Source of the DNA: Ridgeia piscesae
Taxonomy: Eukaryota > Annelida > Polychaeta > Sabellida > Siboglinidae
Assembly: GCA_025642075.2 (NCBI GenBank)
Contig: JAODUO010000625.1
Span: 40,001 to 104,000 of the forward strand
Direction: 5' to 3'
DNA length: 64,000 nt
In this document: piece by piece, positions 1-64,000 of the stretch
How the letters are laid out: every line of letters begins with the position of its first letter
How positions within the stretch are numbered: position 1 is the first letter of the stretch
Notes under the pieces: generated by a model
What the model saw: only the letters and a program-made list of their open reading frames with translations
The model's database searches: none
What the model was told of the DNA's origin: nothing
Translations under genes and position numbers: made by a program

Positions 1-905
1 CCTGGAAATATGTATATGAGATTGTCACCTCTACTGATGATGGTACACAAAAAGCAAATTATGCTAAGACATTTTGGACTTACATGAACAGACCACACAG
101 GGGTATCACCACTCAGACAAAATGGAATCCTACATTCAAACTCTAAATCCACAGCAGAGATACTCAATCAACAGTTTCACTAAGTCTTTTCAGATGACCA
201 ATCTCCCATAGACACCAATATATACAGTTTAACTCTACCAGAAATGCCAGATATAGAAATTACAGAAACTGGTGTACAAAAACTTCTGGAAAATCTTAAA
301 CCTTATAAAGCTCAAGGAGCAGATAACACCCACCCAAGAATTCTAAAATTCTAAATTGCGCCATCACTTACCTTAATCTTTCTGAAATCATATGTAACAG
401 GTGAAGTCCCCACAGACTGATTAAAAGCAAATGTCTCACCTATCGTCTATAATGGACAAACATACCTCGCTTCAAATTACAGACCCATCTCCTTGACAGG
501 TATAGCATCCAAATTAATGTAACATGTCTTGGTTAGTAACATAATGAAACATGCACAGTCACACAACATTCTTTATGATCTTCAACATGGCTTTCGATCT
601 TGTGTGTCATGTGAAACACAACTTATTCAGTTTACACACGACCTAGTTACCAATATGCAATCTGGTGCACAAACGGATGTCATAGTGGTGGATTTTTCTA
701 AAGCATTTGATAAGGTCAGCCATACCAAACTAATTCACAATCTCCATCACTATAGCATCCAAGTCAAAGCAAATTCCTGGATTAAAGCATTTTTAACCAA
801 CATATCCCAAAGAGCCATAATAGAGGGCGAGGCCTCCTCTGAAGTCCCTGTAACATCAGGAGTCCCAGAAGGTTCTGTACTTGGTCCCTGCCTATTCATT
901 TTAAC
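1..905 (+). mobile_element. Decayed non-LTR retrotransposon (LINE) reverse transcriptase, 5' and 3' truncated
   Basis: Conceptual translation over several interrupted stretches gives reverse-transcriptase blocks in the right order: NYRPISLT near 478-500, a GF-R-S-C-ETQL block near 590-630, the DFSKAFDKVSH block near 690-725, and GVPEGSVLGPCLFIL near 860-905. These match LINE polymerases of the Jockey/CR1 type. In-frame stops occur before 529 (for example in the segments around 352, 418 and 520). The catalytic ADD motif, which should follow the last block, is absent because homology stops at about 905. No endonuclease domain, poly-A tail or target-site duplication is visible. It is a dead fragment, and sequence with cadherin homology on the other strand follows directly. 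Confidence 0.85.
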
Positions 906-917
906 CAAATACATGAG

Positions 918-1190
918 AGAGACGTCAGCGAGAAGGCGTTCGCCGTGTTTCCTGACACGATGCTGAACGTCAACACGGCACTGTCGACGTCAGAGGCGTT
1001 CATTTGGAGCACGGTGGTTCCAACAGGCGTGGACTCCGCCAGGGAGAGTGAGTAGAGTTCCTATTCAAACTCGGGGGCATTGTCGTTGACGTTAGTTACG
1101 GTGACAACTACTTGTGCACTCGACGACTTGGCCGGCGTGCCTGTATCCAGGACCAAAACGAACGTGACACACGTACCGAACAGAACACAC
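918..1190 (-). pseudogene. Cadherin-repeat (EC domain) fragment with in-frame stop
   Basis: Read on the minus strand, this gives the end of one extracellular cadherin repeat and the start of the next: LDTGTP, a run of V and T residues, the calcium-binding linker NVNDNAPEFE, then YSLSLAESTPVGTTVL and the DVDS motif followed by LTFSIVSG. An in-frame TAG lies at 1061-1063, directly after the linker. Homology ends at about 918, where the reverse-transcriptase remnant begins. No splice junctions could be assigned. I infer a pseudogene fragment or a copied piece of a large cadherin. An assembly error making the stop is possible. The parent (FAT, Dachsous or other) cannot be told. Confidence 0.7.
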
Positions 1191-1280
1191 GGGAACTGTT
1201 GGCGCAAGTTTAACTTAAATAAATTATTCATCTTTTAATACGGAAATACTGACGTGACAAACCTGGTTGGTACTGTAATA

Positions 1281-1283
<3 letters not shown>

Positions 1284-1338
<55 letters not shown>
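1284..1338. repeat. (AT)n microsatellite
   Basis: Uninterrupted AT dinucleotide run between the cadherin fragment and the minus-strand exon. The flanking 1200-1640 has no other recognisable content. Confidence 0.95.
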
Positions 1339-1340
<2 letters not shown>

Positions 1341-1642
1341 TATATTGGTGTGTGCGTGTGTGCACACACCAAATAGGAATAGCTCTCCCCCCTCCCTCTC
1401 TCTCTAAGTTTCGTAATATCGGTGTCTCCTTATGAATAATGTATTTGTTTTTCCTAACAGTATGATGCTGTGTTGGTTAGATCTGTCGGGCCGGTTATGT
1501 TTTTAGGAATCAACTGCACACCTTGAGTTGAACATTGACATGTGTTCATCTTCAGCTAGACTGAATACAGTCGAGATTGCGGTACATGTACTTAGCTACA
1601 ACGTGTCCTATGCACGATGTATCAACCGTTTAACTAACTCAC

Positions 1643-1810
1643 CAGCAGGCGTCGTCGTCGAACACCATCTGCACCAGATGGGCGTGGTTGGTGGCAGCAA
1701 TGATTCGTCTCGACAGTTCAGGAGCCAGTTCTTCCTTCGTCAGCAAACTACGTCGACGTCTGGAGCCGCCTTGTAACCCTTTGTAGCAGTTGTACAGACC
1801 CCAGATACAC
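1643..1810 (-). CDS. Unrecognised coding exon with both splice sites
   Basis: On the minus strand, a good acceptor (ctttcctcag) precedes 168 bases that stay open in one frame and end at a consensus donor (gtgagt). The exon begins with one base of a split codon, holds 55 codons and ends two bases into a codon. The peptide starts CIWGLYNCYKGLQGGS, has a tetrabasic RRRR, then an acidic and hydrophobic part with ELAPELSRRIIAAT, and ends in DDDAC. Base composition is GC-richer than the flanks, as in the certain exons of this window. I do not recognise the family. Two cysteines spaced by six residues plus a tetrabasic site would suit a secreted precursor, but that is only an inference. Partner exons were not found. 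On its upstream side a (TCAC)n array (minus-strand reading) begins 10 bases before the exon. Confidence 0.5.
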
Positions 1811-1820
1811 CTGAGGAAAG

Positions 1821-2236
1821 GTGAGTGAGTGCGTGAGTGAGTGAGTGAGTGGGTGAGTCCGTGAGTGAGTGAGTGAGTGAGTGAGTGAATGAGTGAGTGA
1901 GTGAGTCCGTGAGTGCGTGAATGAGTGCGTGAGTGAGTGAATGCGTGAGTGAGTGAGGAATGGGTGAGTGAGTGAGTGAGTGGGTGAGTCCGTGAGTCCG
2001 TGAGTGAGTCCGTGAGTCCGTGAGTGAGTGAGTGAGTGGGTGAGTCCGTGAGCGAGTGAGTGAGTGAGTGAGTCCGTGAGTGAGTCCGTGAGTGAGTGAG
2101 TGAGTGAGTGAGTGAGTGAGTGAGTGAGTGAGTGAGTGAGTGAGTGAGTGAGTGAGTGAGTGAGTGAGTGAGTGAGTGAGTGAGTGAGTGAGTGAGTGAG
2201 TGAGTGAGTGAGTGAGTGAGTGAGTGAGTGAGTGAG
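1821..2236. repeat. (GTGA)n tetranucleotide array with GTCC variants
   Basis: About 100 units. The first half is interspersed with GTCC, GTGC and AATG variants, and the part after about 2090 is nearly pure. On the minus strand it is a (TCAC)n tract ending 10 bases before the acceptor of the 1643-1810 exon. Confidence 0.95.
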
Positions 2237-2580
2237 CAGGTGGATGGACAGACGACGAATGAATGAATGAATGAATGAATGAATGAATGAATGAATGAAT
2301 GAATTAATTAATTAATTAATTAATTAATTAATTAATTAATTAATTAAGGAGTGAATGGATGAAGGGATAGATAGGTGGATGGGAGGACGAAGTGAGTGAA
2401 TGGTTGAGCGAGTGGATGAGTGACTGAATGAGTGAGTGAATGAGTAGCTTGGTATGTGGGTGAGTGAGTGGGTGAGAGGATAGATGGGTGGATGGATGGA
2501 TTGATGGATGGATGGGTGGATGGATGGACGGATGGATGAATGGGTTGGTTGGTGAATGGATGGATGGATGAGTTTATATT
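2237..2580. repeat. Compound (AATG)n, (AATT)n and GGAT-rich tetranucleotide arrays
   Basis: A pure AATG run (about 2258-2303) passes directly into AATT (about 2304-2346), then degenerate GGAT/GTGA/GGTG units run to 2575. The long minus-strand reading frame rich in His, Pro and Ser here is a product of the repeat. Confidence 0.9.
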
Positions 2581-3079
2581 CCACAACAACAGCAACAATA
2601 CTAATACCACATAATGCAATACATAAAACAATACACTACAACAGTCGAGCGTCTTTACATGCAAACTAGGAATGTTATTCTGGTGGGCTACTGCATGGAA
2701 GTATGTGCGTAGGTGCGATATGGCGATAAGTGCAAGGGAGTCCTTTGGAAGGAGAGACACATGCAATAAGCTACAGGACAGACTACAAAACAAACAAAAA
2801 AGGATCGAAAGTGAAAGAAACACCTCGATTACGTTACTCATGATAATCTTGTTTAAACCATTTCGTAACATTTTATTGTTTCATTAGACAGGTGGTATTT
2901 TCACAAATTAAACTGAGTTATTCTTGTAACTTGTAGTAAAATGGAATATTTTTCTGTTTCGACGCGATAAACATGTGAATGTGAACCCTTCGATCATAAA
3001 ACGACACATTTGGTGGTTCATCTTACGAGATAGAACATTTTTCTAAACATAATCTAGAAAAATATTCGGTTGTGACCTC

Positions 3080-3107
3080 ACTACACTAGACGCTAACCCC
3101 ATCTGGC

Positions 3108-3197
<90 letters not shown>

Positions 3198-3480
3198 CCG
3201 TGTGTGTAGGGGGGGCGCGCGCGGAATTGAGCTCTTTTTACTTAGTACAGTGATTTCCCACCCATGTCCGTCTGGCGGATACCTCTTACAATACATGAGA
3301 CGCTAGCGCCATCTATCGGACAAAACAACCACTAATTAGGGTTAAACACGGTAAAAACTTGGGTTGCGTCATCACTACTTTAACGGTTAGCGCCATCTAG
3401 CGGATAACCATAACACTACATTAGACACCAGCGCCATCTACCGGACAAAACAAACACTAACTAGGGTTAGACACATAATT
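3080..3480. repeat. Local repeat carrying a CTCF-core-like motif, split by a (GT)n run
   Basis: The phrase GCGCCATCTANCGGA recurs at about 3306, 3389 and 3431, with diverged copies near 3097 and 3271. It is followed by CACTAACTAGGGTTAGACAC-like sequence in two copies. A pure (GT)n tract occupies 3109-3195. Read on the minus strand, the phrase is CCGNTAGATGGCGC, close to the vertebrate and insect CTCF core. Function is not shown. Confidence 0.7.
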
Positions 3481-3510
3481 TGTTTAGGTAAACTAGGGTT
3501 TGACATAGAA

Positions 3511-3627
3511 AAAAAGTTTGGGTTAACTTATCAAAAAACTGTTCTGTTTTTTGTCCCGGGACAAAAACAATTTTTAAAATTTTGAGACCATTGGTATCAA
3601 AATTGATTAGTTAACCCCAACTTTTTG
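3511..3627. mobile_element. Foldback/MITE-like element with 22-bp inverted arms
   Basis: The left arm (3511-3532) and right arm (3605-3626) are inverted copies differing at two of 22 positions. The centre is a perfect palindrome built on GTCCCGGGAC (3548-3567). No clear target-site duplication was found. Confidence 0.6.
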
Positions 3628-3639
3628 TACTAATCATAC

Positions 3640-6277
3640 ATTATCATTCAATAGTGGACATAATATTCAACTTTCATATATTTTTCTGCATAAACAAACA
3701 ACTTACCAGAAATATTAGGCAAATTCTCACAAAACTTCGACAAACTATATTTACTGGTACAACTCTTCCTACACGTGATTTGAATTACACGTTCAAACTA
3801 CAGACGTGTCAGATACTTTGGAATCCCTGTGAACTGTATTGAAGTATGTGTAAAATTCAATAACCGTGTGTCTTTGAATGATGTAAATGTAATTTACACT
3901 GCAATGTACTGTCAGTACAATGGACAATAGTATGAATGACCAGAGGTCAGCTAGGTTTTATATAAAGAATATGGGGCTTGTTTGTAAAGACCGTAGAAGG
4001 AATTATGCACATGCTTACTGTTCCAATTCATCATCAGCATGCTAATATGCATCATATTTCTAATGCCACACGCTGCTATGAGAAAGGTGACATGTTTTAT
4101 TGTGCGAGATAAAAAAGAGGATACCACAGTGAGGTAGGGGCAAATGAGTGGGGGTTCACAACCAGGGCAGGGTGTATGCCCCTAATAGAAAGATCAACGT
4201 CTCCCCTCCACAAAGTATTGGGAAATTAACAAGCATTCATTCAGCTACCACGGAAAACATAGGTTTCCCTAATAAAGCATCTTAACGTGCAAACAAACAC
4301 ATGGATCCCGATTCACAAATATAAAGCCGATATACACAATGTATTTGTGGAAAGCATGTTTATTCCTTAATTTTAATGACATAAATTTTTAATGACTGAT
4401 AATGACAAGGTGGAATCTATAAAACATCCAATACTGGAATACTATAATACGACCAAGAAACCTTTTATTTACCGATTCCTGAGCATACACAATATACTTT
4501 AAAGAAATTTAAAACATGTATATAATGTACATCACTAATACAAATTGAGTTAGGGCACCGACATTCTTTAATGTCTGCCCCAACATGTTCTCTTTGTATA
4601 GCAGAAAGCCAAACGCTTTATGAATAGTGTTGGTGTTTCACAAGAAGTGTGAACATTAATGACATCAAAAGTATAACCCATACAGTAGACATAGTGGCAG
4701 TGTGTGAAGGAAGAGATTCTGTGCTCTCATTCTAATCGTCGATGCCATTGCCTGAGCTACCATACAGTTATTATTGCAAGTAGTTAAAAAAAATTATTGA
4801 GTCCGATTTTTAATGACAAAGTAGTTGTGTCAGTCAGAAAACAGTAGGAAACGTGTGTTGTACCGGTCAGCATGCTGTTGTACCGGTCAACATGTTGGTG
4901 TACCGGTCACATATAGTTGAGCAAGCTCCAGTGTGACTAGTCACTAGGCATAACCAGATCAAAATAACAAGCCGTCGCATTTGTAGTATACATATAAAAC
5001 ACACACCAGTAATTAACCTTAACATAAATTACACCAAACATTTATAGATCTATTACCACGCGGTTTGATAAAACAGTGCCACTATAAGCGATATTTCACT
5101 CCTGATTAGAAAGAGTTTCTTTCAATGTGAATGTGTGCTGAGTATAAAATCTGATCTTTTATTAGAGCTCAATATCAAAACAATTAGTTAATTTTCAAAT
5201 AGGTAATCCTGAGACACGTTTTGTTATGAAGAACCGTTTCTAGTCATTCAGACTGATTGAAACACTTCGCACCTGTTTATTTCGACAACAATCAACTTTT
5301 CTACGTCTAAATCATTTAACGAACCATAAATCCTCATAATTTCACAAGTATCTTCATGTTTGCTGATGAACAAACTACGTCTTCAGAGTTAGAAACCTTT
5401 CCGCAATTTAACAAAAGCACAACATAGCAATCCTCAGTTTGTCAAGCAGTCTAGGATAATCCAGTCAGAAGCGTATTTTCATTTCTCAATGCAAAATGCT
5501 GTTCCATTTAAAAACAAATTATCCGTGTGACATAACTAAGTGGCATTGACATTAGTTTGCATTTTACCAGCCTCTCTCCAGAAAGAAGCCACACTGTAAC
5601 CTTCCACACATGTACAACACTTCACTATGAACAAGGACACATTTAAAGAAAATTCTTCTCTTCATCTCTACACACATGGGACGTCTGGCATATGCTTGAA
5701 GCCAGTCAGCTTCCTGTTCTCACTGAACCAATGTCATCATATACAAACGTGAGTCCTTTACATTGTGGAACTATAGTGCGTAAATTGTGGAACTATAGTG
5801 CCTAAATTGTGGAACTATAGTGAAGCTTACCATATGCACACAAAAGAAACTGATTTTTGCAACAGGGTTAAATTTAAATCGCCTCAGCTTTTAGTAAACA
5901 ATTCATGTTTGTATATACTATTACAAGTACGTGAGTCAGGCACACTAACAAATAAAATAAATGCTTTATGTCGATGCAGCAACTATTTCTCAAGTAACGT
6001 CGTTGTTACAGACAAATTCAAAACAAACCAGACTCCCAATCCACTCCAACAGGCTAAATGTATTCGTTTATCTAATTCTGACAGGATCACATCGCTATCT
6101 AAAATGGTTTCATAACATCACATCATTGGTTTTCTTAGACACATGGCCTAATCAGAAACAAGGACACTCACGATCCAATCTAGGAGACACACGCCAGAAT
6201 GGGTTAGCACTACTGTGTGGGGAGACAAACACTGGCAACTTTGAGCTGCCACATGACAGAAGCGGAAGACGTTGCCT
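3640..6277. other. Intergenic / CCDC47 3' flank
   Basis: AT-rich, with no supported gene. Two small triplications are visible: a 22-bp phrase with TTGTACCGGTCA at 4857-4915, and a 22-bp phrase with TGTGGAACTATAGTG at 5763-5822. The CCDC47 3'UTR must occupy the right end. The first minus-strand AATAAA (TTTATT at 5276-5281) is a possible but unproven poly-A signal. Confidence 0.6.
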
Positions 6278-6349
6278 TTAACTCGACTTCACCTTCATCA
6301 TCTTCACCTTCGGGTTCTTCTTCTTCTGCTCCTTCTTCAGGTTCCTCTC
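6278..6349 (-). CDS. CCDC47: CCDC47 coding exon 12 (terminal)
   Basis: Basic tail [20 protein letters not shown] ending SS and TAA at 6278-6280. It matches the lysine-rich human C-terminus that lies on the cytosolic side. Confidence 0.93.
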   Translation of the reverse strand, partial: ERNLKKEQKKKNPKVKMMKVKSS

Positions 6350-7386
6350 CTTCAAGGAACAGTAAACAAAGTCAGCTTGTCGCACTGCCTAAAGAACACA
6401 CTACTTTATAGAAATTCACTTTCCTTGGAGCATAGTTTCTGAAATGTACAACATTAAGATCTATCCACTATAAGTGTTGTGTTGGTGCCACATGAGATGG
6501 CTCAGCTGTATATAACCAAGACTCATGGCTGAAATGTCGTATGTTTCACAAACTATGCTCCAAATAAGTGAATTTCTTACAAAAATAAGCAAATGTTGTT
6601 GCCATGAATGATATATTCCATGATATTTTATAGCTTTACAAAACACATCAGTCTTTACAATAAATAAAGATGACTTCTTGTGACTCTACATATATGAGAC
6701 AGGAATAGTAGCCAGTTTCCATGTAGCAAAGTAAGTTCTTATTCACATATTTTACTAAACAAATTCATAGCTCTTTAATTACCCCTTACAATAAATTACT
6801 TAATTTGCTTTATAAAACAATGGTTCTCTGTATCTTTGTGTATGTTTGTTTGTTGGTATTAGTGTTGTTGTTTGTTTGTTTGATGACCCACATCTCCATA
6901 AGTTTTGCATGTAACAAGTTGAAATTTTGCTTGTCATCTAGTGCATCCATTGGGATGGTTCTTCGAGTTACATTTTTTCTAAATTTGCATGCTGTGTGGA
7001 TAACTGGGGAGCTTAAAAATTTCAAAAGGCTGTGTGTGGCGTATGCCACATATTCACATTTCAGTGCATCAGTACATAAGCGCAGCAGTATCTGATCAAA
7101 GCAACTGCAGACATGAGTCGACAGATGAACACCCTACCTCGAGCCGACGCTGCTTGTCTGGGTCATCCTCATTCATGATGCGATCCTTCTCTTCCCTCCT
7201 CTTCTTCTCGCGCCTCAGCTGAGCCTCCTCGGAGCGTTGTGAGTGGGACGCCTTAAGGAAGGTCTCCTCCATCCTCTGACGGGCTCGGTCGGCCTTCTGC
7301 TTTGCCTGCACAAATAAAATATATAGTAATAAATAATAATAGTTTTATTCGTCATTTTCATGTGCTTATATAAAAAATTACATACA

Positions 7387-7464
<78 letters not shown>

Positions 7465-10400
7465 GTATATATAATGTAAAATTTAAAAAAATTAAATAAT
7501 TATGTTAAGCTAATAAATAAATATTATATATCTAAAATGTCCTTTAAAAAAATTCTATTTAAAATGTCACCATCTGTGTATGTCACCCTATACAGAGGAT
7601 GTGCTGTTGTTAGTCGCATAAAAAAAACGACACAATCAATGCCACGCAGACTCTTTCATTACATAACCAACTCAACTTCTCTCATTGCACCAACCAGTTA
7701 CTATTGCCTACAGCCAGGTAATGCCCTACGCACGATGTCATGTCATCACCATATAATGTGTGCATACCTCGCGAGTGAGTCGGATCCTGCGAGTTTTGTC
7801 GATGCAGTGCAGTACCATCTGCATGAGTGGTCTGATCTCCTCCATGTCCTGTAGTTGACAGTTGCCACGACGACCAACTACAACATGTTCATTACGAGAC
7901 ATGAGTCACTCACAGGACCAGGCTCGACAGGCACTATCCATGACACAACAGCCATGTTTACAAATTGCTAAAATAATACGTAATTCTGACAGATTTTGTC
8001 ATCAGTAGAGGGTCATTTGTCTAGAAAGATCCTTCAGTGGGCTCACATTCGCAACCAACAAACAGATGCTGGATCTTGCATGAACAGTTGTCATTACTGT
8101 GCTGTGAATTGTGGGATATCTCTGTAATTGGGGCCGAGTTCGATTGAGCTACATGAGTAACCCGAATAACCCGAGTACCAATCGAACATCCAAGCGGTTT
8201 GAAGAGGATTCACTCGAGTAACTGATGTCATTAGCAGTCTTAGCCAATAGGGAACGTAGGCCCCTACTACACAAGAAAATAATTAAACATTACAATCTTT
8301 TAAATATGCATTTATTATATTATTTTAAAGTCACCACATTCTACATATTATAATTTAAAACCAAGAAGATGAACATCACAATTTACACATTGAACAACTG
8401 ATCACGTTATTTAATTTATTTACATAAGGTACTGGAGTTAGACATGAAAGTCATACATTGGTGGAAGAACCTGGTTTATGTGAAATATTTCTTGCCATGC
8501 CAATTTTGTTGTTCAACAAATAACTAGCTGACCAAGTTCATTTTATTTTATGTCTGTTTTGGGTCTAGTGTAACTGGCCTACAATTGAAAATAACTTGAC
8601 TATTGAAAATAATGCAAGCATATTCTTGCTGGATCTTAAAATAACACAAAAATAATTAACTGCCTACCAGCATTCTTTGGATAATTAGACAATCTCACTC
8701 ACCGTTGAAACAGAAAATGAGAACCTTCGATGTCTCTGGTTTTTTGGTGGGTTGAGCATCGCTGGAACGAAACAAATAAATACTGACATTTCTGGTAAAC
8801 ACGACCAATTAACAGACGTTTGTGAGTTCTACTTTTATGTACAATAATAACAGTTAAATTTGTTTAAACATCCATACAAGAAAGAAAATCTGGAAAAACA
8901 CTTGGATTAACTGCGTCATTTAGGCAAATAATGACAAACGAAACATATCTCTATGATAAGTGAAATTATTTCACTTTGCTCAGGCACTAACACAGATTGC
9001 ACTCACTCTTGGATCCTTGGGCCGGAGAACTGGTCTGAGAAATGCATGTACTCGATCCAACTCTCGTACTTGTTCAGTGCTGCCACCATCTGTGCAGAAG
9101 AGAGTGAGATGACAATGTATAACTGTCCTGACAAGACCAACTTATACATAAAGTCACCATCTTGTTACTACTGGCCAGTCAGCATCCCTTTGTAGCCATC
9201 AAAACATCCCCACCCCTCACACAACAGGTAATGTGATCAGTGCTGTCATGATTGTACTGTAGTTTATGATCTTCATGGTGAAAATAATTGTTGCATAATA
9301 TGCAAAGGTTATTTCTAGAGCATGATAAAATTATTATTAAAAGCATTGTAAACAAAGACAGACATTGTGCATCAACCAGCAGACTACCTCATTACCTGGT
9401 TATCAACCAAAATTACACAATTTGTTCAACCTTCAACTGTTTTTATTTATTAAGCCCACTTGAAGTCTGCAGGTCCCCATCTTAACAGAATGTATATATC
9501 ACATTTGCACTGTCAGCTTTTGCAAATTGATGAAAAGACGTGCAGTTGTCTTTTGGTGGTTGCCAGCACATGCAATAGGTTGATGGTCTTGTTCCCCCAG
9601 ACATGTGGTCATTTTTATTTTTGCGGATAAGTGGATAAACTGGATTGGATGGTTGTTATGGCAATGAATTTCACACCACACATTGTCATAAGTCTGTTTC
9701 AACATTCCACCCACCGAGTTCTGAATTCTAAAATAGCTTCAGTGACATTTAATACCTGTTTCATTCATAAGATGACAACACTATGAGCAACAAATTTTAT
9801 GCGAAACAAAATGACTTCCAAACCCCCATTTACTAACGATAATACTATACTTTTAGGACCTTGAGAACTTGTGCACCGCCCTCATCAATGAGCAGGTCAT
9901 TTCAATACGCGACTGTTTCCCAAATACAATCAGCTCCAGAAAATGCAATGCAAGATGGAATCAGCTGTTAAATTCAAAGAAGCTTTTTTCAAAATAAGAA
10001 ACTAATTGCTACCAAGTGTTAGTGTGCTTAAGAGCTGTTACGAAGCAGACACAGACCTTGCTGTCCAGTATACTGGCCGTGGCCTCCCCGATCTCACTCA
10101 GCAATTGGAATGATGGCGGTACATTGAACTTGTCGATACTTTTCTTCTCCGGACAGTACCATGACTGCAAACATATCACCGACTCATCACATGGAGTCAC
10201 AATGCAAACACATCACCGACTCATCAGCACTTTTCAGCCCTTCACATCCACTTGGGATATTACCAGTGTGGCCTTACCCCAGAATTGGGTAGAGATGGTG
10301 ATTGGCTCTCAGCCCTCAGGTCAGCTATGAAATAAAACTAAAATAAGAATACACTTGTTTAAGATAATACTATTACAAATATTCAACATTAAACTTACAT

Positions 10401-13400
10401 TCACACAAAATGAACTATAAATTTGCAGTTATTTATGAAGCAGAAATCATGGCAGGGTTAGCCTCGATTACCCAGGCTCCATGAGGTGGCAGCACACTTA
10501 GCCTCTCACGTGGATAAAGCCAGCTAAATCACCAGACTATCTCCTCAGTGAAGTTACCCGGCCGAGCGCGAGTTGGTTAAATGAGACTAAAAAAGCCCTG
10601 GTTCCAATGGCATTATTGAATGTAGGGTTAAAATGTAAGCTGCATAGGTTTCCTTACAGGAGTATGCAGTGAGTGTAAATACAATGATTGCTTACACAAA
10701 AGTGCCTGAACTGTATTACTATAGATTTATATTAAAAAACTATTATATTTAAAAAATTAAACCAGCACTAACATAATGATGACCAGCCACAAAACTAACC
10801 AGCTGCTAGGGTCAACACCCGAGGGTGCTTCTAGACACCCACTCACCAGGTCATTCATCTCCTTGTGTAGTCGCAGCAAGGCCTTCTTCTTGGCCAGACA
10901 GAACACGTAGCTGTCCATCTCCCCCTCGTCCATTGTTACCTTGATTATCTGGGGTCAGAGGTCAATCAAAGGTCACATGCAGATTCATAGTACTTATAAA
11001 AATCCCAGTCCTGTTAACTTAAATAGTGACCAGGCTAATGTATAGATCACATGGCTCAACATAAAACTGGCTTAGCTCATACAATTACTAAAGTGAGCTC
11101 GTCTATTCCATTCCAAGTGTGGTAATTATTAGTATGAAGTTTGCTAAAAGACTTGCATAAGATCTTAAGTTATTCTCAACATCACCTGTCTCAGTAAATA
11201 TTCTTTTTACAACCAGAATTATTTGTATACATTACACAGATGCAATTTTCAAAATAATGAACATTATTTTGTGGTTATAAATTGCAGTATGACAGGCTGG
11301 ATACATTCGCACATTTCACCTATTATAAACAACAGTATATTAAACAATTAAGAAAAGATAGGCTTGGTCTAAGAATTATTCCTGAATATCAGAAAGACCA
11401 TGATGGAAATGTGGAGGGACTTGTTAATGGAGGCGGGAATGAGAGACAACATTGGGTGGAGGATGGTTGACAGCAGTGGTGGATGGTTGACAGCAGTGGT
11501 GGATGGTTGACAGCAGTGGTGGATGGTTGACAGCAGTGGTGGATGGTTGACAGCAGTGGTGGATGGTTGACAGCAGTGGTGGATGGTTGACAGCAGTGGT
11601 GGATGGTTGACAGCAGTGGTGGATGGTTGACAGCAGTGGTGGATGGTTGACAGCAGTGGTGGATGGTTGACAGCAGTGGTGGATGGTTGACAGCAGTGGT
11701 GGATGGTTGACAGCAGTGGTGGATGGTTGACAGCAGTGGTGGATGGTTGACAGCAGTGGTGGATGGTTGACAGCAGTGGTGGATGGTTGACAACAGTGGT
11801 GGATGGTTGACAACAGTGGTGGATGGTTGACAGCAGTGGTGGATGGTTGACAGACAAGTGGTGGAGTAAAAGGCAATAAACAACAAATAGAAAATAGTTT
11901 TTGAGGCAGCATCACACCAGACTTGCGGGAAAAGGTGGTGATATGCTACAGAATGGTCAATTGGCGACAGTCTGTGGGCATGGCTGACAATCTGGTCAGC
12001 AGTGGTGGATGGTTGACAGCAGTGGTGGATGGTTGACAGCAGTGGTGGATGGTTGACAACGTGGTGGATGGTTGACAGCAGTGGTGGATGGTTGACAGCA
12101 GTGGTGGATGGTTGACAGCAGTGGTGGATGGTTGACAGCAGTGGTGGATGGTTGACAGCAGTGGTGGATGGTTGACAACAGTGGTGGATGGTTGACAACA
12201 GTGGTGGATGGTTGACAGCAGTGGTGGATGGTTGACAGAGCAATGTGGCTGGAGTAAAAGGCAAATGAAACAACAAATAGAAAATAGTTTTTGAGGCCAG
12301 CATCACACCAGACTGCAGGGACAAGGTGAGTCAAGATATGCTACAGAAATGAGTCAACTATGGCGACAGTCTGTCGAGGCAGTGTGCTGCTCACAATCTG
12401 GTCAGTCTGCGGCTTGAAAATCCTCGAGATGTGACTGATGAGATCTTGTCTTTTGAGGAGCTTCAACGTAACCAGCATCCCCTCACAACACACGCGACCA
12501 CTGCACCACAGCGAGAAGATGTTCTCCGACTCCTTCATCAGCACACCAGACTGAGCCTCCGTCGACGAGCCGTCATCTCCTACAAGCACACATCAAAACA
12601 TCACACACAATGAAACGACAACTTTTCTACAGCGTTGTATCCAGCCACTGTATATCAGTATGTAATTTTTAGTCTTTTATTTAATTTATTAATTTTATTG
12701 ATATCATTTATTTGTTTAACTTACTTTAACCTATTTATTTAGCCTATTTATTTAACCTATTTATTTCACATTATTATTTAGCTTACATTTATATATGTAT
12801 TTATTTAATATTATTAGTGCCTTTGAGCATGTTTTTAACATGGTGCTAAATGTTTTCGAATAAATAAAATAAATAAGTATTACATCATGATATCATTATT
12901 CTATCATAGTAATAATTATTATCATAGCTTGAGATGTGTCATAAACCAAAGGAGTGCAAACCATTCAAGAAAGTTTGGATGTCTTGGGCAGCATGAAATA
13001 GTAGGCACTGCAATCTGGGGTCATGTGACTTACCAACAACTGAGAAGTTATTTTCGAGCAGAGACCGGTGGGCCGTGAGCCAGGCCTGGGCCAGTTTGCT
13101 GTTCTTTGATTTGCCCACAATAAAGTTGAGTAGATAGACACTGAGGCCAAGCAACATCAACATCTCCATGTAGAAACTGTCCCAGTTGGTGCGCAGGTGA
13201 AGGGGGATCTATCGTAACAACACAAGCATCTCTGTGTGAGTACAGCAGCCTCGATTGTTTACGTAAAAGGTTGGCTCTTTAGGGTAAATTCATGCCCCTT
13301 TTGCTGTTAAAAGTTAAATTCCTAGAAACAAAACTCAAATGTGCATCACAAAAATTGTAGAATAATTGATTAAAAAAAATATTGATCAACAGTATTAAGG

Positions 13401-15585
13401 TTAGCAACAGTGGATGGCTATGGTTGTAACATATAGGTAAGGGTAAAATAGTAAGTCTAAACAATGATTGTATAAGATTCTTAACTGATTTCATATGTGT
13501 AGACACAACTTTCATAGTGTTCGAGCTGCAAACTGAAACTACAAGGAACAGAAAACATACCATAACTGGACGATCACAATTAAATAGACTTTGTTACTGG
13601 AGTAAGCAATGAAACTAAGGCACTCACTTTTGTGATTTTGAGATCTGGTGGCTTCTCTTGACCTTTGCCCTTTACAGTTCTTTCCTTGTCGAAACCTTCA
13701 AACTCGTCATCGTCTTGCAGATGCTCAAATTCATCATCGTCATCCTTCAAGGAAAAGGTGTTATGATGTAAACTTCAGCTCTGAGAATGCTACAATTTAT
13801 TTGTCATTTATATTAATTCTCACAATTATTTTAACAACTGACCCGTCAACTGTCCATGTTGTTTTTTGAAAGAAAATGTTCTCCGGTACAAAGGGCCAAA
13901 ATGGCATAGAATGTGACTGACATATCCAAAATGAAGAGTCACACATGGTTCTATAAAAAGAATTGTAACAATCATGATAACTATTTTGTCAACATATGAA
14001 ACTTCATAAGATATGGTCAAAACAACAATCTGGAAGTGCCGTCATAAATCATGATATAAAATTAAGGTTGACACCGAAATTGAGTATGTAACAATTGAAT
14101 ATATGATACGCACCTGTAACAGCAAAACATCAACAACTAAATCATACTAGTTATCTTTTCAACACTCATAACATACTGAACATACAGTAAATAAATGACA
14201 CAGGTGTCAAAGCTGTCAAGTGACTTGCTCACTTCGACTGTGGCTTCCTCCTCCTCTGCATTCTCTGCCTCATTGATGTCTGCCTCGGGAGACATGAGGA
14301 CCTTTGGTTGCTTTGGTTCCTCCTTCTGCTCACCAGGTGCCGCTGCCTCCGGCTTGTCTTCTACAAACACAGCACGACCCATTCAAAATTGGCACTTGCT
14401 TCTCCTTCTATTTACAGCTACCTACCCATGCAACGTTGACACTGCAATCTTACACCTGTCTGTTAGTGTTAGGTGCTTCACACATGTATGTCTAACCAGG
14501 ATGTAGCTCCAGTCACCAGAGAGTAAACACCAGAGAAAGGAAATTTAGCATCTGAGATAGGAAATTTGCTTCCCTTGGCATAAATACAAGATAGAAACAG
14601 CCAAGATTCCAAATGAGAGCAGATTGATTAAAATCTGGTGTTTTCTAGATCAACACTCCCCAGTTTTTATTATACAATGAAAACATAATTAAGTAAGAAA
14701 TTAAGCTTCTGGGAGCTGCACTAAAATCCCTGATTTTGCTAGTGAACTGCACTATAATTATTTCATACACTAGGCTAGCGTTGTTGATAGCCCATTGCAC
14801 CATAGGTGAAATGGTTTGCTATTTCGCAAAAACTCTTCGCCAAATTGACAAAATGTTTTTGATCATTATTATTGACATTATCAGCAGTACATGACTGCAT
14901 TATTCACTGCTCGGTTTTTGTTTAGCTTCTTTTTTGCTAATCATGCTATCAATGTTTAGTTAATAAAATTATGTGCTTTGTTGTGATTAATGTATAGCGT
15001 TCTATATAATGTTACATCATGTTTTGACCTAAAAAAAATGGCTGAAGAAAATCGCATTTGGCTAAAGAAATTTCTGACCTTTAGCCAAAGAAATTTTTTG
15101 CCCAGTGCTACCCTAGATACATATAACAAATGTGATGAATAAATCAATAATTATTTTTGGCTAACAATATTTGTCAAATCTTTGCAATTTCAACTGGCTT
15201 TCAAAAGGCTAAACAAGATACATTTGCCTCCATTAGTCTGCAACCTGCCCGTTTACTTGGCATCAGCTAAGGGACATTTCCTGTAATTTCTCCCCACCAA
15301 GTTTTTGTTTTTCCTTGATTTTGTTTAATGGACACAAGTAACAATCATCTGTGTTTTGAGCTGTAACAAGATATATTGAATGCTATAGAGCTCATCCTCC
15401 AATATGAAATATATATGATTATATAAACCAACTTAGTAGTCAACCATTACAAACTGACCTTCGTCAAACTCCTCAAATTCAGCAAAGTCATTGTCCTCTA
15501 CCTCGGCTCCATGCTGATTGGCCGATTGAGCCAAGGTCATGAATGACACAAGGCACAAAATAAGTAATAGTGGCAAGTGGCGCAT
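6278..15585 (-). CDS. CCDC47: PAT complex subunit CCDC47 (calumin), complete gene, 12 coding exons
   Basis: CCDC47 is an ER membrane protein of the PAT complex, which works at the ribosome-translocon to shield hydrophilic transmembrane segments. It has also been linked to ER calcium handling. Coding exons in order: 15585-15459, 14360-14233, 13744-13628, 13208-13034, 12579-12395, 10948-10847, 10164-10057, 9089-9007, 8761-8703, 7877-7768, 7305-7138 and 6349-6278. All junctions are GT-AG and all phases agree, giving 477 codons (human 483). Seen: a signal peptide ([15 protein letters not shown]), an acidic lumenal region (residues 30-110), one membrane segment (about 139-156), the [13 protein letters not shown] block, HFSDQFSGP, and a Lys/Arg/Glu coiled-coil tail with [17 protein letters not shown]. 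An acceptor (tatgtttcag) four bases before the ATG implies a 5'UTR intron. It is divergent from ORC5. Introns hold a 20-bp minisatellite and a small MITE. Confidence 0.97.
6408..6580. mobile_element. MITE with about 40-bp inverted termini, abutting the CCDC47 last exon side
   Basis: The left arm (about 6412-6450, containing TTGGAGCATAGTTT) is the inverted copy of the right arm (about 6536-6577, containing AAACTATGCTCCAA). Part of the right arm recurs at 38518-38575. It sits in CCDC47 intron 11. Confidence 0.65.
7138..7305 (-). CDS. CCDC47: CCDC47 coding exon 11 (coiled coil)
   Basis: Fifty-six codons of charged helix with [18 protein letters not shown] and [14 protein letters not shown]. Acceptor tttgtgcag, donor gtaggg. 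Confidence 0.97.
7388..7475. repeat. (AT)n microsatellite in CCDC47 intron 10
   Basis: Interrupted AT run with GTATAT breaks. Confidence 0.9.
7480..7562. repeat. AT-rich dispersed repeat, copy 1
   Basis: Contains TTAAGCTAATAAATAAATAT and ATATCTAAAATGT. A closely similar stretch occurs at 47336-47400 in a reelin intron. Confidence 0.5.
7768..7877 (-). CDS. CCDC47: CCDC47 coding exon 10
   Basis: Encodes [19 protein letters not shown] and a Lys/Arg-rich stretch matching human DMEALLPLMNMVIYSIDK. The acceptor (acatgttgtag) was chosen over an in-exon cag because it keeps the phase and matches the family length. Confidence 0.9.
8703..8761 (-). CDS. CCDC47: CCDC47 coding exon 9
   Basis: Short exon ([19 protein letters not shown]) matching human GQPLKLPDTKRTLLFTFN. 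Acceptor cgttccag, donor gtgagt, phase 1 at the end. Confidence 0.93.
9007..9089 (-). CDS. CCDC47: CCDC47 coding exon 8
   Basis: Encodes the [12 protein letters not shown] block. It follows exon 7 directly in the human alignment, so no exon is missing between them. Donor gtgagt, phase 2. Confidence 0.95.
10057..10164 (-). CDS. CCDC47: CCDC47 coding exon 7
   Basis: Thirty-six codons ending [16 protein letters not shown]. Acceptor gtttgcag, donor gtctgt (weak), phase 0 at both ends. Confidence 0.93.
10847..10948 (-). CDS. CCDC47: CCDC47 coding exon 6
   Basis: Thirty-four codons, [20 protein letters not shown] and following, matching human QIKVTMNDEDMDTYVFAVG. Phase 0 at both ends, donor gtgagt. 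Confidence 0.95.
11461..11850. repeat. 20-bp minisatellite, block A, CCDC47 intron 5
   Basis: About 19 nearly identical copies of GGATGGTTGACAGCAGTGGT; two copies read CAACAG. The period is 20, so three units make a 60-base cycle and all minus-strand frames stay open. The long predicted minus-strand proteins here are artefacts. Confidence 0.97.
11851..12400. repeat. Duplicated block: spacer + 20-bp array + copied splice donor
   Basis: The spacer after block A (11851-11995) is a diverged copy of 12236-12400. Both have a GGAGTAAAAGGCAAA-like phrase, AGAAAATAGTTTTTGAGG, CATCACACCAGACT and GACAGTCTGT, and both end in CAATCTGGTCAG. The right-hand copy ends inside CCDC47 exon 5, so the left copy (ending about 12000) carries the last 11 exon bases and a mutated donor (gtca for gtga). 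A second 20-bp array of about 12 units fills 11996-12237. Confidence 0.8.
12395..12579 (-). CDS. CCDC47: CCDC47 coding exon 5
   Basis: Encodes [23 protein letters not shown] and [12 protein letters not shown], among the best conserved parts of the family. Ends at CTGACCAGATT with donor gtgagc. A degraded duplicate of this junction lies about 400 bp further into the intron. Confidence 0.96.
12620..12875. other. AT-rich stretch, possible old SINE/LINE tail
   Basis: Short TTTATTTA-type reiterations, then GAGCATG..CATGGTGC and an AATAAATAAAATAAAT end. It looks like the 3' tail of an old retroelement, but no body is recognisable. Confidence 0.3.
13034..13208 (-). CDS. CCDC47: CCDC47 coding exon 4 (membrane segment)
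   Basis: Carries the membrane segment [18 protein letters not shown] and the conserved [20 protein letters not shown]. Donor gtaagt after the first base of a glycine codon. Confidence 0.96.
13628..13744 (-). CDS. CCDC47: CCDC47 coding exon 3
   Basis: Thirty-nine codons with [11 protein letters not shown], matching the human DDEEFEGYEDK stretch, then a basic linker. Phase 0 at both ends, donor gtgagtg. Confidence 0.92.
14233..14360 (-). CDS. CCDC47: CCDC47 coding exon 2
   Basis: Low-complexity acidic lumenal segment ([16 protein letters not shown] to EEEEATVE, residues 43-85). Acceptor tgtttgtag, donor gtgagc. Ends in phase 0. Confidence 0.85.
15459..15585 (-). CDS. CCDC47: CCDC47 coding exon 1
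   Basis: Start codon, signal peptide and first acidic stretch ([12 protein letters not shown], residues 1-42). Ends one base into a codon at donor gtcagt. The start was chosen because it follows an acceptor directly and opens the hydrophobic leader. Confidence 0.93.
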
Positions 15586-15689
15586 GGTTCTGAAACATAA
15601 TAGGTAAACTTTGAAATGCATGAATTTCAAAATACAAATAGTAACACAAGGGATAAATATTATTTATATATATATGTGATTGTAATTCT

Positions 15690-15745
<56 letters not shown>

Positions 15746-18011
15746 CTGGCTTCAAATTTAATTTCTTACTTTCTGTTCTAAATTTAGAGGGTGAGGTGTT
15801 GCTGAAAATCTGGAGCGAAAATAGGGGGAGCTGCTGTAGGTGTACTGCCCAAACATCTGGAGGATCTACTTCTATACGGGGAGCTTCTATACTGATTTGC
15901 TTCTATATATTCGGAGTAAGAACTACTATATAGATTAAAGGGGGAGCACTAAAGGTAAAAATTACATGTGGTTAACTGTAGCACCAAGACCGACACCATG
16001 TGACCAGTGACTGTCCGTGTGATTTGTCGTTCTGACAGACTTATTATTAAATATAGCTTCCACCAATACCAATGGTTTCTGTTCATCAATTTGCTCGACT
16101 TATGTGGCTTGTACTGAACGAATACACTTTACATGAGAGCTTATCTGTATTCCTTGTACATGGTCATTATTACACTGCTTCAGTTCTGAGTTATGACCTA
16201 TTACAAAACATGTGCACATATTGTTATGCTTTAGCGTTTACTGGTATAATTAATGTGGCTTAGATGGCGTGGTCGCGTGGCCCTGGGGTCGGTCCCGGTC
16301 CCGGTGCTACAATACAAATTGCGAATGTGGGCGTTACACCTCCCGGCCACGCTGTTAATTATATTTTAAATACCATATTATTTAAATATATACATAAATA
16401 AACTCCTGCATTAGAAAGATCGATTAGAAAATTAAGAGGTATGAATAAAATCACTCAAGATGTCAGTATACACAATGAAAACTGGTTTGACGTATCACGG
16501 TTGTGGGCGATAATATGTGACCAATTAGATTCACTGGTAACATCGCGCAAATATAGCAGAATCTGATATGCATATGCCACTGTGTAGTAATAGTATTATT
16601 TAGCTACTACATAGCTTACGCGTTTTGAAAAACTGCTATGTGAGTGTTTCTGGTTAGGCAAATATAGAGTGGAGTAACGATCCCACTTTAACCTCGCATT
16701 GGCTCGTCGGTGTCATTCCGGTGAAATGGTTGTCCCTGTGTAAATTTATTCCGTGGTTGGGAATGTACTCACTTTCACAAAATAATGGGGAACAGAAAAT
16801 AAGCTGAAAATGTACTTACTTTATATTTGAACAATTGTTTTATATTTAAATAGTGCAGATGCGGACAGTGGTTGCGATAAAACAAGTATATTAGGTCACT
16901 AAGACTAAGCCTAAGGCTAGGGCTAGGCCTAGGAAATATACTTCCCCATACTTAGTTTTATAAAACTGGGGCAAACCTGTCTTTCGAGTGTAAGCAAAAA
17001 GAGTTTGTCCAATGCGCACTGCAAAAGGTGTATTAACATGAACTTGAAAAAAATAATGGTTGCATAAATTGGAATAGTTCAATTAAATAAAACAATTGCT
17101 CAAATAATGGGTTCATTCGGTAAAACGGCCGGCCGACAAATCAAGTGATGCCCTCTGTCGGAATCATCTAGACATTGATAAAGAGCGCGGGGAAAGCGAA
17201 GTAATCGTAGTGCTGTGTTTATTGTCAAATCCAAGGTGATATTTGAAGTTTGTTAGATATTGCACATGCACCCTTGTGAGATTACGATTAATTAGAAACC
17301 AAAGGTTGTGGTAGCAATATCCTTCATCGTTATAGTCTACATTTCCCGTAAACGTGTGATCGACTTTAGGCGACACCATTATCACACTAGACCGTAATAC
17401 CTATTTGCACCGCCAGGTGCCTTGCCTTTACTATCTGGTGATGCAGGCAGGTGATCTTTGCAAAGACACCCTTTGCCAACAGGCTGATGAGATTGTATTG
17501 CAAATCCAGAAATATAGGGATTATACAGCTTTTGCTGTTTTTATTCATATGTAAAAAATAATATCAACACATTGTTACCCCATTTTTATATCCCAGAGTT
17601 GTCAATGTGTGTATTCAGTTAGACGATTTATAGTCGTATTACCACAGTGTTACTATTAGTCGTTAGTGAACTTAGTCTAAAAAACTTAGTCCTTATGTTT
17701 CACGTACAAAATGGAATGCAAATAACGCTCTTGTTTACAATAACTGGGCAGTGGCTATTTTATAGATCCGATGCTCCATAATATATTATTGTGCCATGAT
17801 GCCAGGATCTTTGCTTTTAAAACTACTTAATCAAATTACTGAGAATGGCGATTTAATTACTGAGAGTGGCAGTTCACAAGAGTGTACAATGATCAAATTA
17901 TCAAAATGTTCTCTTTCTCCTGTGAGTTGTACACAATGTTTACTGTTGACATGATGAATCTACTGATGGTTATTTTGATGTATCAAATTTGTTTTTTATT
18001 TTCTATATCAG
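15586..18011. other. Intergenic region between divergent CCDC47 and ORC5
   Basis: It must contain both promoters and the non-coding first exons implied by the acceptors next to each start codon. I could not place them. Contents seen: an (AT)n run at 15692-15741, a GC-rich patch near 16260-16350, a CCTAAGG/CTAGGC reiteration near 16908-16932, and otherwise AT-rich unique sequence. Confidence 0.5.
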
Positions 18012-18035
18012 GTACAGTGTCAGTCGGTGTCTGTC

Positions 18036-18131
18036 ATGTCCAGTGACATGGACGATGCTGTCAGTGCGGTGTGTGAGAAGGTGCCATGTCGGCGACAGCA
18101 AGCACAGTTGCTTACTCTACTCTTTGGAAAG
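18036..18131 (+). CDS. ORC5: ORC5 coding exon 1
   Basis: MSSDMDDAV..., 32 codons ending LLTLLFGK, matching human SILQSLFG. The ATG at 18036 is the first after an acceptor at 18011. A second in-frame ATG at 18048 is the alternative start. Confidence 0.88.
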
Positions 18132-21100
18132 GTGGGAAGAGAGGGAAATAGCCAGAGAAGGTGCTTCTTTGTGATGCTGGGTTAAGTTGTAAAACAAGTA
18201 CAGGAATAGGGTAAAATCAGTTTGCAAAACAATTTGTCATCAATATCATCCATTATTTTTAATGCATTGGTATGATATGAAGAAGTTCCAATATTAGACA
18301 TTGCAGGACCCACTCAGTACGTTGCTTCACAACTTCCTGTTGAATTTGATGACGGCAGTAGTTATTTCCCTGAGCAGTTGGGCTATGGCTTAGCCATTAT
18401 ATATATCTCTCTGTCTCTGTCTCTGCTCCATTATAGTGATATATCATCGATCTTTTGGGTAAATTTGCTCCTGACTGGTTGGGGAAATAGCTTTGGATTC
18501 TGTTGAAAGTGGTTGTTGTGTTTTGCATTGCAGAAAGACCAGGTTGTTGTGCCAAGTTTGTTCCTCTATGGCCACACAGCCACAGGCAAGTCCCTCCTGG
18601 TCGACACTCTCCTGACACAGCTGAAGGTGAGCAACATTGAGGAGGCATCTCAGAATTGTGGCATCATTCTATTCACCGAGTGGCACTTCACTTTCATGAC
18701 TCATAACTGCATGCATATGCTTGAATTGCTAGGTGATCTAAGATAGGGCCATTCAACAAGCATATAAGGCGGGTGGAACTTTCAAAATAAAACATAAGAA
18801 GCTTTGTACTGGAGGAAGTTTGGAATTGACAATGTGTGCTGAAATGAGTCCTTGGCCAGCTGGTGGGTGTTTGCATTAATAAGATATCGGTGTTTAAAAT
18901 TGTTTGTGTTATAATACATCGTATGGACATAAAATGTATAATAGGTTGTGCTATAATTTACTGGAATAACATAATTTAATATTAAGTAACAAAATACAGC
19001 AACGAAAACTTGCAACCTACTCGTGACACAACGTCCTGTGTAATTATCAAAGGTCAAGGGTCAGGTCAAGTTCAGTGCACATGCATGTATAACATAAATA
19101 GTCCCACTCTTGACACATACATTTTCTCCACATTACAATGGATAACCTTGCTTCTTATTTATATACATCCAACCTATTGAGCTTGGTTTCCAAATTCCAA
19201 TGTATTTGTCTGTTGAAAGTGTTTGCGTTGTTTCCCAGGCCCGCTATGTGGTGGTGAATTGTGTGGAATGTTACACAGCAAAGCTTGTGTACGAATCCAT
19301 ACTCAACAAGTTGTCTGGCATCATTCCTTCGCCCAGCAACGACTACGCCATCTACAGGCGGTGTGACAACATGGATGACTTTGTGCGACATCTCTGTCTG
19401 GTGGAGAAGCAGAATGACACATCTGGAGAAACAACATATATAGTGAGCATGACATTGTCACATTACAGACGGAGTTCACTACATGAAACCAGTAGTCACC
19501 ATCAGGGCTGGGGTCAATTCAAAAAGAATTGGAATTGATCAATTCCAATTCTATTCCGTAATTGGAGCGGGAATGGAATTGAAATATTTTGAACAAAATT
19601 AATTGAATTGGAATTTAATTTTTTTTTATTGAATCGTAATTGGAATTGAAAGATTGGAATTGAATTGGAATTACTTAGAGTGACATGGTCCGTTCGTGGC
19701 TTTTTATTTTTGTTGCAAAATCATGTTATACGGAATAAACTATACCTATTATATCATAAAGGCAGTCAAAATATGTTTTAATGGGGTTGAAAATAGACGC
19801 AGTAAGGGTGCTTAACTCTGTGTACAAATCGACCACGAGGCGTTTTAGAAACCGTTGTAGGCATGGTTAAAAGTCCAGAAGGAAATGCATGATCACGCGA
19901 TGCAGTATCACATGAACACAAGTTGACGCTACTAACGCCACACCCAGCCAGGTGCACGGCTCCCAGTTGGTAAAGGTCAAAGGGTGTGTGTCATTCGCAG
20001 CGATTTGAGTGACAGCGTCGGGATTCTTATAAACATTCAACGTTTAACATTACAAAGTCAGTTCAGTTTCGATAAAACATTTATTGGCAGTCAGGACGCT
20101 ACAATAGTTATAACTTATACTGATTAACATGATTTTGCAATAAAAATAAAAAGCCACAAACTGATCATGTCGCTTTAATTACCAAGACAAGTTGGACAAT
20201 GAAGCTGCTGGTCAAACATTACCCAGCAGTTAATCAGTGGATGAAACTGATGAATGGGAAGTCAATTAGTCTTGTCTTACTGCCTTGTGTGAATGAGTGC
20301 TGGCTGGGGACTGCTTCAAAGAAGCATTGAAATTGCCCAGGTAACAGTTGCACTTTCCCTGGAATTGGATTTGAAAGAATGGAATTTACCCCAGCCCTGG
20401 TCACCATTGGTGATATATTCGTCATGCCTACAGTTGTTGAAATAACATAACTTTGCATGATTTTATCAGGGGTATCACTGCATGTTTGTCTGATTTTAAT
20501 TAATCTCATGACATTTGCAGACTGAATCATCTCATTACATTATGTTAGTTCACAACAGTGGGAAGTTAAACAGCATATTTAGTATTTTCTGAGGAACACA
20601 GATTTGTGAACAAACAATATTTTTGTGTTTATGTTTTCACATCTTTTTTGTGTTTGATTAACCATATATTTTTTCTCAAAGCTTTTGACACAATCTTCTA
20701 CAGGACTTGCTAATAACGTCTCCTTTGCAATGTCTGTCCAGTTTGGATTTTATGTAATTTGCCTGGCATTGAAAGTTATGGTAGAGTGGGGGAGACATGT
20801 GCTGTATCAACAAAGCTACCAACCTCACTTAGAGCAACCACTTGCTCTAATACTACTTCAGACTAGTTATATAACAGGTTATGGGTGTGACTTCTGTATC
20901 CATGGTGATCTTTTTGTGATTATTGACAATCCCCCATGTACCATCCAATTCTGCCCACATACTAATACTGTTGCTGAAAGGGCATCTTCTGTTGCAATAT
21001 GAATTGTGAATGTGATCCTAAAATAATCCTGATTGTTTACACAGGTGTTTGATAAAGCTGAGCGATTGCGGAACATGCAGGCAAATCTACTTCCAGTATT

Positions 21101-24100
21101 TCTCAGATTGCAAGAACTTGTGAGTATTTCAGGGCTTCGTTTCTTCTATAATGTTTCATTGCAATAAAAAGATTTTTACATTATAATAAGTTAAATTCAG
21201 TTACAACAAATGTTTTATAGTATCTTTCTAGTATGTTTAAATATGTTTATGTTTAGTTTATGTAATGATAATGTAATAATGTATATGTCCATTAAACCAG
21301 TGAATGTGTGCACCATTGACTCAATGGCATTGATCCAGTGATCTGTGTTCTATTGATCCAGTGATCTGTGTTCCATTGATCCAATGATCTGTGTTCCATT
21401 GATCCAGTGATCTGTGTTCCATTGATCCAGTGATCTGTGTTCCATTGATCCAGTGATCTGTGTTCCATTGATCCAGTGATCTGTGTTCCATTGATCCAGT
21501 GATCTGTGTTCTATTGATCCAGTGATCTGTGTTCCATTGATCCAGTGATATGTGTTCTATTGATCCAGTGATCTGTATTCCATTGATCCAGTGATCTGTG
21601 TTCCATTGATCCAGTGATCTGTGTTCCATTGATCCAGTGATCTGTGTTCCATTGATCCAATGATCTGTGTTCCATTGATCCAGTGATCTGTGTTCTATTG
21701 ATCCAATGATCTGTGTTCCATTGATCCAGTGATCTGTGTTCCATTGATCCAGTGATCTGTGTTCCATTGATCCAGTGATCTGTGTTCCATTGATCCAGTG
21801 ATCTGTGTTCTATTGATCCAGTGATCTGTGTTCTATTGATCCAATGATCTGTGTTCCATTGATCCAGTGATCTGTGTTCTATTGATCCAGTGATCTGTGT
21901 TCCATTGATCCAGTGATCTGTGTTCCATTGATCCAGTGATCTGTGTTCCATTGATCCAGTGATCTGTGTTGTCAGACTGGAGGTCTCAATGTGTGTGTGC
22001 TGCTGCTGTCCGAGATCATGATCTGGTCAGACCAGTGTTGTGTTCAGATGAACCAGGATCGTGTTCTATGAGTCCTGTGATCTGTTTCAGATCCAATGAT
22101 CATGACTTACACAGCCAGTGATTGTTTCTATGATACACAGTGACTTAGAGATCATGATCTAGATGTCCTGTGTGTTGTTTCAGTCATGATCTTGTGTCAT
22201 GACTGGCCGTGTGTTGCTTTCAGATGCTCTGAGAGTGCATGACACAGACTGATGTGTGTATGTTTAGTCTCAGATTCCCAGACTACTAGCAGCCGGTGTG
22301 TTGTTCAGATGACAGAGATCATGACTCTAGAATGTGTTGTTTTCAGTATGAACTCTTAGAGATCATGACTCTAGACTGCCCACTTTGTGTTGTTTCTAGA
22401 TGAACTCTTAGAGATCATGACTCTAGACATGTCTTGTGTGTTGTTTTAGATGAACTCTTAGAGATCATGACTCTAGACTGTCCGTGTGTTGTTTTAGATG
22501 AACTCTTAGAGATCATGACTCTAGACTGTCCGTGTGTTGTTTCAGATGAACTCTTAGAGATCATGACTCTAGACTGCCCGTGTGTTGTTTCAGATGAACT
22601 CTTAGAGATCATGTTCTAGACTGCCCGCGTGTTGTTTCAGTGAACTCTTAGAGATCATGACTCTAGACTGCCCGCGTGTTGTTTCAGATGAACTCTTAGA
22701 GATCATGACTCTAGACTGCCCGCGTGTTGTTTCAGATGAACTCTTAGAGATCATGACTCTAGACTGCCCGCGTGTTGTTTCAGATGAACTCTTAGAGATC
22801 ATGACTCTAGACTGCCCGCGTGTTGTTTCAGATGAACTCTTAGAGATCATGACTCTAGACTGCCCGCGTGTTGTTTCAGATGAACTCTTAGAGATCATGA
22901 CTCTAGACTGCCCGCGTGTTGTTTCAGATGAACTCTTAGAGATCATGACTCTAGACTGCCCGCGTGTTGTTTCAGATGAACTCTTAGAGATCATGACTCT
23001 AGACTGCCCGCGTGTTGTTTCAGATGAACTCTTAGAGATCATGACTCTAGACTGCCCGCGTGTTGTTTCAGATGAACTCTTAGAGATCATGACTCTAGAC
23101 TGCCCGCGTGTTGTTTCAGATGAACTCTTAGAGATCATGACTCTAGACTGCCCGCGTGTCTTTTTGATCCCTGTTGTTTCAGATGAACTCTTAGAGATCA
23201 TGACTCTAGACTGCCCGCATGTGTTGTTTCAGATGAACTCTTAGAGATCATGACTCTAGACAGCCCGTGTGTTGTTTCAGATGAACTCTTAGAGATCATG
23301 ACTCTAGACAGCCCGTGTGTTGTTTCAGATGAACTCTTAGAGATCATGACTCTAGACAGCCCGTGTGTTGTTTCAGATGAACTCTTAGAGATCATGACTC
23401 TAGACAGCCGTGTGTTGTTTCAGATGAACTCTTAGAGATCATGACTCTAGACAGCCCGTGTGTTGTTTCAGATGAACTCTTAGAGATCATGACTCTAGAC
23501 AGCCCGTGTGTTGTTTCAGATGAACTCTTAGAGATCATGACTCTAGACAGCCCGTGTGTTGTTTCAGATGAACTCTTAGAGATCATGACTCTAGACTGTC
23601 CGTGTGTTGTTTCAGATGAACTCTTAGAGATCATGACTCTAGACAGCCTGTGTGTTGTTTCAGATGAACTCTTAGAGATCATGACTCTAGACAGCCCGTG
23701 TGTTGTTTCAGATGAACTCTTAGAGATCATGACTCTAGACAGCCCGTGTGTTGTTTCAGATGAACTCTTAAAGATCATGACTCTAGACAGCCCGTGTGTT
23801 GTTTCAGATGAACTCTTAGAGATCATGACTCTAGACAGCCCGTGTGTTGTTTCAGATGAACTCTTAGAGATCATGACTCTAGACTGTCCGTGTGTTGTTT
23901 CAGATGAACTCTTAGAGATCATGACTCTAGACTGCCCGCGTGTTGTTTCAGATGAACTCTTAGAGATCATGACTCTAGACTGCCCGCGTGTTGTTTCAGA
24001 TGAACTCTTAGAGATCATGACTCTAGACTGTCCGTGTGTTGTTTCAGATGAACTCTTAGAGATCATGACTCTAGACTGCCCCCCGGACTACTCCTCTCAA

Positions 24101-27100
24101 TTCTACTCCAGCTACCTCAAACTACTTCTCAGTGTCTTCCACAGCGTCTGTCGCAACCTAAGTGAACTGCGCCATCTGGTGAGTGATGTTGTAATCACAG
24201 CACACAGGTACCTTGTGGGTAATAATCTGTTTGTATTTTTGTATCCCTGTAGGGACCATGGGTTAAACACTAATCATGTAGAAGATGTTTCTGCTCGTAG
24301 AACAAATGAACAATACATGCACCCCAGTTTAACACCTTTCAAAGGCAGAGGAACTGGTTTCAAGAATAGGCAATTTTAAACAAATCAAATTATTATTTTT
24401 TAGTTTTCTCGGTTTATGATAATCACACATTTTTAGTAAACCCTGTGCAGTTTCTAAGAAGAACATGGAGGGCATAATCAATGTTTTCCAGCCACCTTAT
24501 TGCATTATGCATATTGTTGAATATTTGTTTTTTCAGGCATGGCTCAATTTTGACAAATACGTAGAACCTATTAAGAAAGGGGACGGTGAGTCGTGTGTAC
24601 TCTAGTGTGTTACTCCTCTACTCCAGCGTGTTACTTGCTTACTCAGTCTCCTTTAGTATACAAGCAGTACAACTCATGTACACCATGATGTTACTCATTC
24701 AATACACCTGTGCTACTCATCGACTCCACAATGTTTACTCATCAACTCCAGAATGTTTACTCATCGACTCCACAATGTTTACTCATCGACTCCACAGTGT
24801 TACTCATCAACTCCACAATGTTATTCATTTACTACACCTTGTTTCTGTCAACTCCACCTCAGTTACTCATCTACTAACTCTGCCTTAACCATCTACTGTG
24901 AGGCACATCTACACAACTGTTCAAATGTGTTAGTAATTTACTTACTTACAATAAGTAACAATGAGAAGAGTAATTCTCTGCTTATGTACTGTTTCTGTTT
25001 TTGGCCAGTTCATTTAATAAACTGCAACTGATGCGATATATGTGTGTGTGTGCGTGTGTGCGTGTGTGCGTGTGTGCGTGCATGCGTGCATGCATGCATG
25101 AATGCGTGCATGCGTGCGTGTGTTGTCATCAAGTAAATTACATTCTGATGTTTCATTATGTTTCTGAAACTTATAAGATGCTTGAGAAGATTCCACCAGA
25201 AACAACTCCTAAAATCAGTATGAGTTGTGTGTTTAATGAGAGCCAATGTTTGTCCTGGTTGTCATGGCAGCCAGCCTAGAGGACAACAGGAAACTGTGGA
25301 GAAATGTTGAGCCTCACTTACGGAGAGCTCTACGCACTGTCTACCTCAGAGAAGTGTCCAGGTAAAGTTATTTACGAAGAGAGTTCAAAATACATTTCTT
25401 CAGTTTAACTGAATAAAATAGTTAAAAAGTGCAATTTCACCACTGGGTTGGGTAGCTGTTTCAGAATACAGGTGTTACTTTCAAGAAAACACAGATTCTG
25501 AGGATGTTGAAGCATGTAATCGGTCCAGTAAACAAACTCACAGAAGGGAGCGTGCAGGCATTCAATGACATGTGGCACAGTGCAAGTTGATGAAATGCCT
25601 TGGAGATGATCAGCACACATTTTTATGCAATTCTGTTTTGTTTGTAGACAGCCAATGAGATAGTTGAGAGGTGGTGTTCTGTGCTGTATGTGTGTCTGTG
25701 GTGTTTACAGTGCCCAGTGGGAAAGACTACAACAGACAGAGGAGTCGTTATGTGCCAAGGCAACAGACAAAGCATTACAAGGTAACACATTGCTCCCACC
25801 ATCTCACTGCGTTACATCTGTTCACATGGAACTGTAAACTTATATGACCTGATACTGACATCGTAACATAGCTAAAAAATAATTTTATGGAACCCTTTAA
25901 TGAGAAACTTTATTTGCTGACTAGTTAGGTATATTAAGTCTAAGTTCACATAAAGTGGCATCATAGCAAAAAGACTACAATGAGTACATCACTCAAAAAG
26001 TCATGGCTGTTTTAGGTAAAAAAAAATCAAGTTGACGTCCCTGCAATGTATAGGCAACCATCCCTTTGACAAGTAATTTCTTCAAGTAACATCATGTGAA
26101 CTTAAATAGGTGGATGACAAGCATATCCCTTTCAAAAACTTCTCTTTTAACATCAGCCAATGAAATCAGCCACAAGGAGTGTGGTTGGCCTCCGGTCATG
26201 GGATATAATATTTTGGCTGATTCAGTCGCACGCTGCTAGTGATACATGCAATGTTTAGAACATGAATGGGTCATTATATCTGGATTCCCATAAGTTGTAT
26301 ATTCGTCTTCAAAATGGGGCGGTTATTTGCATTGTTCCACGGCTGACGCAGTAGCGACTGACGAAGTCAATAGCTTTATGGAGGCTAGGGCTATAGAAAC
26401 ATCGTGAAGTTGCCTCTGGCTTGTGAGGTGGCTGAAATGAACTACACCAACATCTGAATGTAGCGGAATAAGCAAGTCAACATGATGTTGACTCAGTGAA
26501 ACATCCAGAGGCAGTTGTTAGGACACAGAAGTTTTCACCGAAGGCAGGGACAAATGTGTGAACTGTCAGTGACACGGACCACAGTAAACATGTATATGTA
26601 AGCTACCCCTCTGTCTACAGGTGTGTCGTCCTGGGTGACCATGGAGCTGCCCTACTACTCCAAGTATCTCCTCATTGCGGCCTACATCGCCTCCTACAAC
26701 CCTGCCAAGTCTGACCGCAAGTTCTTTGCCAAGGTACACCCACTGTTCTCACAGACTCATGCTACTCATTAGCTAGTGTGTGGTGTATCTGTTATGTGTC
26801 CAAACTACCCAATGAGGCCAGTTTCACAGTGTTGATCTGACACTTTGTGGAACATTTCCAACTACCGGTCTCATAGTTGTTTCCATGGCTACGTCCTAAG
26901 TGGATAGTGACAGTGTACACTGCAGCTAATCTGTAATAACGCTTTGCTGCTGTGTCAAACATATGTATATTAACAGTAGAACCTTGCTATTAGGGTCACC
27001 TTTTGGGCCTGGGCAAAAGCGACAGTTGTGAGTTGTTGTATTATCAAGATAACAGTAGAGTGAGGTCTGGCTGTACATTAATGTCATAATACTTAATCTC

Positions 27101-29167
27101 AAACCAACAGAAATGTTTCACTGGGCAATTTTATATACCTTCCACAAGGCCGGCATTCAATGTTGTATAAAACGAATATATCATCCACATCTTCACAAAA
27201 TCCCGCACTGGTTTAGCTCCTTATTACATATTGTTTGAGAAAGAAAACATCGCAGAGTTTGTCAGTGGTGACGAGATTTAAACGTCTGTTTCTAGCACTC
27301 TGGCCGCGTGAACAAGCGAGTGGAGATGAGAGCACACAAGAAACTTGAACAGGTTTGTGCCTTTGTTGCAACATTTAGTGCTCACTTTAAACACTTGCCT
27401 CTAATAAAAACAGTCCTGTATCAATTTGTGCCGTCACTGACATAAATCGTCTTCTCATGAATTTATAAACAAATATAATATTTTCAGACAAACATTTACT
27501 ACTAAGAAATGATCTGTTTCCAGACCAACAACCAGTTGCTGGGGCCGAAGCCATTTCCTCTTGATCGTCTCATGGCCATCTTCTACGTGATAGTGGAGGG
27601 CAAAGTGGCCTTGTCTGCCAACATCTATTCACAGGTCGGTCCATCCTGTTATCATTCAGTGTTAATGACCAGTCGTGGTTATTTTTTACGGTCGGTTTCC
27701 ATCTTGTTTTATCTTATTAAATTAATTACCTTTATTTTAGTTGGCCTCTATTATGGATGCATTTCCACAATAAAGTAAATTATCTGTGGACTCTGACGAT
27801 GATTTGTTCATCCCTGTTCACAATATATGCATAAAATAAGCATTTCATATGTTTTTTATTATGTCCTCAATTTAATTAAAACACTTGTAGGGTTTTAGTA
27901 CAACTGACTGAACAGAATTTTAAACAATATACTATTTTAATCTATCTTGTCATCGGTTCTGTTTAAAGCTTTGGAAATGAAAATGAAACCAACTTGGTGA
28001 TTACAGTGTCCACCATGGTCAGAACATTGGCCTTCATCCAGATTCTACTCTATCAAATGCTGAATGTTAAGTCTGCATGCCATTGACAAATGTATTGTTA
28101 ATTAGCAAAATTAGCAACAAATCAAAGAAGTACTGTATAATGATTATTTTACAAAACAATTTGTTATAGCATGTTTACAGAAAGCATCAGTGATTTCACG
28201 CGGTTTTATTTCGTTCAGACACTGGCACTGCACATTTTTGTGTGTGCATGATACCTGTCATGTCAGCAACAGCCATTATTACAACTGTGTATATTTTAAT
28301 TTAAAGGGATCCCCGATTGTTTTTCAGATCAGTTCACTGGTGACGCTGGGTTTAATGATGCAGATCTCGAGCTCTGAACCACTCGATGCTCCCCGCTACA
28401 AATGCCTCATTTCCCTGCAGTTTGTCAAGTCTGTCGCCAGGTGCGTAGGTCACAGTCCCAGGGTGCAATATGTACACCTGTCAACGTATCACGTTTTTTT
28501 AGAGGTTCTAGGATTTGTTGTGTAACTCCAACTGAATTTTATTTAAATCTGCTGGATTGTATATTATAAGAAATTAGGGGTAGACATGTAAATAGTTCAA
28601 AATAAGTCTCAAGGGGGTTGCAGTTGAATGCATTTGGGGAGGGAGAGTGAAATGGGTGGAGTTGGGTGTTTTGGTGAGCTTTGAGTGTAGCTGGAGGTTT
28701 TTGGTGAGCCTTACAAGGCATGTGGTTAGAAGCTTTTATTTAAACAAATGCAAGTTCTCAGGAATTTCTGAACTGAAATATATATGTTACTGATAAAACT
28801 GAAATTTATTATGGTTAAATATGAAAGAAATACAGTATATAGTGAAACAAGTGTTGATAAATCAATAGCCAAAGCAACAGTGGATTTGTAGTCAAACCAT
28901 TTGCAATGTTTATGGACTGATCCAATATATTGCATATGGATAACATCCCATAATATTATTTGTGAAATAAAATATCTGGCTGCTACTAATGTTTAGTCCT
29001 TGTCACACGTAATTGTGATATTATTTACATTTTATTGCATACATAAATAATGTTTTATAATAGTGAACTAGTTGTAAAAAACAAACCTGACATGACTTTG
29101 CTGATTGTTTTCTTCCAGAACCATCAACTTTGAAGTGTTGCGCTATCTGTATGACTTCGCCTGCTGA
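18036..29167 (+). CDS. ORC5: Origin recognition complex subunit 5 (ORC5), 14 coding exons seen
   Basis: ORC5 is an AAA+ subunit of the origin recognition complex, which loads the MCM helicase. Exons: 18036-18131, 18534-18626, 19239-19442, 21045-21119, 21976-about 22037, 24048-24178, 24537-24585, 25271-25361, 25711-25781, 26621-26733, 27296-27352, 27524-27634, 28328-28440 and 29119-29167. Seen: Walker A GHTATGKS (residues 45-52), [10 protein letters not shown], the Walker-B region [12 protein letters not shown] across exons 3/4, LLSEI in exon 5, then the C-terminal half through [32 protein letters not shown] and the ending RYLYDFAC. The segment corresponding to about 25 human residues between exon 5 (SEI) and exon 6 (ILSHDHPPEYS) is not found; repeats and disordered sequence occupy that interval. 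An acceptor at 18011 implies a 5'UTR intron. Confidence 0.94.
18534..18626 (+). CDS. ORC5: ORC5 coding exon 2 (Walker A)
   Basis: Thirty-one codons with [15 protein letters not shown], the ATP-binding P-loop. Phase 0 at both ends, donor gtgagc. Confidence 0.97.
19239..19442 (+). CDS. ORC5: ORC5 coding exon 3
   Basis: Encodes [20 protein letters not shown] and [10 protein letters not shown], ending GETTYI just before the Walker-B strand. Acceptor tttcccag, donor gtgagc. Confidence 0.96.
19503..20399. mobile_element. Non-autonomous hAT-type DNA transposon in ORC5 intron 3
   Basis: The left end CAGGGCTGGGGTCAATTC and right end GAATTTACCCCAGCCCTG are imperfect terminal inverted repeats. A perfect 8-bp target-site duplication GTCACCAT flanks them at 19495-19502 and 20400-20407. 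Eight-base duplications and CAGGG termini are hallmarks of the hAT superfamily. The first 180 bases are filled with GGAATTGAATT-type subterminal repeats. No transposase frame is present in the 897 bp, so it must have been moved in trans. Confidence 0.9.
21045..21119 (+). CDS. ORC5: ORC5 coding exon 4 (Walker B / sensor helix)
   Basis: Twenty-five codons [20 protein letters not shown] to LQEL, nearly identical in pattern to human VLDKAEYLRDMEANLLPGFL. Donor gtgagt. Confidence 0.97.
21320..21970. repeat. 23-bp minisatellite ending at the ORC5 exon 5 acceptor
   Basis: About 28 copies of a 23-bp unit (ATTGATCCAGTGATCTGTGTTCC, variants at three positions). The last partial unit, GATCTGTGTT, runs directly into GTCAG, the acceptor of exon 5, so the array supplies the sequence just before the splice site. 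Confidence 0.96.
21976..22037 (+). CDS. ORC5: ORC5 coding exon 5, 3' end not resolved
   Basis: After acceptor gttgtcag the frame reads [17 protein letters not shown], matching human ADRNVTVLFLSEIVW. Homology then stops and the frame meets a stop near 22069. The following 400 bases look like scrambled copies of the neighbouring repeats. The end given is only the end of recognisable coding sequence. Confidence 0.75.
22038..22616. repeat. Scrambled, indel-rich copies of the 48-bp unit
   Basis: Fragments such as TGTGTTGTTTCAG, GATCATGA and CTAGACT recur at irregular spacing with many gaps. Regular units appear only from about 22390. The missing part of ORC5 exon 5 should lie in or near here. Either true degeneration or failed consensus would give this picture. 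Confidence 0.75.
22617..24075 (+). repeat. 48-bp minisatellite; every unit carries the ORC5 exon 6 splice acceptor
   Basis: About 30 units. Each has the intronic CGTGTTGTTTCAG and then exon-derived GATGAACTCTTAGAGATC through CTAGACTGCCC. The encoded 16-residue unit is [16 protein letters not shown]. Subtypes are clustered: TGCCCGCG units at 22617-23160, AGCCCGTG units at about 23220-23870, then mixed. The last unit passes straight into exon 6. Frame breaks occur near 22617, 23160-23220 and 23405; otherwise the plus and minus strands are both open. Confidence 0.96.
24048..24178 (+). CDS. ORC5: ORC5 coding exon 6, acceptor lies in the last unit of a 48-bp array
   Basis: Encodes [20 protein letters not shown] and [19 protein letters not shown], matching human KILSHDHPPEYSADFYAAY onward. 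The acceptor gtttcag at 24041-24047 gives the phase. About 30 upstream copies of the same acceptor exist, and the frame is open upstream to 23441, so the true 5' end is ambiguous by multiples of 16 codons. Confidence 0.9.
24537..24585 (+). CDS. ORC5: ORC5 coding exon 7
   Basis: [16 protein letters not shown], matching human AVLNFPKYCEPVVKGE. Phase 0 start, phase 1 end, donor gtgagt followed at once by a TACTC-rich repeat. Confidence 0.94.
24586..24895. repeat. Degenerate TACTC-rich repeat starting at the ORC5 exon 7 donor
   Basis: Irregular units around TACTCATCGACTCCACAATG begin about 20 bases after the donor and fade near 24890. Confidence 0.75.
25038..25125. repeat. (GTGT/GCGT/CATG) microsatellite in ORC5 intron 7
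   Basis: Alternating purine-pyrimidine run of TGTGTGCG then TGCATGCG units. Confidence 0.9.
25271..25361 (+). CDS. ORC5: ORC5 coding exon 8
   Basis: [20 protein letters not shown], followed by REVS, in the winged-helix half. Acceptor atggcag, donor gtaaag. Confidence 0.96.
25711..25781 (+). CDS. ORC5: ORC5 coding exon 9
   Basis: [20 protein letters not shown] and a few more residues, matching human SQWEKLQ. Phase 2 start, phase 1 end. Confidence 0.93.
25782..26620. other. ORC5 intron 9, no feature seen
   Basis: Unique AT-rich sequence. No repeat, open frame or element could be supported. Confidence 0.6.
26621..26733 (+). CDS. ORC5: ORC5 coding exon 10
   Basis: [20 protein letters not shown], then [11 protein letters not shown]: the most conserved stretch of the C-terminal domain. 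Acceptor ctgtctacag. Confidence 0.97.
27296..27352 (+). CDS. ORC5: ORC5 coding exon 11
   Basis: Nineteen codons, [19 protein letters not shown], basic linker matching human HHGKIKKTNFLKKHEK. Phase 0 at both ends. Confidence 0.93.
27524..27634 (+). CDS. ORC5: ORC5 coding exon 12
   Basis: [20 protein letters not shown] and ANIYSQ, start of the winged helix. Thirty-seven codons, phase 0 at both ends. Confidence 0.97.
28058..28170. repeat. Dispersed repeat copy in ORC5 intron 12
   Basis: Shares ATGTATTGTTAATTAGCAAA and the following ATTAGCAACAAATCAAAGAA, then AGCATGTTTACAGA, with 30025-30140 in the same orientation. The ends are not defined. Confidence 0.75.
28328..28440 (+). CDS. ORC5: ORC5 coding exon 13
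   Basis: [20 protein letters not shown], then [17 protein letters not shown], matching human DGPKYKCTVSLDFIRAIA. Donor gtgcgt. Confidence 0.96.
29119..29167 (+). CDS. ORC5: ORC5 coding exon 14 (terminal)
   Basis: [15 protein letters not shown] then TGA at 29165-29167, matching human TVNFDIIKYLYDFL. Confidence 0.96.
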
Positions 29168-30259
29168 CGCCAGTTCTAGTGTGGTACGATTAGTTAAAGG
29201 TCTGCCCTCAAGTCGATTTTTGTTCATCTTGGGTTAGGTTAATTTAATCAAATTAGTCAGTAATTTTACTTGGTCCAGTCAAAATTGCGGTCACAATGCA
29301 AAACTGTTCGCCTGTGTACTCTGTGGTGTGGACTGTTCACAAGTTTCACAATCAACGTACATTCTTTCCCTGATTTTAAGTCTTCTGTTAGACTGGTTAT
29401 GCATGTTACATGAAAACAACAACAGATCTGATTTGAGATGGGTAAAAACACTTGAGGAAAGAGTTTTAAGTTGGTTAAGAGTTAAGACATTGTACTCGCC
29501 GGCACCAGCTTTATACCGGGATATTGGTTGCTGACACAGACACTACACTCTGTTAAGTTTGACAGAAATCGTGAACCCAGTGGTACACTGGTGGAGCCCC
29601 ACTGGTGTGGTTGTGTTGACTTCTCTTGTCATCGTGGAACAGAAACATTTGTAAGACATTGTTCCATGTTGATCAGTTAACAAAGTCCCCAAATGTCACA
29701 TGTTTGGTATGTTTACCCCCCCCCCCTCCAACCACATAGTGTGGGTATTGTAATTTTTTAAATCCCAAGTGGCTATCAGTTTGTATGGACATGTTTCACT
29801 CATACGGCATCAAAATTGCAACTTTTTTCCTGTGTTACATGTTAATGACCAATCTGCCTCCCCAAATAATGCTTAACATAGTTTACAAGTTAGCACATTT
29901 ATGTGACCATCCTGCAATATCTCTTTGTGTGACATCTTTTTCACCATGTAAAACATAGCAACTGCTAATGGTGTTATACATCTTAGAACTCACTGTCCTG
30001 TCTATTCATCAACTCATGTGGCCTGCGTGCCATTGTCAAAATGTATTGTTAATTAGCAAAATTAGCAACAAATCAAAGAATACTGTATTATGATTATAAT
30101 TTCATTAAACAATTATCACTAGCATGTTTACAGAGATCACCAGTATTACAAGGTTCTAACATATGTATAGCGAGATGATTGTTTTTGTGATGTGTTTAGA
30201 GGAATCATGCCATTCTCTGTAGTGCAGCTTCAGCATGTATCTGTTGGGAATCTAAGTCA
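29168..30259 (+). other. Probable ORC5 3'UTR
   Basis: Runs from the stop codon to the first good plus-strand AATAAA. Contains a C-tract near 29718 and, at 30025-30140, the second copy of the repeat found in intron 12. Confidence 0.5.
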
Positions 30260-30264
30260 ATAAA
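30259..30264 (+). terminator. Candidate ORC5 polyadenylation signal
   Basis: AATAAA followed by GT-rich sequence (GTGAGTGTTTCTGAG). It is the first canonical hexamer after the ORC5 stop. Confidence 0.5.
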
Positions 30265-30889
30265 GTGAGTGTTTCTGAGTATATGTTACTGTCGTTTATA
30301 TTATGTCATATTTGTTAGTAAACAGAAGGAAGCAACCAACGAGGTTGTTGTCCAGTAAAAACAGGATAAGTGTTATCTGTTTGAGAACGGTAGGACAGGT
30401 AAGAAAGTTGTCATTATCACAGTGGATAAACATAGCTAATGTTGCCGTCAAATATGTCCACTAACGTATTAAAAATAATTGTTTTCAAGATGCAAAAATC
30501 TATTTCATAACGTGGATACCATTTAAAATGACAGACACTTTAACTTTAATGACATGTGATGAACCTAGATGTGAAATAAGATTGTGTCCAGTAGACCATA
30601 CCAGTTACATCATCATCACATGCACCAGGCCCTCCAGTCTAAGTCCCATGTAAATGTCCACTTCTCTTGTGTGTCTGCTGAGGCATGGTAAAACAATGTG
30701 TTCTCACTCCACTGCCCAGCCCTGTTAGAAGGAGCTGGCCTTAAGAGTTCTTGCAGTGCAAACTACATCCTACAGTTGTGACCCTTCAGCAGTCCAAGTA
30801 TAGAAGAATTTTTTGTAAAAGAAATACCAGAAATATGTATTGTGTATTGGTGAGAAGATATACAAATTCTTTTTTCAAAATATAAATAC

Positions 30890-31330
30890 TCAGATGCAAA
30901 TGAGGGGCAGAAGGAGACAAGTGGAAGGGAAGGGGAGAGAGGGAAAGTTAGTGGTGGGAAGGGCGAGAGATGGTCATATGGGAGAGAAATAAATTGTAAA
31001 AAAAAGAGTGCAATCTTGAAATTAATTAAATTGTGAGCAGTGTAAGAGAGAAAGATACTGAGTGAAAAACAAAAAGGGGTGAGTGGGGAAGAAGGGTAAG
31101 AGTGGGAGATAATGAGGGTGAGAGCGAGTGGGAGAAAAAAAGAAGGGAGGAAGGGATTGTGTTGGAGAGAAAGATGGAGGGAATGGGAGAGGGAGTGGAA
31201 GAGAGAGAGAGAGGGAGGTTTGAAGTGTGAGAGAAAGGAGGATGGTAGGAATGGGAGCCAAAAAAGGGAGTGGGAGAAAAGGAGGGAGGGATGGAGGTGA
31301 TATAAAAGACACATAGACTAAGAAAATAAC
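30890..31330. repeat. Polypurine (GA-rich) tract
   Basis: About 440 bases almost free of C, rich in GGGAGA, GGAAGG and GAGAGA. The minus strand is the matching pyrimidine tract. Confidence 0.85.
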
Positions 31331-31379
31331 GATATGGAGATTTAGAAAAGAGACAGACATGAGAATGACATAGAGACAC

Positions 31380-34300
31380 TGAGGAGAGAGACTGACATGT
31401 AGAGAATGACATGTAGAGAATGACATGTAGAGACTGACACGTAGAGACTGACACGTAGAGAATGACACGTAGAGACTGACACGTAGAGACTGACACGTAG
31501 AGACTGACACGTAGAGACTGACACGTAGAGACTGACACGTAGAGACTGACACGTAGAGAATGCCAGGTAGAGACTGACACGTAGAGAATGACACGTAGAG
31601 ACTGACACGTAGAGACTGACACGTAGAGAATGACACGTAGAGACTGACACGTAGAGACTGACACGTAGAGACTGACACGTAGAGAATGACACGTAGAGAC
31701 TGACACGTAGAGACTGACACGTAGAGACTGACACGTAGAGACTGACACGTAGAGATAAGAGACTGACACTGAGACTGACACGAGAGACTGACACGTAGAC
31801 TCAGGTAGAGACTGACACGTAGAGAATGACACGTAGAGACTGACACGTAGAGACTGACACGTAGAGATGACACGAGAGCTGACACGTAGAGACTGAATGG
31901 ATAGAGAGAATGACACGAGAGACTGACACGTGAGACTGACACGTATGACACCGTGAGAGACTGACACGAGAGACTGACACGTAGAGACTGACAGCAGAGA
32001 TGACACGTAGAGACTGACACGTAGAGACTGACACGAGAGACTGACACGTAGAGACTGACACGAAGAATGAACGAGAGACTGACCTAGAGACTGACACGTA
32101 GAGACTGACACGTAGAGACTGACACGTAGAGACTGACACGTAGAGACTGACACGTAGAGACTGACACGTAGAGACTGACACGTAGAGACTGACACGTAGA
32201 GACTGACACGTAGAGACTGACACGTAGAGACTGACACGAGAGACTGATGAGAGATGACAGACACAGTAGAGACTGACACAGATAGAGACTGACACGTAGA
32301 GACTGACATGTGAAGAGACTGACATGTAGAGATGACATGTAGAGACTGACACGTAGAGACTGACACGTAGAGACTGACACTGTAGAGACTGACACGTAGA
32401 GACTGACACGTAGAGACTGACACGAGAGACTGACACGTGAGAGACTGACACGTAGAGACTGACACGTGAGGCAAGACACGTGAACTGACACGTAAGAGAT
32501 GACACGTAGAGACTGAATGTAGAGAATGACATGAGAGACTGACACTAGAGACTGACACGAGAGACAGACACGTAGAGACGACACGTGAGACTGACACGTA
32601 GAAGACTGACACGAGAGATGACACGTAGAGACTGAAGTAGAGAATGACACGTAGAGACTGACACGTAGAGACTGACACGTAGAGACTGACACGTAGAGAC
32701 TGACACGTGCAGAGAGCTGACACGTAGAACTGACAGTGAGACTGCACGTAGAGACTGCACGTAGAGACTGACACGTAGAGACTGACACGTGAAGAGAATG
32801 ACACGTAGAGACTGAAGTAGAGACTGCCGAGAATGTAGAGAATTGCAGTGAGACTGAAGTAGAGACTGACACGTAGAGACTGACACGAGGACTGACACGT
32901 AGAGACGCACTGAGAGACTGACACGGGAGACTGACACGTAGAGACTGACACGTAGAGACTGACACGTAGAGACTGACACGTAGAGACTGACACGTAGAGA
33001 ATGACACGTAGAGACTGACACGTAGAGACTGACACGTAGAGACTGACACGTAGAGACTGACACGTAGAGACTGACACGTAGAGACTGACACGTAGAGACT
33101 GACACGTAGAGACTGACACGTACAGACTGACACGTACAGACTGACACGTACAGACTGACACGTAGAGAATGACACGTAGAGAATGACACGTAGAGACTGA
33201 CACGTAGAGACTGACACGTAGAGAATGACACGTAGAGACTGACACGTAGAGAATGACACGTAGAGACTGACACGTAGAGACTGACACGTAGAGACTGACA
33301 CGTAGAGACTGACACGTAGAGAATGACACGTAGAGACTGACACGTAGAGAATGACATGTAGAGACTGACACGTAGAGACTGACACGTAGAGACTGACACG
33401 TAGAGACTGACACGTAGAGAATGACATGTAGAGACTGACACGTAGAGACTGACACGTAGAGACTGACATGTAGAGACTGTCACGTAGAGACTGACACGTA
33501 GAGACTGACACGTAGAGACTGACATGTAGAGACTGACATGTAGAGAATGACATGGTGAGACTGACACGTAGAGAATGACACGTAGAGACTGACACGTAGA
33601 GAATGACATGTAGAGACTGACACGTAGAGACTGACACGTAGAGAATGACACGTAGAGACTGACACGTAGAGACTGACACGTAGAGACTGACACGTAGAGA
33701 CTGAAATGTAGAGAATGACATGTAGAGACTGACACGTAGAGACTGACACGTAGAGACTGACACGTAGAGACTGACACGTCGAGACTAACACGTAGAGACT
33801 GACACGTAGAGACTGACATGTAGAGACTGACACGTAGAGAATGACACGTAGAGACTGACATGTAGAGAATGACATGGTAGAGACTGACACGTAGAGACGA
33901 CACGTAGAGACTGACACTGTAGAGAATGACATGTAAGACGACACGTAGAGACTGACACGTAGAGACTGACATGTAGAGACTGACACGTAGAGACTGACAC
34001 GTAGAGACTGACACGTAGAGACTGACATGTAGAGACTGACATGTAGAGAATGACATGGTGAGACTGACACGTAGAGACTGACACGTAGAAATGACTAATG
34101 ACACGTAGAGACTGACACGTAGAGAATGACACGTAGAGACTGACACGTAGAGACGACACGTAGAGACTGACACGCAGAGACTGAACGTAGAGAAAAGTGA
34201 GAATACATGTAGAGACTGACAGTAGAGACTGACACGTAGAGACTGACACGTAAGACGACACGTAGACTGACACGTAGAGACTGACACGTAGAGACGTGCG

Positions 34301-37300
34301 TAGAGACTGACACGTAGAGACTGACACGTAGAGAACTGACACGTAGAGACTGACACCGTAGAGACTGACACGTGAGATGACACGTAGAGACTGACACGTA
34401 GAGACATGACACTGTAGAGAGACACGTGAGAGACAGAGAATGACACGTAGAGACTGACACGAGGACTGACACGTGAGAGAATGACACGTAGAGACTGAAG
34501 TAGAGACTGAAATAAGACTGAACGTAGACTGCACTAAACTGACAGAGAGACTGACACGTAGAGACTGACACGTAGAATGACAGTAGAGACTGACACGAGA
34601 GACTGACACGTAGAGATGACACGTAGAGACTGACACGTAGAGAATGACACGTAGAGACTGACACGTAGAGACTGACACGTAGAGACTGACACGTAGAGAC
34701 TGACACGTAGAGACTGAACTAAGTGACACGTAGAGACTGACACGTAGAGACTGACACGGAGAAACGTAAGACGACAGAAGACTGACACGTAGAGAGACCT
34801 GATCACGAGAGACCAAAGACACGAGAGACTGGGGAACACGTAAGACTGACACGTAAGACTGAGCACGTGAACTGACGGGAGACTGACACGAGAATGACAC
34901 GAGAGACTGACACGTAGAGACTGACACGTAGGGCACGGAGAATGACACGTAGAGACTGACACGTAGAGACTGACACGTAGAGACTGACACGTAGAGACTG
35001 AACGTAGAGCGTAGAGACTGACACGTAGAGACTGACACGTAGAGACAGTGAGATGCGTGAGATGCACGTGAGAGACACGTGAGACTGACGTAGAGACAGT
35101 AGACTAGACACCGTAGAGACTGACACGTAGAGACTGACACGAGAGATGACAGTAGAGCTGACACGGAGACTGACTAGAGAAGCACGTAGAGACTGACACG
35201 TAGAGACTGACACGTAGAGACTGACACGTAGAGACTGACATGGAGAGACTGACATGTAGAGAATGACACTGAGACTGAACTGACTGACAGTAGAGACGAG
35301 CACGTAGAGACTGACACGTAGAGAACGTAGAGACTGAATGTAGAGACTGACACGTAGAGACTGACACGTAGAGACTGACAGTAGAGACTGAGATGGCGAC
35401 ACGTAGAGACTGACACGTAGAGACTGACATGTAGAGACTGACATGTAGAGACTGACACGTAGAGACTGACACGTAGAGACTGACACGTAGAGAATGACAC
35501 GTAGAGACTGACACGTAGAGACTGACACGTAGAGACTGACATGTAGAGACTGACACGTAGAGACTGACACGTAGAGACTGACACGTAGAGACTGACACGT
35601 AGAGACTGACACGAGAGACTGACACGTAGAGATGACAAGTAGAGACTGACAGTAAGATGACACGTAGAGACTGACACGTAAATGACAGAATGACTGAAGT
35701 AGAGACTGAACGTAGAGACTGACATGTAGAACTGACAGTAGAGACTAACTTAGTAAGACTGGGCAACACGTAGAGACTGACACGTAGAGACTCACAGTAG
35801 AGAATGACAGTAGAGAAGACACGTAGAGACTGACACGTAGAGATGACAGTAGAAGACTGACACGTAGAGACTGACACGTAGAGACTGACACGTAGAGACT
35901 GACACGTAGAGACTGACACGTAGAGACTGACACGTAGAGACTGACACGTAGAGACTGACACGTAGAGACTGACACGTAGAGACTGACACGTAGAGACTGA
36001 CACGTAGAGAATGACATGTAGAGACTGACAGTAGAGAATGACAATGGTGAGATGACACGTAGAGACTGACAGTTGAGACTGACACGTAGAGACTGAACGT
36101 AGAGAACTGACACTGTAGAGACTGACACGTAGAGACTGACACGTAGAGACTGACGTAGAGAGACATGGATACTAAGTGACACGTAGAGACTGACACGTAG
36201 AGAATGACATGTAGAGACTGACACGTAGAGACTGACACGTAGAGAATGACACGTAGAGACTGACACGTAGAGACTGACACGTAGAGACTGACACGTAGAG
36301 ACTGAAGAAGATGACATGTAGAGACTGACACGTAGAGACTGACGAGTAGAGACTGACAGTAGAGACTGACACGTGAGATGACACGAGAGATACAGAGACT
36401 GACAGAGACTGATAAGAATGACACGTAGAGACTGACACGTAGGATACACGTAGAGACTGACACGTAGAGAGACACGTAGAGACTGACACGTAGAGAATGA
36501 CACGTAGAGACTGACACGTAGAGACTGACACGTAGAGACTGACACGTAGAGACTGACATGTAGAGACTGACAATGTAGAGACTGACATGTAGAGACTGAC
36601 ACGTAGAGACTGACACGTAGAGACTGACACGTAGAGACTGACACGTAGAGACTGACACGTAGAGACTGACATGTAGAGAATGACACGTAGAGACTGACAC
36701 GAAGACTGACACGTAGAGACTGACAGTAGAGACTGACAGTAGAGACTGACACGTAGAGACGAAGAAGACGAACGAGAGAGAATAGAGCTCACGTAAGACT
36801 GACACGTAGAGACTGACACGAGAATGACACGTAGAGATGACAAGTAGAGACTGACACGTAGAGATGACACGTAGAGACTGACACTAGAACTGAACTAGAG
36901 ATGAAAGATGACACTAGAGATGACAGTAGAGACTGACACGTAGAGATGACACGTAGAGACTGAACACGTAGAGACTGACACGTGAGACTGACACACTAGC
37001 ACGTAGAGACTGACACTAGAGACTGCACGTAGAGACTGAGTAGGATACACGTAGGATGACACGAGAGCTGACCGTAGAGGGAATACACGTAGAGACACAC
37101 GTAGAGATGACACGTAGGACTGAGAATGTAGAGAATGCTGGACGACACGTAGAGACTGACACGTAGAGACTGAAATGTAGAGACTGACCGTAGAGAATGA
37201 CACGTAGAGATGACAGTAGTAGATGACACGAAACTGACACGTAGAGACTGACACGTAGAGACTGACATAGAGACTGACAGAGACTGACACGTAGAGAGAC

Positions 37301-37692
37301 AGGACCGTAGACTCACACGTAGAACTGACACAGATGTAGAGATGCCGTGAACAGACACGTAGAGACGACACTGAACTAATGTAGAGACTGACACGTAGAG
37401 ACTGACATAGTAGACTGACACGTAGAGACTGACACGTAGAGACTGACACGTAGAGACTGACACGTAGAGACTGACACGTAGAGACTGACACGTAGAGACT
37501 GACACGTAGAGACTGACACGTAGAGACTGACACGTAGAGACTGACACGTAGAGATCGAGACACTAGAGACTAACACTGTAAGACTGACACGTAGAGACTG
37601 ACACGTAGAGACTGACACGTAGAGACTGACACGTAGAGACTGACACGTAGAGACTGACATGTAGAGACTGACACGTAGAGACTGACACGTAG
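31380..37692. repeat. Giant 14-bp satellite array (GTAGAGACTGACAC)n
   Basis: About 6.3 kb, roughly 450 units between ORC5 and reelin. Common variants are AATG for ACTG and CAT for CAC. Because 14 is not a multiple of three and no unit carries a stop on the minus strand, minus-strand frames of hundreds of codons (CQSLRVSLYVSVST period) arise. They are not genes. Blocks such as 31440-31740, 32930-33880 and 37410-37550 are almost perfect. Blocks such as 31750-32080, 32230-32900, 34080-35400 and 36690-37400 have an indel every one to three units. Confidence 0.97.
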
Positions 37693-37695
37693 AGA

Positions 37696-38228
37696 CTGAC
37701 ACAGACAGAAATAGGGGGGAGATAAAGATAATGCTGACAAATGTTAATCTCAGACACGATCTCTCAGTTCCATGGAATTATGCACATTCTAGGAATGTCG
37801 ACATCAACATGTGATTGCAGATTAAAGCCCACCACTCATTTAGTTCTAAGTACTGGGGACAGTCACTCAGGCCGCCAGTCTGCAGCAACTGCGCAGTGGC
37901 GGAGGGAGGTTAATTAGGGATGAATGTCTATTGCCTGGGCTGGCTGCGATAAGGGAAACAGGACACCGTCTGGAGGGAAGGTGGTTTGAGAAGGAAGGAA
38001 GAGTGTCCTCGGCCAGTCCGCTCGTTAGTTCAAGATTGTCATTGCTCCAAGCTGAAGTGTGAAAGGTTGTGTTGAGAAATCAACTCCAAGGCTCCAAGTG
38101 TAGAGTGAAGAATAACGCTACTTGCTTTGATGACGGAGAACAACAAAACTCTATTGAAGTCTGTCGTTAATTGTTACTTCACATAAACGGACATGGATTA
38201 TATTGTCACGAGTGAATAGTGACACAAT
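37696..38228 (+). other. RELN: Unique block, candidate reelin promoter and 5'UTR exon
   Basis: GC-richer unique sequence between the satellite and an AT-rich intron. It contains CTGCGCAGTGG and ends ACACAAT followed by a perfect donor GTAAGT at 38229. The reelin start codon at 40487 sits two bases after an acceptor, so an upstream non-coding exon is required and this is the nearest suitable one. Inference only. Confidence 0.4.
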
Positions 38229-38439
38229 GTAAGTACTTTCTTGTTCTGTTTTAGTTTTAAAAATTATTCGTGAACAATTTCCTTTCAACATATATATATA
38301 TATATATATATATAATCTACTTGTATTAGCAATTATACTTTGTGGATTTGACTTTTTCTGTGTAATGAAATGTATGTATATTCCATTTTGTATTTAAGAT
38401 GTAAAATAGCGTATATATAGATAATCATTATATGTATAC

Positions 38440-38610
38440 AACATATATGTGAGGTGCTGGCCATGCTAATGTACAATGTGACATCAGTACAGGACCAACA
38501 CCTATAGGTGATGGGTCAAAACGTTGTATGTTGCACAAAGTTATGCTCCAAAATAAGTTAATTTCTTACAAAATAAAAAAATCTTCGAGCCATGCAGTCA
38601 TGAACAATAT
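38440..38610. mobile_element. Partial copy of the MITE/SINE family seen at 6408-6580
   Basis: Shares GTTGTATGTTGCACAAA, ATGCTCCAAAATAAGT and AATTTCTTACAAAA with the right arm at 6536-6590. The left arm is not found. Confidence 0.5.
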
Positions 38611-38988
38611 ATTACATATGTGTTTTGTTCTTTTCTAGTTTTGCAGTCTACTTTATTTATACTTCCAGTCGACTTTCCTGCCTTTGATTTGTTTCGATGT
38701 CTGGGCTTTTGGTGTCAAACCTATCTATAGCATCTACATTAGATTCAATGATATGTTGACAAATATTTCACTTCTAAGCTATTTTTCAGTGGAGTTTTGT
38801 TTTAAATCGGCAGATTGTGAGTGTATTAAAATTCAGGAAAAATCTTTCTACCTCTGAAGCACAGACTCTAGCTGTTGCTGGCAATCACTTTTGTACTTTA
38901 GATGAATGTGCAAGCTTATGTTCACTTTCACTGAGGTGTCACCGGTGACAGACAGGGATACTTCTGCCATGTAGTTTAATGTTTCCAG

Positions 38989-39066
38989 TGAGGTTGGAAT
39001 ACCCAGAGGGTGTCAGCCACTTGACCCACCCAACCCTACGAGGTGTATACAGGATCAGAATCTCAG
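38989..39066 (+). CDS. Orphan candidate exon, unrecognised
   Basis: Acceptor tttccag, then 78 bases open in one frame (RLEYPEGVSHLTHPTLRGVY, then RIRIS), ending at consensus donor gtgagt. It starts and ends in phase 1, so it could be skipped or included without frameshift. It lies between the candidate 5'UTR exon and reelin coding exon 1. I do not recognise the peptide. It may be a chance frame or part of an old element. Confidence 0.25.
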
Positions 39067-40012
39067 GTGAGTTGACCTTTTGACAATAGGGTGTCCCCAA
39101 GTATGTTACGTAGTGAGTGGGTAGATGGTTAAGTAAGTGGATGTCATATGAAGTATAGTCTTGAGGAGCATTATATAACAATTAAGGTACATTTATATTT
39201 TAAAATCTACAAATCATGTAACAGCGTTTTGATACCAAATATGAACCATATAAAACAGGTTCATTAAAACATTTATAAAAATTATTAGTAGAAAAAATTC
39301 AATTCAATTTTTATTTCAAAACATAACATTAAAAAGCAAGCAGTACAATATGTTTTGAAAAAAGTATTGGGATATATTAATAATATTTTACACTATACAT
39401 GCTAAACTATGATTCTATAATATACTGGTATAATATAATAATGCATAATATTTAAAATCTATTGCATTGTAAGATATATTTACTTAAACCCAAACACTGA
39501 ATTATCATGACTAATTTCCATTCACTTGTTTATTCAATTTATGAATATTGGTTTCTTGGAAATGCAACAGATCCCTCCAGATTGGCCGTAGTAAGTAGCG
39601 GGTATTATTAGGGAAGCTGTTAAAGCTGTTAAACGATTGGGTGTGGGACTTGAGTGGACGTGACAGAATCTAGTGGTCACTTATCAGGGTCCTGCACCAC
39701 TCATTAGAACTGTTTACATATGTCCCCCCTCTTGTCGCAGTAGATTGGACCTGACAACTGAGACGGGCAAAGACCCTGACTTCTGTGGTGCCTGACTGTA
39801 GGCTGCAGACTGGTTCAGTCATGTTGGTTGTTATGTAAGATCCTCATGTACAATAAGATGGAGTATAGCTGTGACACTGTGAAAGGATAAAGATGTTGTT
39901 ATGTTATATGTGTATGCGTTTTGAATAGATATATTTATTACATGCCACACACGCACACATTCTGATGAACAATTTTGTTGCACGTGCATAGACATATCAC
40001 AGTTACCACTGC
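39067..40012. other. AT-rich intron or spacer, nothing recognised
   Basis: Unique AT-rich sequence with short A/T runs. No supported feature. Confidence 0.6.
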
Positions 40013-40434
<422 letters not shown>

Positions 40435-40486
40435 AAGTAAAGTGAAGGTGCAGCTGTAAGTTACACCTGTCTCTGTGGTTACAGGT

Positions 40487-40709
40487 ATGCCCAGTATGTC
40501 CCTCTCCTTCCTCTCCGTCCTTCCTGTTCTCCTCCTGTGGGAGGTCCTCTCGGTCACCTCCCAGTACGTGCCCCACATGCCTCCCTTCTTCTTCCTCTGT
40601 AACTACCACGGGAAACCCCAGCAGTCCAACCTCGACTCCGGCGAAGTAGCCATCAGTGTCTCCATCGCTGGCAACCCAGAGAACTACAGGCCGGAGGGAC
40701 TCTACGAAG
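40487..40709 (+). CDS. RELN: Reelin coding exon 1 (signal peptide, start of Reeler domain)
   Basis: MPSMSLSFLSVLPVLLLW leader, then PFFFLCNYHG and EVAISVSIAGNPENY, matching human EVLISLHIAGNPTYY. A second Met at residue 4 is an alternative start. Acceptor gtggttacag at 40484, donor gtgagt. Confidence 0.93.
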
Positions 40710-43700
40710 GTGAGTAGACAAGTACTGCAGCTAATCCACAGATCTACTAATCCACTAACCTATGTATTGTATTACAGCTAATCCACTGACCTATTCCTTG
40801 TTATAATAATAATTCAGTTATAATATGAAAGTTTATTCAGAATATTGTACTCAGAACATTGTTAGCAACAATAAATACAATACAAACAGGCAAATTTAGC
40901 TACAATACTATAATATACAATGTTGTATGCCAGATAATCCACTGACATACTAATAGACAGCTAATCCACATACTTACTTATAGACAGCTAAACCACTGAC
41001 CTACTCGATCTTATACAGCTAATCCACTGACCTGCTCATAGACAGCTAATCCACTAACCTACTCATATAGACAACTAATCCACTAACCGACTCATAGAGA
41101 CAACTAATACACTAACCTATTCCTTGTATGCCAGCTAATCCACTGACATATTCCTTGTATGCCAGCTAATCCACTGACATACTAATAGACAGCTAATCCA
41201 CAGACTTATTACTTATAGACAGCTAAACCATTGACCTACTCGATATTATACAGCTAATCAACTGACCTGCTCATAGACAGCTAATCCACTAACCTACTCA
41301 TAGACAGCTAATCCACTAACCTACTCATACAGAGCTAATCCACTAACCTACTCATAGACAGCTACTCAGCTGAACTACTCATACAGAGCTAATCTACTAA
41401 CCTACTCCTAGACAGCTAATCTACTGACCTACTAATACAGAGCTAATCCACTAACCTACTCATAGACAGCTAATCCACTAACCTACTCACACAGATCGAG
41501 CTAATCTACTGACCTACTCATACAGAGCTAATCCACTAACCTACTCATCGACAGCTAATTCACTAACCTACTCATAGACAGCTAATCCACTAACCTACTC
41601 ATAGACAACTAATCTGCTGACCTACTCAATCAAAGACAGCTAATCCACTAACCTACTATCAGCTAGAAAGCTAATCCACAGACCTACTCAATGGGTTTAT
41701 GAATGATTTCTAAAGGGTTTATCTGACTAAGTTGCAGTCACTTTAAATTGTCATTCAACTTTCTACTAAAAATTCTTTCTGATATTATCGAAGCTGTAAT
41801 TCTTTGTGTCAGTCAGTACAACTTGTTATATTATCAGTAACACTGACACAGTTATATATGGGTCATTGTCTTTGGGGAGTTTCTCACAATTATTGAAACA
41901 GACACTTTGACAGATAATTTTACCAACAAAATCTAATCCATGAAGCATTTTAATAATTGGGGTTATTTCAGTTTTTAACTATCAATTTGTGAAGAAATTG
42001 TAGTTTATCTTGAATTGTTTGCTAAAGTTATACTTAATTTAAAGCAAGTGTAGAATAGCCAACAAACTACCTTAGCCGGCACATTGACATTTGTGTCATG
42101 ACAGTTGCCTGAGTGCAGAAGATCCATGTTAATTTATGTGACACTGTCATTTATCCATGATTTTATTTGGTCATTTCAGTCTTTTAAGGAATAAATTAAG
42201 TGTGTTCTGGTGAGCTAGTATATGGGAGTATGGGGCTGGGGGATTCTGTCTGGGAGTGGTTTCTGGGAAGTGGGAAAGGGTGCCAGTCATATCTAAGGTT
42301 CACCCTATCTTGGGTCAGACTTGTCAACCCTGTGTCTTATGTAATGTAGCATTACGTAACACTCCAACATAACGTAGTGGCTTGTAAGCAAAGGATTCAA
42401 ACAACATTTATTTGTTATTAATCCTTTTTTATTTTAAAGTATACATTATAAAATGACGTGCTCTGAGTATTAATTTCATTGGATAATTTCAACATGAAAA
42501 ATACAACATTTATTTACTGTGTAACTACAAACTGATCTTAACAACAGGCTCCCTGTAAAATGTAATGTTTTCATAACTGTTACATAAAACTATTTGTACA
42601 TTTCCTGTATATCTAAATTAGTACTGCTGCATGTCAGCTATTCACTGAATATCCCTATCATGATACATTAAATTTACCAATGTGTTTACTGCATTTTTGC
42701 CAGCTATTACCAGTTAATAATAATAAAAAACATTAGTGCAATTTTCAATTGATTGCTACTAAAGGTACTGGACAAGACTAATAACCTAAACATTCAACGT
42801 AGCCGATTTATAAGCACAATATATAAAACAAAAATCAGATATAATAGTTATAAAAACAGTCAAATAATTTAAATCATTCATTAACATTGAATAAAAAAAT
42901 AAAGTATTTAAACATTATAATATTTACATATATACAACAATGCAATTTACTTTACAGTTTGCACTGATATTTTGCAAATGTAATATTTAAGCAGTTTATA
43001 ATTTAATATGAACTAATCCTAGTAAAAGATGCGTGTTGTTTCAGTGACGATCATGTCGACGCGAGACTTTGATGGCTTCATGTTGACTGGTCTCTACACC
43101 ATCAAGTCTAAGCTACAGTCCCGACTCTCCCTCCTGCCCCAGACCACCAGCCTCCCGAGTCTCGGGATCGGCTCCGAGGAGCCCCTGGGCCAGAAGTTTG
43201 TGTGTTCTGTCGTCCACTCATACATTGGACATCGCCGCCGCCAACAACTCATGTTTCTGTGGCGCGCTCCTGCTGCGGGCACTGGCTGTGTGAGCTTCTT
43301 GTGAGTACGTCTTATGGCAGTGTGTGTCTTGACTGGTAGAGGGCGTGCTCTGTTCGCCTCTCCGGTCTCTCCACGGAGCATACCTGGCCACCAGAATGTG
43401 CTGTTCCGTTTGACGCGGAGATGTCTCGTGATCTCTCCACATTAAATAGAACACACCAGGGGGCTCTCCAGACCGCTCCGATCTCCTTGTTTGGGACATG
43501 TCATATGCGGAGAGGTGCGGTCATGTGACAGTCATATGAAAATATGGCGGAGTATAACGAAGGGTGATTACGATGTAGAAAAACATCTGAAATAAAATGT
43601 ATAAATATCTACTTCCTTTGTGTATGTGACAATGGAATTAGCTGTATTTTGTCAGTGAAATATGTGCAATGAAACATGTCGTCATCACTTGATGATAGCA

Positions 43701-43718
43701 ATTCATGATAGCAATGCA

Positions 43719-43793
<75 letters not shown>

Positions 43794-44860
43794 TATATAT
43801 TATATATTATATATTATATACAGGGCCAGCCAGAGGATTGGACATTTATTGTGATAATAATAATTATGTTATTCTCTCAAGCACTGTACTGATGCTTTGT
43901 CATATTCGCAAGTGTCCTGACTGCAGCACAAGGCAGCGTCTCTGTGGGTTGTCACCAAGACCACTAGCTGTGTGTGTCCACTGCAGGTTTTATTTGATTT
44001 TCCTGGCAGGAAAGACAGACTAATTAAACAAATCATAACTTACCTGGTATCTTGTGGATCAATATTTTTTAAACAAATTTATTGTAGTTTCTGTACAAAA
44101 AACAAGAATCTACATATATATAATTATAAATCAAGCAGACTCATCATGACGTGTTTATTGCAGGGCGACTGCCACCCTGGGTGACCAAGTGCTCTTCAAG
44201 GACACCACCGTCATGCAGCTGTGTGAGGAGGGAGGTGGGTGATAGCCACGGTGGACCATGGTCTAGTGGACCATGGTCTAGTGGACCATTGGTACAGTGG
44301 CACATGAGAGACGTCCTTAGACGTCCAGTAGAGGAATGCAGTCATACCCACTCATACGGTCTACCAAACCAATGTGGTCACTTGATCCAGCATTCTGTGG
44401 ATCAGGTCAAGCCCATTTACACATTAATCAAACACACACACACATGCACATGCACACGCACACGCACACGCACACGCACTTGTGACCCTAGCTCTGATGA
44501 TTAATGATTACACTTGTCCACAATTGTTCTTATCCCAAGGCAGTATAAAAGTTACATTTCTTATTCCTGTTGATGACATGTCACAACATGACCATGTCTA
44601 CCTAGAGTCACAAGAATAGTCCACCAATGGCAGTAGTGATGTCTTTCAGGGTCCAGTGCAGTTCGCCCAAGACCCAAGTTAGCCCTGATACACAGCGAGG
44701 GCATTGTGTTCAGAGACGACTTTGACTCGACACAAGAAACCTTCAATGACACCTTATGGTAATGTTATCATTCTACTCTAAAACACTGAAGATTCATATA
44801 CGTATTGAAAACTGGTGGTGATTACTGAGCAGTGTAACATGATAATATGATAATATACAA

Positions 44861-44940
<80 letters not shown>

Positions 44941-46040
44941 GGTGTGTGTGTGTGTGTGTTTGCGTGCATGTGTGTGCATGCATGTGTGTGTGTGTATGTA
45001 TATATCGATTCATGCTGAAGATGTTCATTTTTAAAAGATGCTATAATTAAGGTCACGCACCATAATTGTACTGTTATTGCAATAAAACAAATGTTTAAAA
45101 AATATACATTTATTTATGTTCAAGCATTAATGTCAGCATAACCACCTGCAGTCAGAATGTCTCTTTCATCTTCCTGTCTGTTGATCAGTTGGTTGGTTAT
45201 TCTGCTGTCATTCAGTTTATCGCTGTCTGTCCTCTGTTTGTCCATCCATGCATCATTCCATCCTCCATCTGTCCGTCCATTCGTCCACCCATCCACCTGT
45301 CCATATATCTGATTGTGTTTGTCTGTGTGCCTGCCGTCCACCCACCCACCTGCCCATGCAGCTGCCCACCTGCCTGCCTGTTTGTCTGGCCACCAGTCTC
45401 TACCTGTTGTGGGTGATAGTAATGTTAAAATGTTTAAAAATAAAATCGACATACACCTCAGAAGGGCGGGAGACACTTAGATATATTGATAGGTTGGACT
45501 CTAGATAAACCAAAGGGCTTCCTTTTCCACCTGCCACCTAGAGTTGATTCTTTAGGTGACAATCTTGTTAAGTCTTGTTAAATCTACTGTTGTAGGAAGG
45601 CGCCCTCTGGTGTAGAGATCAGTGACAAGTGTGGCGTGGTGTTGTCTGGCCACGCGGCTGTGGCATGTGGAGAGACCAACAGGACTCTGGCAAGTCTCTC
45701 TGCTGCACTCTTGTCTAGCTGGTTACATGTGAAATCAACATGTATGTACAGTCAAATATCTGCCCCCCCTCACTATGTGCCGATTGCTAGTTTTTATTCT
45801 GATTCATCTGTAGTTTGTTTCTGGACAAGAAAGTTCCAGATTTAAGTTCTTTGTTATCAGTAGTAGGTAGGTGAATTCACACTGAAACGTCTCAGTCGTA
45901 AACAGCAGTTACACATATCAGAACTGAGATAATGCACTCGCAGTTCTGCCAGTTCTATTTCTTCTTTGCCAGAATGGTGTATTATGAAAAATGTACCCAC
46001 TAATACCTTCATAAGTTCATATACACAGGTAACGCACACA

Positions 46041-46122
<82 letters not shown>

Positions 46123-49100
46123 TTGCACACACACATACAGATTTATAAGATTTCTGTGTTTGTAGATAACCCAGCCTCTGAATATGACCACCGCTGCAGT
46201 ACTGCAATTTTCAGTGTGTAAGTACATTTGCAGTTTAGTTAATAATAGTGATATTATAGCTTTGACAAGACTTGAATACTATGGAACCTGAACTCCCAGC
46301 CAAAGGCATATAAATCAACAGTTTGTTACAGTGTTATGGCTTTCTTCTGGGTATGGGAGTATGTAGAGATTAAAAGGTCTTTGTGGTCATTACTTTAATA
46401 AAGATGACTTGATTCCTTGAATGCTTACAACACTGTCGTATGCTTCTATGCATGTTTGTGAATAAATCGCCATGATATGTAACTCGTGTTGAATACGGCC
46501 CCCAAATTCTAAGTAACTAGGGTTATGGTTATTTAGTTTAAATTGTATTACCCTACATTATGTAGTCATACATTGTTTACCAGTAAAATGTAATATGTTA
46601 CTAAGTTTAGTAATCACTTGTCAATTTGTCTTCACAGCATCAGGAACCTGTGCCGTGCCAGACGACGACGTAGTTGTTTACTACGGCACCCAGGATTGTA
46701 CATTGTGGACGCCCTTTGAACATATCAGGTATTTTGACAAGTTCACCTCACAACAAACTGTGTTGCGGTTATTCTCAGTATAAAAATCCAGGTGGATCTG
46801 AGGTAGACCAATGGTGGGCCCAACCACACCTGGGAAACTGCCCCCCTTTGAGGCTCACCAAAAGTCTCAAATTGTATCCCCATGAAATTCATAAAAACTT
46901 CCATATTCACACCCTGCAGGGTAAATGGGAGGATTGTTCACTCACAAAAGAAATCAGGATTATGGTATATGCTCCATGTCTGCTTGGTCCATGCTTGAAA
47001 CTGATTTATTTCAAATTTATAGTGTAATTGTTAACACAATTTAAATAATCTTTCACATGCAAAACTTGTCCTATTGTATGTGTGTATTTGTTGCGAGCAT
47101 CCTTCTTCTGGCATGCACTATAATAGGTATAATGCAATGTACATTTCATGTCAAATTTGAGTCATGTAATGCCTATGTAGAATACAATGAAATGTAATAA
47201 ATAAATATACAATATAAATGAAATGTTCTTTAAAATGATAAATTACTCATTGAAAATTATGATTTTGATCTTATTAGTGAATATATAATATCTCAAAGAT
47301 GGCCTTTAAATTGATAAATGATCTATTTAAAATTATTACGTTAAGCTAATAAATAAATAAATATTATATATCTAAAACGTTATTTAAAATTTATAAATTT
47401 CTATTTACAATTATTTCACAATAATAGATTTTGTATTCAGCACTCAGTGCACTATTCGAGGTGAGGTACGGGTAGCCATGTGTGATGTTGTCAGGCTGAC
47501 ATCAACCGGCACTGTGTCCACTGTGGTTGTCCGACTGCCAGCTGACGCCAGACAGACGGACATTTGTCTGAAGTGGCAGCAGCCGGCCAGGACGATCAAC
47601 GACACGACCACAACCAACAGCACCGGTTGCTGGGCCCTCGACAATGTATTAGTGAACAACATGGAAGACCAGCCAATCAGCATCCAGGACAACTTTGACC
47701 CCGTCGATCCCGGCAATTGGCTGTTTTTCCCTGGGGCGAGAATTATGGTTTGTAGAGTTGTCAGTGGAACAGCTGGGAGGTAACAGATATTAACAAGATT
47801 GAACAAGATTGCCATCCATATATTAAATGACTTGTGGTCAATGACCCTATTAACAAGCCATGGCTGGTCATCCATATGTAGGCCGACTTTAATTGTCAGA
47901 TATCTGTCAGTTCAGATTAGTATTTACACCGTTAGTAATTAGCACTTCCTGATTCGATGGATATGTTCATAAACAGATTCCTCACAGTTTATTTTGCAAT
48001 GATTAACGAATCCACAAGAAGTGTATTGTTAAATGGATTTTGTAGTGGCTTTAGAAAATACTGTACTCTATAAGTTATTGCCAGTTATTTTGTAGCATTT
48101 ACAAAGTTAGTAAATATTTTCATTTGAATATACGATAATAAACACATTCCTCTCAGTTCGTTTTGCTATTTTTAATTATATTATTCTGTATACGTTTGTA
48201 CTTTGACTTCAAAGCATATGGAAATAATATATCTGTGTCTTCTGGTTACCAGAAAACAGAAGACACTTCTTTCACTGTTTTGTGTCTTTGGTTTCTTAAT
48301 CACCTGTCCTCAAATGTTGTCAGACCACTGTTATAAATTTTCTTAAATGTCAACTGCAAAATCCACTAGAAGTGAATTGTTTAATATAGATATTACAGTG
48401 GCTTTAGAAAGTCTTGTATTATGTAAGTTATTGTGAGTTATGTTATAGCACAAGTGTCACTCGGACACAAATGCCATGGTGTTTGTGAACACTGACCAAG
48501 ATTACAACTATGTGACAACTCGGGACATAGACCTGGACACCAAGCTAGGACAGCCCTTCTTTGAGGAGACGTTTGACGGCAAGGTGGAAGGGTAAGTGAC
48601 ACTTCCCTGATCCTCAGAACTAAGTGGTATAACTTGTTCTTTGGAATGACACATCATTTTCCAGCGCGGGTCTCAAATGTTTAAAGAGCACTTTTTGAAT
48701 CCTCACAGAGGTCGCAATAAATTTGCCGTTAAAAGTATCATTAATCAATCCATAACTAGCCTAATGATAACAAGAACTTCACTGTAGGACAATCTTGTTT
48801 GGGTTTAGTTGGCAAGTAGATGGTGGTCACCATGGCAACAACTGTGGTGTGCTAGACAGAGGCACTGCCACGGTGATGTCAGCCAAAGACAGAGTTCGCC
48901 TCCTCTGTTCGCCTTCTATTAACCTCAAGGAGGCTGGCAACCTACGATTCCACTTTGCAGCAGGTGGGTGGTGTCACCTGGTGGCGGAAATAGACATATA
49001 TGAAAAAAATTTCAGATATACCTGAGTGTTTAGTAGAGTGTGTACATGAATGTGTAGTGAAGTGTGTACATAAATGTGTAATGGAGTATGTACCTGAGTA

Positions 49101-52100
49101 TGTATGTGAATGTGTAATGGAGTGTGTACATGAGTAATGGGGCATGTACCTGAGTGTGTAATTGAGTGTCACTCAGTGTGTACCTGTGTGTAATGGGGCA
49201 TGTACCTGAGTGTGTATTCGAGTGTCACTCAGTGTGTGCCTGTGTGTGTAATGGGGCTTGTACCTGAGTGTGTAATGGAGTGTCACTCAGTGAGTACCTG
49301 TGTGTAATTGGGCATGTACCTGAGTGTGTAATTGAGTGTCACTCAGTGTGTGCCTGTGTGTGTAATGGGGCATGTACCTGAGTTTGTAATGGAGTGTCAC
49401 TCAGTGTGTGTCTGTGTATGTAATGGGGCATGTACCTGAGTGTGTAATGGAGTGTCACTCAGTGAGTACCTGTGTGTAATTGGGCATGTACCTAAGTGTG
49501 TAATTGGGCATGTACCTAAGTGTGTAATTGAGTGTCACTCAGTGTGTGCCTGTTTGTGTAATGGGGCATGTACCTGAGTGTGTAATGGAGTGTCATTCAG
49601 TGTGTACCTGTGTGTAATGGAGTGTCATTCAGTGTGTACCTGTGTGTAATGGAGTGTCATTCAGTGAGTACCTGTGTGTAATGGAGTGTCACTCAGTGTG
49701 TACCTGTGTGTAATGGAGTGTCATTCAGTGTGTACCTGTGTGTAATGGAGTGTCACTCAGTGTGTACCTGTGTGTAATGGAGTGTCATTCTGTGTGTAAT
49801 GGAGTGTCATTCAGTGTGTACCTGTGTGTAATGCAGTGTCACTCAGTGTGTACCTGTGTGTAATTGAGTGTCACTCAGTGTATAACTGTGTGTAATGGAG
49901 TGTCATTCAGTGTGTACCTGTGTGTAATGGAGTGTCACTCAGTGTGTACCTGTGTGTAATGGAGTGTCACTCAGTGTGTACCTGTGTGTAATTGAGTGTC
50001 ATTCAGTGTGTACATGTGTGTAATGGAGTGTCAGTGTGTACCTGTGTGTAATGGAGTGTCACTCAGTGTGTACCTGTGTGTAATGGAGTGTCATTCAGTG
50101 TGTACCTATGTGTAATGGAGTGTCACTCAGTGTGTACCTGTGTGTAATGGAGTGTCATTCAGTGTGTACCTGTGTGTAATTGAGTGTCACTCAGTGTGTA
50201 CCTGTGTGTAATGGAGTGTCATTCAGTGTGTACCTGTGTGTAATGGAGTGTCACTCAGTGTGTACCTGTGTGTAATGGAGTGTCACTCAGTGTGTACCTG
50301 TGTGTAATGGAGTGTCATTCAGTGTGACCTTTGTGTAATGGAGTGTCATTCAGTGTGTACCTGTGTGTAATGGAGTGTCATTCAGTGTGTACCTGTGTGT
50401 AATGGAGTGTCATTCAGTGTGTACCTGTGTGTAATGGAGTGTCACTCAGTGTGTACCTGAGTGTGTAACAGAATACATACATGTATGTAATGATGTGTGT
50501 ACCTAAGTATGTAGCGGAGTGTGTACTTTAGGCTGCTGTGGCATGTGTGTGTAATGTTGTGTGCCTGTGTACTGGAAGGTGAGTCTGACAACTACAGAAA
50601 CAGAGACTGAAATAGAGTTGACTGAAGCAACATGTAATTGTGTATGTATGGCAATGTAACTTGGCATATAAGTGTGCAACATGGTGTAACATGGTGTAAC
50701 AACATGTTATGGAACATGCAACATGGATCATTCAATGCATCATGTAACAGAATCTGATGGAGTCTGCAATGAAGTGTTCACTGTTGGTTGTAACTTAGTA
50801 CAAAATGGAAGTGTAAATGTGTTGGTTGTTGCAGGCATTGGCAGTTGTTTTACAAAAGCAAGTGCCAGACAGGCGGACGTGTTTGTGTACGCAGAGGATG
50901 ACCACGGTCACACGGTCAGCCTTCTCAACTTGACCACACAAATCTTGGACAAGGTCAGTTGGAAAACAATGGAATCAATTCCAACAGGTAGCTCAGTTAT
51001 GGATGTCATAATGATTAACTGTAATACAATATTACATTTGTCGGAAAATGGCTCAGATGAGCTAATGTTATCAAATTCATATGTAAACCGACGATAAATA
51101 AAGTGTCTTGTATCTTGATGTGATGTATGTATTATAGTAAATTAATTAACAAAATAATGTTATTTTACTCTCATTTATATTGTCCGACCTATAATCAGTT
51201 AATCATTCAACTGGTTATAAATAATTTAAAATAAATTATTTATTTGACCAATATTTATAACACATCGTGCTGCATATATAGTATTACTATTATTTTATTT
51301 TGCACTATTATAGAAGTGTATCATTTGTTTTTATTTCAATGTCTCCCTGACTCCCAGGTTGTCAGACGGGTGTCCGTGCCCATCCCCCCAAGGGCAAGGA
51401 AGGGATGGTCCCGGCTGTGCTGGGTACAGAAGAGTCACGGGGGAAAGAACTATGACGTGTGGTCAATCGACTCTGTCCAGGTCCGCCCGCTCATCCCAAG
51501 GGAGGCGAGGCACTATGTCCAGTTTGCCATCAACATGCACTGTGGACCACAGGGCATCAATAGCAGGTCAGTTCACACTCAGTTCACACTGGACCACAGG
51601 GCACCACATTCAGTCCACACTGGACCACAAGGAATCAACAGCAGGTCAGTGCATATTCAGTCCACACTGGACCACAGGGAATCAACAGCAGGTCAGTTCA
51701 CATTCAGTCCACACTGGACCACAAGGAATCAACAGCAGGTCAGTTCACATTCAGTCCACACTGGACCACAGGGCATCAACAACAGGTCAGTTCACATTCA
51801 GTCCTCACTGGACCACAGGGAATCAACAACAGGTCAGTTCACATTCAGTCCTCACTGGACCACAGGGAATCAACAACAGGTCAGTTCACATTCAGTCCAC
51901 ACTGGCCCACAGGGAATCAACAACAGGTCAGTTCACATTCAGTCCTCACTGGACCACAGGGAATCAACAACAGGTCAGTTCACATTCAGTCCTCACCGGA
52001 CCACAGGGAATCAACAACAGGTCAGTTCACATTCAGTCCACACTGGCCCACAGGGAATCAACAACAGGTCAGTTCACATTCAGTCCTCACTGGACCACAG

Positions 52101-55100
52101 GGAATCAACAACAGGTCAGTTCACATTCAGTCCTCACTGGACCACAGGGAATCAACAACAGGTCAGTTCACATTCAGTCCTCACTGGACCACAGGGAATC
52201 AACAACAGGTCAGTTCACATTCAGTCCACACTGGACCACAAGGCACCACATTCAGTCCACACTCGGTCCACACTGGACCACAGGGTATCACATTCAGTCC
52301 ACACTGGACCACAGGGAATCAACAGCAGGTCAGTTCACATTCGGTCCACACTGGACCACAGGGAATCAACAACAGGTCAGTCCACATTCAGTCCTCACTG
52401 GACCACAGGGAATCAACAGCAGGTCAGTTCACACTCGGTCCACACAGGACCACAGGGAATCAACAACAGGTCAGTCCACATTCAGTCCACACTGGACCAC
52501 AGGGAATCAACAGCAGGTCAGTTCACACTTGGGCCACACTGGACCACAGGGAATCAACAGCAGGTCAGTTCAAACTTGGGCCACACTGGACCACAGGCCA
52601 TCAACAGCAGGTCAGTCCGTCCACACCCAGTCCACATTGTGGATAACAGGGCATCAACAGCAGGTCAGTTCACACTCAGTTAATGCTGTAGTGTCTGTGT
52701 TGATTCACTGAAGTGTCCCTGCTGGGCAACTGTAGTGTCCCAGCAAAGTAACAGTAGTACTATTGTTGAGTGGATGCTGTAGTGTCCCTGATAGACATTT
52801 GACACCAGAGAACAGCTACAGGATGTGTGCAATACACCTGTGTGTTGTGTTGCAGTGTCAGTCTGGAGTTCTCCACAGACCTGGGAGTCAGCTGGTTCCC
52901 GCTGTATGAGAGATGTCTACCCGGCTCCTGTCAGGGATCTCTCCAGACCCTCTCTTCCTTCTACCAGGCAACTCAGTCCACTGGGTGAGTGACTACTGCC
53001 CTGCAAACTTGACCAGTGATGTGGGATCGAGTGTCCTGGAGTCAGTAGTCCAGGACACCGCATTCCATTTTTGTGTGTGACTTGATGTGGAGGATCGATT
53101 GTTCTGCTGCTTCTGTCAGTGACATGATGAAGTGAGGAATTTTTTTTTTTTAGTGGATCCAGTCGCTATTTTGCAAAGATAGATGCACTAGTGCATTGGC
53201 TATACTATAACATACAGCAAAGATTATTCACACTCCTGCCTGTTACCCTTATCTAAACTTTAAAATAATTAAACATTTACTAATAATTTTAACATCAATG
53301 ACCTGATTTGAGATGGTTTAATTTGTTTGAGGAGGAAGTTTTAATGGTTTGTAGAATCGAAATATATCGTCTAGTCACCATGTGTGCTATATTGAACATG
53401 CATGTGTTCATGCCACTAGATGGCAGCAATACACAGTTCCTATACCGATGGCCGCCCTCACTAGACACAGTCGCTTCCGCTGGCGACAGTTGAATGCAAG
53501 AGAAGGTGGGAGCTGGGCGATAGACAGTGGTGAGTTCATTTAACACTCAGGTGGTCAAACCAACGGGTTCAATATTCTAAGTACCTCTGTCAAAACCAGC
53601 CAAACCAACAAAGAGTTCACACATAAATGTAAAACGTGTTTTAACCATTTTATATAGAATATTTTAGCAAACTGCGCTGAGGATAGTTTACGTCGCAGTT
53701 ATACCATGTTTGTGTCATACTGTCGATTTAATTTATTAACTTAAATTTTATTTATATTTTATGTCTGTTGCATCATGTATTTTACTATTTTCCATCATTT
53801 AATATTGTATGCATGTACGATTGTGTGTGGACCCCACTGAAAAGAAGTCCAGTGTATATTTTAATGTGCGCTGTATTTAGCTGGGCCATCCTGAATAAAT
53901 ATATTTATTATTATTATAACAAAATTTACCATTTTTATTGTAAAACTTTTTATAATTATCATAATATAATGCCCAGCTCAAATATATTTTAGTAAATAAT
54001 ATAATTTTACAAATTATATTTTTATAATCATTTTGTTTGATATATGTTAAATGTCAGTGGCCATTATTGTGGTAAAAAATTTTCTTTGCTCAAGCAGTGG
54101 ATTGTCAAATGTTTGCATTGTTTTCCTGATTCTACATTTGTTGTCTTACATTGTTCTTGTTCTCTGATTAAAGGGCAGAATTACACTTTGTATGTCAAAT
54201 TGTGCCAGTAATATGACAAATTATTCAATGTTGCACCTGTAGAGTGTCATTGTGTGACATTTGTAATGTCATTGTATGACATTTGTAATGTCATTGTGTG
54301 ACATTTGTAAGATCTCAACTGTTTCAGTCTACATTGGGCCCTGCAGGGGTGGCTGCAATGGACGAGGAACCTGTACCCAGGCAGGGTGTCAGTGAGTCAT
54401 CTCTTTACATCTAAGTGACACACAGTGACACACAGTTGACACAATGACATACAGTTGACACACAGTGACATACAGTGACACACGGTGACACACAGTGACA
54501 CACAGTTGACACAATGACATACAGTTGACACACAGTTGACACACAGTGACATACAGTGACACACAGTGACACACAGTTGACACAATGACATACAATTGAC
54601 ACACAGTTGACACATAGTGACATACAGTGACACACGGTGATACACAGTGACACACAGTGACACACAGTTGACACACAGTTGACACAGTGACATACAGTTG
54701 ACACACAGTGACACACAGTTACACACAGTGACACACAGTTGATACGCAGCGACACACAGTGACACACAGTGACACACAGCTGACAGTCCTGGTTCAAATG
54801 CTTTGCTCCGGCCATTTCGAACAGCTGCTTCAGTTCACTCTGTTTGAATAATCATCTGGCAGTAGTGATTAATAATTGCAGCATGGCTGAATGCTTCCCA
54901 CCGATTGGGTCTTTGAATGAGTGTCCATTCAGTGAAAGTATGTCCAGTCACTGAGTTAATGTTTCGTCTACAAGTATCAAGTCACCAACTGAGTGCCCAG
55001 TCATTGAGCAACTGTCCAGCCACTGAGTGAATGTCTAGTCATTGAGTAAGTGTCCAGTCACTGAGTGAGAGTCTAGTCATTGAGTAAGTGTCCAGTCATT

Positions 55101-57635
55101 GAGTGAATGTCTAGTCATTGAGAAAGTGTCCAGTCACTGAGTGAATGTCTAGTCATTGAGCAAGTGTCCAGTCATTGAGTGAATGTCCAGTCATTGAGAA
55201 AGTGTCCAGTCACTGAGTGAATGTCCAGTCATTGAGTAAGTGTCCAGTCACTGACTGAATGTCTAGTCATTCAGTAAGTGTCCAGTCACTGAGTGAATGT
55301 CTAGTCATTGAGTAAGTGTCCATTCATTGAGTGAATGTCTAGTCATTGAGTAAGTGTCCATTCATTGAGTGAATGTCTAGACATTGAGTAAGTGTCCAGT
55401 CACTGAGTGAATGTCTAGTCATTGAGTAAGTGTCCATTCATTGAGTGAATGTCTAGTCATTGAGTAAGTGTCCATTCATTGAGTGAATGTCTAGTCATTG
55501 AGTAAGTGTCCATTCATTGAGTGAATGTCTAGACATTGAGTAAGTGTCCATTCATTGAGTGAATGTCTAGTCATTGAGTAAGTGTCCATTCATTGAGTGA
55601 ATGTCTAGACATTGAGTAAGTGTCCATTCATTGAGTGAATGTCTAGACATTGAGTAAGTGTCCATTCATTGAGTGAATGTCTAGTCATTGAGTAAGTGTC
55701 CATTCATTGAGTGAATGTCTAGACATTGAGTAAGTGTCCAGTCATTGAGTGAATGTCTAGACATTGAGTAAGTGTCCAGTCATTGAGTGAATGTCTAGAC
55801 CTTGAGTAAGTGTCCATTCATTGAGTGAATGTCTAGTCATTGAGTAAATGTCCATTCATTGAGTGAATGTCTAGACATTGAGTAAATGTCCATTCATTGA
55901 GTGAATGTCTAGACATTGAGTAAGTGTCCAGTCATTGAGTGAATGTCTAGACATTGATTAAGTGTCCATTCATTGAGTGAATGTCCATTCATTGAGTGAA
56001 TGTCTAATCATTGAGTAAGTGTCCAGTCATTGAGTGAATGTCTAGTCATTGAGTAAGTGTCCAGTCACTGAGTGAATGTCTAGTCATTGAGTAAGTGTCC
56101 ATTCATTGAGTGAATGTCTAGTCATTGTGTAAGTGTCCAGTCACTGAGTGAATGTCTAGTCATTGAGTAAGTGTCCAATCACTGAGTGAATGTCTAGTCA
56201 TTGATTAAGTGTCCAGTCACTGAGTGAATGTCTAGTCATTGAGTAAGTGTCCAGTCATTGAGTGAATGTCTAGTCATTGAGTAAGTGTCCAGTCACTGAG
56301 TGAATGTCTAGTCATTGAGTAAGTGTCCAGTCATTGAGTGAATGTCTAGTCATTGAGTAAGTGTCCAGTCACTGAGTGAATGTCTAGTCATTGAGTAAGT
56401 GTCCAGTCATTGAGTGAATGTCTAGTCATTGAGTAAGTGTCCAGTTATTGAGTGAATGTCTAGTCATTGAGTAAGTGTCCAGTCACTGAGTGAATGTCTA
56501 GTCATTGAGTAAGTATCCAGTCATTGAGTGAATGTCTAGTCATTGAGTAAGTGTCCAGTCATTGAGTGAATGTCTAGTCATTGAGTAAGTGTCCAGTCAC
56601 TGAGTGAATGTCTAGTCATTGAGCAAGTGTCCAGTCACTGAGTGAATGCCCAGACATTGAGTAAGTGTCCAGTCACTGAGTGAATGTCCAGTCATTGAGT
56701 AAGTGTCCAGTCATTGAGTGAATGTCTAGTCATTGAGTAAGTGTCCAGTCATTGAGTGAATGTCTAGTCATTGAGTAAGTGTCCAGTCACTGAGTGAATG
56801 TCTAGTCATTGAGCAAGTGTCCAGTCACTGAGTGAATGTCCAGACATTGAGTAAGTGTCCAGTCATTGAGTTAGTGTCCAGTCATTGAGTGAATGTCTAG
56901 TCATTGAGTAAGTGTCCAGTCATTGAGTGAATGTCTAGTCATTGAGCAAGTGTCCAGTCACTGAGTGAGTGTCCAGCTAATGGGTGAGTGTTTGATTACT
57001 TTCACATACAAGATATCATTTTGTAATTTACATAATTTACATTTCAAAATACTGCAATTGTATGTTTAAGTATCTACGACTAGTATAAATGATCTTGTAT
57101 ATTTTCTATTAGTAGTTTTATTTATTTTAATGACCAAAACTGTAAAGCGTTTTGAGCAGTTTATGCTGAAAAATGCACTGTCTACATGTTCATAGTATTA
57201 TTATCATACCTGGATTTCAATTATTTCTTCCAACAGGTGCAACTTTGACTTTGAGGGCCCGTCATGTGACCGTGTCAAAGGTCACTTTCCCTCGATGCTC
57301 ATTGACGACATGTTCACGATCAACTCGATCAAGTCAAACTTTGCGGTTGTGAAGGGTGCCACACTGAGCTACCTGTGCGGGGTGGTGGGCAGTGGCAAGG
57401 CTGTGGTGTTTCACGAGGGCGGACACAGGGAGCTGCAGACCATAGACCTCAACACAACGGCCACAAGGTGGTGTAGACAGTGTTGTAACAAAACTGAACC
57501 ATTATTGCATTAGTGTATTGCCTACGAGCTAATTTGTGTTATTGTTAAGTCATTGGTACTGTGAAAATATTCTGGTTCTGCCAAGCCAAAAGTTAACCAA
57601 CAAAGGAAAATGTGGTTTTATGCAATATGCACACA

Positions 57636-57718
<83 letters not shown>

Positions 57719-57724
57719 CACACA

Positions 57725-57781
<57 letters not shown>

Positions 57782-57807
57782 ACACACTCACACACACACT
57801 CACATCT

Positions 57808-57851
<44 letters not shown>

Positions 57852-57933
57852 TATTATATGTATATATATATATATATGTGTATATAAAATTATATATATA
57901 TATATGTGTATATATAAAGTTATATATATGTAT

Positions 57934-57974
<41 letters not shown>

Positions 57975-59718
57975 ACTGTTCAGTATTTAAAAGTAATTTG
58001 ATATCAAATGATAACACCAGCAAGAGTACACTTTCAGTAAAGTGCACTTATTACTTCATAATACTCACTCTATCAGTGTCACAGTCAGTGACAGGACAAA
58101 GTGGCCTAAATCCACCACTGTCATCAACTGTTGCCCGAGTGACGTTGCGTGTCGTCCCACCAGGTACCTCCAGTTCAGTGTCAGGGTCGGGAGTGAGTCA
58201 GACACGGGGGACTGTGCCCTGCCTGACAGCGACGACGAACTCGTGCTGCTCCAGTACTCCTGCTCCGGGGCCGTGCGGTGGAGCACGCTCCGACTCCTCA
58301 CTCCGGGAGACTTCAGTGAGCCCCAGTATGTCACTAGTCTCAGTATGTCATTATTCCTAGTGTGTCACTAGCCCCAGTGTGTCATTATTCCTAGTGTGTC
58401 ACTAGCCCCAGTGTGTCATTATTCCTAGTGTGTCACTAGCCCCAGTGTGTCACTAGCCCCAATGTGTCATTAGTCCCAGTATGTCACTAGCCCAAGTATG
58501 TCACTAGCCCAAGTATGTCACTAGTCCCAGTATGTCACTAGCCTGAGTATGTCACTTGTCCCATATGTCACTATCCTAAGTGTGTCATTATTCCTAGTGT
58601 GTCACTAGCCCCAGTGTGTCATTATTCCTAGTGTGTCACTAGCCCCAGTGTGTCATTATTCCTAGTGTGTCACTAGCCCCAGTGTGTCACTAGCCCCAAT
58701 GTGTCATTAGTCCCAGTATGTCACTAGCCCCAGTATGTCACTAGCCCAAGTATGTCACTAGTCCCAGTATGTCACTAGCCTGAGTATGTCACTTGTCCCA
58801 TATGTCACTATCCTAAGTGTGTCATTATTCCTAGTGTGTCACTAGTCCCTGTGTGTCACTAGCCCCAGTGTGTCATTATTCCTAGTGTGTCACTAGCCCC
58901 AGTGTGTCACTAGCCCCAATGTGTCATTAGTCCCAGTATGTCACTAGCCCAAGTATGTCACTAGCCCCAGTGTGTCACTAGTCCCTGTGTGTCACTAGCC
59001 CCAGTGTGTCACTAGTCCAAGTATGTCACTAGTCCCAGTATGTCACTAGCCTGAGAATGTCACTTGTCCCATATGTCACTATCCTAAGTGTGTCATTATC
59101 CCCAATATGTCACTAGCCCAAGAGTGTCACCAATCTCTCCCTAGCACCAGTGTTACTGTACTGCATATATCTTTATACTTGTGAAGTGTTACACTCAATT
59201 AAAATGAAAAATAACTTTTGGAACTTGAACAAATTATGCAAGACAGAAATATTATGAATGACATTTTTCAAACCAATTCAGTTAATTTTGTTAGTTCTTC
59301 TTCCTTTCATCTGGATGACTTCAAGACATGAGCTGTTGTTAATGCAATTGTAGACATATTTCTCTTAGTCAGTGTCATGAAAGATTAAACCTGAAGAGAT
59401 CAAAGATTGACTACATCTAGTCAGGTACTGTACAAAGGTTGTTGCCAGCAGAAGCATCAGGTGGATGAGTTGTCCTTCCAGAATGGTGTCCGTCCACCTG
59501 CCGGCCCAGGCAAGGCAGGCCGCCTGTCGCTTCCGCTGGTGGCAACCGGTTCACTCCGGTTATGCCCGGGACGTGTGGGCAGTGGACGACGTTTCCCTCA
59601 CCGGTCACCTCTACAACACCATCAGTCTGGACTTCACCAACCGACAGGATACAGACATCGCACTCGACGTCCACCTCGGACACACAGACCCCTACTGCGG
59701 CCTGCAGCACACTCTCAG
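40487..59718 (+). CDS. RELN: Reelin, 5' portion (18 coding exons; continues beyond window)
   Basis: Reelin is a very large secreted glycoprotein; in vertebrates it signals through VLDLR/ApoER2 to guide neuron positioning. Eighteen exons with matching phases give about 902 codons: 40487-40709, 43045-43300, 44164-44234, 44650-44758, 45596-45689, 46166-46217, 46638-46728, 47495-47747, 48449-48591, 48809-48963, 50835-50953, 51358-51566, 52856-52984, 53420-53529, 54328-54391, 57237-57467, 58164-58325 and 59482-59718. Seen: signal peptide (residues 1-25), Reeler domain (about 28-180) with PFFFLCNYHG and GTGCVSFLATATLG, CWALDNVLV and DPVDPGNWLFFPGA, the first reelin repeat, an EGF-like module at about 674-702 (CNGRGTC..CNFDFEGPSC), then the next sub-repeat with FRWWQPVHSGYARDVWAVDD. 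Human reelin has its first EGF at the same residue position. The remaining two thirds or more lie to the right. Introns are loaded with minisatellites. Confidence 0.96.
40735..41690. repeat. 27-bp minisatellite in reelin intron 1
   Basis: About 30 imperfect units of CAGCTAATCCACTAACCTAC plus TCATAGA, starting about 25 bases after the exon 1 donor. Confidence 0.92.
41700..43044. other. Rest of reelin intron 1, no feature seen
   Basis: AT-rich unique sequence with short A/T runs. No open frame or element supported. Confidence 0.6.
43045..43300 (+). CDS. RELN: Reelin coding exon 2 (Reeler domain)
   Basis: VTIMSTRDFDGFMLTGLYT, QKFVCSVVHSYIGH and FLWRAPAAGTGCVSF. Acceptor tgtttcag, donor gtgagt. 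Confidence 0.96.
43301..43570. other. GC-rich patch in reelin intron 2
   Basis: Directly after exon 2, about 250 bases are unusually GC-rich for an intron here, with CTCTCCGGTCTCTCC, CTCTCCAGACCGCTCCG and a CATATG pair. It could be a regulatory patch or an old element. No termini were found. Confidence 0.3.
43724..43792. repeat. (AT)n microsatellite in reelin intron 2
   Basis: Pure AT run followed by TATATATTATATT. Confidence 0.95.
44164..44234 (+). CDS. RELN: Reelin coding exon 3
   Basis: ATATLGDQVLFKDTTVMQLC, then EEG; end of the Reeler domain. Phase 2 in, phase 1 out. Confidence 0.96.
44650..44758 (+). CDS. RELN: Reelin coding exon 4
   Basis: RPKLALIHSEGIVFRDDFDS, matching human HLAEIHSDSIILRDDFDS. 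Donor gtaatg splits a Trp codon. Confidence 0.95.
44862..45000. repeat. (GTGC)n / (GT)n alternating purine-pyrimidine tract
   Basis: A GTGC/GTGT run, with near-pure GCGT from about 44875 to 44940. Alternating purine-pyrimidine of this length can adopt left-handed helix. Confidence 0.95.
45180..45400. repeat. Imperfect CCATC/CTGT-rich low-complexity tract
   Basis: Degenerate short units (CTGTCCGTCCAT, CCACCCATCCAC, CTGCCCACCTGC) in reelin intron 4. Confidence 0.6.
45596..45689 (+). CDS. RELN: Reelin coding exon 5, GC donor
   Basis: GVEISDKCGVVLSGHAAVAC, then GETNRTL. The homology and phase end at CTG followed by GCAAGT, so the intron begins with GC rather than GT. The rest of the donor matches consensus. 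Confidence 0.92.
46046..46114. repeat. (AT)n microsatellite in reelin intron 5
   Basis: Pure AT run ending about 50 bases before the exon 6 acceptor. Confidence 0.95.
46166..46217 (+). CDS. RELN: Reelin coding exon 6 (mini-exon)
   Basis: Fifty-two bases: ITQPLNMTTAAVLQFSV, matching human ITTGLNTTTASVLQFSI. Acceptor tttgtag, donor gtaagt. Confidence 0.95.
46638..46728 (+). CDS. RELN: Reelin coding exon 7
   Basis: SGTCAVPDDDVVVYYGTQDC, then TLWTPFEHI. Acceptor cttcacag, ends two bases into an Arg codon. Confidence 0.93.
47215..47420. repeat. AT-rich dispersed repeat, copy 2, internally duplicated
   Basis: Two or three diverged units of about 75 bases with ATATCTCAAAGATGGCCTTT-like and ATATCTAAAACG phrases; similar to 7480-7562. 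Confidence 0.5.
47495..47747 (+). CDS. RELN: Reelin coding exon 8
   Basis: STVVVRLPADARQTDICLKW, CWALDNVLV and DPVDPGNWLFFPGARIM. The acceptor gttgtcag at 47494 was chosen over cag at 47440 because it alone completes the split Arg codon and matches the family. Confidence 0.95.
47753..48440. other. Reelin intron 8, diverged internal repeat only
   Basis: Two related stretches (near 47960-48090 and 48350-48445) share ACAGTGGCTTTAGAAA-like and AAGTTATTG phrases. Otherwise unique AT-rich sequence. Confidence 0.45.
48449..48591 (+). CDS. RELN: Reelin coding exon 9
   Basis: HKCHSDTNAMVFV, YNYVTTRDIDL and FFEETFDGKVEG. Phase 0 in, phase 2 out, donor gtaagt. Confidence 0.95.
48809..48963 (+). CDS. 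RELN: Reelin coding exon 10
   Basis: NNCGVLDRGTATVM, RLLCSPSINLKEAGNLRFHF. Donor gtgggt; a 32-bp array begins about 60 bases on. Confidence 0.95.
49022..50470. repeat. 32-bp minisatellite in reelin intron 10
   Basis: About 40 units around GTGTACCTGTGTGTAATGGA followed by GTGTCACTCAG. Early units are longer with GGGCATGTACCTGAG. Begins about 60 bases after the exon 10 donor. Confidence 0.95.
50835..50953 (+). CDS. RELN: Reelin coding exon 11
   Basis: QADVFVYAEDDHGHTVSLLN, the BNR-like strand of sub-repeat 1A. Acceptor gttgttgcag, donor gtcagt. Confidence 0.93.
51358..51566 (+). CDS. RELN: Reelin coding exon 12; its donor is the seed of a 47-bp array
   Basis: RLCWVQKSHGGKNYDVWSID, matching human FCLRQKNHQGHNRNVWAVD, and HYVQFAINMHCGPQGINSR. 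The last about 28 exon bases plus donor gtcagt are repeated about 23 times downstream. The frame stays open to 52683, so the true donor could be any of several copies; the first is chosen because it joins exon 13 with family-like length. Confidence 0.92.
51567..52680 (+). repeat. 47-bp minisatellite; every unit carries the reelin exon 12 donor
   Basis: About 23 units. Each contains GGACCACAGGGAATCAACA then ACAG, derived from the exon 12 end, followed by GTCAGTTCACATTCAGTC from the intron start. All three plus frames are open through the array. Confidence 0.96.
52856..52984 (+). CDS. RELN: Reelin coding exon 13
   Basis: [20 protein letters not shown], then CLPGSC, matching human [20 protein letters not shown]. 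Donor gtgagt. Confidence 0.95.
53420..53529 (+). CDS. RELN: Reelin coding exon 14
   Basis: WQQYTVPIPMAALTRHSRFR, then WRQ and SWAIDS, matching human WNRITIPLPNAALTRNTRIR. The acceptor (ccactag) sits inside a perfect CTCF-core match. Confidence 0.93.
54328..54391 (+). CDS. RELN: Reelin coding exon 15 (EGF-like, first half)
   Basis: VYIGPCRGGCNGRGTCTQAG, matching human [20 protein letters not shown]. Acceptor gtttcag, donor gtgagt. Confidence 0.96.
54405..54785. repeat. 10/11-bp repeat after the reelin exon 15 donor
   Basis: Alternating CAGTGACACA and CAGTTGACACA units start 15-20 bases after the donor. Confidence 0.95.
54930..56995 (+). repeat. 38-bp minisatellite (dimer of 19-bp units) in reelin intron 15
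   Basis: About 54 copies of CATTGAGTAAGTGTCCAGT joined to a related 19-mer CACTGAGTGAATGTCTAGT. One half of each dimer contains GTAAGT, the ideal 5' splice-site hexamer. Confidence 0.96.
57237..57467 (+). CDS. RELN: Reelin coding exon 16 (EGF-like second half, sub-repeat 1B)
   Basis: CNFDFEGPSCD completes the EGF-like fold; then MLIDDMF and YLCGVVGSGKAVVFHEGG, matching human FGCGVLASGKALVFNKDG. Confidence 0.96.
57637..57972. repeat. (AC)n followed by (AT)n microsatellites in reelin intron 16
   Basis: An AC run of about 165 bases with small interruptions, then AT runs with ATGTGTATATA breaks to 57972. Confidence 0.95.
58164..58325 (+). CDS. RELN: Reelin coding exon 17; donor is the seed of an about 17-bp array
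   Basis: YLQFSVRVGSESDTGDCALP, LVLLQYSCSGAVRWSTL, ending FSEP. The last seven exon bases and donor gtatgt recur throughout the following array. Confidence 0.94.
58326..59125 (+). repeat. About 17-bp minisatellite with about 230-260-bp higher-order copies; units carry the reelin exon 17 donor
   Basis: Units such as AGCCCCAGTATGTCACT share 19 bases with the exon 17 junction AGCCCCA/GTATGTCACTAG. Blocks starting near 58360, 58590 and 58840 repeat the same series of variants (including ACTTGTCCCATATGTCACTA). Confidence 0.93.
59482..59718 (+). CDS. RELN: Reelin coding exon 18; donor is the seed of a 56-bp array
   Basis: MVSVHLPAQARQAACRFRWW and YNTISLDFTNRQDTDIAL, then DPYCGLQHTL, matching human FNSISLDFTNLVEVTQSL. 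Ends CTCAG with donor gtaggt. The next exon must lie beyond 64000. Confidence 0.95.
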
Positions 59719-60625
59719 GTAGGTGGCGCCACTCACACACTCAGGCTAGGTGGTGTCATTGGTTTACCCTCAGGTGGGTGGCACCACTCACACACACTCA
59801 GGTAGGTGGTGCCATTGGTTCATCCTTGGGTAGATGGCACCACTCACACACACTCAGGTAGGTGGTGCCATTGATTCACCCTCAGGTGGGTGGCACCACT
59901 CACACACTCAGGTAGGTGGTGCCATTGGTTCACCCTCAGGTGGGTGGCACCACTCACACACTCAGGTAGGTGGTGCCATTGGTTCACCCTCAGGTGGGTG
60001 GCACCACTCACACACACTCAGGTAGGTGGTGCCATTGGTTCACCCTCAGGTGGGTGGCACCACTCACACACACTCAGGTAGGTGGTGCCATTGGTTCACC
60101 CTCAGGTGGGTGGCACCACTCACACACACTCAGGTAGGTGGTGCCATTGGTTCATCCTTGGGTAGATGGCACCACTCACACACACTCAGGTAGGTGGTGC
60201 CATTGGTTCACCCTCAGGTGGGTGGCACCACTCACACACACTCAGGTAGGTGGTGCCATTGGTTCATCCTTGGGTAGATGGCACCACTCACACACACTCA
60301 GGTAGGTGGTGCCATTGGTTCACCCTCAGGTGGGTGGCACCACTCACACACACTCAGGTAGGTGGTACCATTGGTACACCCTCAGGTGGGTGGCACCACT
60401 CACACACACTCAGGTAGGTGGTGCCATTGGTTCACCCTCAGGTGGGTGGCACCACTCACACACACTCAGGTAGGTGGTGCCATTGGTTCACCCTCAGGTG
60501 GGTGGCACCACTCACACACTCAGGTAGGTGGTGCCATTGGTTCACCCTCAGGTGGGTGGCACCACTCACACACACTCAGGTAGGTGGTGCCATTAGTTCA
60601 CCCTCAGGTAGATGGCACAACTCAC
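59719..60625 (+). repeat. 56-bp minisatellite (2 x 28); each half carries the reelin exon 18 donor
   Basis: About 16 units. One half has CTCAGGTAGGTGGTGCCATT, the other CTCAGGTGGGTGGCACCACT then CACACA. CTCAG/GTAGGT is the exact exon 18 junction. Confidence 0.96.
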
Positions 60626-60844
60626 ACACACACGCAATTGTGTGACCACGCAACGATTATCAAGATTGAACGGTCAAATTCTAAAGTTGGTTCTGCTGCA
60701 TAAAAACATATTTGGGTTTTCAATATAATAGACATAATATATACTGTATAACAAAACTGCACATTATAAATAAATAATATGAAAGCAAGAAGCGCACTCC
60801 TTTTAAGAACAAACATTTGTTACACTTAATATGGTTTGTGTTCA

Positions 60845-63800
60845 GGTGTTGTGTATGTGTGATATACTGTCAGTCGTGCCTGTGCTTGTGTCTGTGTGCT
60901 ACTGTCAGTTGTGCTTGTGTTTGTGTGCTACTGTCAGTCGTGCCTGTGCTTGTGTATGTGTGCTACTGTCAGTCGTGCCTGTGCTTGTGTCTGTGTGCTA
61001 CTGTCAGCCGTGTCTGTGCTTGTGTTTGTGTGCTACTGTCAGTCGTGCCTGTGCTTGTGTATGTGTGCTACTGTCAGTCATGCCTGTGCTTGTGTCTGTG
61101 TGCTACTGTCAGCCGTGTCTGTGCTTGTGTCTGTGTGCTACTGTCAGTCGTGCCTGTGCTTGTGTCTGTGTGCTACTGTCAGTTGTGCCTGTGCTTGTGT
61201 CTGTGTGCTACTGTCAGTCGTGTCTGTGCTTGTGTCTGTGTGCTACTGTCAGTCGTGCCTGTGCTTGTGTCTGTGTGCTACTGTCAGTTGTGCCTGTGCT
61301 TGTGTTTGTGTGCTACTGTCAGTCGTGTCTGTGCTTGTGTCTGTGTGCTACTGTCAGTTGTGCCTGTGCTTGTGTTTGTGTGCTACTATCAGTTGTGCCT
61401 GTGCTTGTGTCTGTGTGCTACTGTCAGTTGTGTCTGTGCTTGTGTCTGTGTGCTACTATCAGTTGTGCCTGTGCTTGTGTTTGTGTGCTACTATCAGTTG
61501 TGCCTGTGCTTGTGTCTGTGTGCTACTGTCAGTTGTGCCTGTGCTTGTGTTTGTGTGCTACTGTCAGTCGTGTCTGTGCTTGTGTCTGTGTGCTACTGTC
61601 AGTTGTGCCTGTGCTTGTGTTTGTGTGCTACTGTCAGTCGTGTCTGTGCTTGTGTCTGTGTGCTACTGTCAGTTGTGCCTGTGCTTGTGTTTGTGTGCTA
61701 CTGTCAGTCGTGTCTGTGCTTGTGTCTATGTGCTACTGTCAGTTGTGCCTGTGCTTGTGTCTGTGTGCTACTATCAGTTGTGTCTGTGCTTGTGTCTGTG
61801 TGCTACTGTCAGTTGTGTCTGTGCTTGTGTTTGTGTGCTACTATCAGTTGTGTCTGTGCTTGTGTCTGTGTGTTACTATCAGTCGTGTATGTGCTTGTGT
61901 CTGTGTGCTACTGTCAGTTGTGTCTGTGCTTGTGTCTGTGTGCTACTGTCAGTTGTGCCTGTGCTTGTGTTTGTGTGCTACTGTCAGTCGTGTCTGTGCT
62001 TGTGTCTGTGTGCTACTGTCAGTTGTGCCTGTGCTTGTGTTTGTGTGCTACTGTCAGTCGTGTCTGTGCTTGTGTCTGTGTGCTACTGTCAGTTGTGTCT
62101 GTGCTTGTGTTTGTGTGCTACTGTTAGTCGTGCCTGTGCTTGTGTCTGTGTGCTACTGTCAGTTGTGCCTGTGCTTGTGTTTGTGTGCTACTGTCAGTCG
62201 TGTCTGTGCTTGTGTCTGTGTGCTACTGTCAGTTGTGTCTGTGCTTGTGTTTGTGTGCTACTGTTAGTCGTGCCTGTGCTTGTGTCTGTGTGCTACTGTC
62301 AGTTGTGCCTGTGCTTGTGTTTGTGTGCTACTGTCAGTCGTGCCTGTGCTTGTGTCTGTGTGCTACTATCAGTTGTGTCTGTGCTTGTGTCTGTGTGCTA
62401 CTGTCAGTTGTGCCTGTGCTTGTGTTTGTGTGCTACTGTCAGTCGTGTCTGTGCTTGTGTCTATGTGCTACTGTCAGTTGTGCCTGTGCTTGTGTTTGTG
62501 TGCTACTGTTAGTCGTGCCTGTGCTTGTGTCTGTGTGCTACTGTCAGTTGTGCCTGTGCTTGTGTCTGTGTGCTACTGTCAGTCGTGCCTGTGCTTGTGT
62601 CTGTGTGCTACTATCAGTCATGCCTGTGCTTGTGTCTGTGTGCTACTGTCAGTTGTGTCTGTGCTTGTGTTTGTGTGCTACTATCAGTCGTGTCTGTGCT
62701 TGTGTCTGTGTGCTACTATCAGTTGTGTCTGTGCTTGTGTCTGTGTGCTACTATCAGTCGTGTACTGTGCTTGTGTCTGTGTGCTACTTCAGTTGTGTTG
62801 TGCTTGTGTTGTGTGCTACTATCAGTTGTGTCTGTGCTTGTGTCTGTGTGCTACTGTCAGTTGTGCCTGTGCTTGTGTTTGTGTGCTACTGTCAGTCTGT
62901 GTCTGTGCTTGTGTCTGTGTGCTACTGTCAGTTGTGCCTGTGCTTGTGTTTGTGTGCTACTGTCAGTCGTGTCTGTGCTTGTGTCTGTGTGCTACTGTCA
63001 GTTGTGTCTGTGCTTGTGTTGTGTGCTACTGTCAGTCGTGCCTGTGCTTGTGTCTGTGTGCTACTGTCAGTTGTGCCTGTGCTTGTGTTTGTGTGCTACT
63101 GTCAGTGTGTCTGTGCTTGTGTCTGTGTGCTACTGTCAGTTGTGCCTGTGCTTGTGTTTGTGTGCTACTGTCAGTCGTGCCTGTGCTTGTGTCTGTGTGC
63201 TACTGTCAGTTGTGCCTGTGCTTGTGTTGTGTGCTACTGTCAGTCGTGCCTGTGCTTGTGTCTGTGTGCTACTATCAGTTGTGTCTGTGCTTGTGTCTGT
63301 GTGCTACTGTCAGTTGTGCCTGTGCTTGTGTCTGTGTGCTACTGTCAGTCGTGTCTGTGCTTGTGTCTGTGTGCTACTTCAGTTGTGCCTGTGCTTGTGT
63401 TTGTGTGCTACCATCTGCTGTGTCTGTGTGTACTTCAGTTGTGCTTGTGTCTGTGTGCTACTGTCAGTTGTGCCTGTGCTTGTGTCTGTGTGCTACTGTC
63501 AGTGTGCCTGTGCTTGTGTCTGTGTGCTACTATCAGTCATGCCTGTGCTTGTGTCTGTGTGCTACTGTCAGTTGTGTCTGTGCTTGTGTTTGTGTGCTAC
63601 TATCAGTCGTGTCTGTGCTTGTGTCTGTGTGCTACTATCAGTTGTGTCTGTGCTTGTGTTTGTGTGCTACTATCAGTCGTGTCTGTGCTTGTGTCTGTGT
63701 GCTACTATCAGTTGTGCCCACTATGTGCCTGTGCTTGTGTTTGTGTGCTACTGTCATTGTCTGTGCTTGTGTCTGTGTGCTACTATCAGTTGTCGCTGTC

Positions 63801-64000
63801 GTGTGCACTTCAGGTTGTGTCGTGTTTGTGTCTACTGTCAGTTGTGCCTGTGCTTGTGTCTGTGTGCTACTGTCAGTTGTGCCTGTGCTTGTGTCTGTGT
63901 GCTACTATCAGTCGTGCCTGTGCTTGTGTCTGTGTGCTACTATCAGTTGTGCCTGTGCTTGTGTCTGTGTGCTACTGTCAGTTGTGCCTGTGCTTGTGTC
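60845..64000. repeat. 35-bp minisatellite running off the right edge
   Basis: About 90 units of GTGCTACTGTCAGTTGTGCC then TGTGCTTGTGTCTGT. Regular to about 62760, then single-base losses are frequent. All plus frames are open (Cys/Leu/Val-rich), which is a repeat artefact. Confidence 0.96.

Follow-up and report, generated by a model that had tools for sequence, protein, structure and literature searches.

One question raised by the ORC5 gene in the window (the whole 64,000-nucleotide stretch of Ridgeia piscesae DNA analysed here) is what a cell does with a 3' splice site that is present dozens of times over. The initial annotation described an amplified ORC5 acceptor and offered two outcomes: a replication protein of variable length, or a splicing burden that is simply tolerated. 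The amplification is confirmed, as 36 near-identical acceptors in a tandem array, and the second outcome fits best. The array is likely a mirage, that is, one of the minisatellites spanning exon/intron boundaries described in amphioxus (lancelets) (PMC3087553); it would be tolerated, with splicing mainly to the acceptor at 24048 and the rest left as intron.

A splice acceptor in 36 copies

Tandem Repeats Finder (TRF) places 36.0 head-to-tail copies of a 48-bp unit across the junction of intron 5 and exon 6 (Table 1). Each unit comprises 12-14 intronic bases ending in TTGTTTCAG, then 34 exonic bases from exon 6; the core GAACTCTTA occurs exactly 36 times, and the final unit continues into exon 6 itself. 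That exon matches four PDB chains named ORC5 as well as the ORC5 of Lamellibrachia satsuma; its junction was set by homology together with the splice consensus. Among the matches listed, L. satsuma is the best for ORC5 (338 of 390 aligned residues match; 77% with gaps), as befits a siboglinid tubeworm, and Branchiostoma reaches 54%. The search of the 628-Mb assembly found one ORC5 locus; when the unit was searched as DNA against all of the assembly, with the best candidates only scored, that locus alone matched and no second haplotype appeared.

Thirty of the 36 units are exactly 48 bp long; the others measure 52, 50, 46, 63, 50 and 47 bp. All six odd lengths fall among the first 22 units, and the uniformity of the last 14 could hint at selection for frame. 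Every unit has a T-rich tract and CAG, with a GT about 12-14 nt 5' of the AG, and a TGAC word, a putative branch point, lies 27 nt upstream in the exonic part of the preceding copy. Each unit would thus be a complete 3' splice-site module, and the array may have arisen by head-to-tail expansion of a 48-bp segment across the junction, through slippage or unequal recombination. Concealment of the array by RNA structure was also considered and is unsupported: the one 288-nt stretch folded does so ordinarily (z -0.42).

Table 1. Features of ORC5 and the neighbouring Reelin gene, in window coordinates
Feature	Position	Strand	Basis
ORC5 exon 1	18036..18131	+	homology
ORC5 exon 2	18534..18626	+	homology
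ORC5 exon 3	19239..19442	+	homology
ORC5 exon 4	21045..21119	+	homology
28 copies of a 23-bp unit, stopping 5 nt short of ORC5 exon 5	21328..21970	+	TRF; no indels
ORC5 exon 5, 5' part only	21976..22017	+	homology
About 7 noisy copies of the ORC5 48-bp unit	22012..22333	+	wrap-around alignment; 66-80% identity, 13-25% indels
48-bp minisatellite, 36 copies, across ORC5 intron 5 / exon 6 acceptor, probably mirage-type	22334..24081	+	TRF and unit list
63-bp unit, 15 extra bases	23108..23170	+	unit list
47-bp unit; frame lost for acceptors upstream	23365..23411	+	unit list, frame table
13 further open units in frame (as many alternative acceptors, each adding 16 residues)	23424..24047	+	frame table
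ORC5 exon 6, canonical 3'-most acceptor to donor GTGAGT (131 nt)	24048..24178	+	residues conserved with L. satsuma
ORC5 exon 7	24537..24585	+	homology
ORC5 exons 8 to 14; stop codon 29165-29167	25271..29167	+	tblastn
Reelin mirage on the donor side, 47-bp unit holding some 23 exonic bases and the GTCAGT donor	51544..52680	+	TRF start 51605, extended by eye to exon copy
Reelin array on the donor side, 17-bp unit holding some 4 exonic bases	58322..59129	+	TRF, tblastn
Reelin array on the donor side, 56-bp unit holding 9 exonic bases and the GTAGGT donor	59710..60631	+	TRF, tblastn

The upstream edge is less orderly. The array was first given as starting at 22617; clean copies in fact begin at 22334, and some seven further copies reach back to 22012. 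The segment 22005-22350 aligns locally to the unit with a score of 237, whereas none of 100 single-base shuffles scored above 29. Exon 5 is truncated there: it ends at SEI and passes into the noisy copies at a shared GAGATC (22012-22017), which makes both the upstream edge and the copy number unreliable. The remaining 24 residues of the exon (VWEKFRQGTGVREPYVIHFPDYTA in L. satsuma) were found neither in the window by tblastn nor in the genome at E up to 10, and the idea that they lie elsewhere was rejected on these searches. Exon-5 peptides from five relatives gave one good match in the window, to the first part of the exon; the genome search, with whole ORC5, gave no match to the missing end and has limited sensitivity for 24 residues in 628 Mb. 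A short match, FSLRFPDY (22263-22286), is a candidate for the missing part of exon 5; a noisy array unit also explains it.

As exon 5 is broken, the array may be misassembled upstream. It is rather probable, and compatible with a mirage, that a real acceptor array carries a wrong copy number and a wrong upstream end, because noisy long reads were fused at the shared GAGATC and the last part of exon 5 and the first part of intron 5 dropped out. The meeting of exon and array at that hexamer, the missing residues and the divergence of the first seven copies beside clean ones all point this way, as does a COX1 contig that hops between reading frames. Against this, identical and variant units follow one another in stretches among the 36 clean copies, in an order that is plausible, and the other ORC5 exons are free of frameshifts; edge decay is normal for minisatellites, a true null allele could account for the exon 5 deletion, and a decayed nuclear copy of COX1 could account for the frame-hopping contig.

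Reading frame and protein length

One way to read the array is as a ladder in use, in which several in-phase acceptors yield ORC5 with 0 to 13 extra blocks of 16 residues, the number perhaps differing between individuals and cells as array length changes. This is unlikely, on the following evidence. A loose GTTGTT...AG pattern, applied from 22281 on, finds 37 acceptors (the 36 units and one in the noisy stretch). Read in the ORC5 frame, the unit consensus is free of stops, and an open, in-phase exon follows from 14 of the 37 (exon starts 23424, 23472 ... 24048); the other 23 run into a stop, the 47-bp unit breaking the frame for those 5' of it. The 'about 30 in-frame copies' of the initial annotation is therefore wrong; fewer than half of the acceptors keep frame. 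Openness is itself weak evidence: a period divisible by three suffices, provided that some 14 intronic bases hold no stop.

What speaks for the ladder is that the 14 units are consecutive and their acceptors nearly identical: successive sites agree in no fewer than 12 bases on the upstream side, counting the AG, and 11 on the downstream side, often far more. The blocks would enter after residue 217, as aligned with L. satsuma ORC5, between its Pfam matches to AAA_16 (38-187) and ORC5_lid (237-286); the earlier placement, between the AAA+ and winged-helix regions, is thereby narrowed to the boundary between AAA core and lid.

Homologues argue against variable length at that point. The spacing from FPDY to ELRHL is exactly 50 residues in 115 of 120 ORC5 homologues (among the matches listed, 120 of 730), 52 in one and 37 in four turtle models; the L. 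satsuma protein lacks any extra unit. The turtle models lack 13 residues from the same point, which suggests an alternative acceptor there and counts in the ladder's favour. Within the array, coding constraint leaves no trace: among the 30 units of exactly 48 bp, 11 have Ser in place of Cys and one has Lys in place of Glu. A length-variable replication protein is thus not supported.

The turtle isoforms bear on a further possibility: that the array has taken the place of the whole original intron 5, and that new exons or introns could form from its units, as in the intron-gain model for mirages. The GT some 12-14 nt before each AG is suggestive, and the route is one that the amphioxus authors propose (PMC3087553); but the position of intron 5 appears old, because the turtle isoforms differ exactly there, and the start of the intron is hidden by the broken exon 5. 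Such remodelling is quite improbable.

Under the preferred reading, a tolerated mirage, exon 5 would be paired mainly with the 3'-most acceptor, since this gives, with the donor at 24178, a short exon of 131 nt of the kind that exon definition favours; the remaining array would then act as intron. As the acceptors are nearly identical, leakage to neighbouring ones is plausible: occasional use of the 13 nearest would add 16n residues between AAA core and lid, and acceptors farther upstream, if used, would lead to premature stops. The array is probably intron filler ignored by splicing, not a protein length switch, and the in-frame ladder is best read as incidental.

Arrays at Reelin splice junctions

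Reelin (RELN) adjoins ORC5 and carries similar splice-junction arrays, among them an acceptor array of 63 copies of a 70-bp unit at contig positions 117469-121900. As 70 is not a multiple of three, this array cannot keep frame; frame-keeping is therefore not a general property of such arrays, which tells against the ladder and a length-variable ORC5.

Whether arrays favour junctions is a matter of how the count is made. In the ORC5-RELN span, seven of 26 non-overlapping arrays reach 1-60 nt across a splice junction, against a null mean of 2.0 (p 0.0034); with overlapping arrays the count is eight, one locus being counted twice (p 0.0008). For a straddle of 5-60 nt there is no significant excess: four against 1.85 expected (p 0.115), or four against 1.9 with overlapping arrays (p 0.126). 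Nor is there any at 5-400 nt, without the tight depth limit (four against 5.7, p 0.84). A first placement test, with some exon ends wrong and no depth limit, gave no enrichment at 5 nt or more inside (three against 5.8, p 0.94) or at 1 nt or more (four against 6.0). The enrichment rests on the shallowest arrays and on the 60-nt limit, which was chosen after the arrays had been seen. For the most part, the tests took exon ends from tblastn matches of 12 chosen proteins (nine Reelins from the 120 matches listed, and three ORC5s) rather than from proven splice sites; one array was extended by hand from 51605 to 51544, and the truncated ORC5 exon 5 was left out. It is quite improbable that minisatellites at splice junctions drive mutation across the genome in this tubeworm lineage and that one of them gives ORC5 a frame-keeping set of 14 acceptors, with 0-13 extra 16-residue blocks in the ORC5 of animals or cells.

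Probable mirages outside lancelets

The ORC5 array shows three features of a mirage: head-to-tail units of minisatellite size, a unit across an exon/intron boundary of a protein-coding gene, and retained splice signals. It lies outside cephalochordates, the described range, which is not part of the definition. A literature search, reaching little of the subscription journals, found no mirages reported outside amphioxus, where mirages are described as leaving regular splicing undisturbed (PMC3087553, PMC3902484).

The closest parallels are amphioxus globin genes, as described in PMC3087553. Units of BflGb6 join an intron end to an exon start, as in ORC5, and those of BflGb9 include an exon end; in both, as in ORC5, many units carry AG/GT signals. 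The unit number of BflGb6 differs between haplotypes, and its draft assembly is likewise aberrant. RT-PCR results suggest that splicing is normal. BflGb6 has six and three units of 150-160 bp, against 36 of 48 bp in ORC5, and the host is a cephalochordate rather than an annelid tubeworm. In amphioxus Adh3 (Canestro et al. 2002, as cited in PMC3087553) exon/intron boundaries are repeated too, in units of 10-72 bp that bracket the 48 bp of ORC5, and somatic instability is reported; gene and phylum differ. The lancelet PGBD5 repeats (60 and 108 bp) overlap 5' and 3' splice sites, with accurate splicing said to be unaffected, but unlike the ORC5 array they are few and imperfect (PMC3902484). Minisatellite-like repeats also occur in metallothionein introns of earthworms, annelids like the ORC5 host; unlike ORC5, they are not reported to include a splice junction in the accessible text of PMC12783039.

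Repeated mirages in two adjoining annelid genes, in up to 63 copies, would make mirages a wider phenomenon. Such arrays are a natural test of how the spliceosome chooses among dozens of near-identical acceptors, and those of ORC5 and Reelin form a useful pair, one with a frame-keeping period and one without. They also carry a warning for genome annotation, in which such arrays can yield false isoforms and broken exons.

The ORC5 array and its upstream edge

The predicted product of the gene carrying the array identifies it as ORC5: joined exon translations show homology to four PDB chains labelled origin recognition complex subunit 5 (lowest E 1e-66), which we take to be the human and fly proteins, and to ORC5 of the tubeworm Lamellibrachia satsuma, where 338 of 440 aligned columns are identical and 50 are gaps (E 7.8e-204). 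Tubulanus comes next at 56%, and the host is accordingly a siboglinid relative. DNA and protein searches, in which only the best candidates were scored, located a single ORC5 locus in the 628-Mb assembly of 4875 contigs.

The array, a 48-bp minisatellite across the intron 5/exon 6 acceptor, is genuine. Tandem Repeats Finder reports 36.0 copies, and there are 36 occurrences of the core GAACTCTTA; the figure is not to be equated with the real number of copies. Of the units, 30 are exactly 48 bp, the rest 52, 50, 46, 63, 50 and 47 bp. The unit consists of GTGTTGTTTCAG, then ATGAACTCTTAGAGATCATGACTCTAGACTGCCC, then one or two junction bases, and comes in 15 types (type G eleven times, type J nine). 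Unique coding sequence continues unbroken from the last copy, with a GTGAGT donor after 24178. The anatomy described in the initial annotation, a 48-bp unit spanning the intron–exon 6 junction, is correct in outline; the upstream end of the array is unreliable, as exon 5 is cut there and the copies at the edge are noisy. Unit length is uniform in the last 14 units and deviates in 6 of the first 22; the uniformity could reflect selection, or simply homogenisation at one end of the minisatellite. A TGAC word lies 27 nt upstream of the next CAG, so that any one unit could serve as a full acceptor module. A 288-nt stretch shows no unusual predicted RNA folding (z −0.42).

At the upstream edge, exon 5 retains only 14 residues, ending after SEI by comparison with L. 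satsuma ORC5; the 48-bp unit then follows in some seven copies, which show 66–80% identity and 13–25% indels. GAGATC, common to exon 5 and the array unit, is the switch point. The other 24 residues of exon 5 were found neither in the window nor, with E values as high as 10 allowed, in the genome; the remaining ORC5 exons are clean. One way to understand the break (21976–22333) is as misassembly; the other is as a real null allele. Indel errors in the assembly are plausible, because COX1 on a mitochondrial-like contig (C3158) hops between reading frames, as ND2 presumably does too, though this contig could be either a noisy consensus or a degraded nuclear copy. The upstream edge is probably misassembled.

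Two other features of the window are listed in the table. In one, a 14-bp unit repeated about 466 times, indels are spread unevenly, at 0 to 15% per 300 bp, a pattern that may point to patches of unpolished reads; a separate reading frame carries what we take to be reverse-transcriptase-like motifs.

Features of the window and of the adjoining part of the contig (window numbering)
Feature	Position	Description
Reading frame	523-966	putative reverse-transcriptase-like motifs
ORC5 exon 5, retained part	21976-22017	
Noisy 48-bp copies	22012-22333	
ORC5 acceptor array	22334-24081	48-bp unit
14-bp array	31387-37702	
Reelin donor array	51544-52680	47-bp unit; ~23 exonic bases + GTCAGT donor
Reelin array	58322-59129	17-bp unit; ~4 exonic bases
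Reelin donor array	59710-60631	56-bp unit; 9 exonic bases + GTAGGT donor
Reelin acceptor array	77469-81900 (C625:117469-121900)	70-bp unit, 63 copies; acceptor + first 59 exon bases

Reading frame and acceptor choice

Every acceptor was tried in turn, with the phase taken from the real junction. An open exon ending in the right phase results from 14 of the 37, whose exon starts run from 23424 and 23472 up to 24048; they would add 16-residue blocks, 13 for the first and none for the last. Stops interrupt the remaining 23, and the frame is lost at a 47-bp unit at 23365. The earlier proposal of some 30 in-frame copies is overstated. Openness asks for no more than a period that is a multiple of three and a short intronic piece free of stops; we judge it a modest coincidence.

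The insertion site lies between the AAA match (38–187) and the ORC5_lid match (237–286) of L. satsuma ORC5 (P0045), from which the extra block is absent. Among the best 120 of 730 homologue matches, the spacing from FPDY to ELRHL is exactly 50 residues in 115; the exceptions are one of 52 and four turtle models of 37 (P0154, P0156, P0157 and P0159). The turtle models lack 13 residues starting at the homologous intron site, which suggests an alternative acceptor at that junction. Amino-acid replacements among the 30 units of 48 bp are Cys to Ser in 11 and Glu to Lys in one. Exon definition is an established principle of splice-site choice; through it, splicing would choose the 3'-most acceptor, and this is the one that we expect to be used.

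Recurrence in Reelin and relation to mirages

The next identified gene after ORC5 is Reelin; the two together take up window 18036–64000 and beyond. Nine Reelin and three ORC5 proteins gave 56 exon clusters on positions 1–234000 of the contig, JAODUO010000625.1 (C625; 34 kb are N), on which the window occupies 40001–104000. Matches to both genes fall on same-sized contigs in Owenia and Tubulanus and have near-consecutive protein names in Sinanodonta, which suggests that the linkage is old; the human genes are presumably adjacent at 7q22.

Several arrays in Reelin straddle its splice junctions. The 70-bp array exceeds that of ORC5 in size, and its period, not being divisible by three, does not keep the frame; arrays of this class therefore need not be frame-keeping. 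In the region of ORC5 and Reelin (57 exons), 7 of 26 non-overlapping minisatellites straddle a junction by 1–60 nt, against a mean of 2.0 in 10000 random placements (p 0.0034, a descriptive value, as the 60-nt limit was set after the arrays were seen). Straddling by 5–60 nt gives 4 against 1.85 expected (p 0.115); when depths up to 400 nt are allowed, enrichment in this region is absent (4 against 5.7, p 0.84). Another five arrays are no more than 30 nt from a junction, excluding a 23-bp array beside exon 5. The arrays reach up to and slightly into exons, never through them: none encloses an exon or sits within one, where random placement gives about 19 such cases. On C625:1–234000 there are 42 minisatellites with a period of 10 or more and three or more copies, covering about 55.8 kb of some 200 kb of readable sequence.

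Minisatellites whose unit spans an exon/intron boundary are known in amphioxus as mirages. Tandem duplication of exon/intron boundaries is described for globin genes and cited for Adh3 (10–72 bp units); length is unstable and regular splicing undisturbed (PMC3087553). The same is described for PGBD5, with troponin C cited too (PMC3902484). A literature search with most subscription journals outside its scope yielded no recognised report from outside lancelets, annelids included; in the parts seen, an earthworm paper concerns intronic repeats, and the one paper found on siboglinid genomes and tandem repeats makes no mention of such arrays. Set beside the amphioxus examples, the ORC5 array is of a kind already known: it belongs with the mirages, in a phylum that is new to them as far as these searches show.
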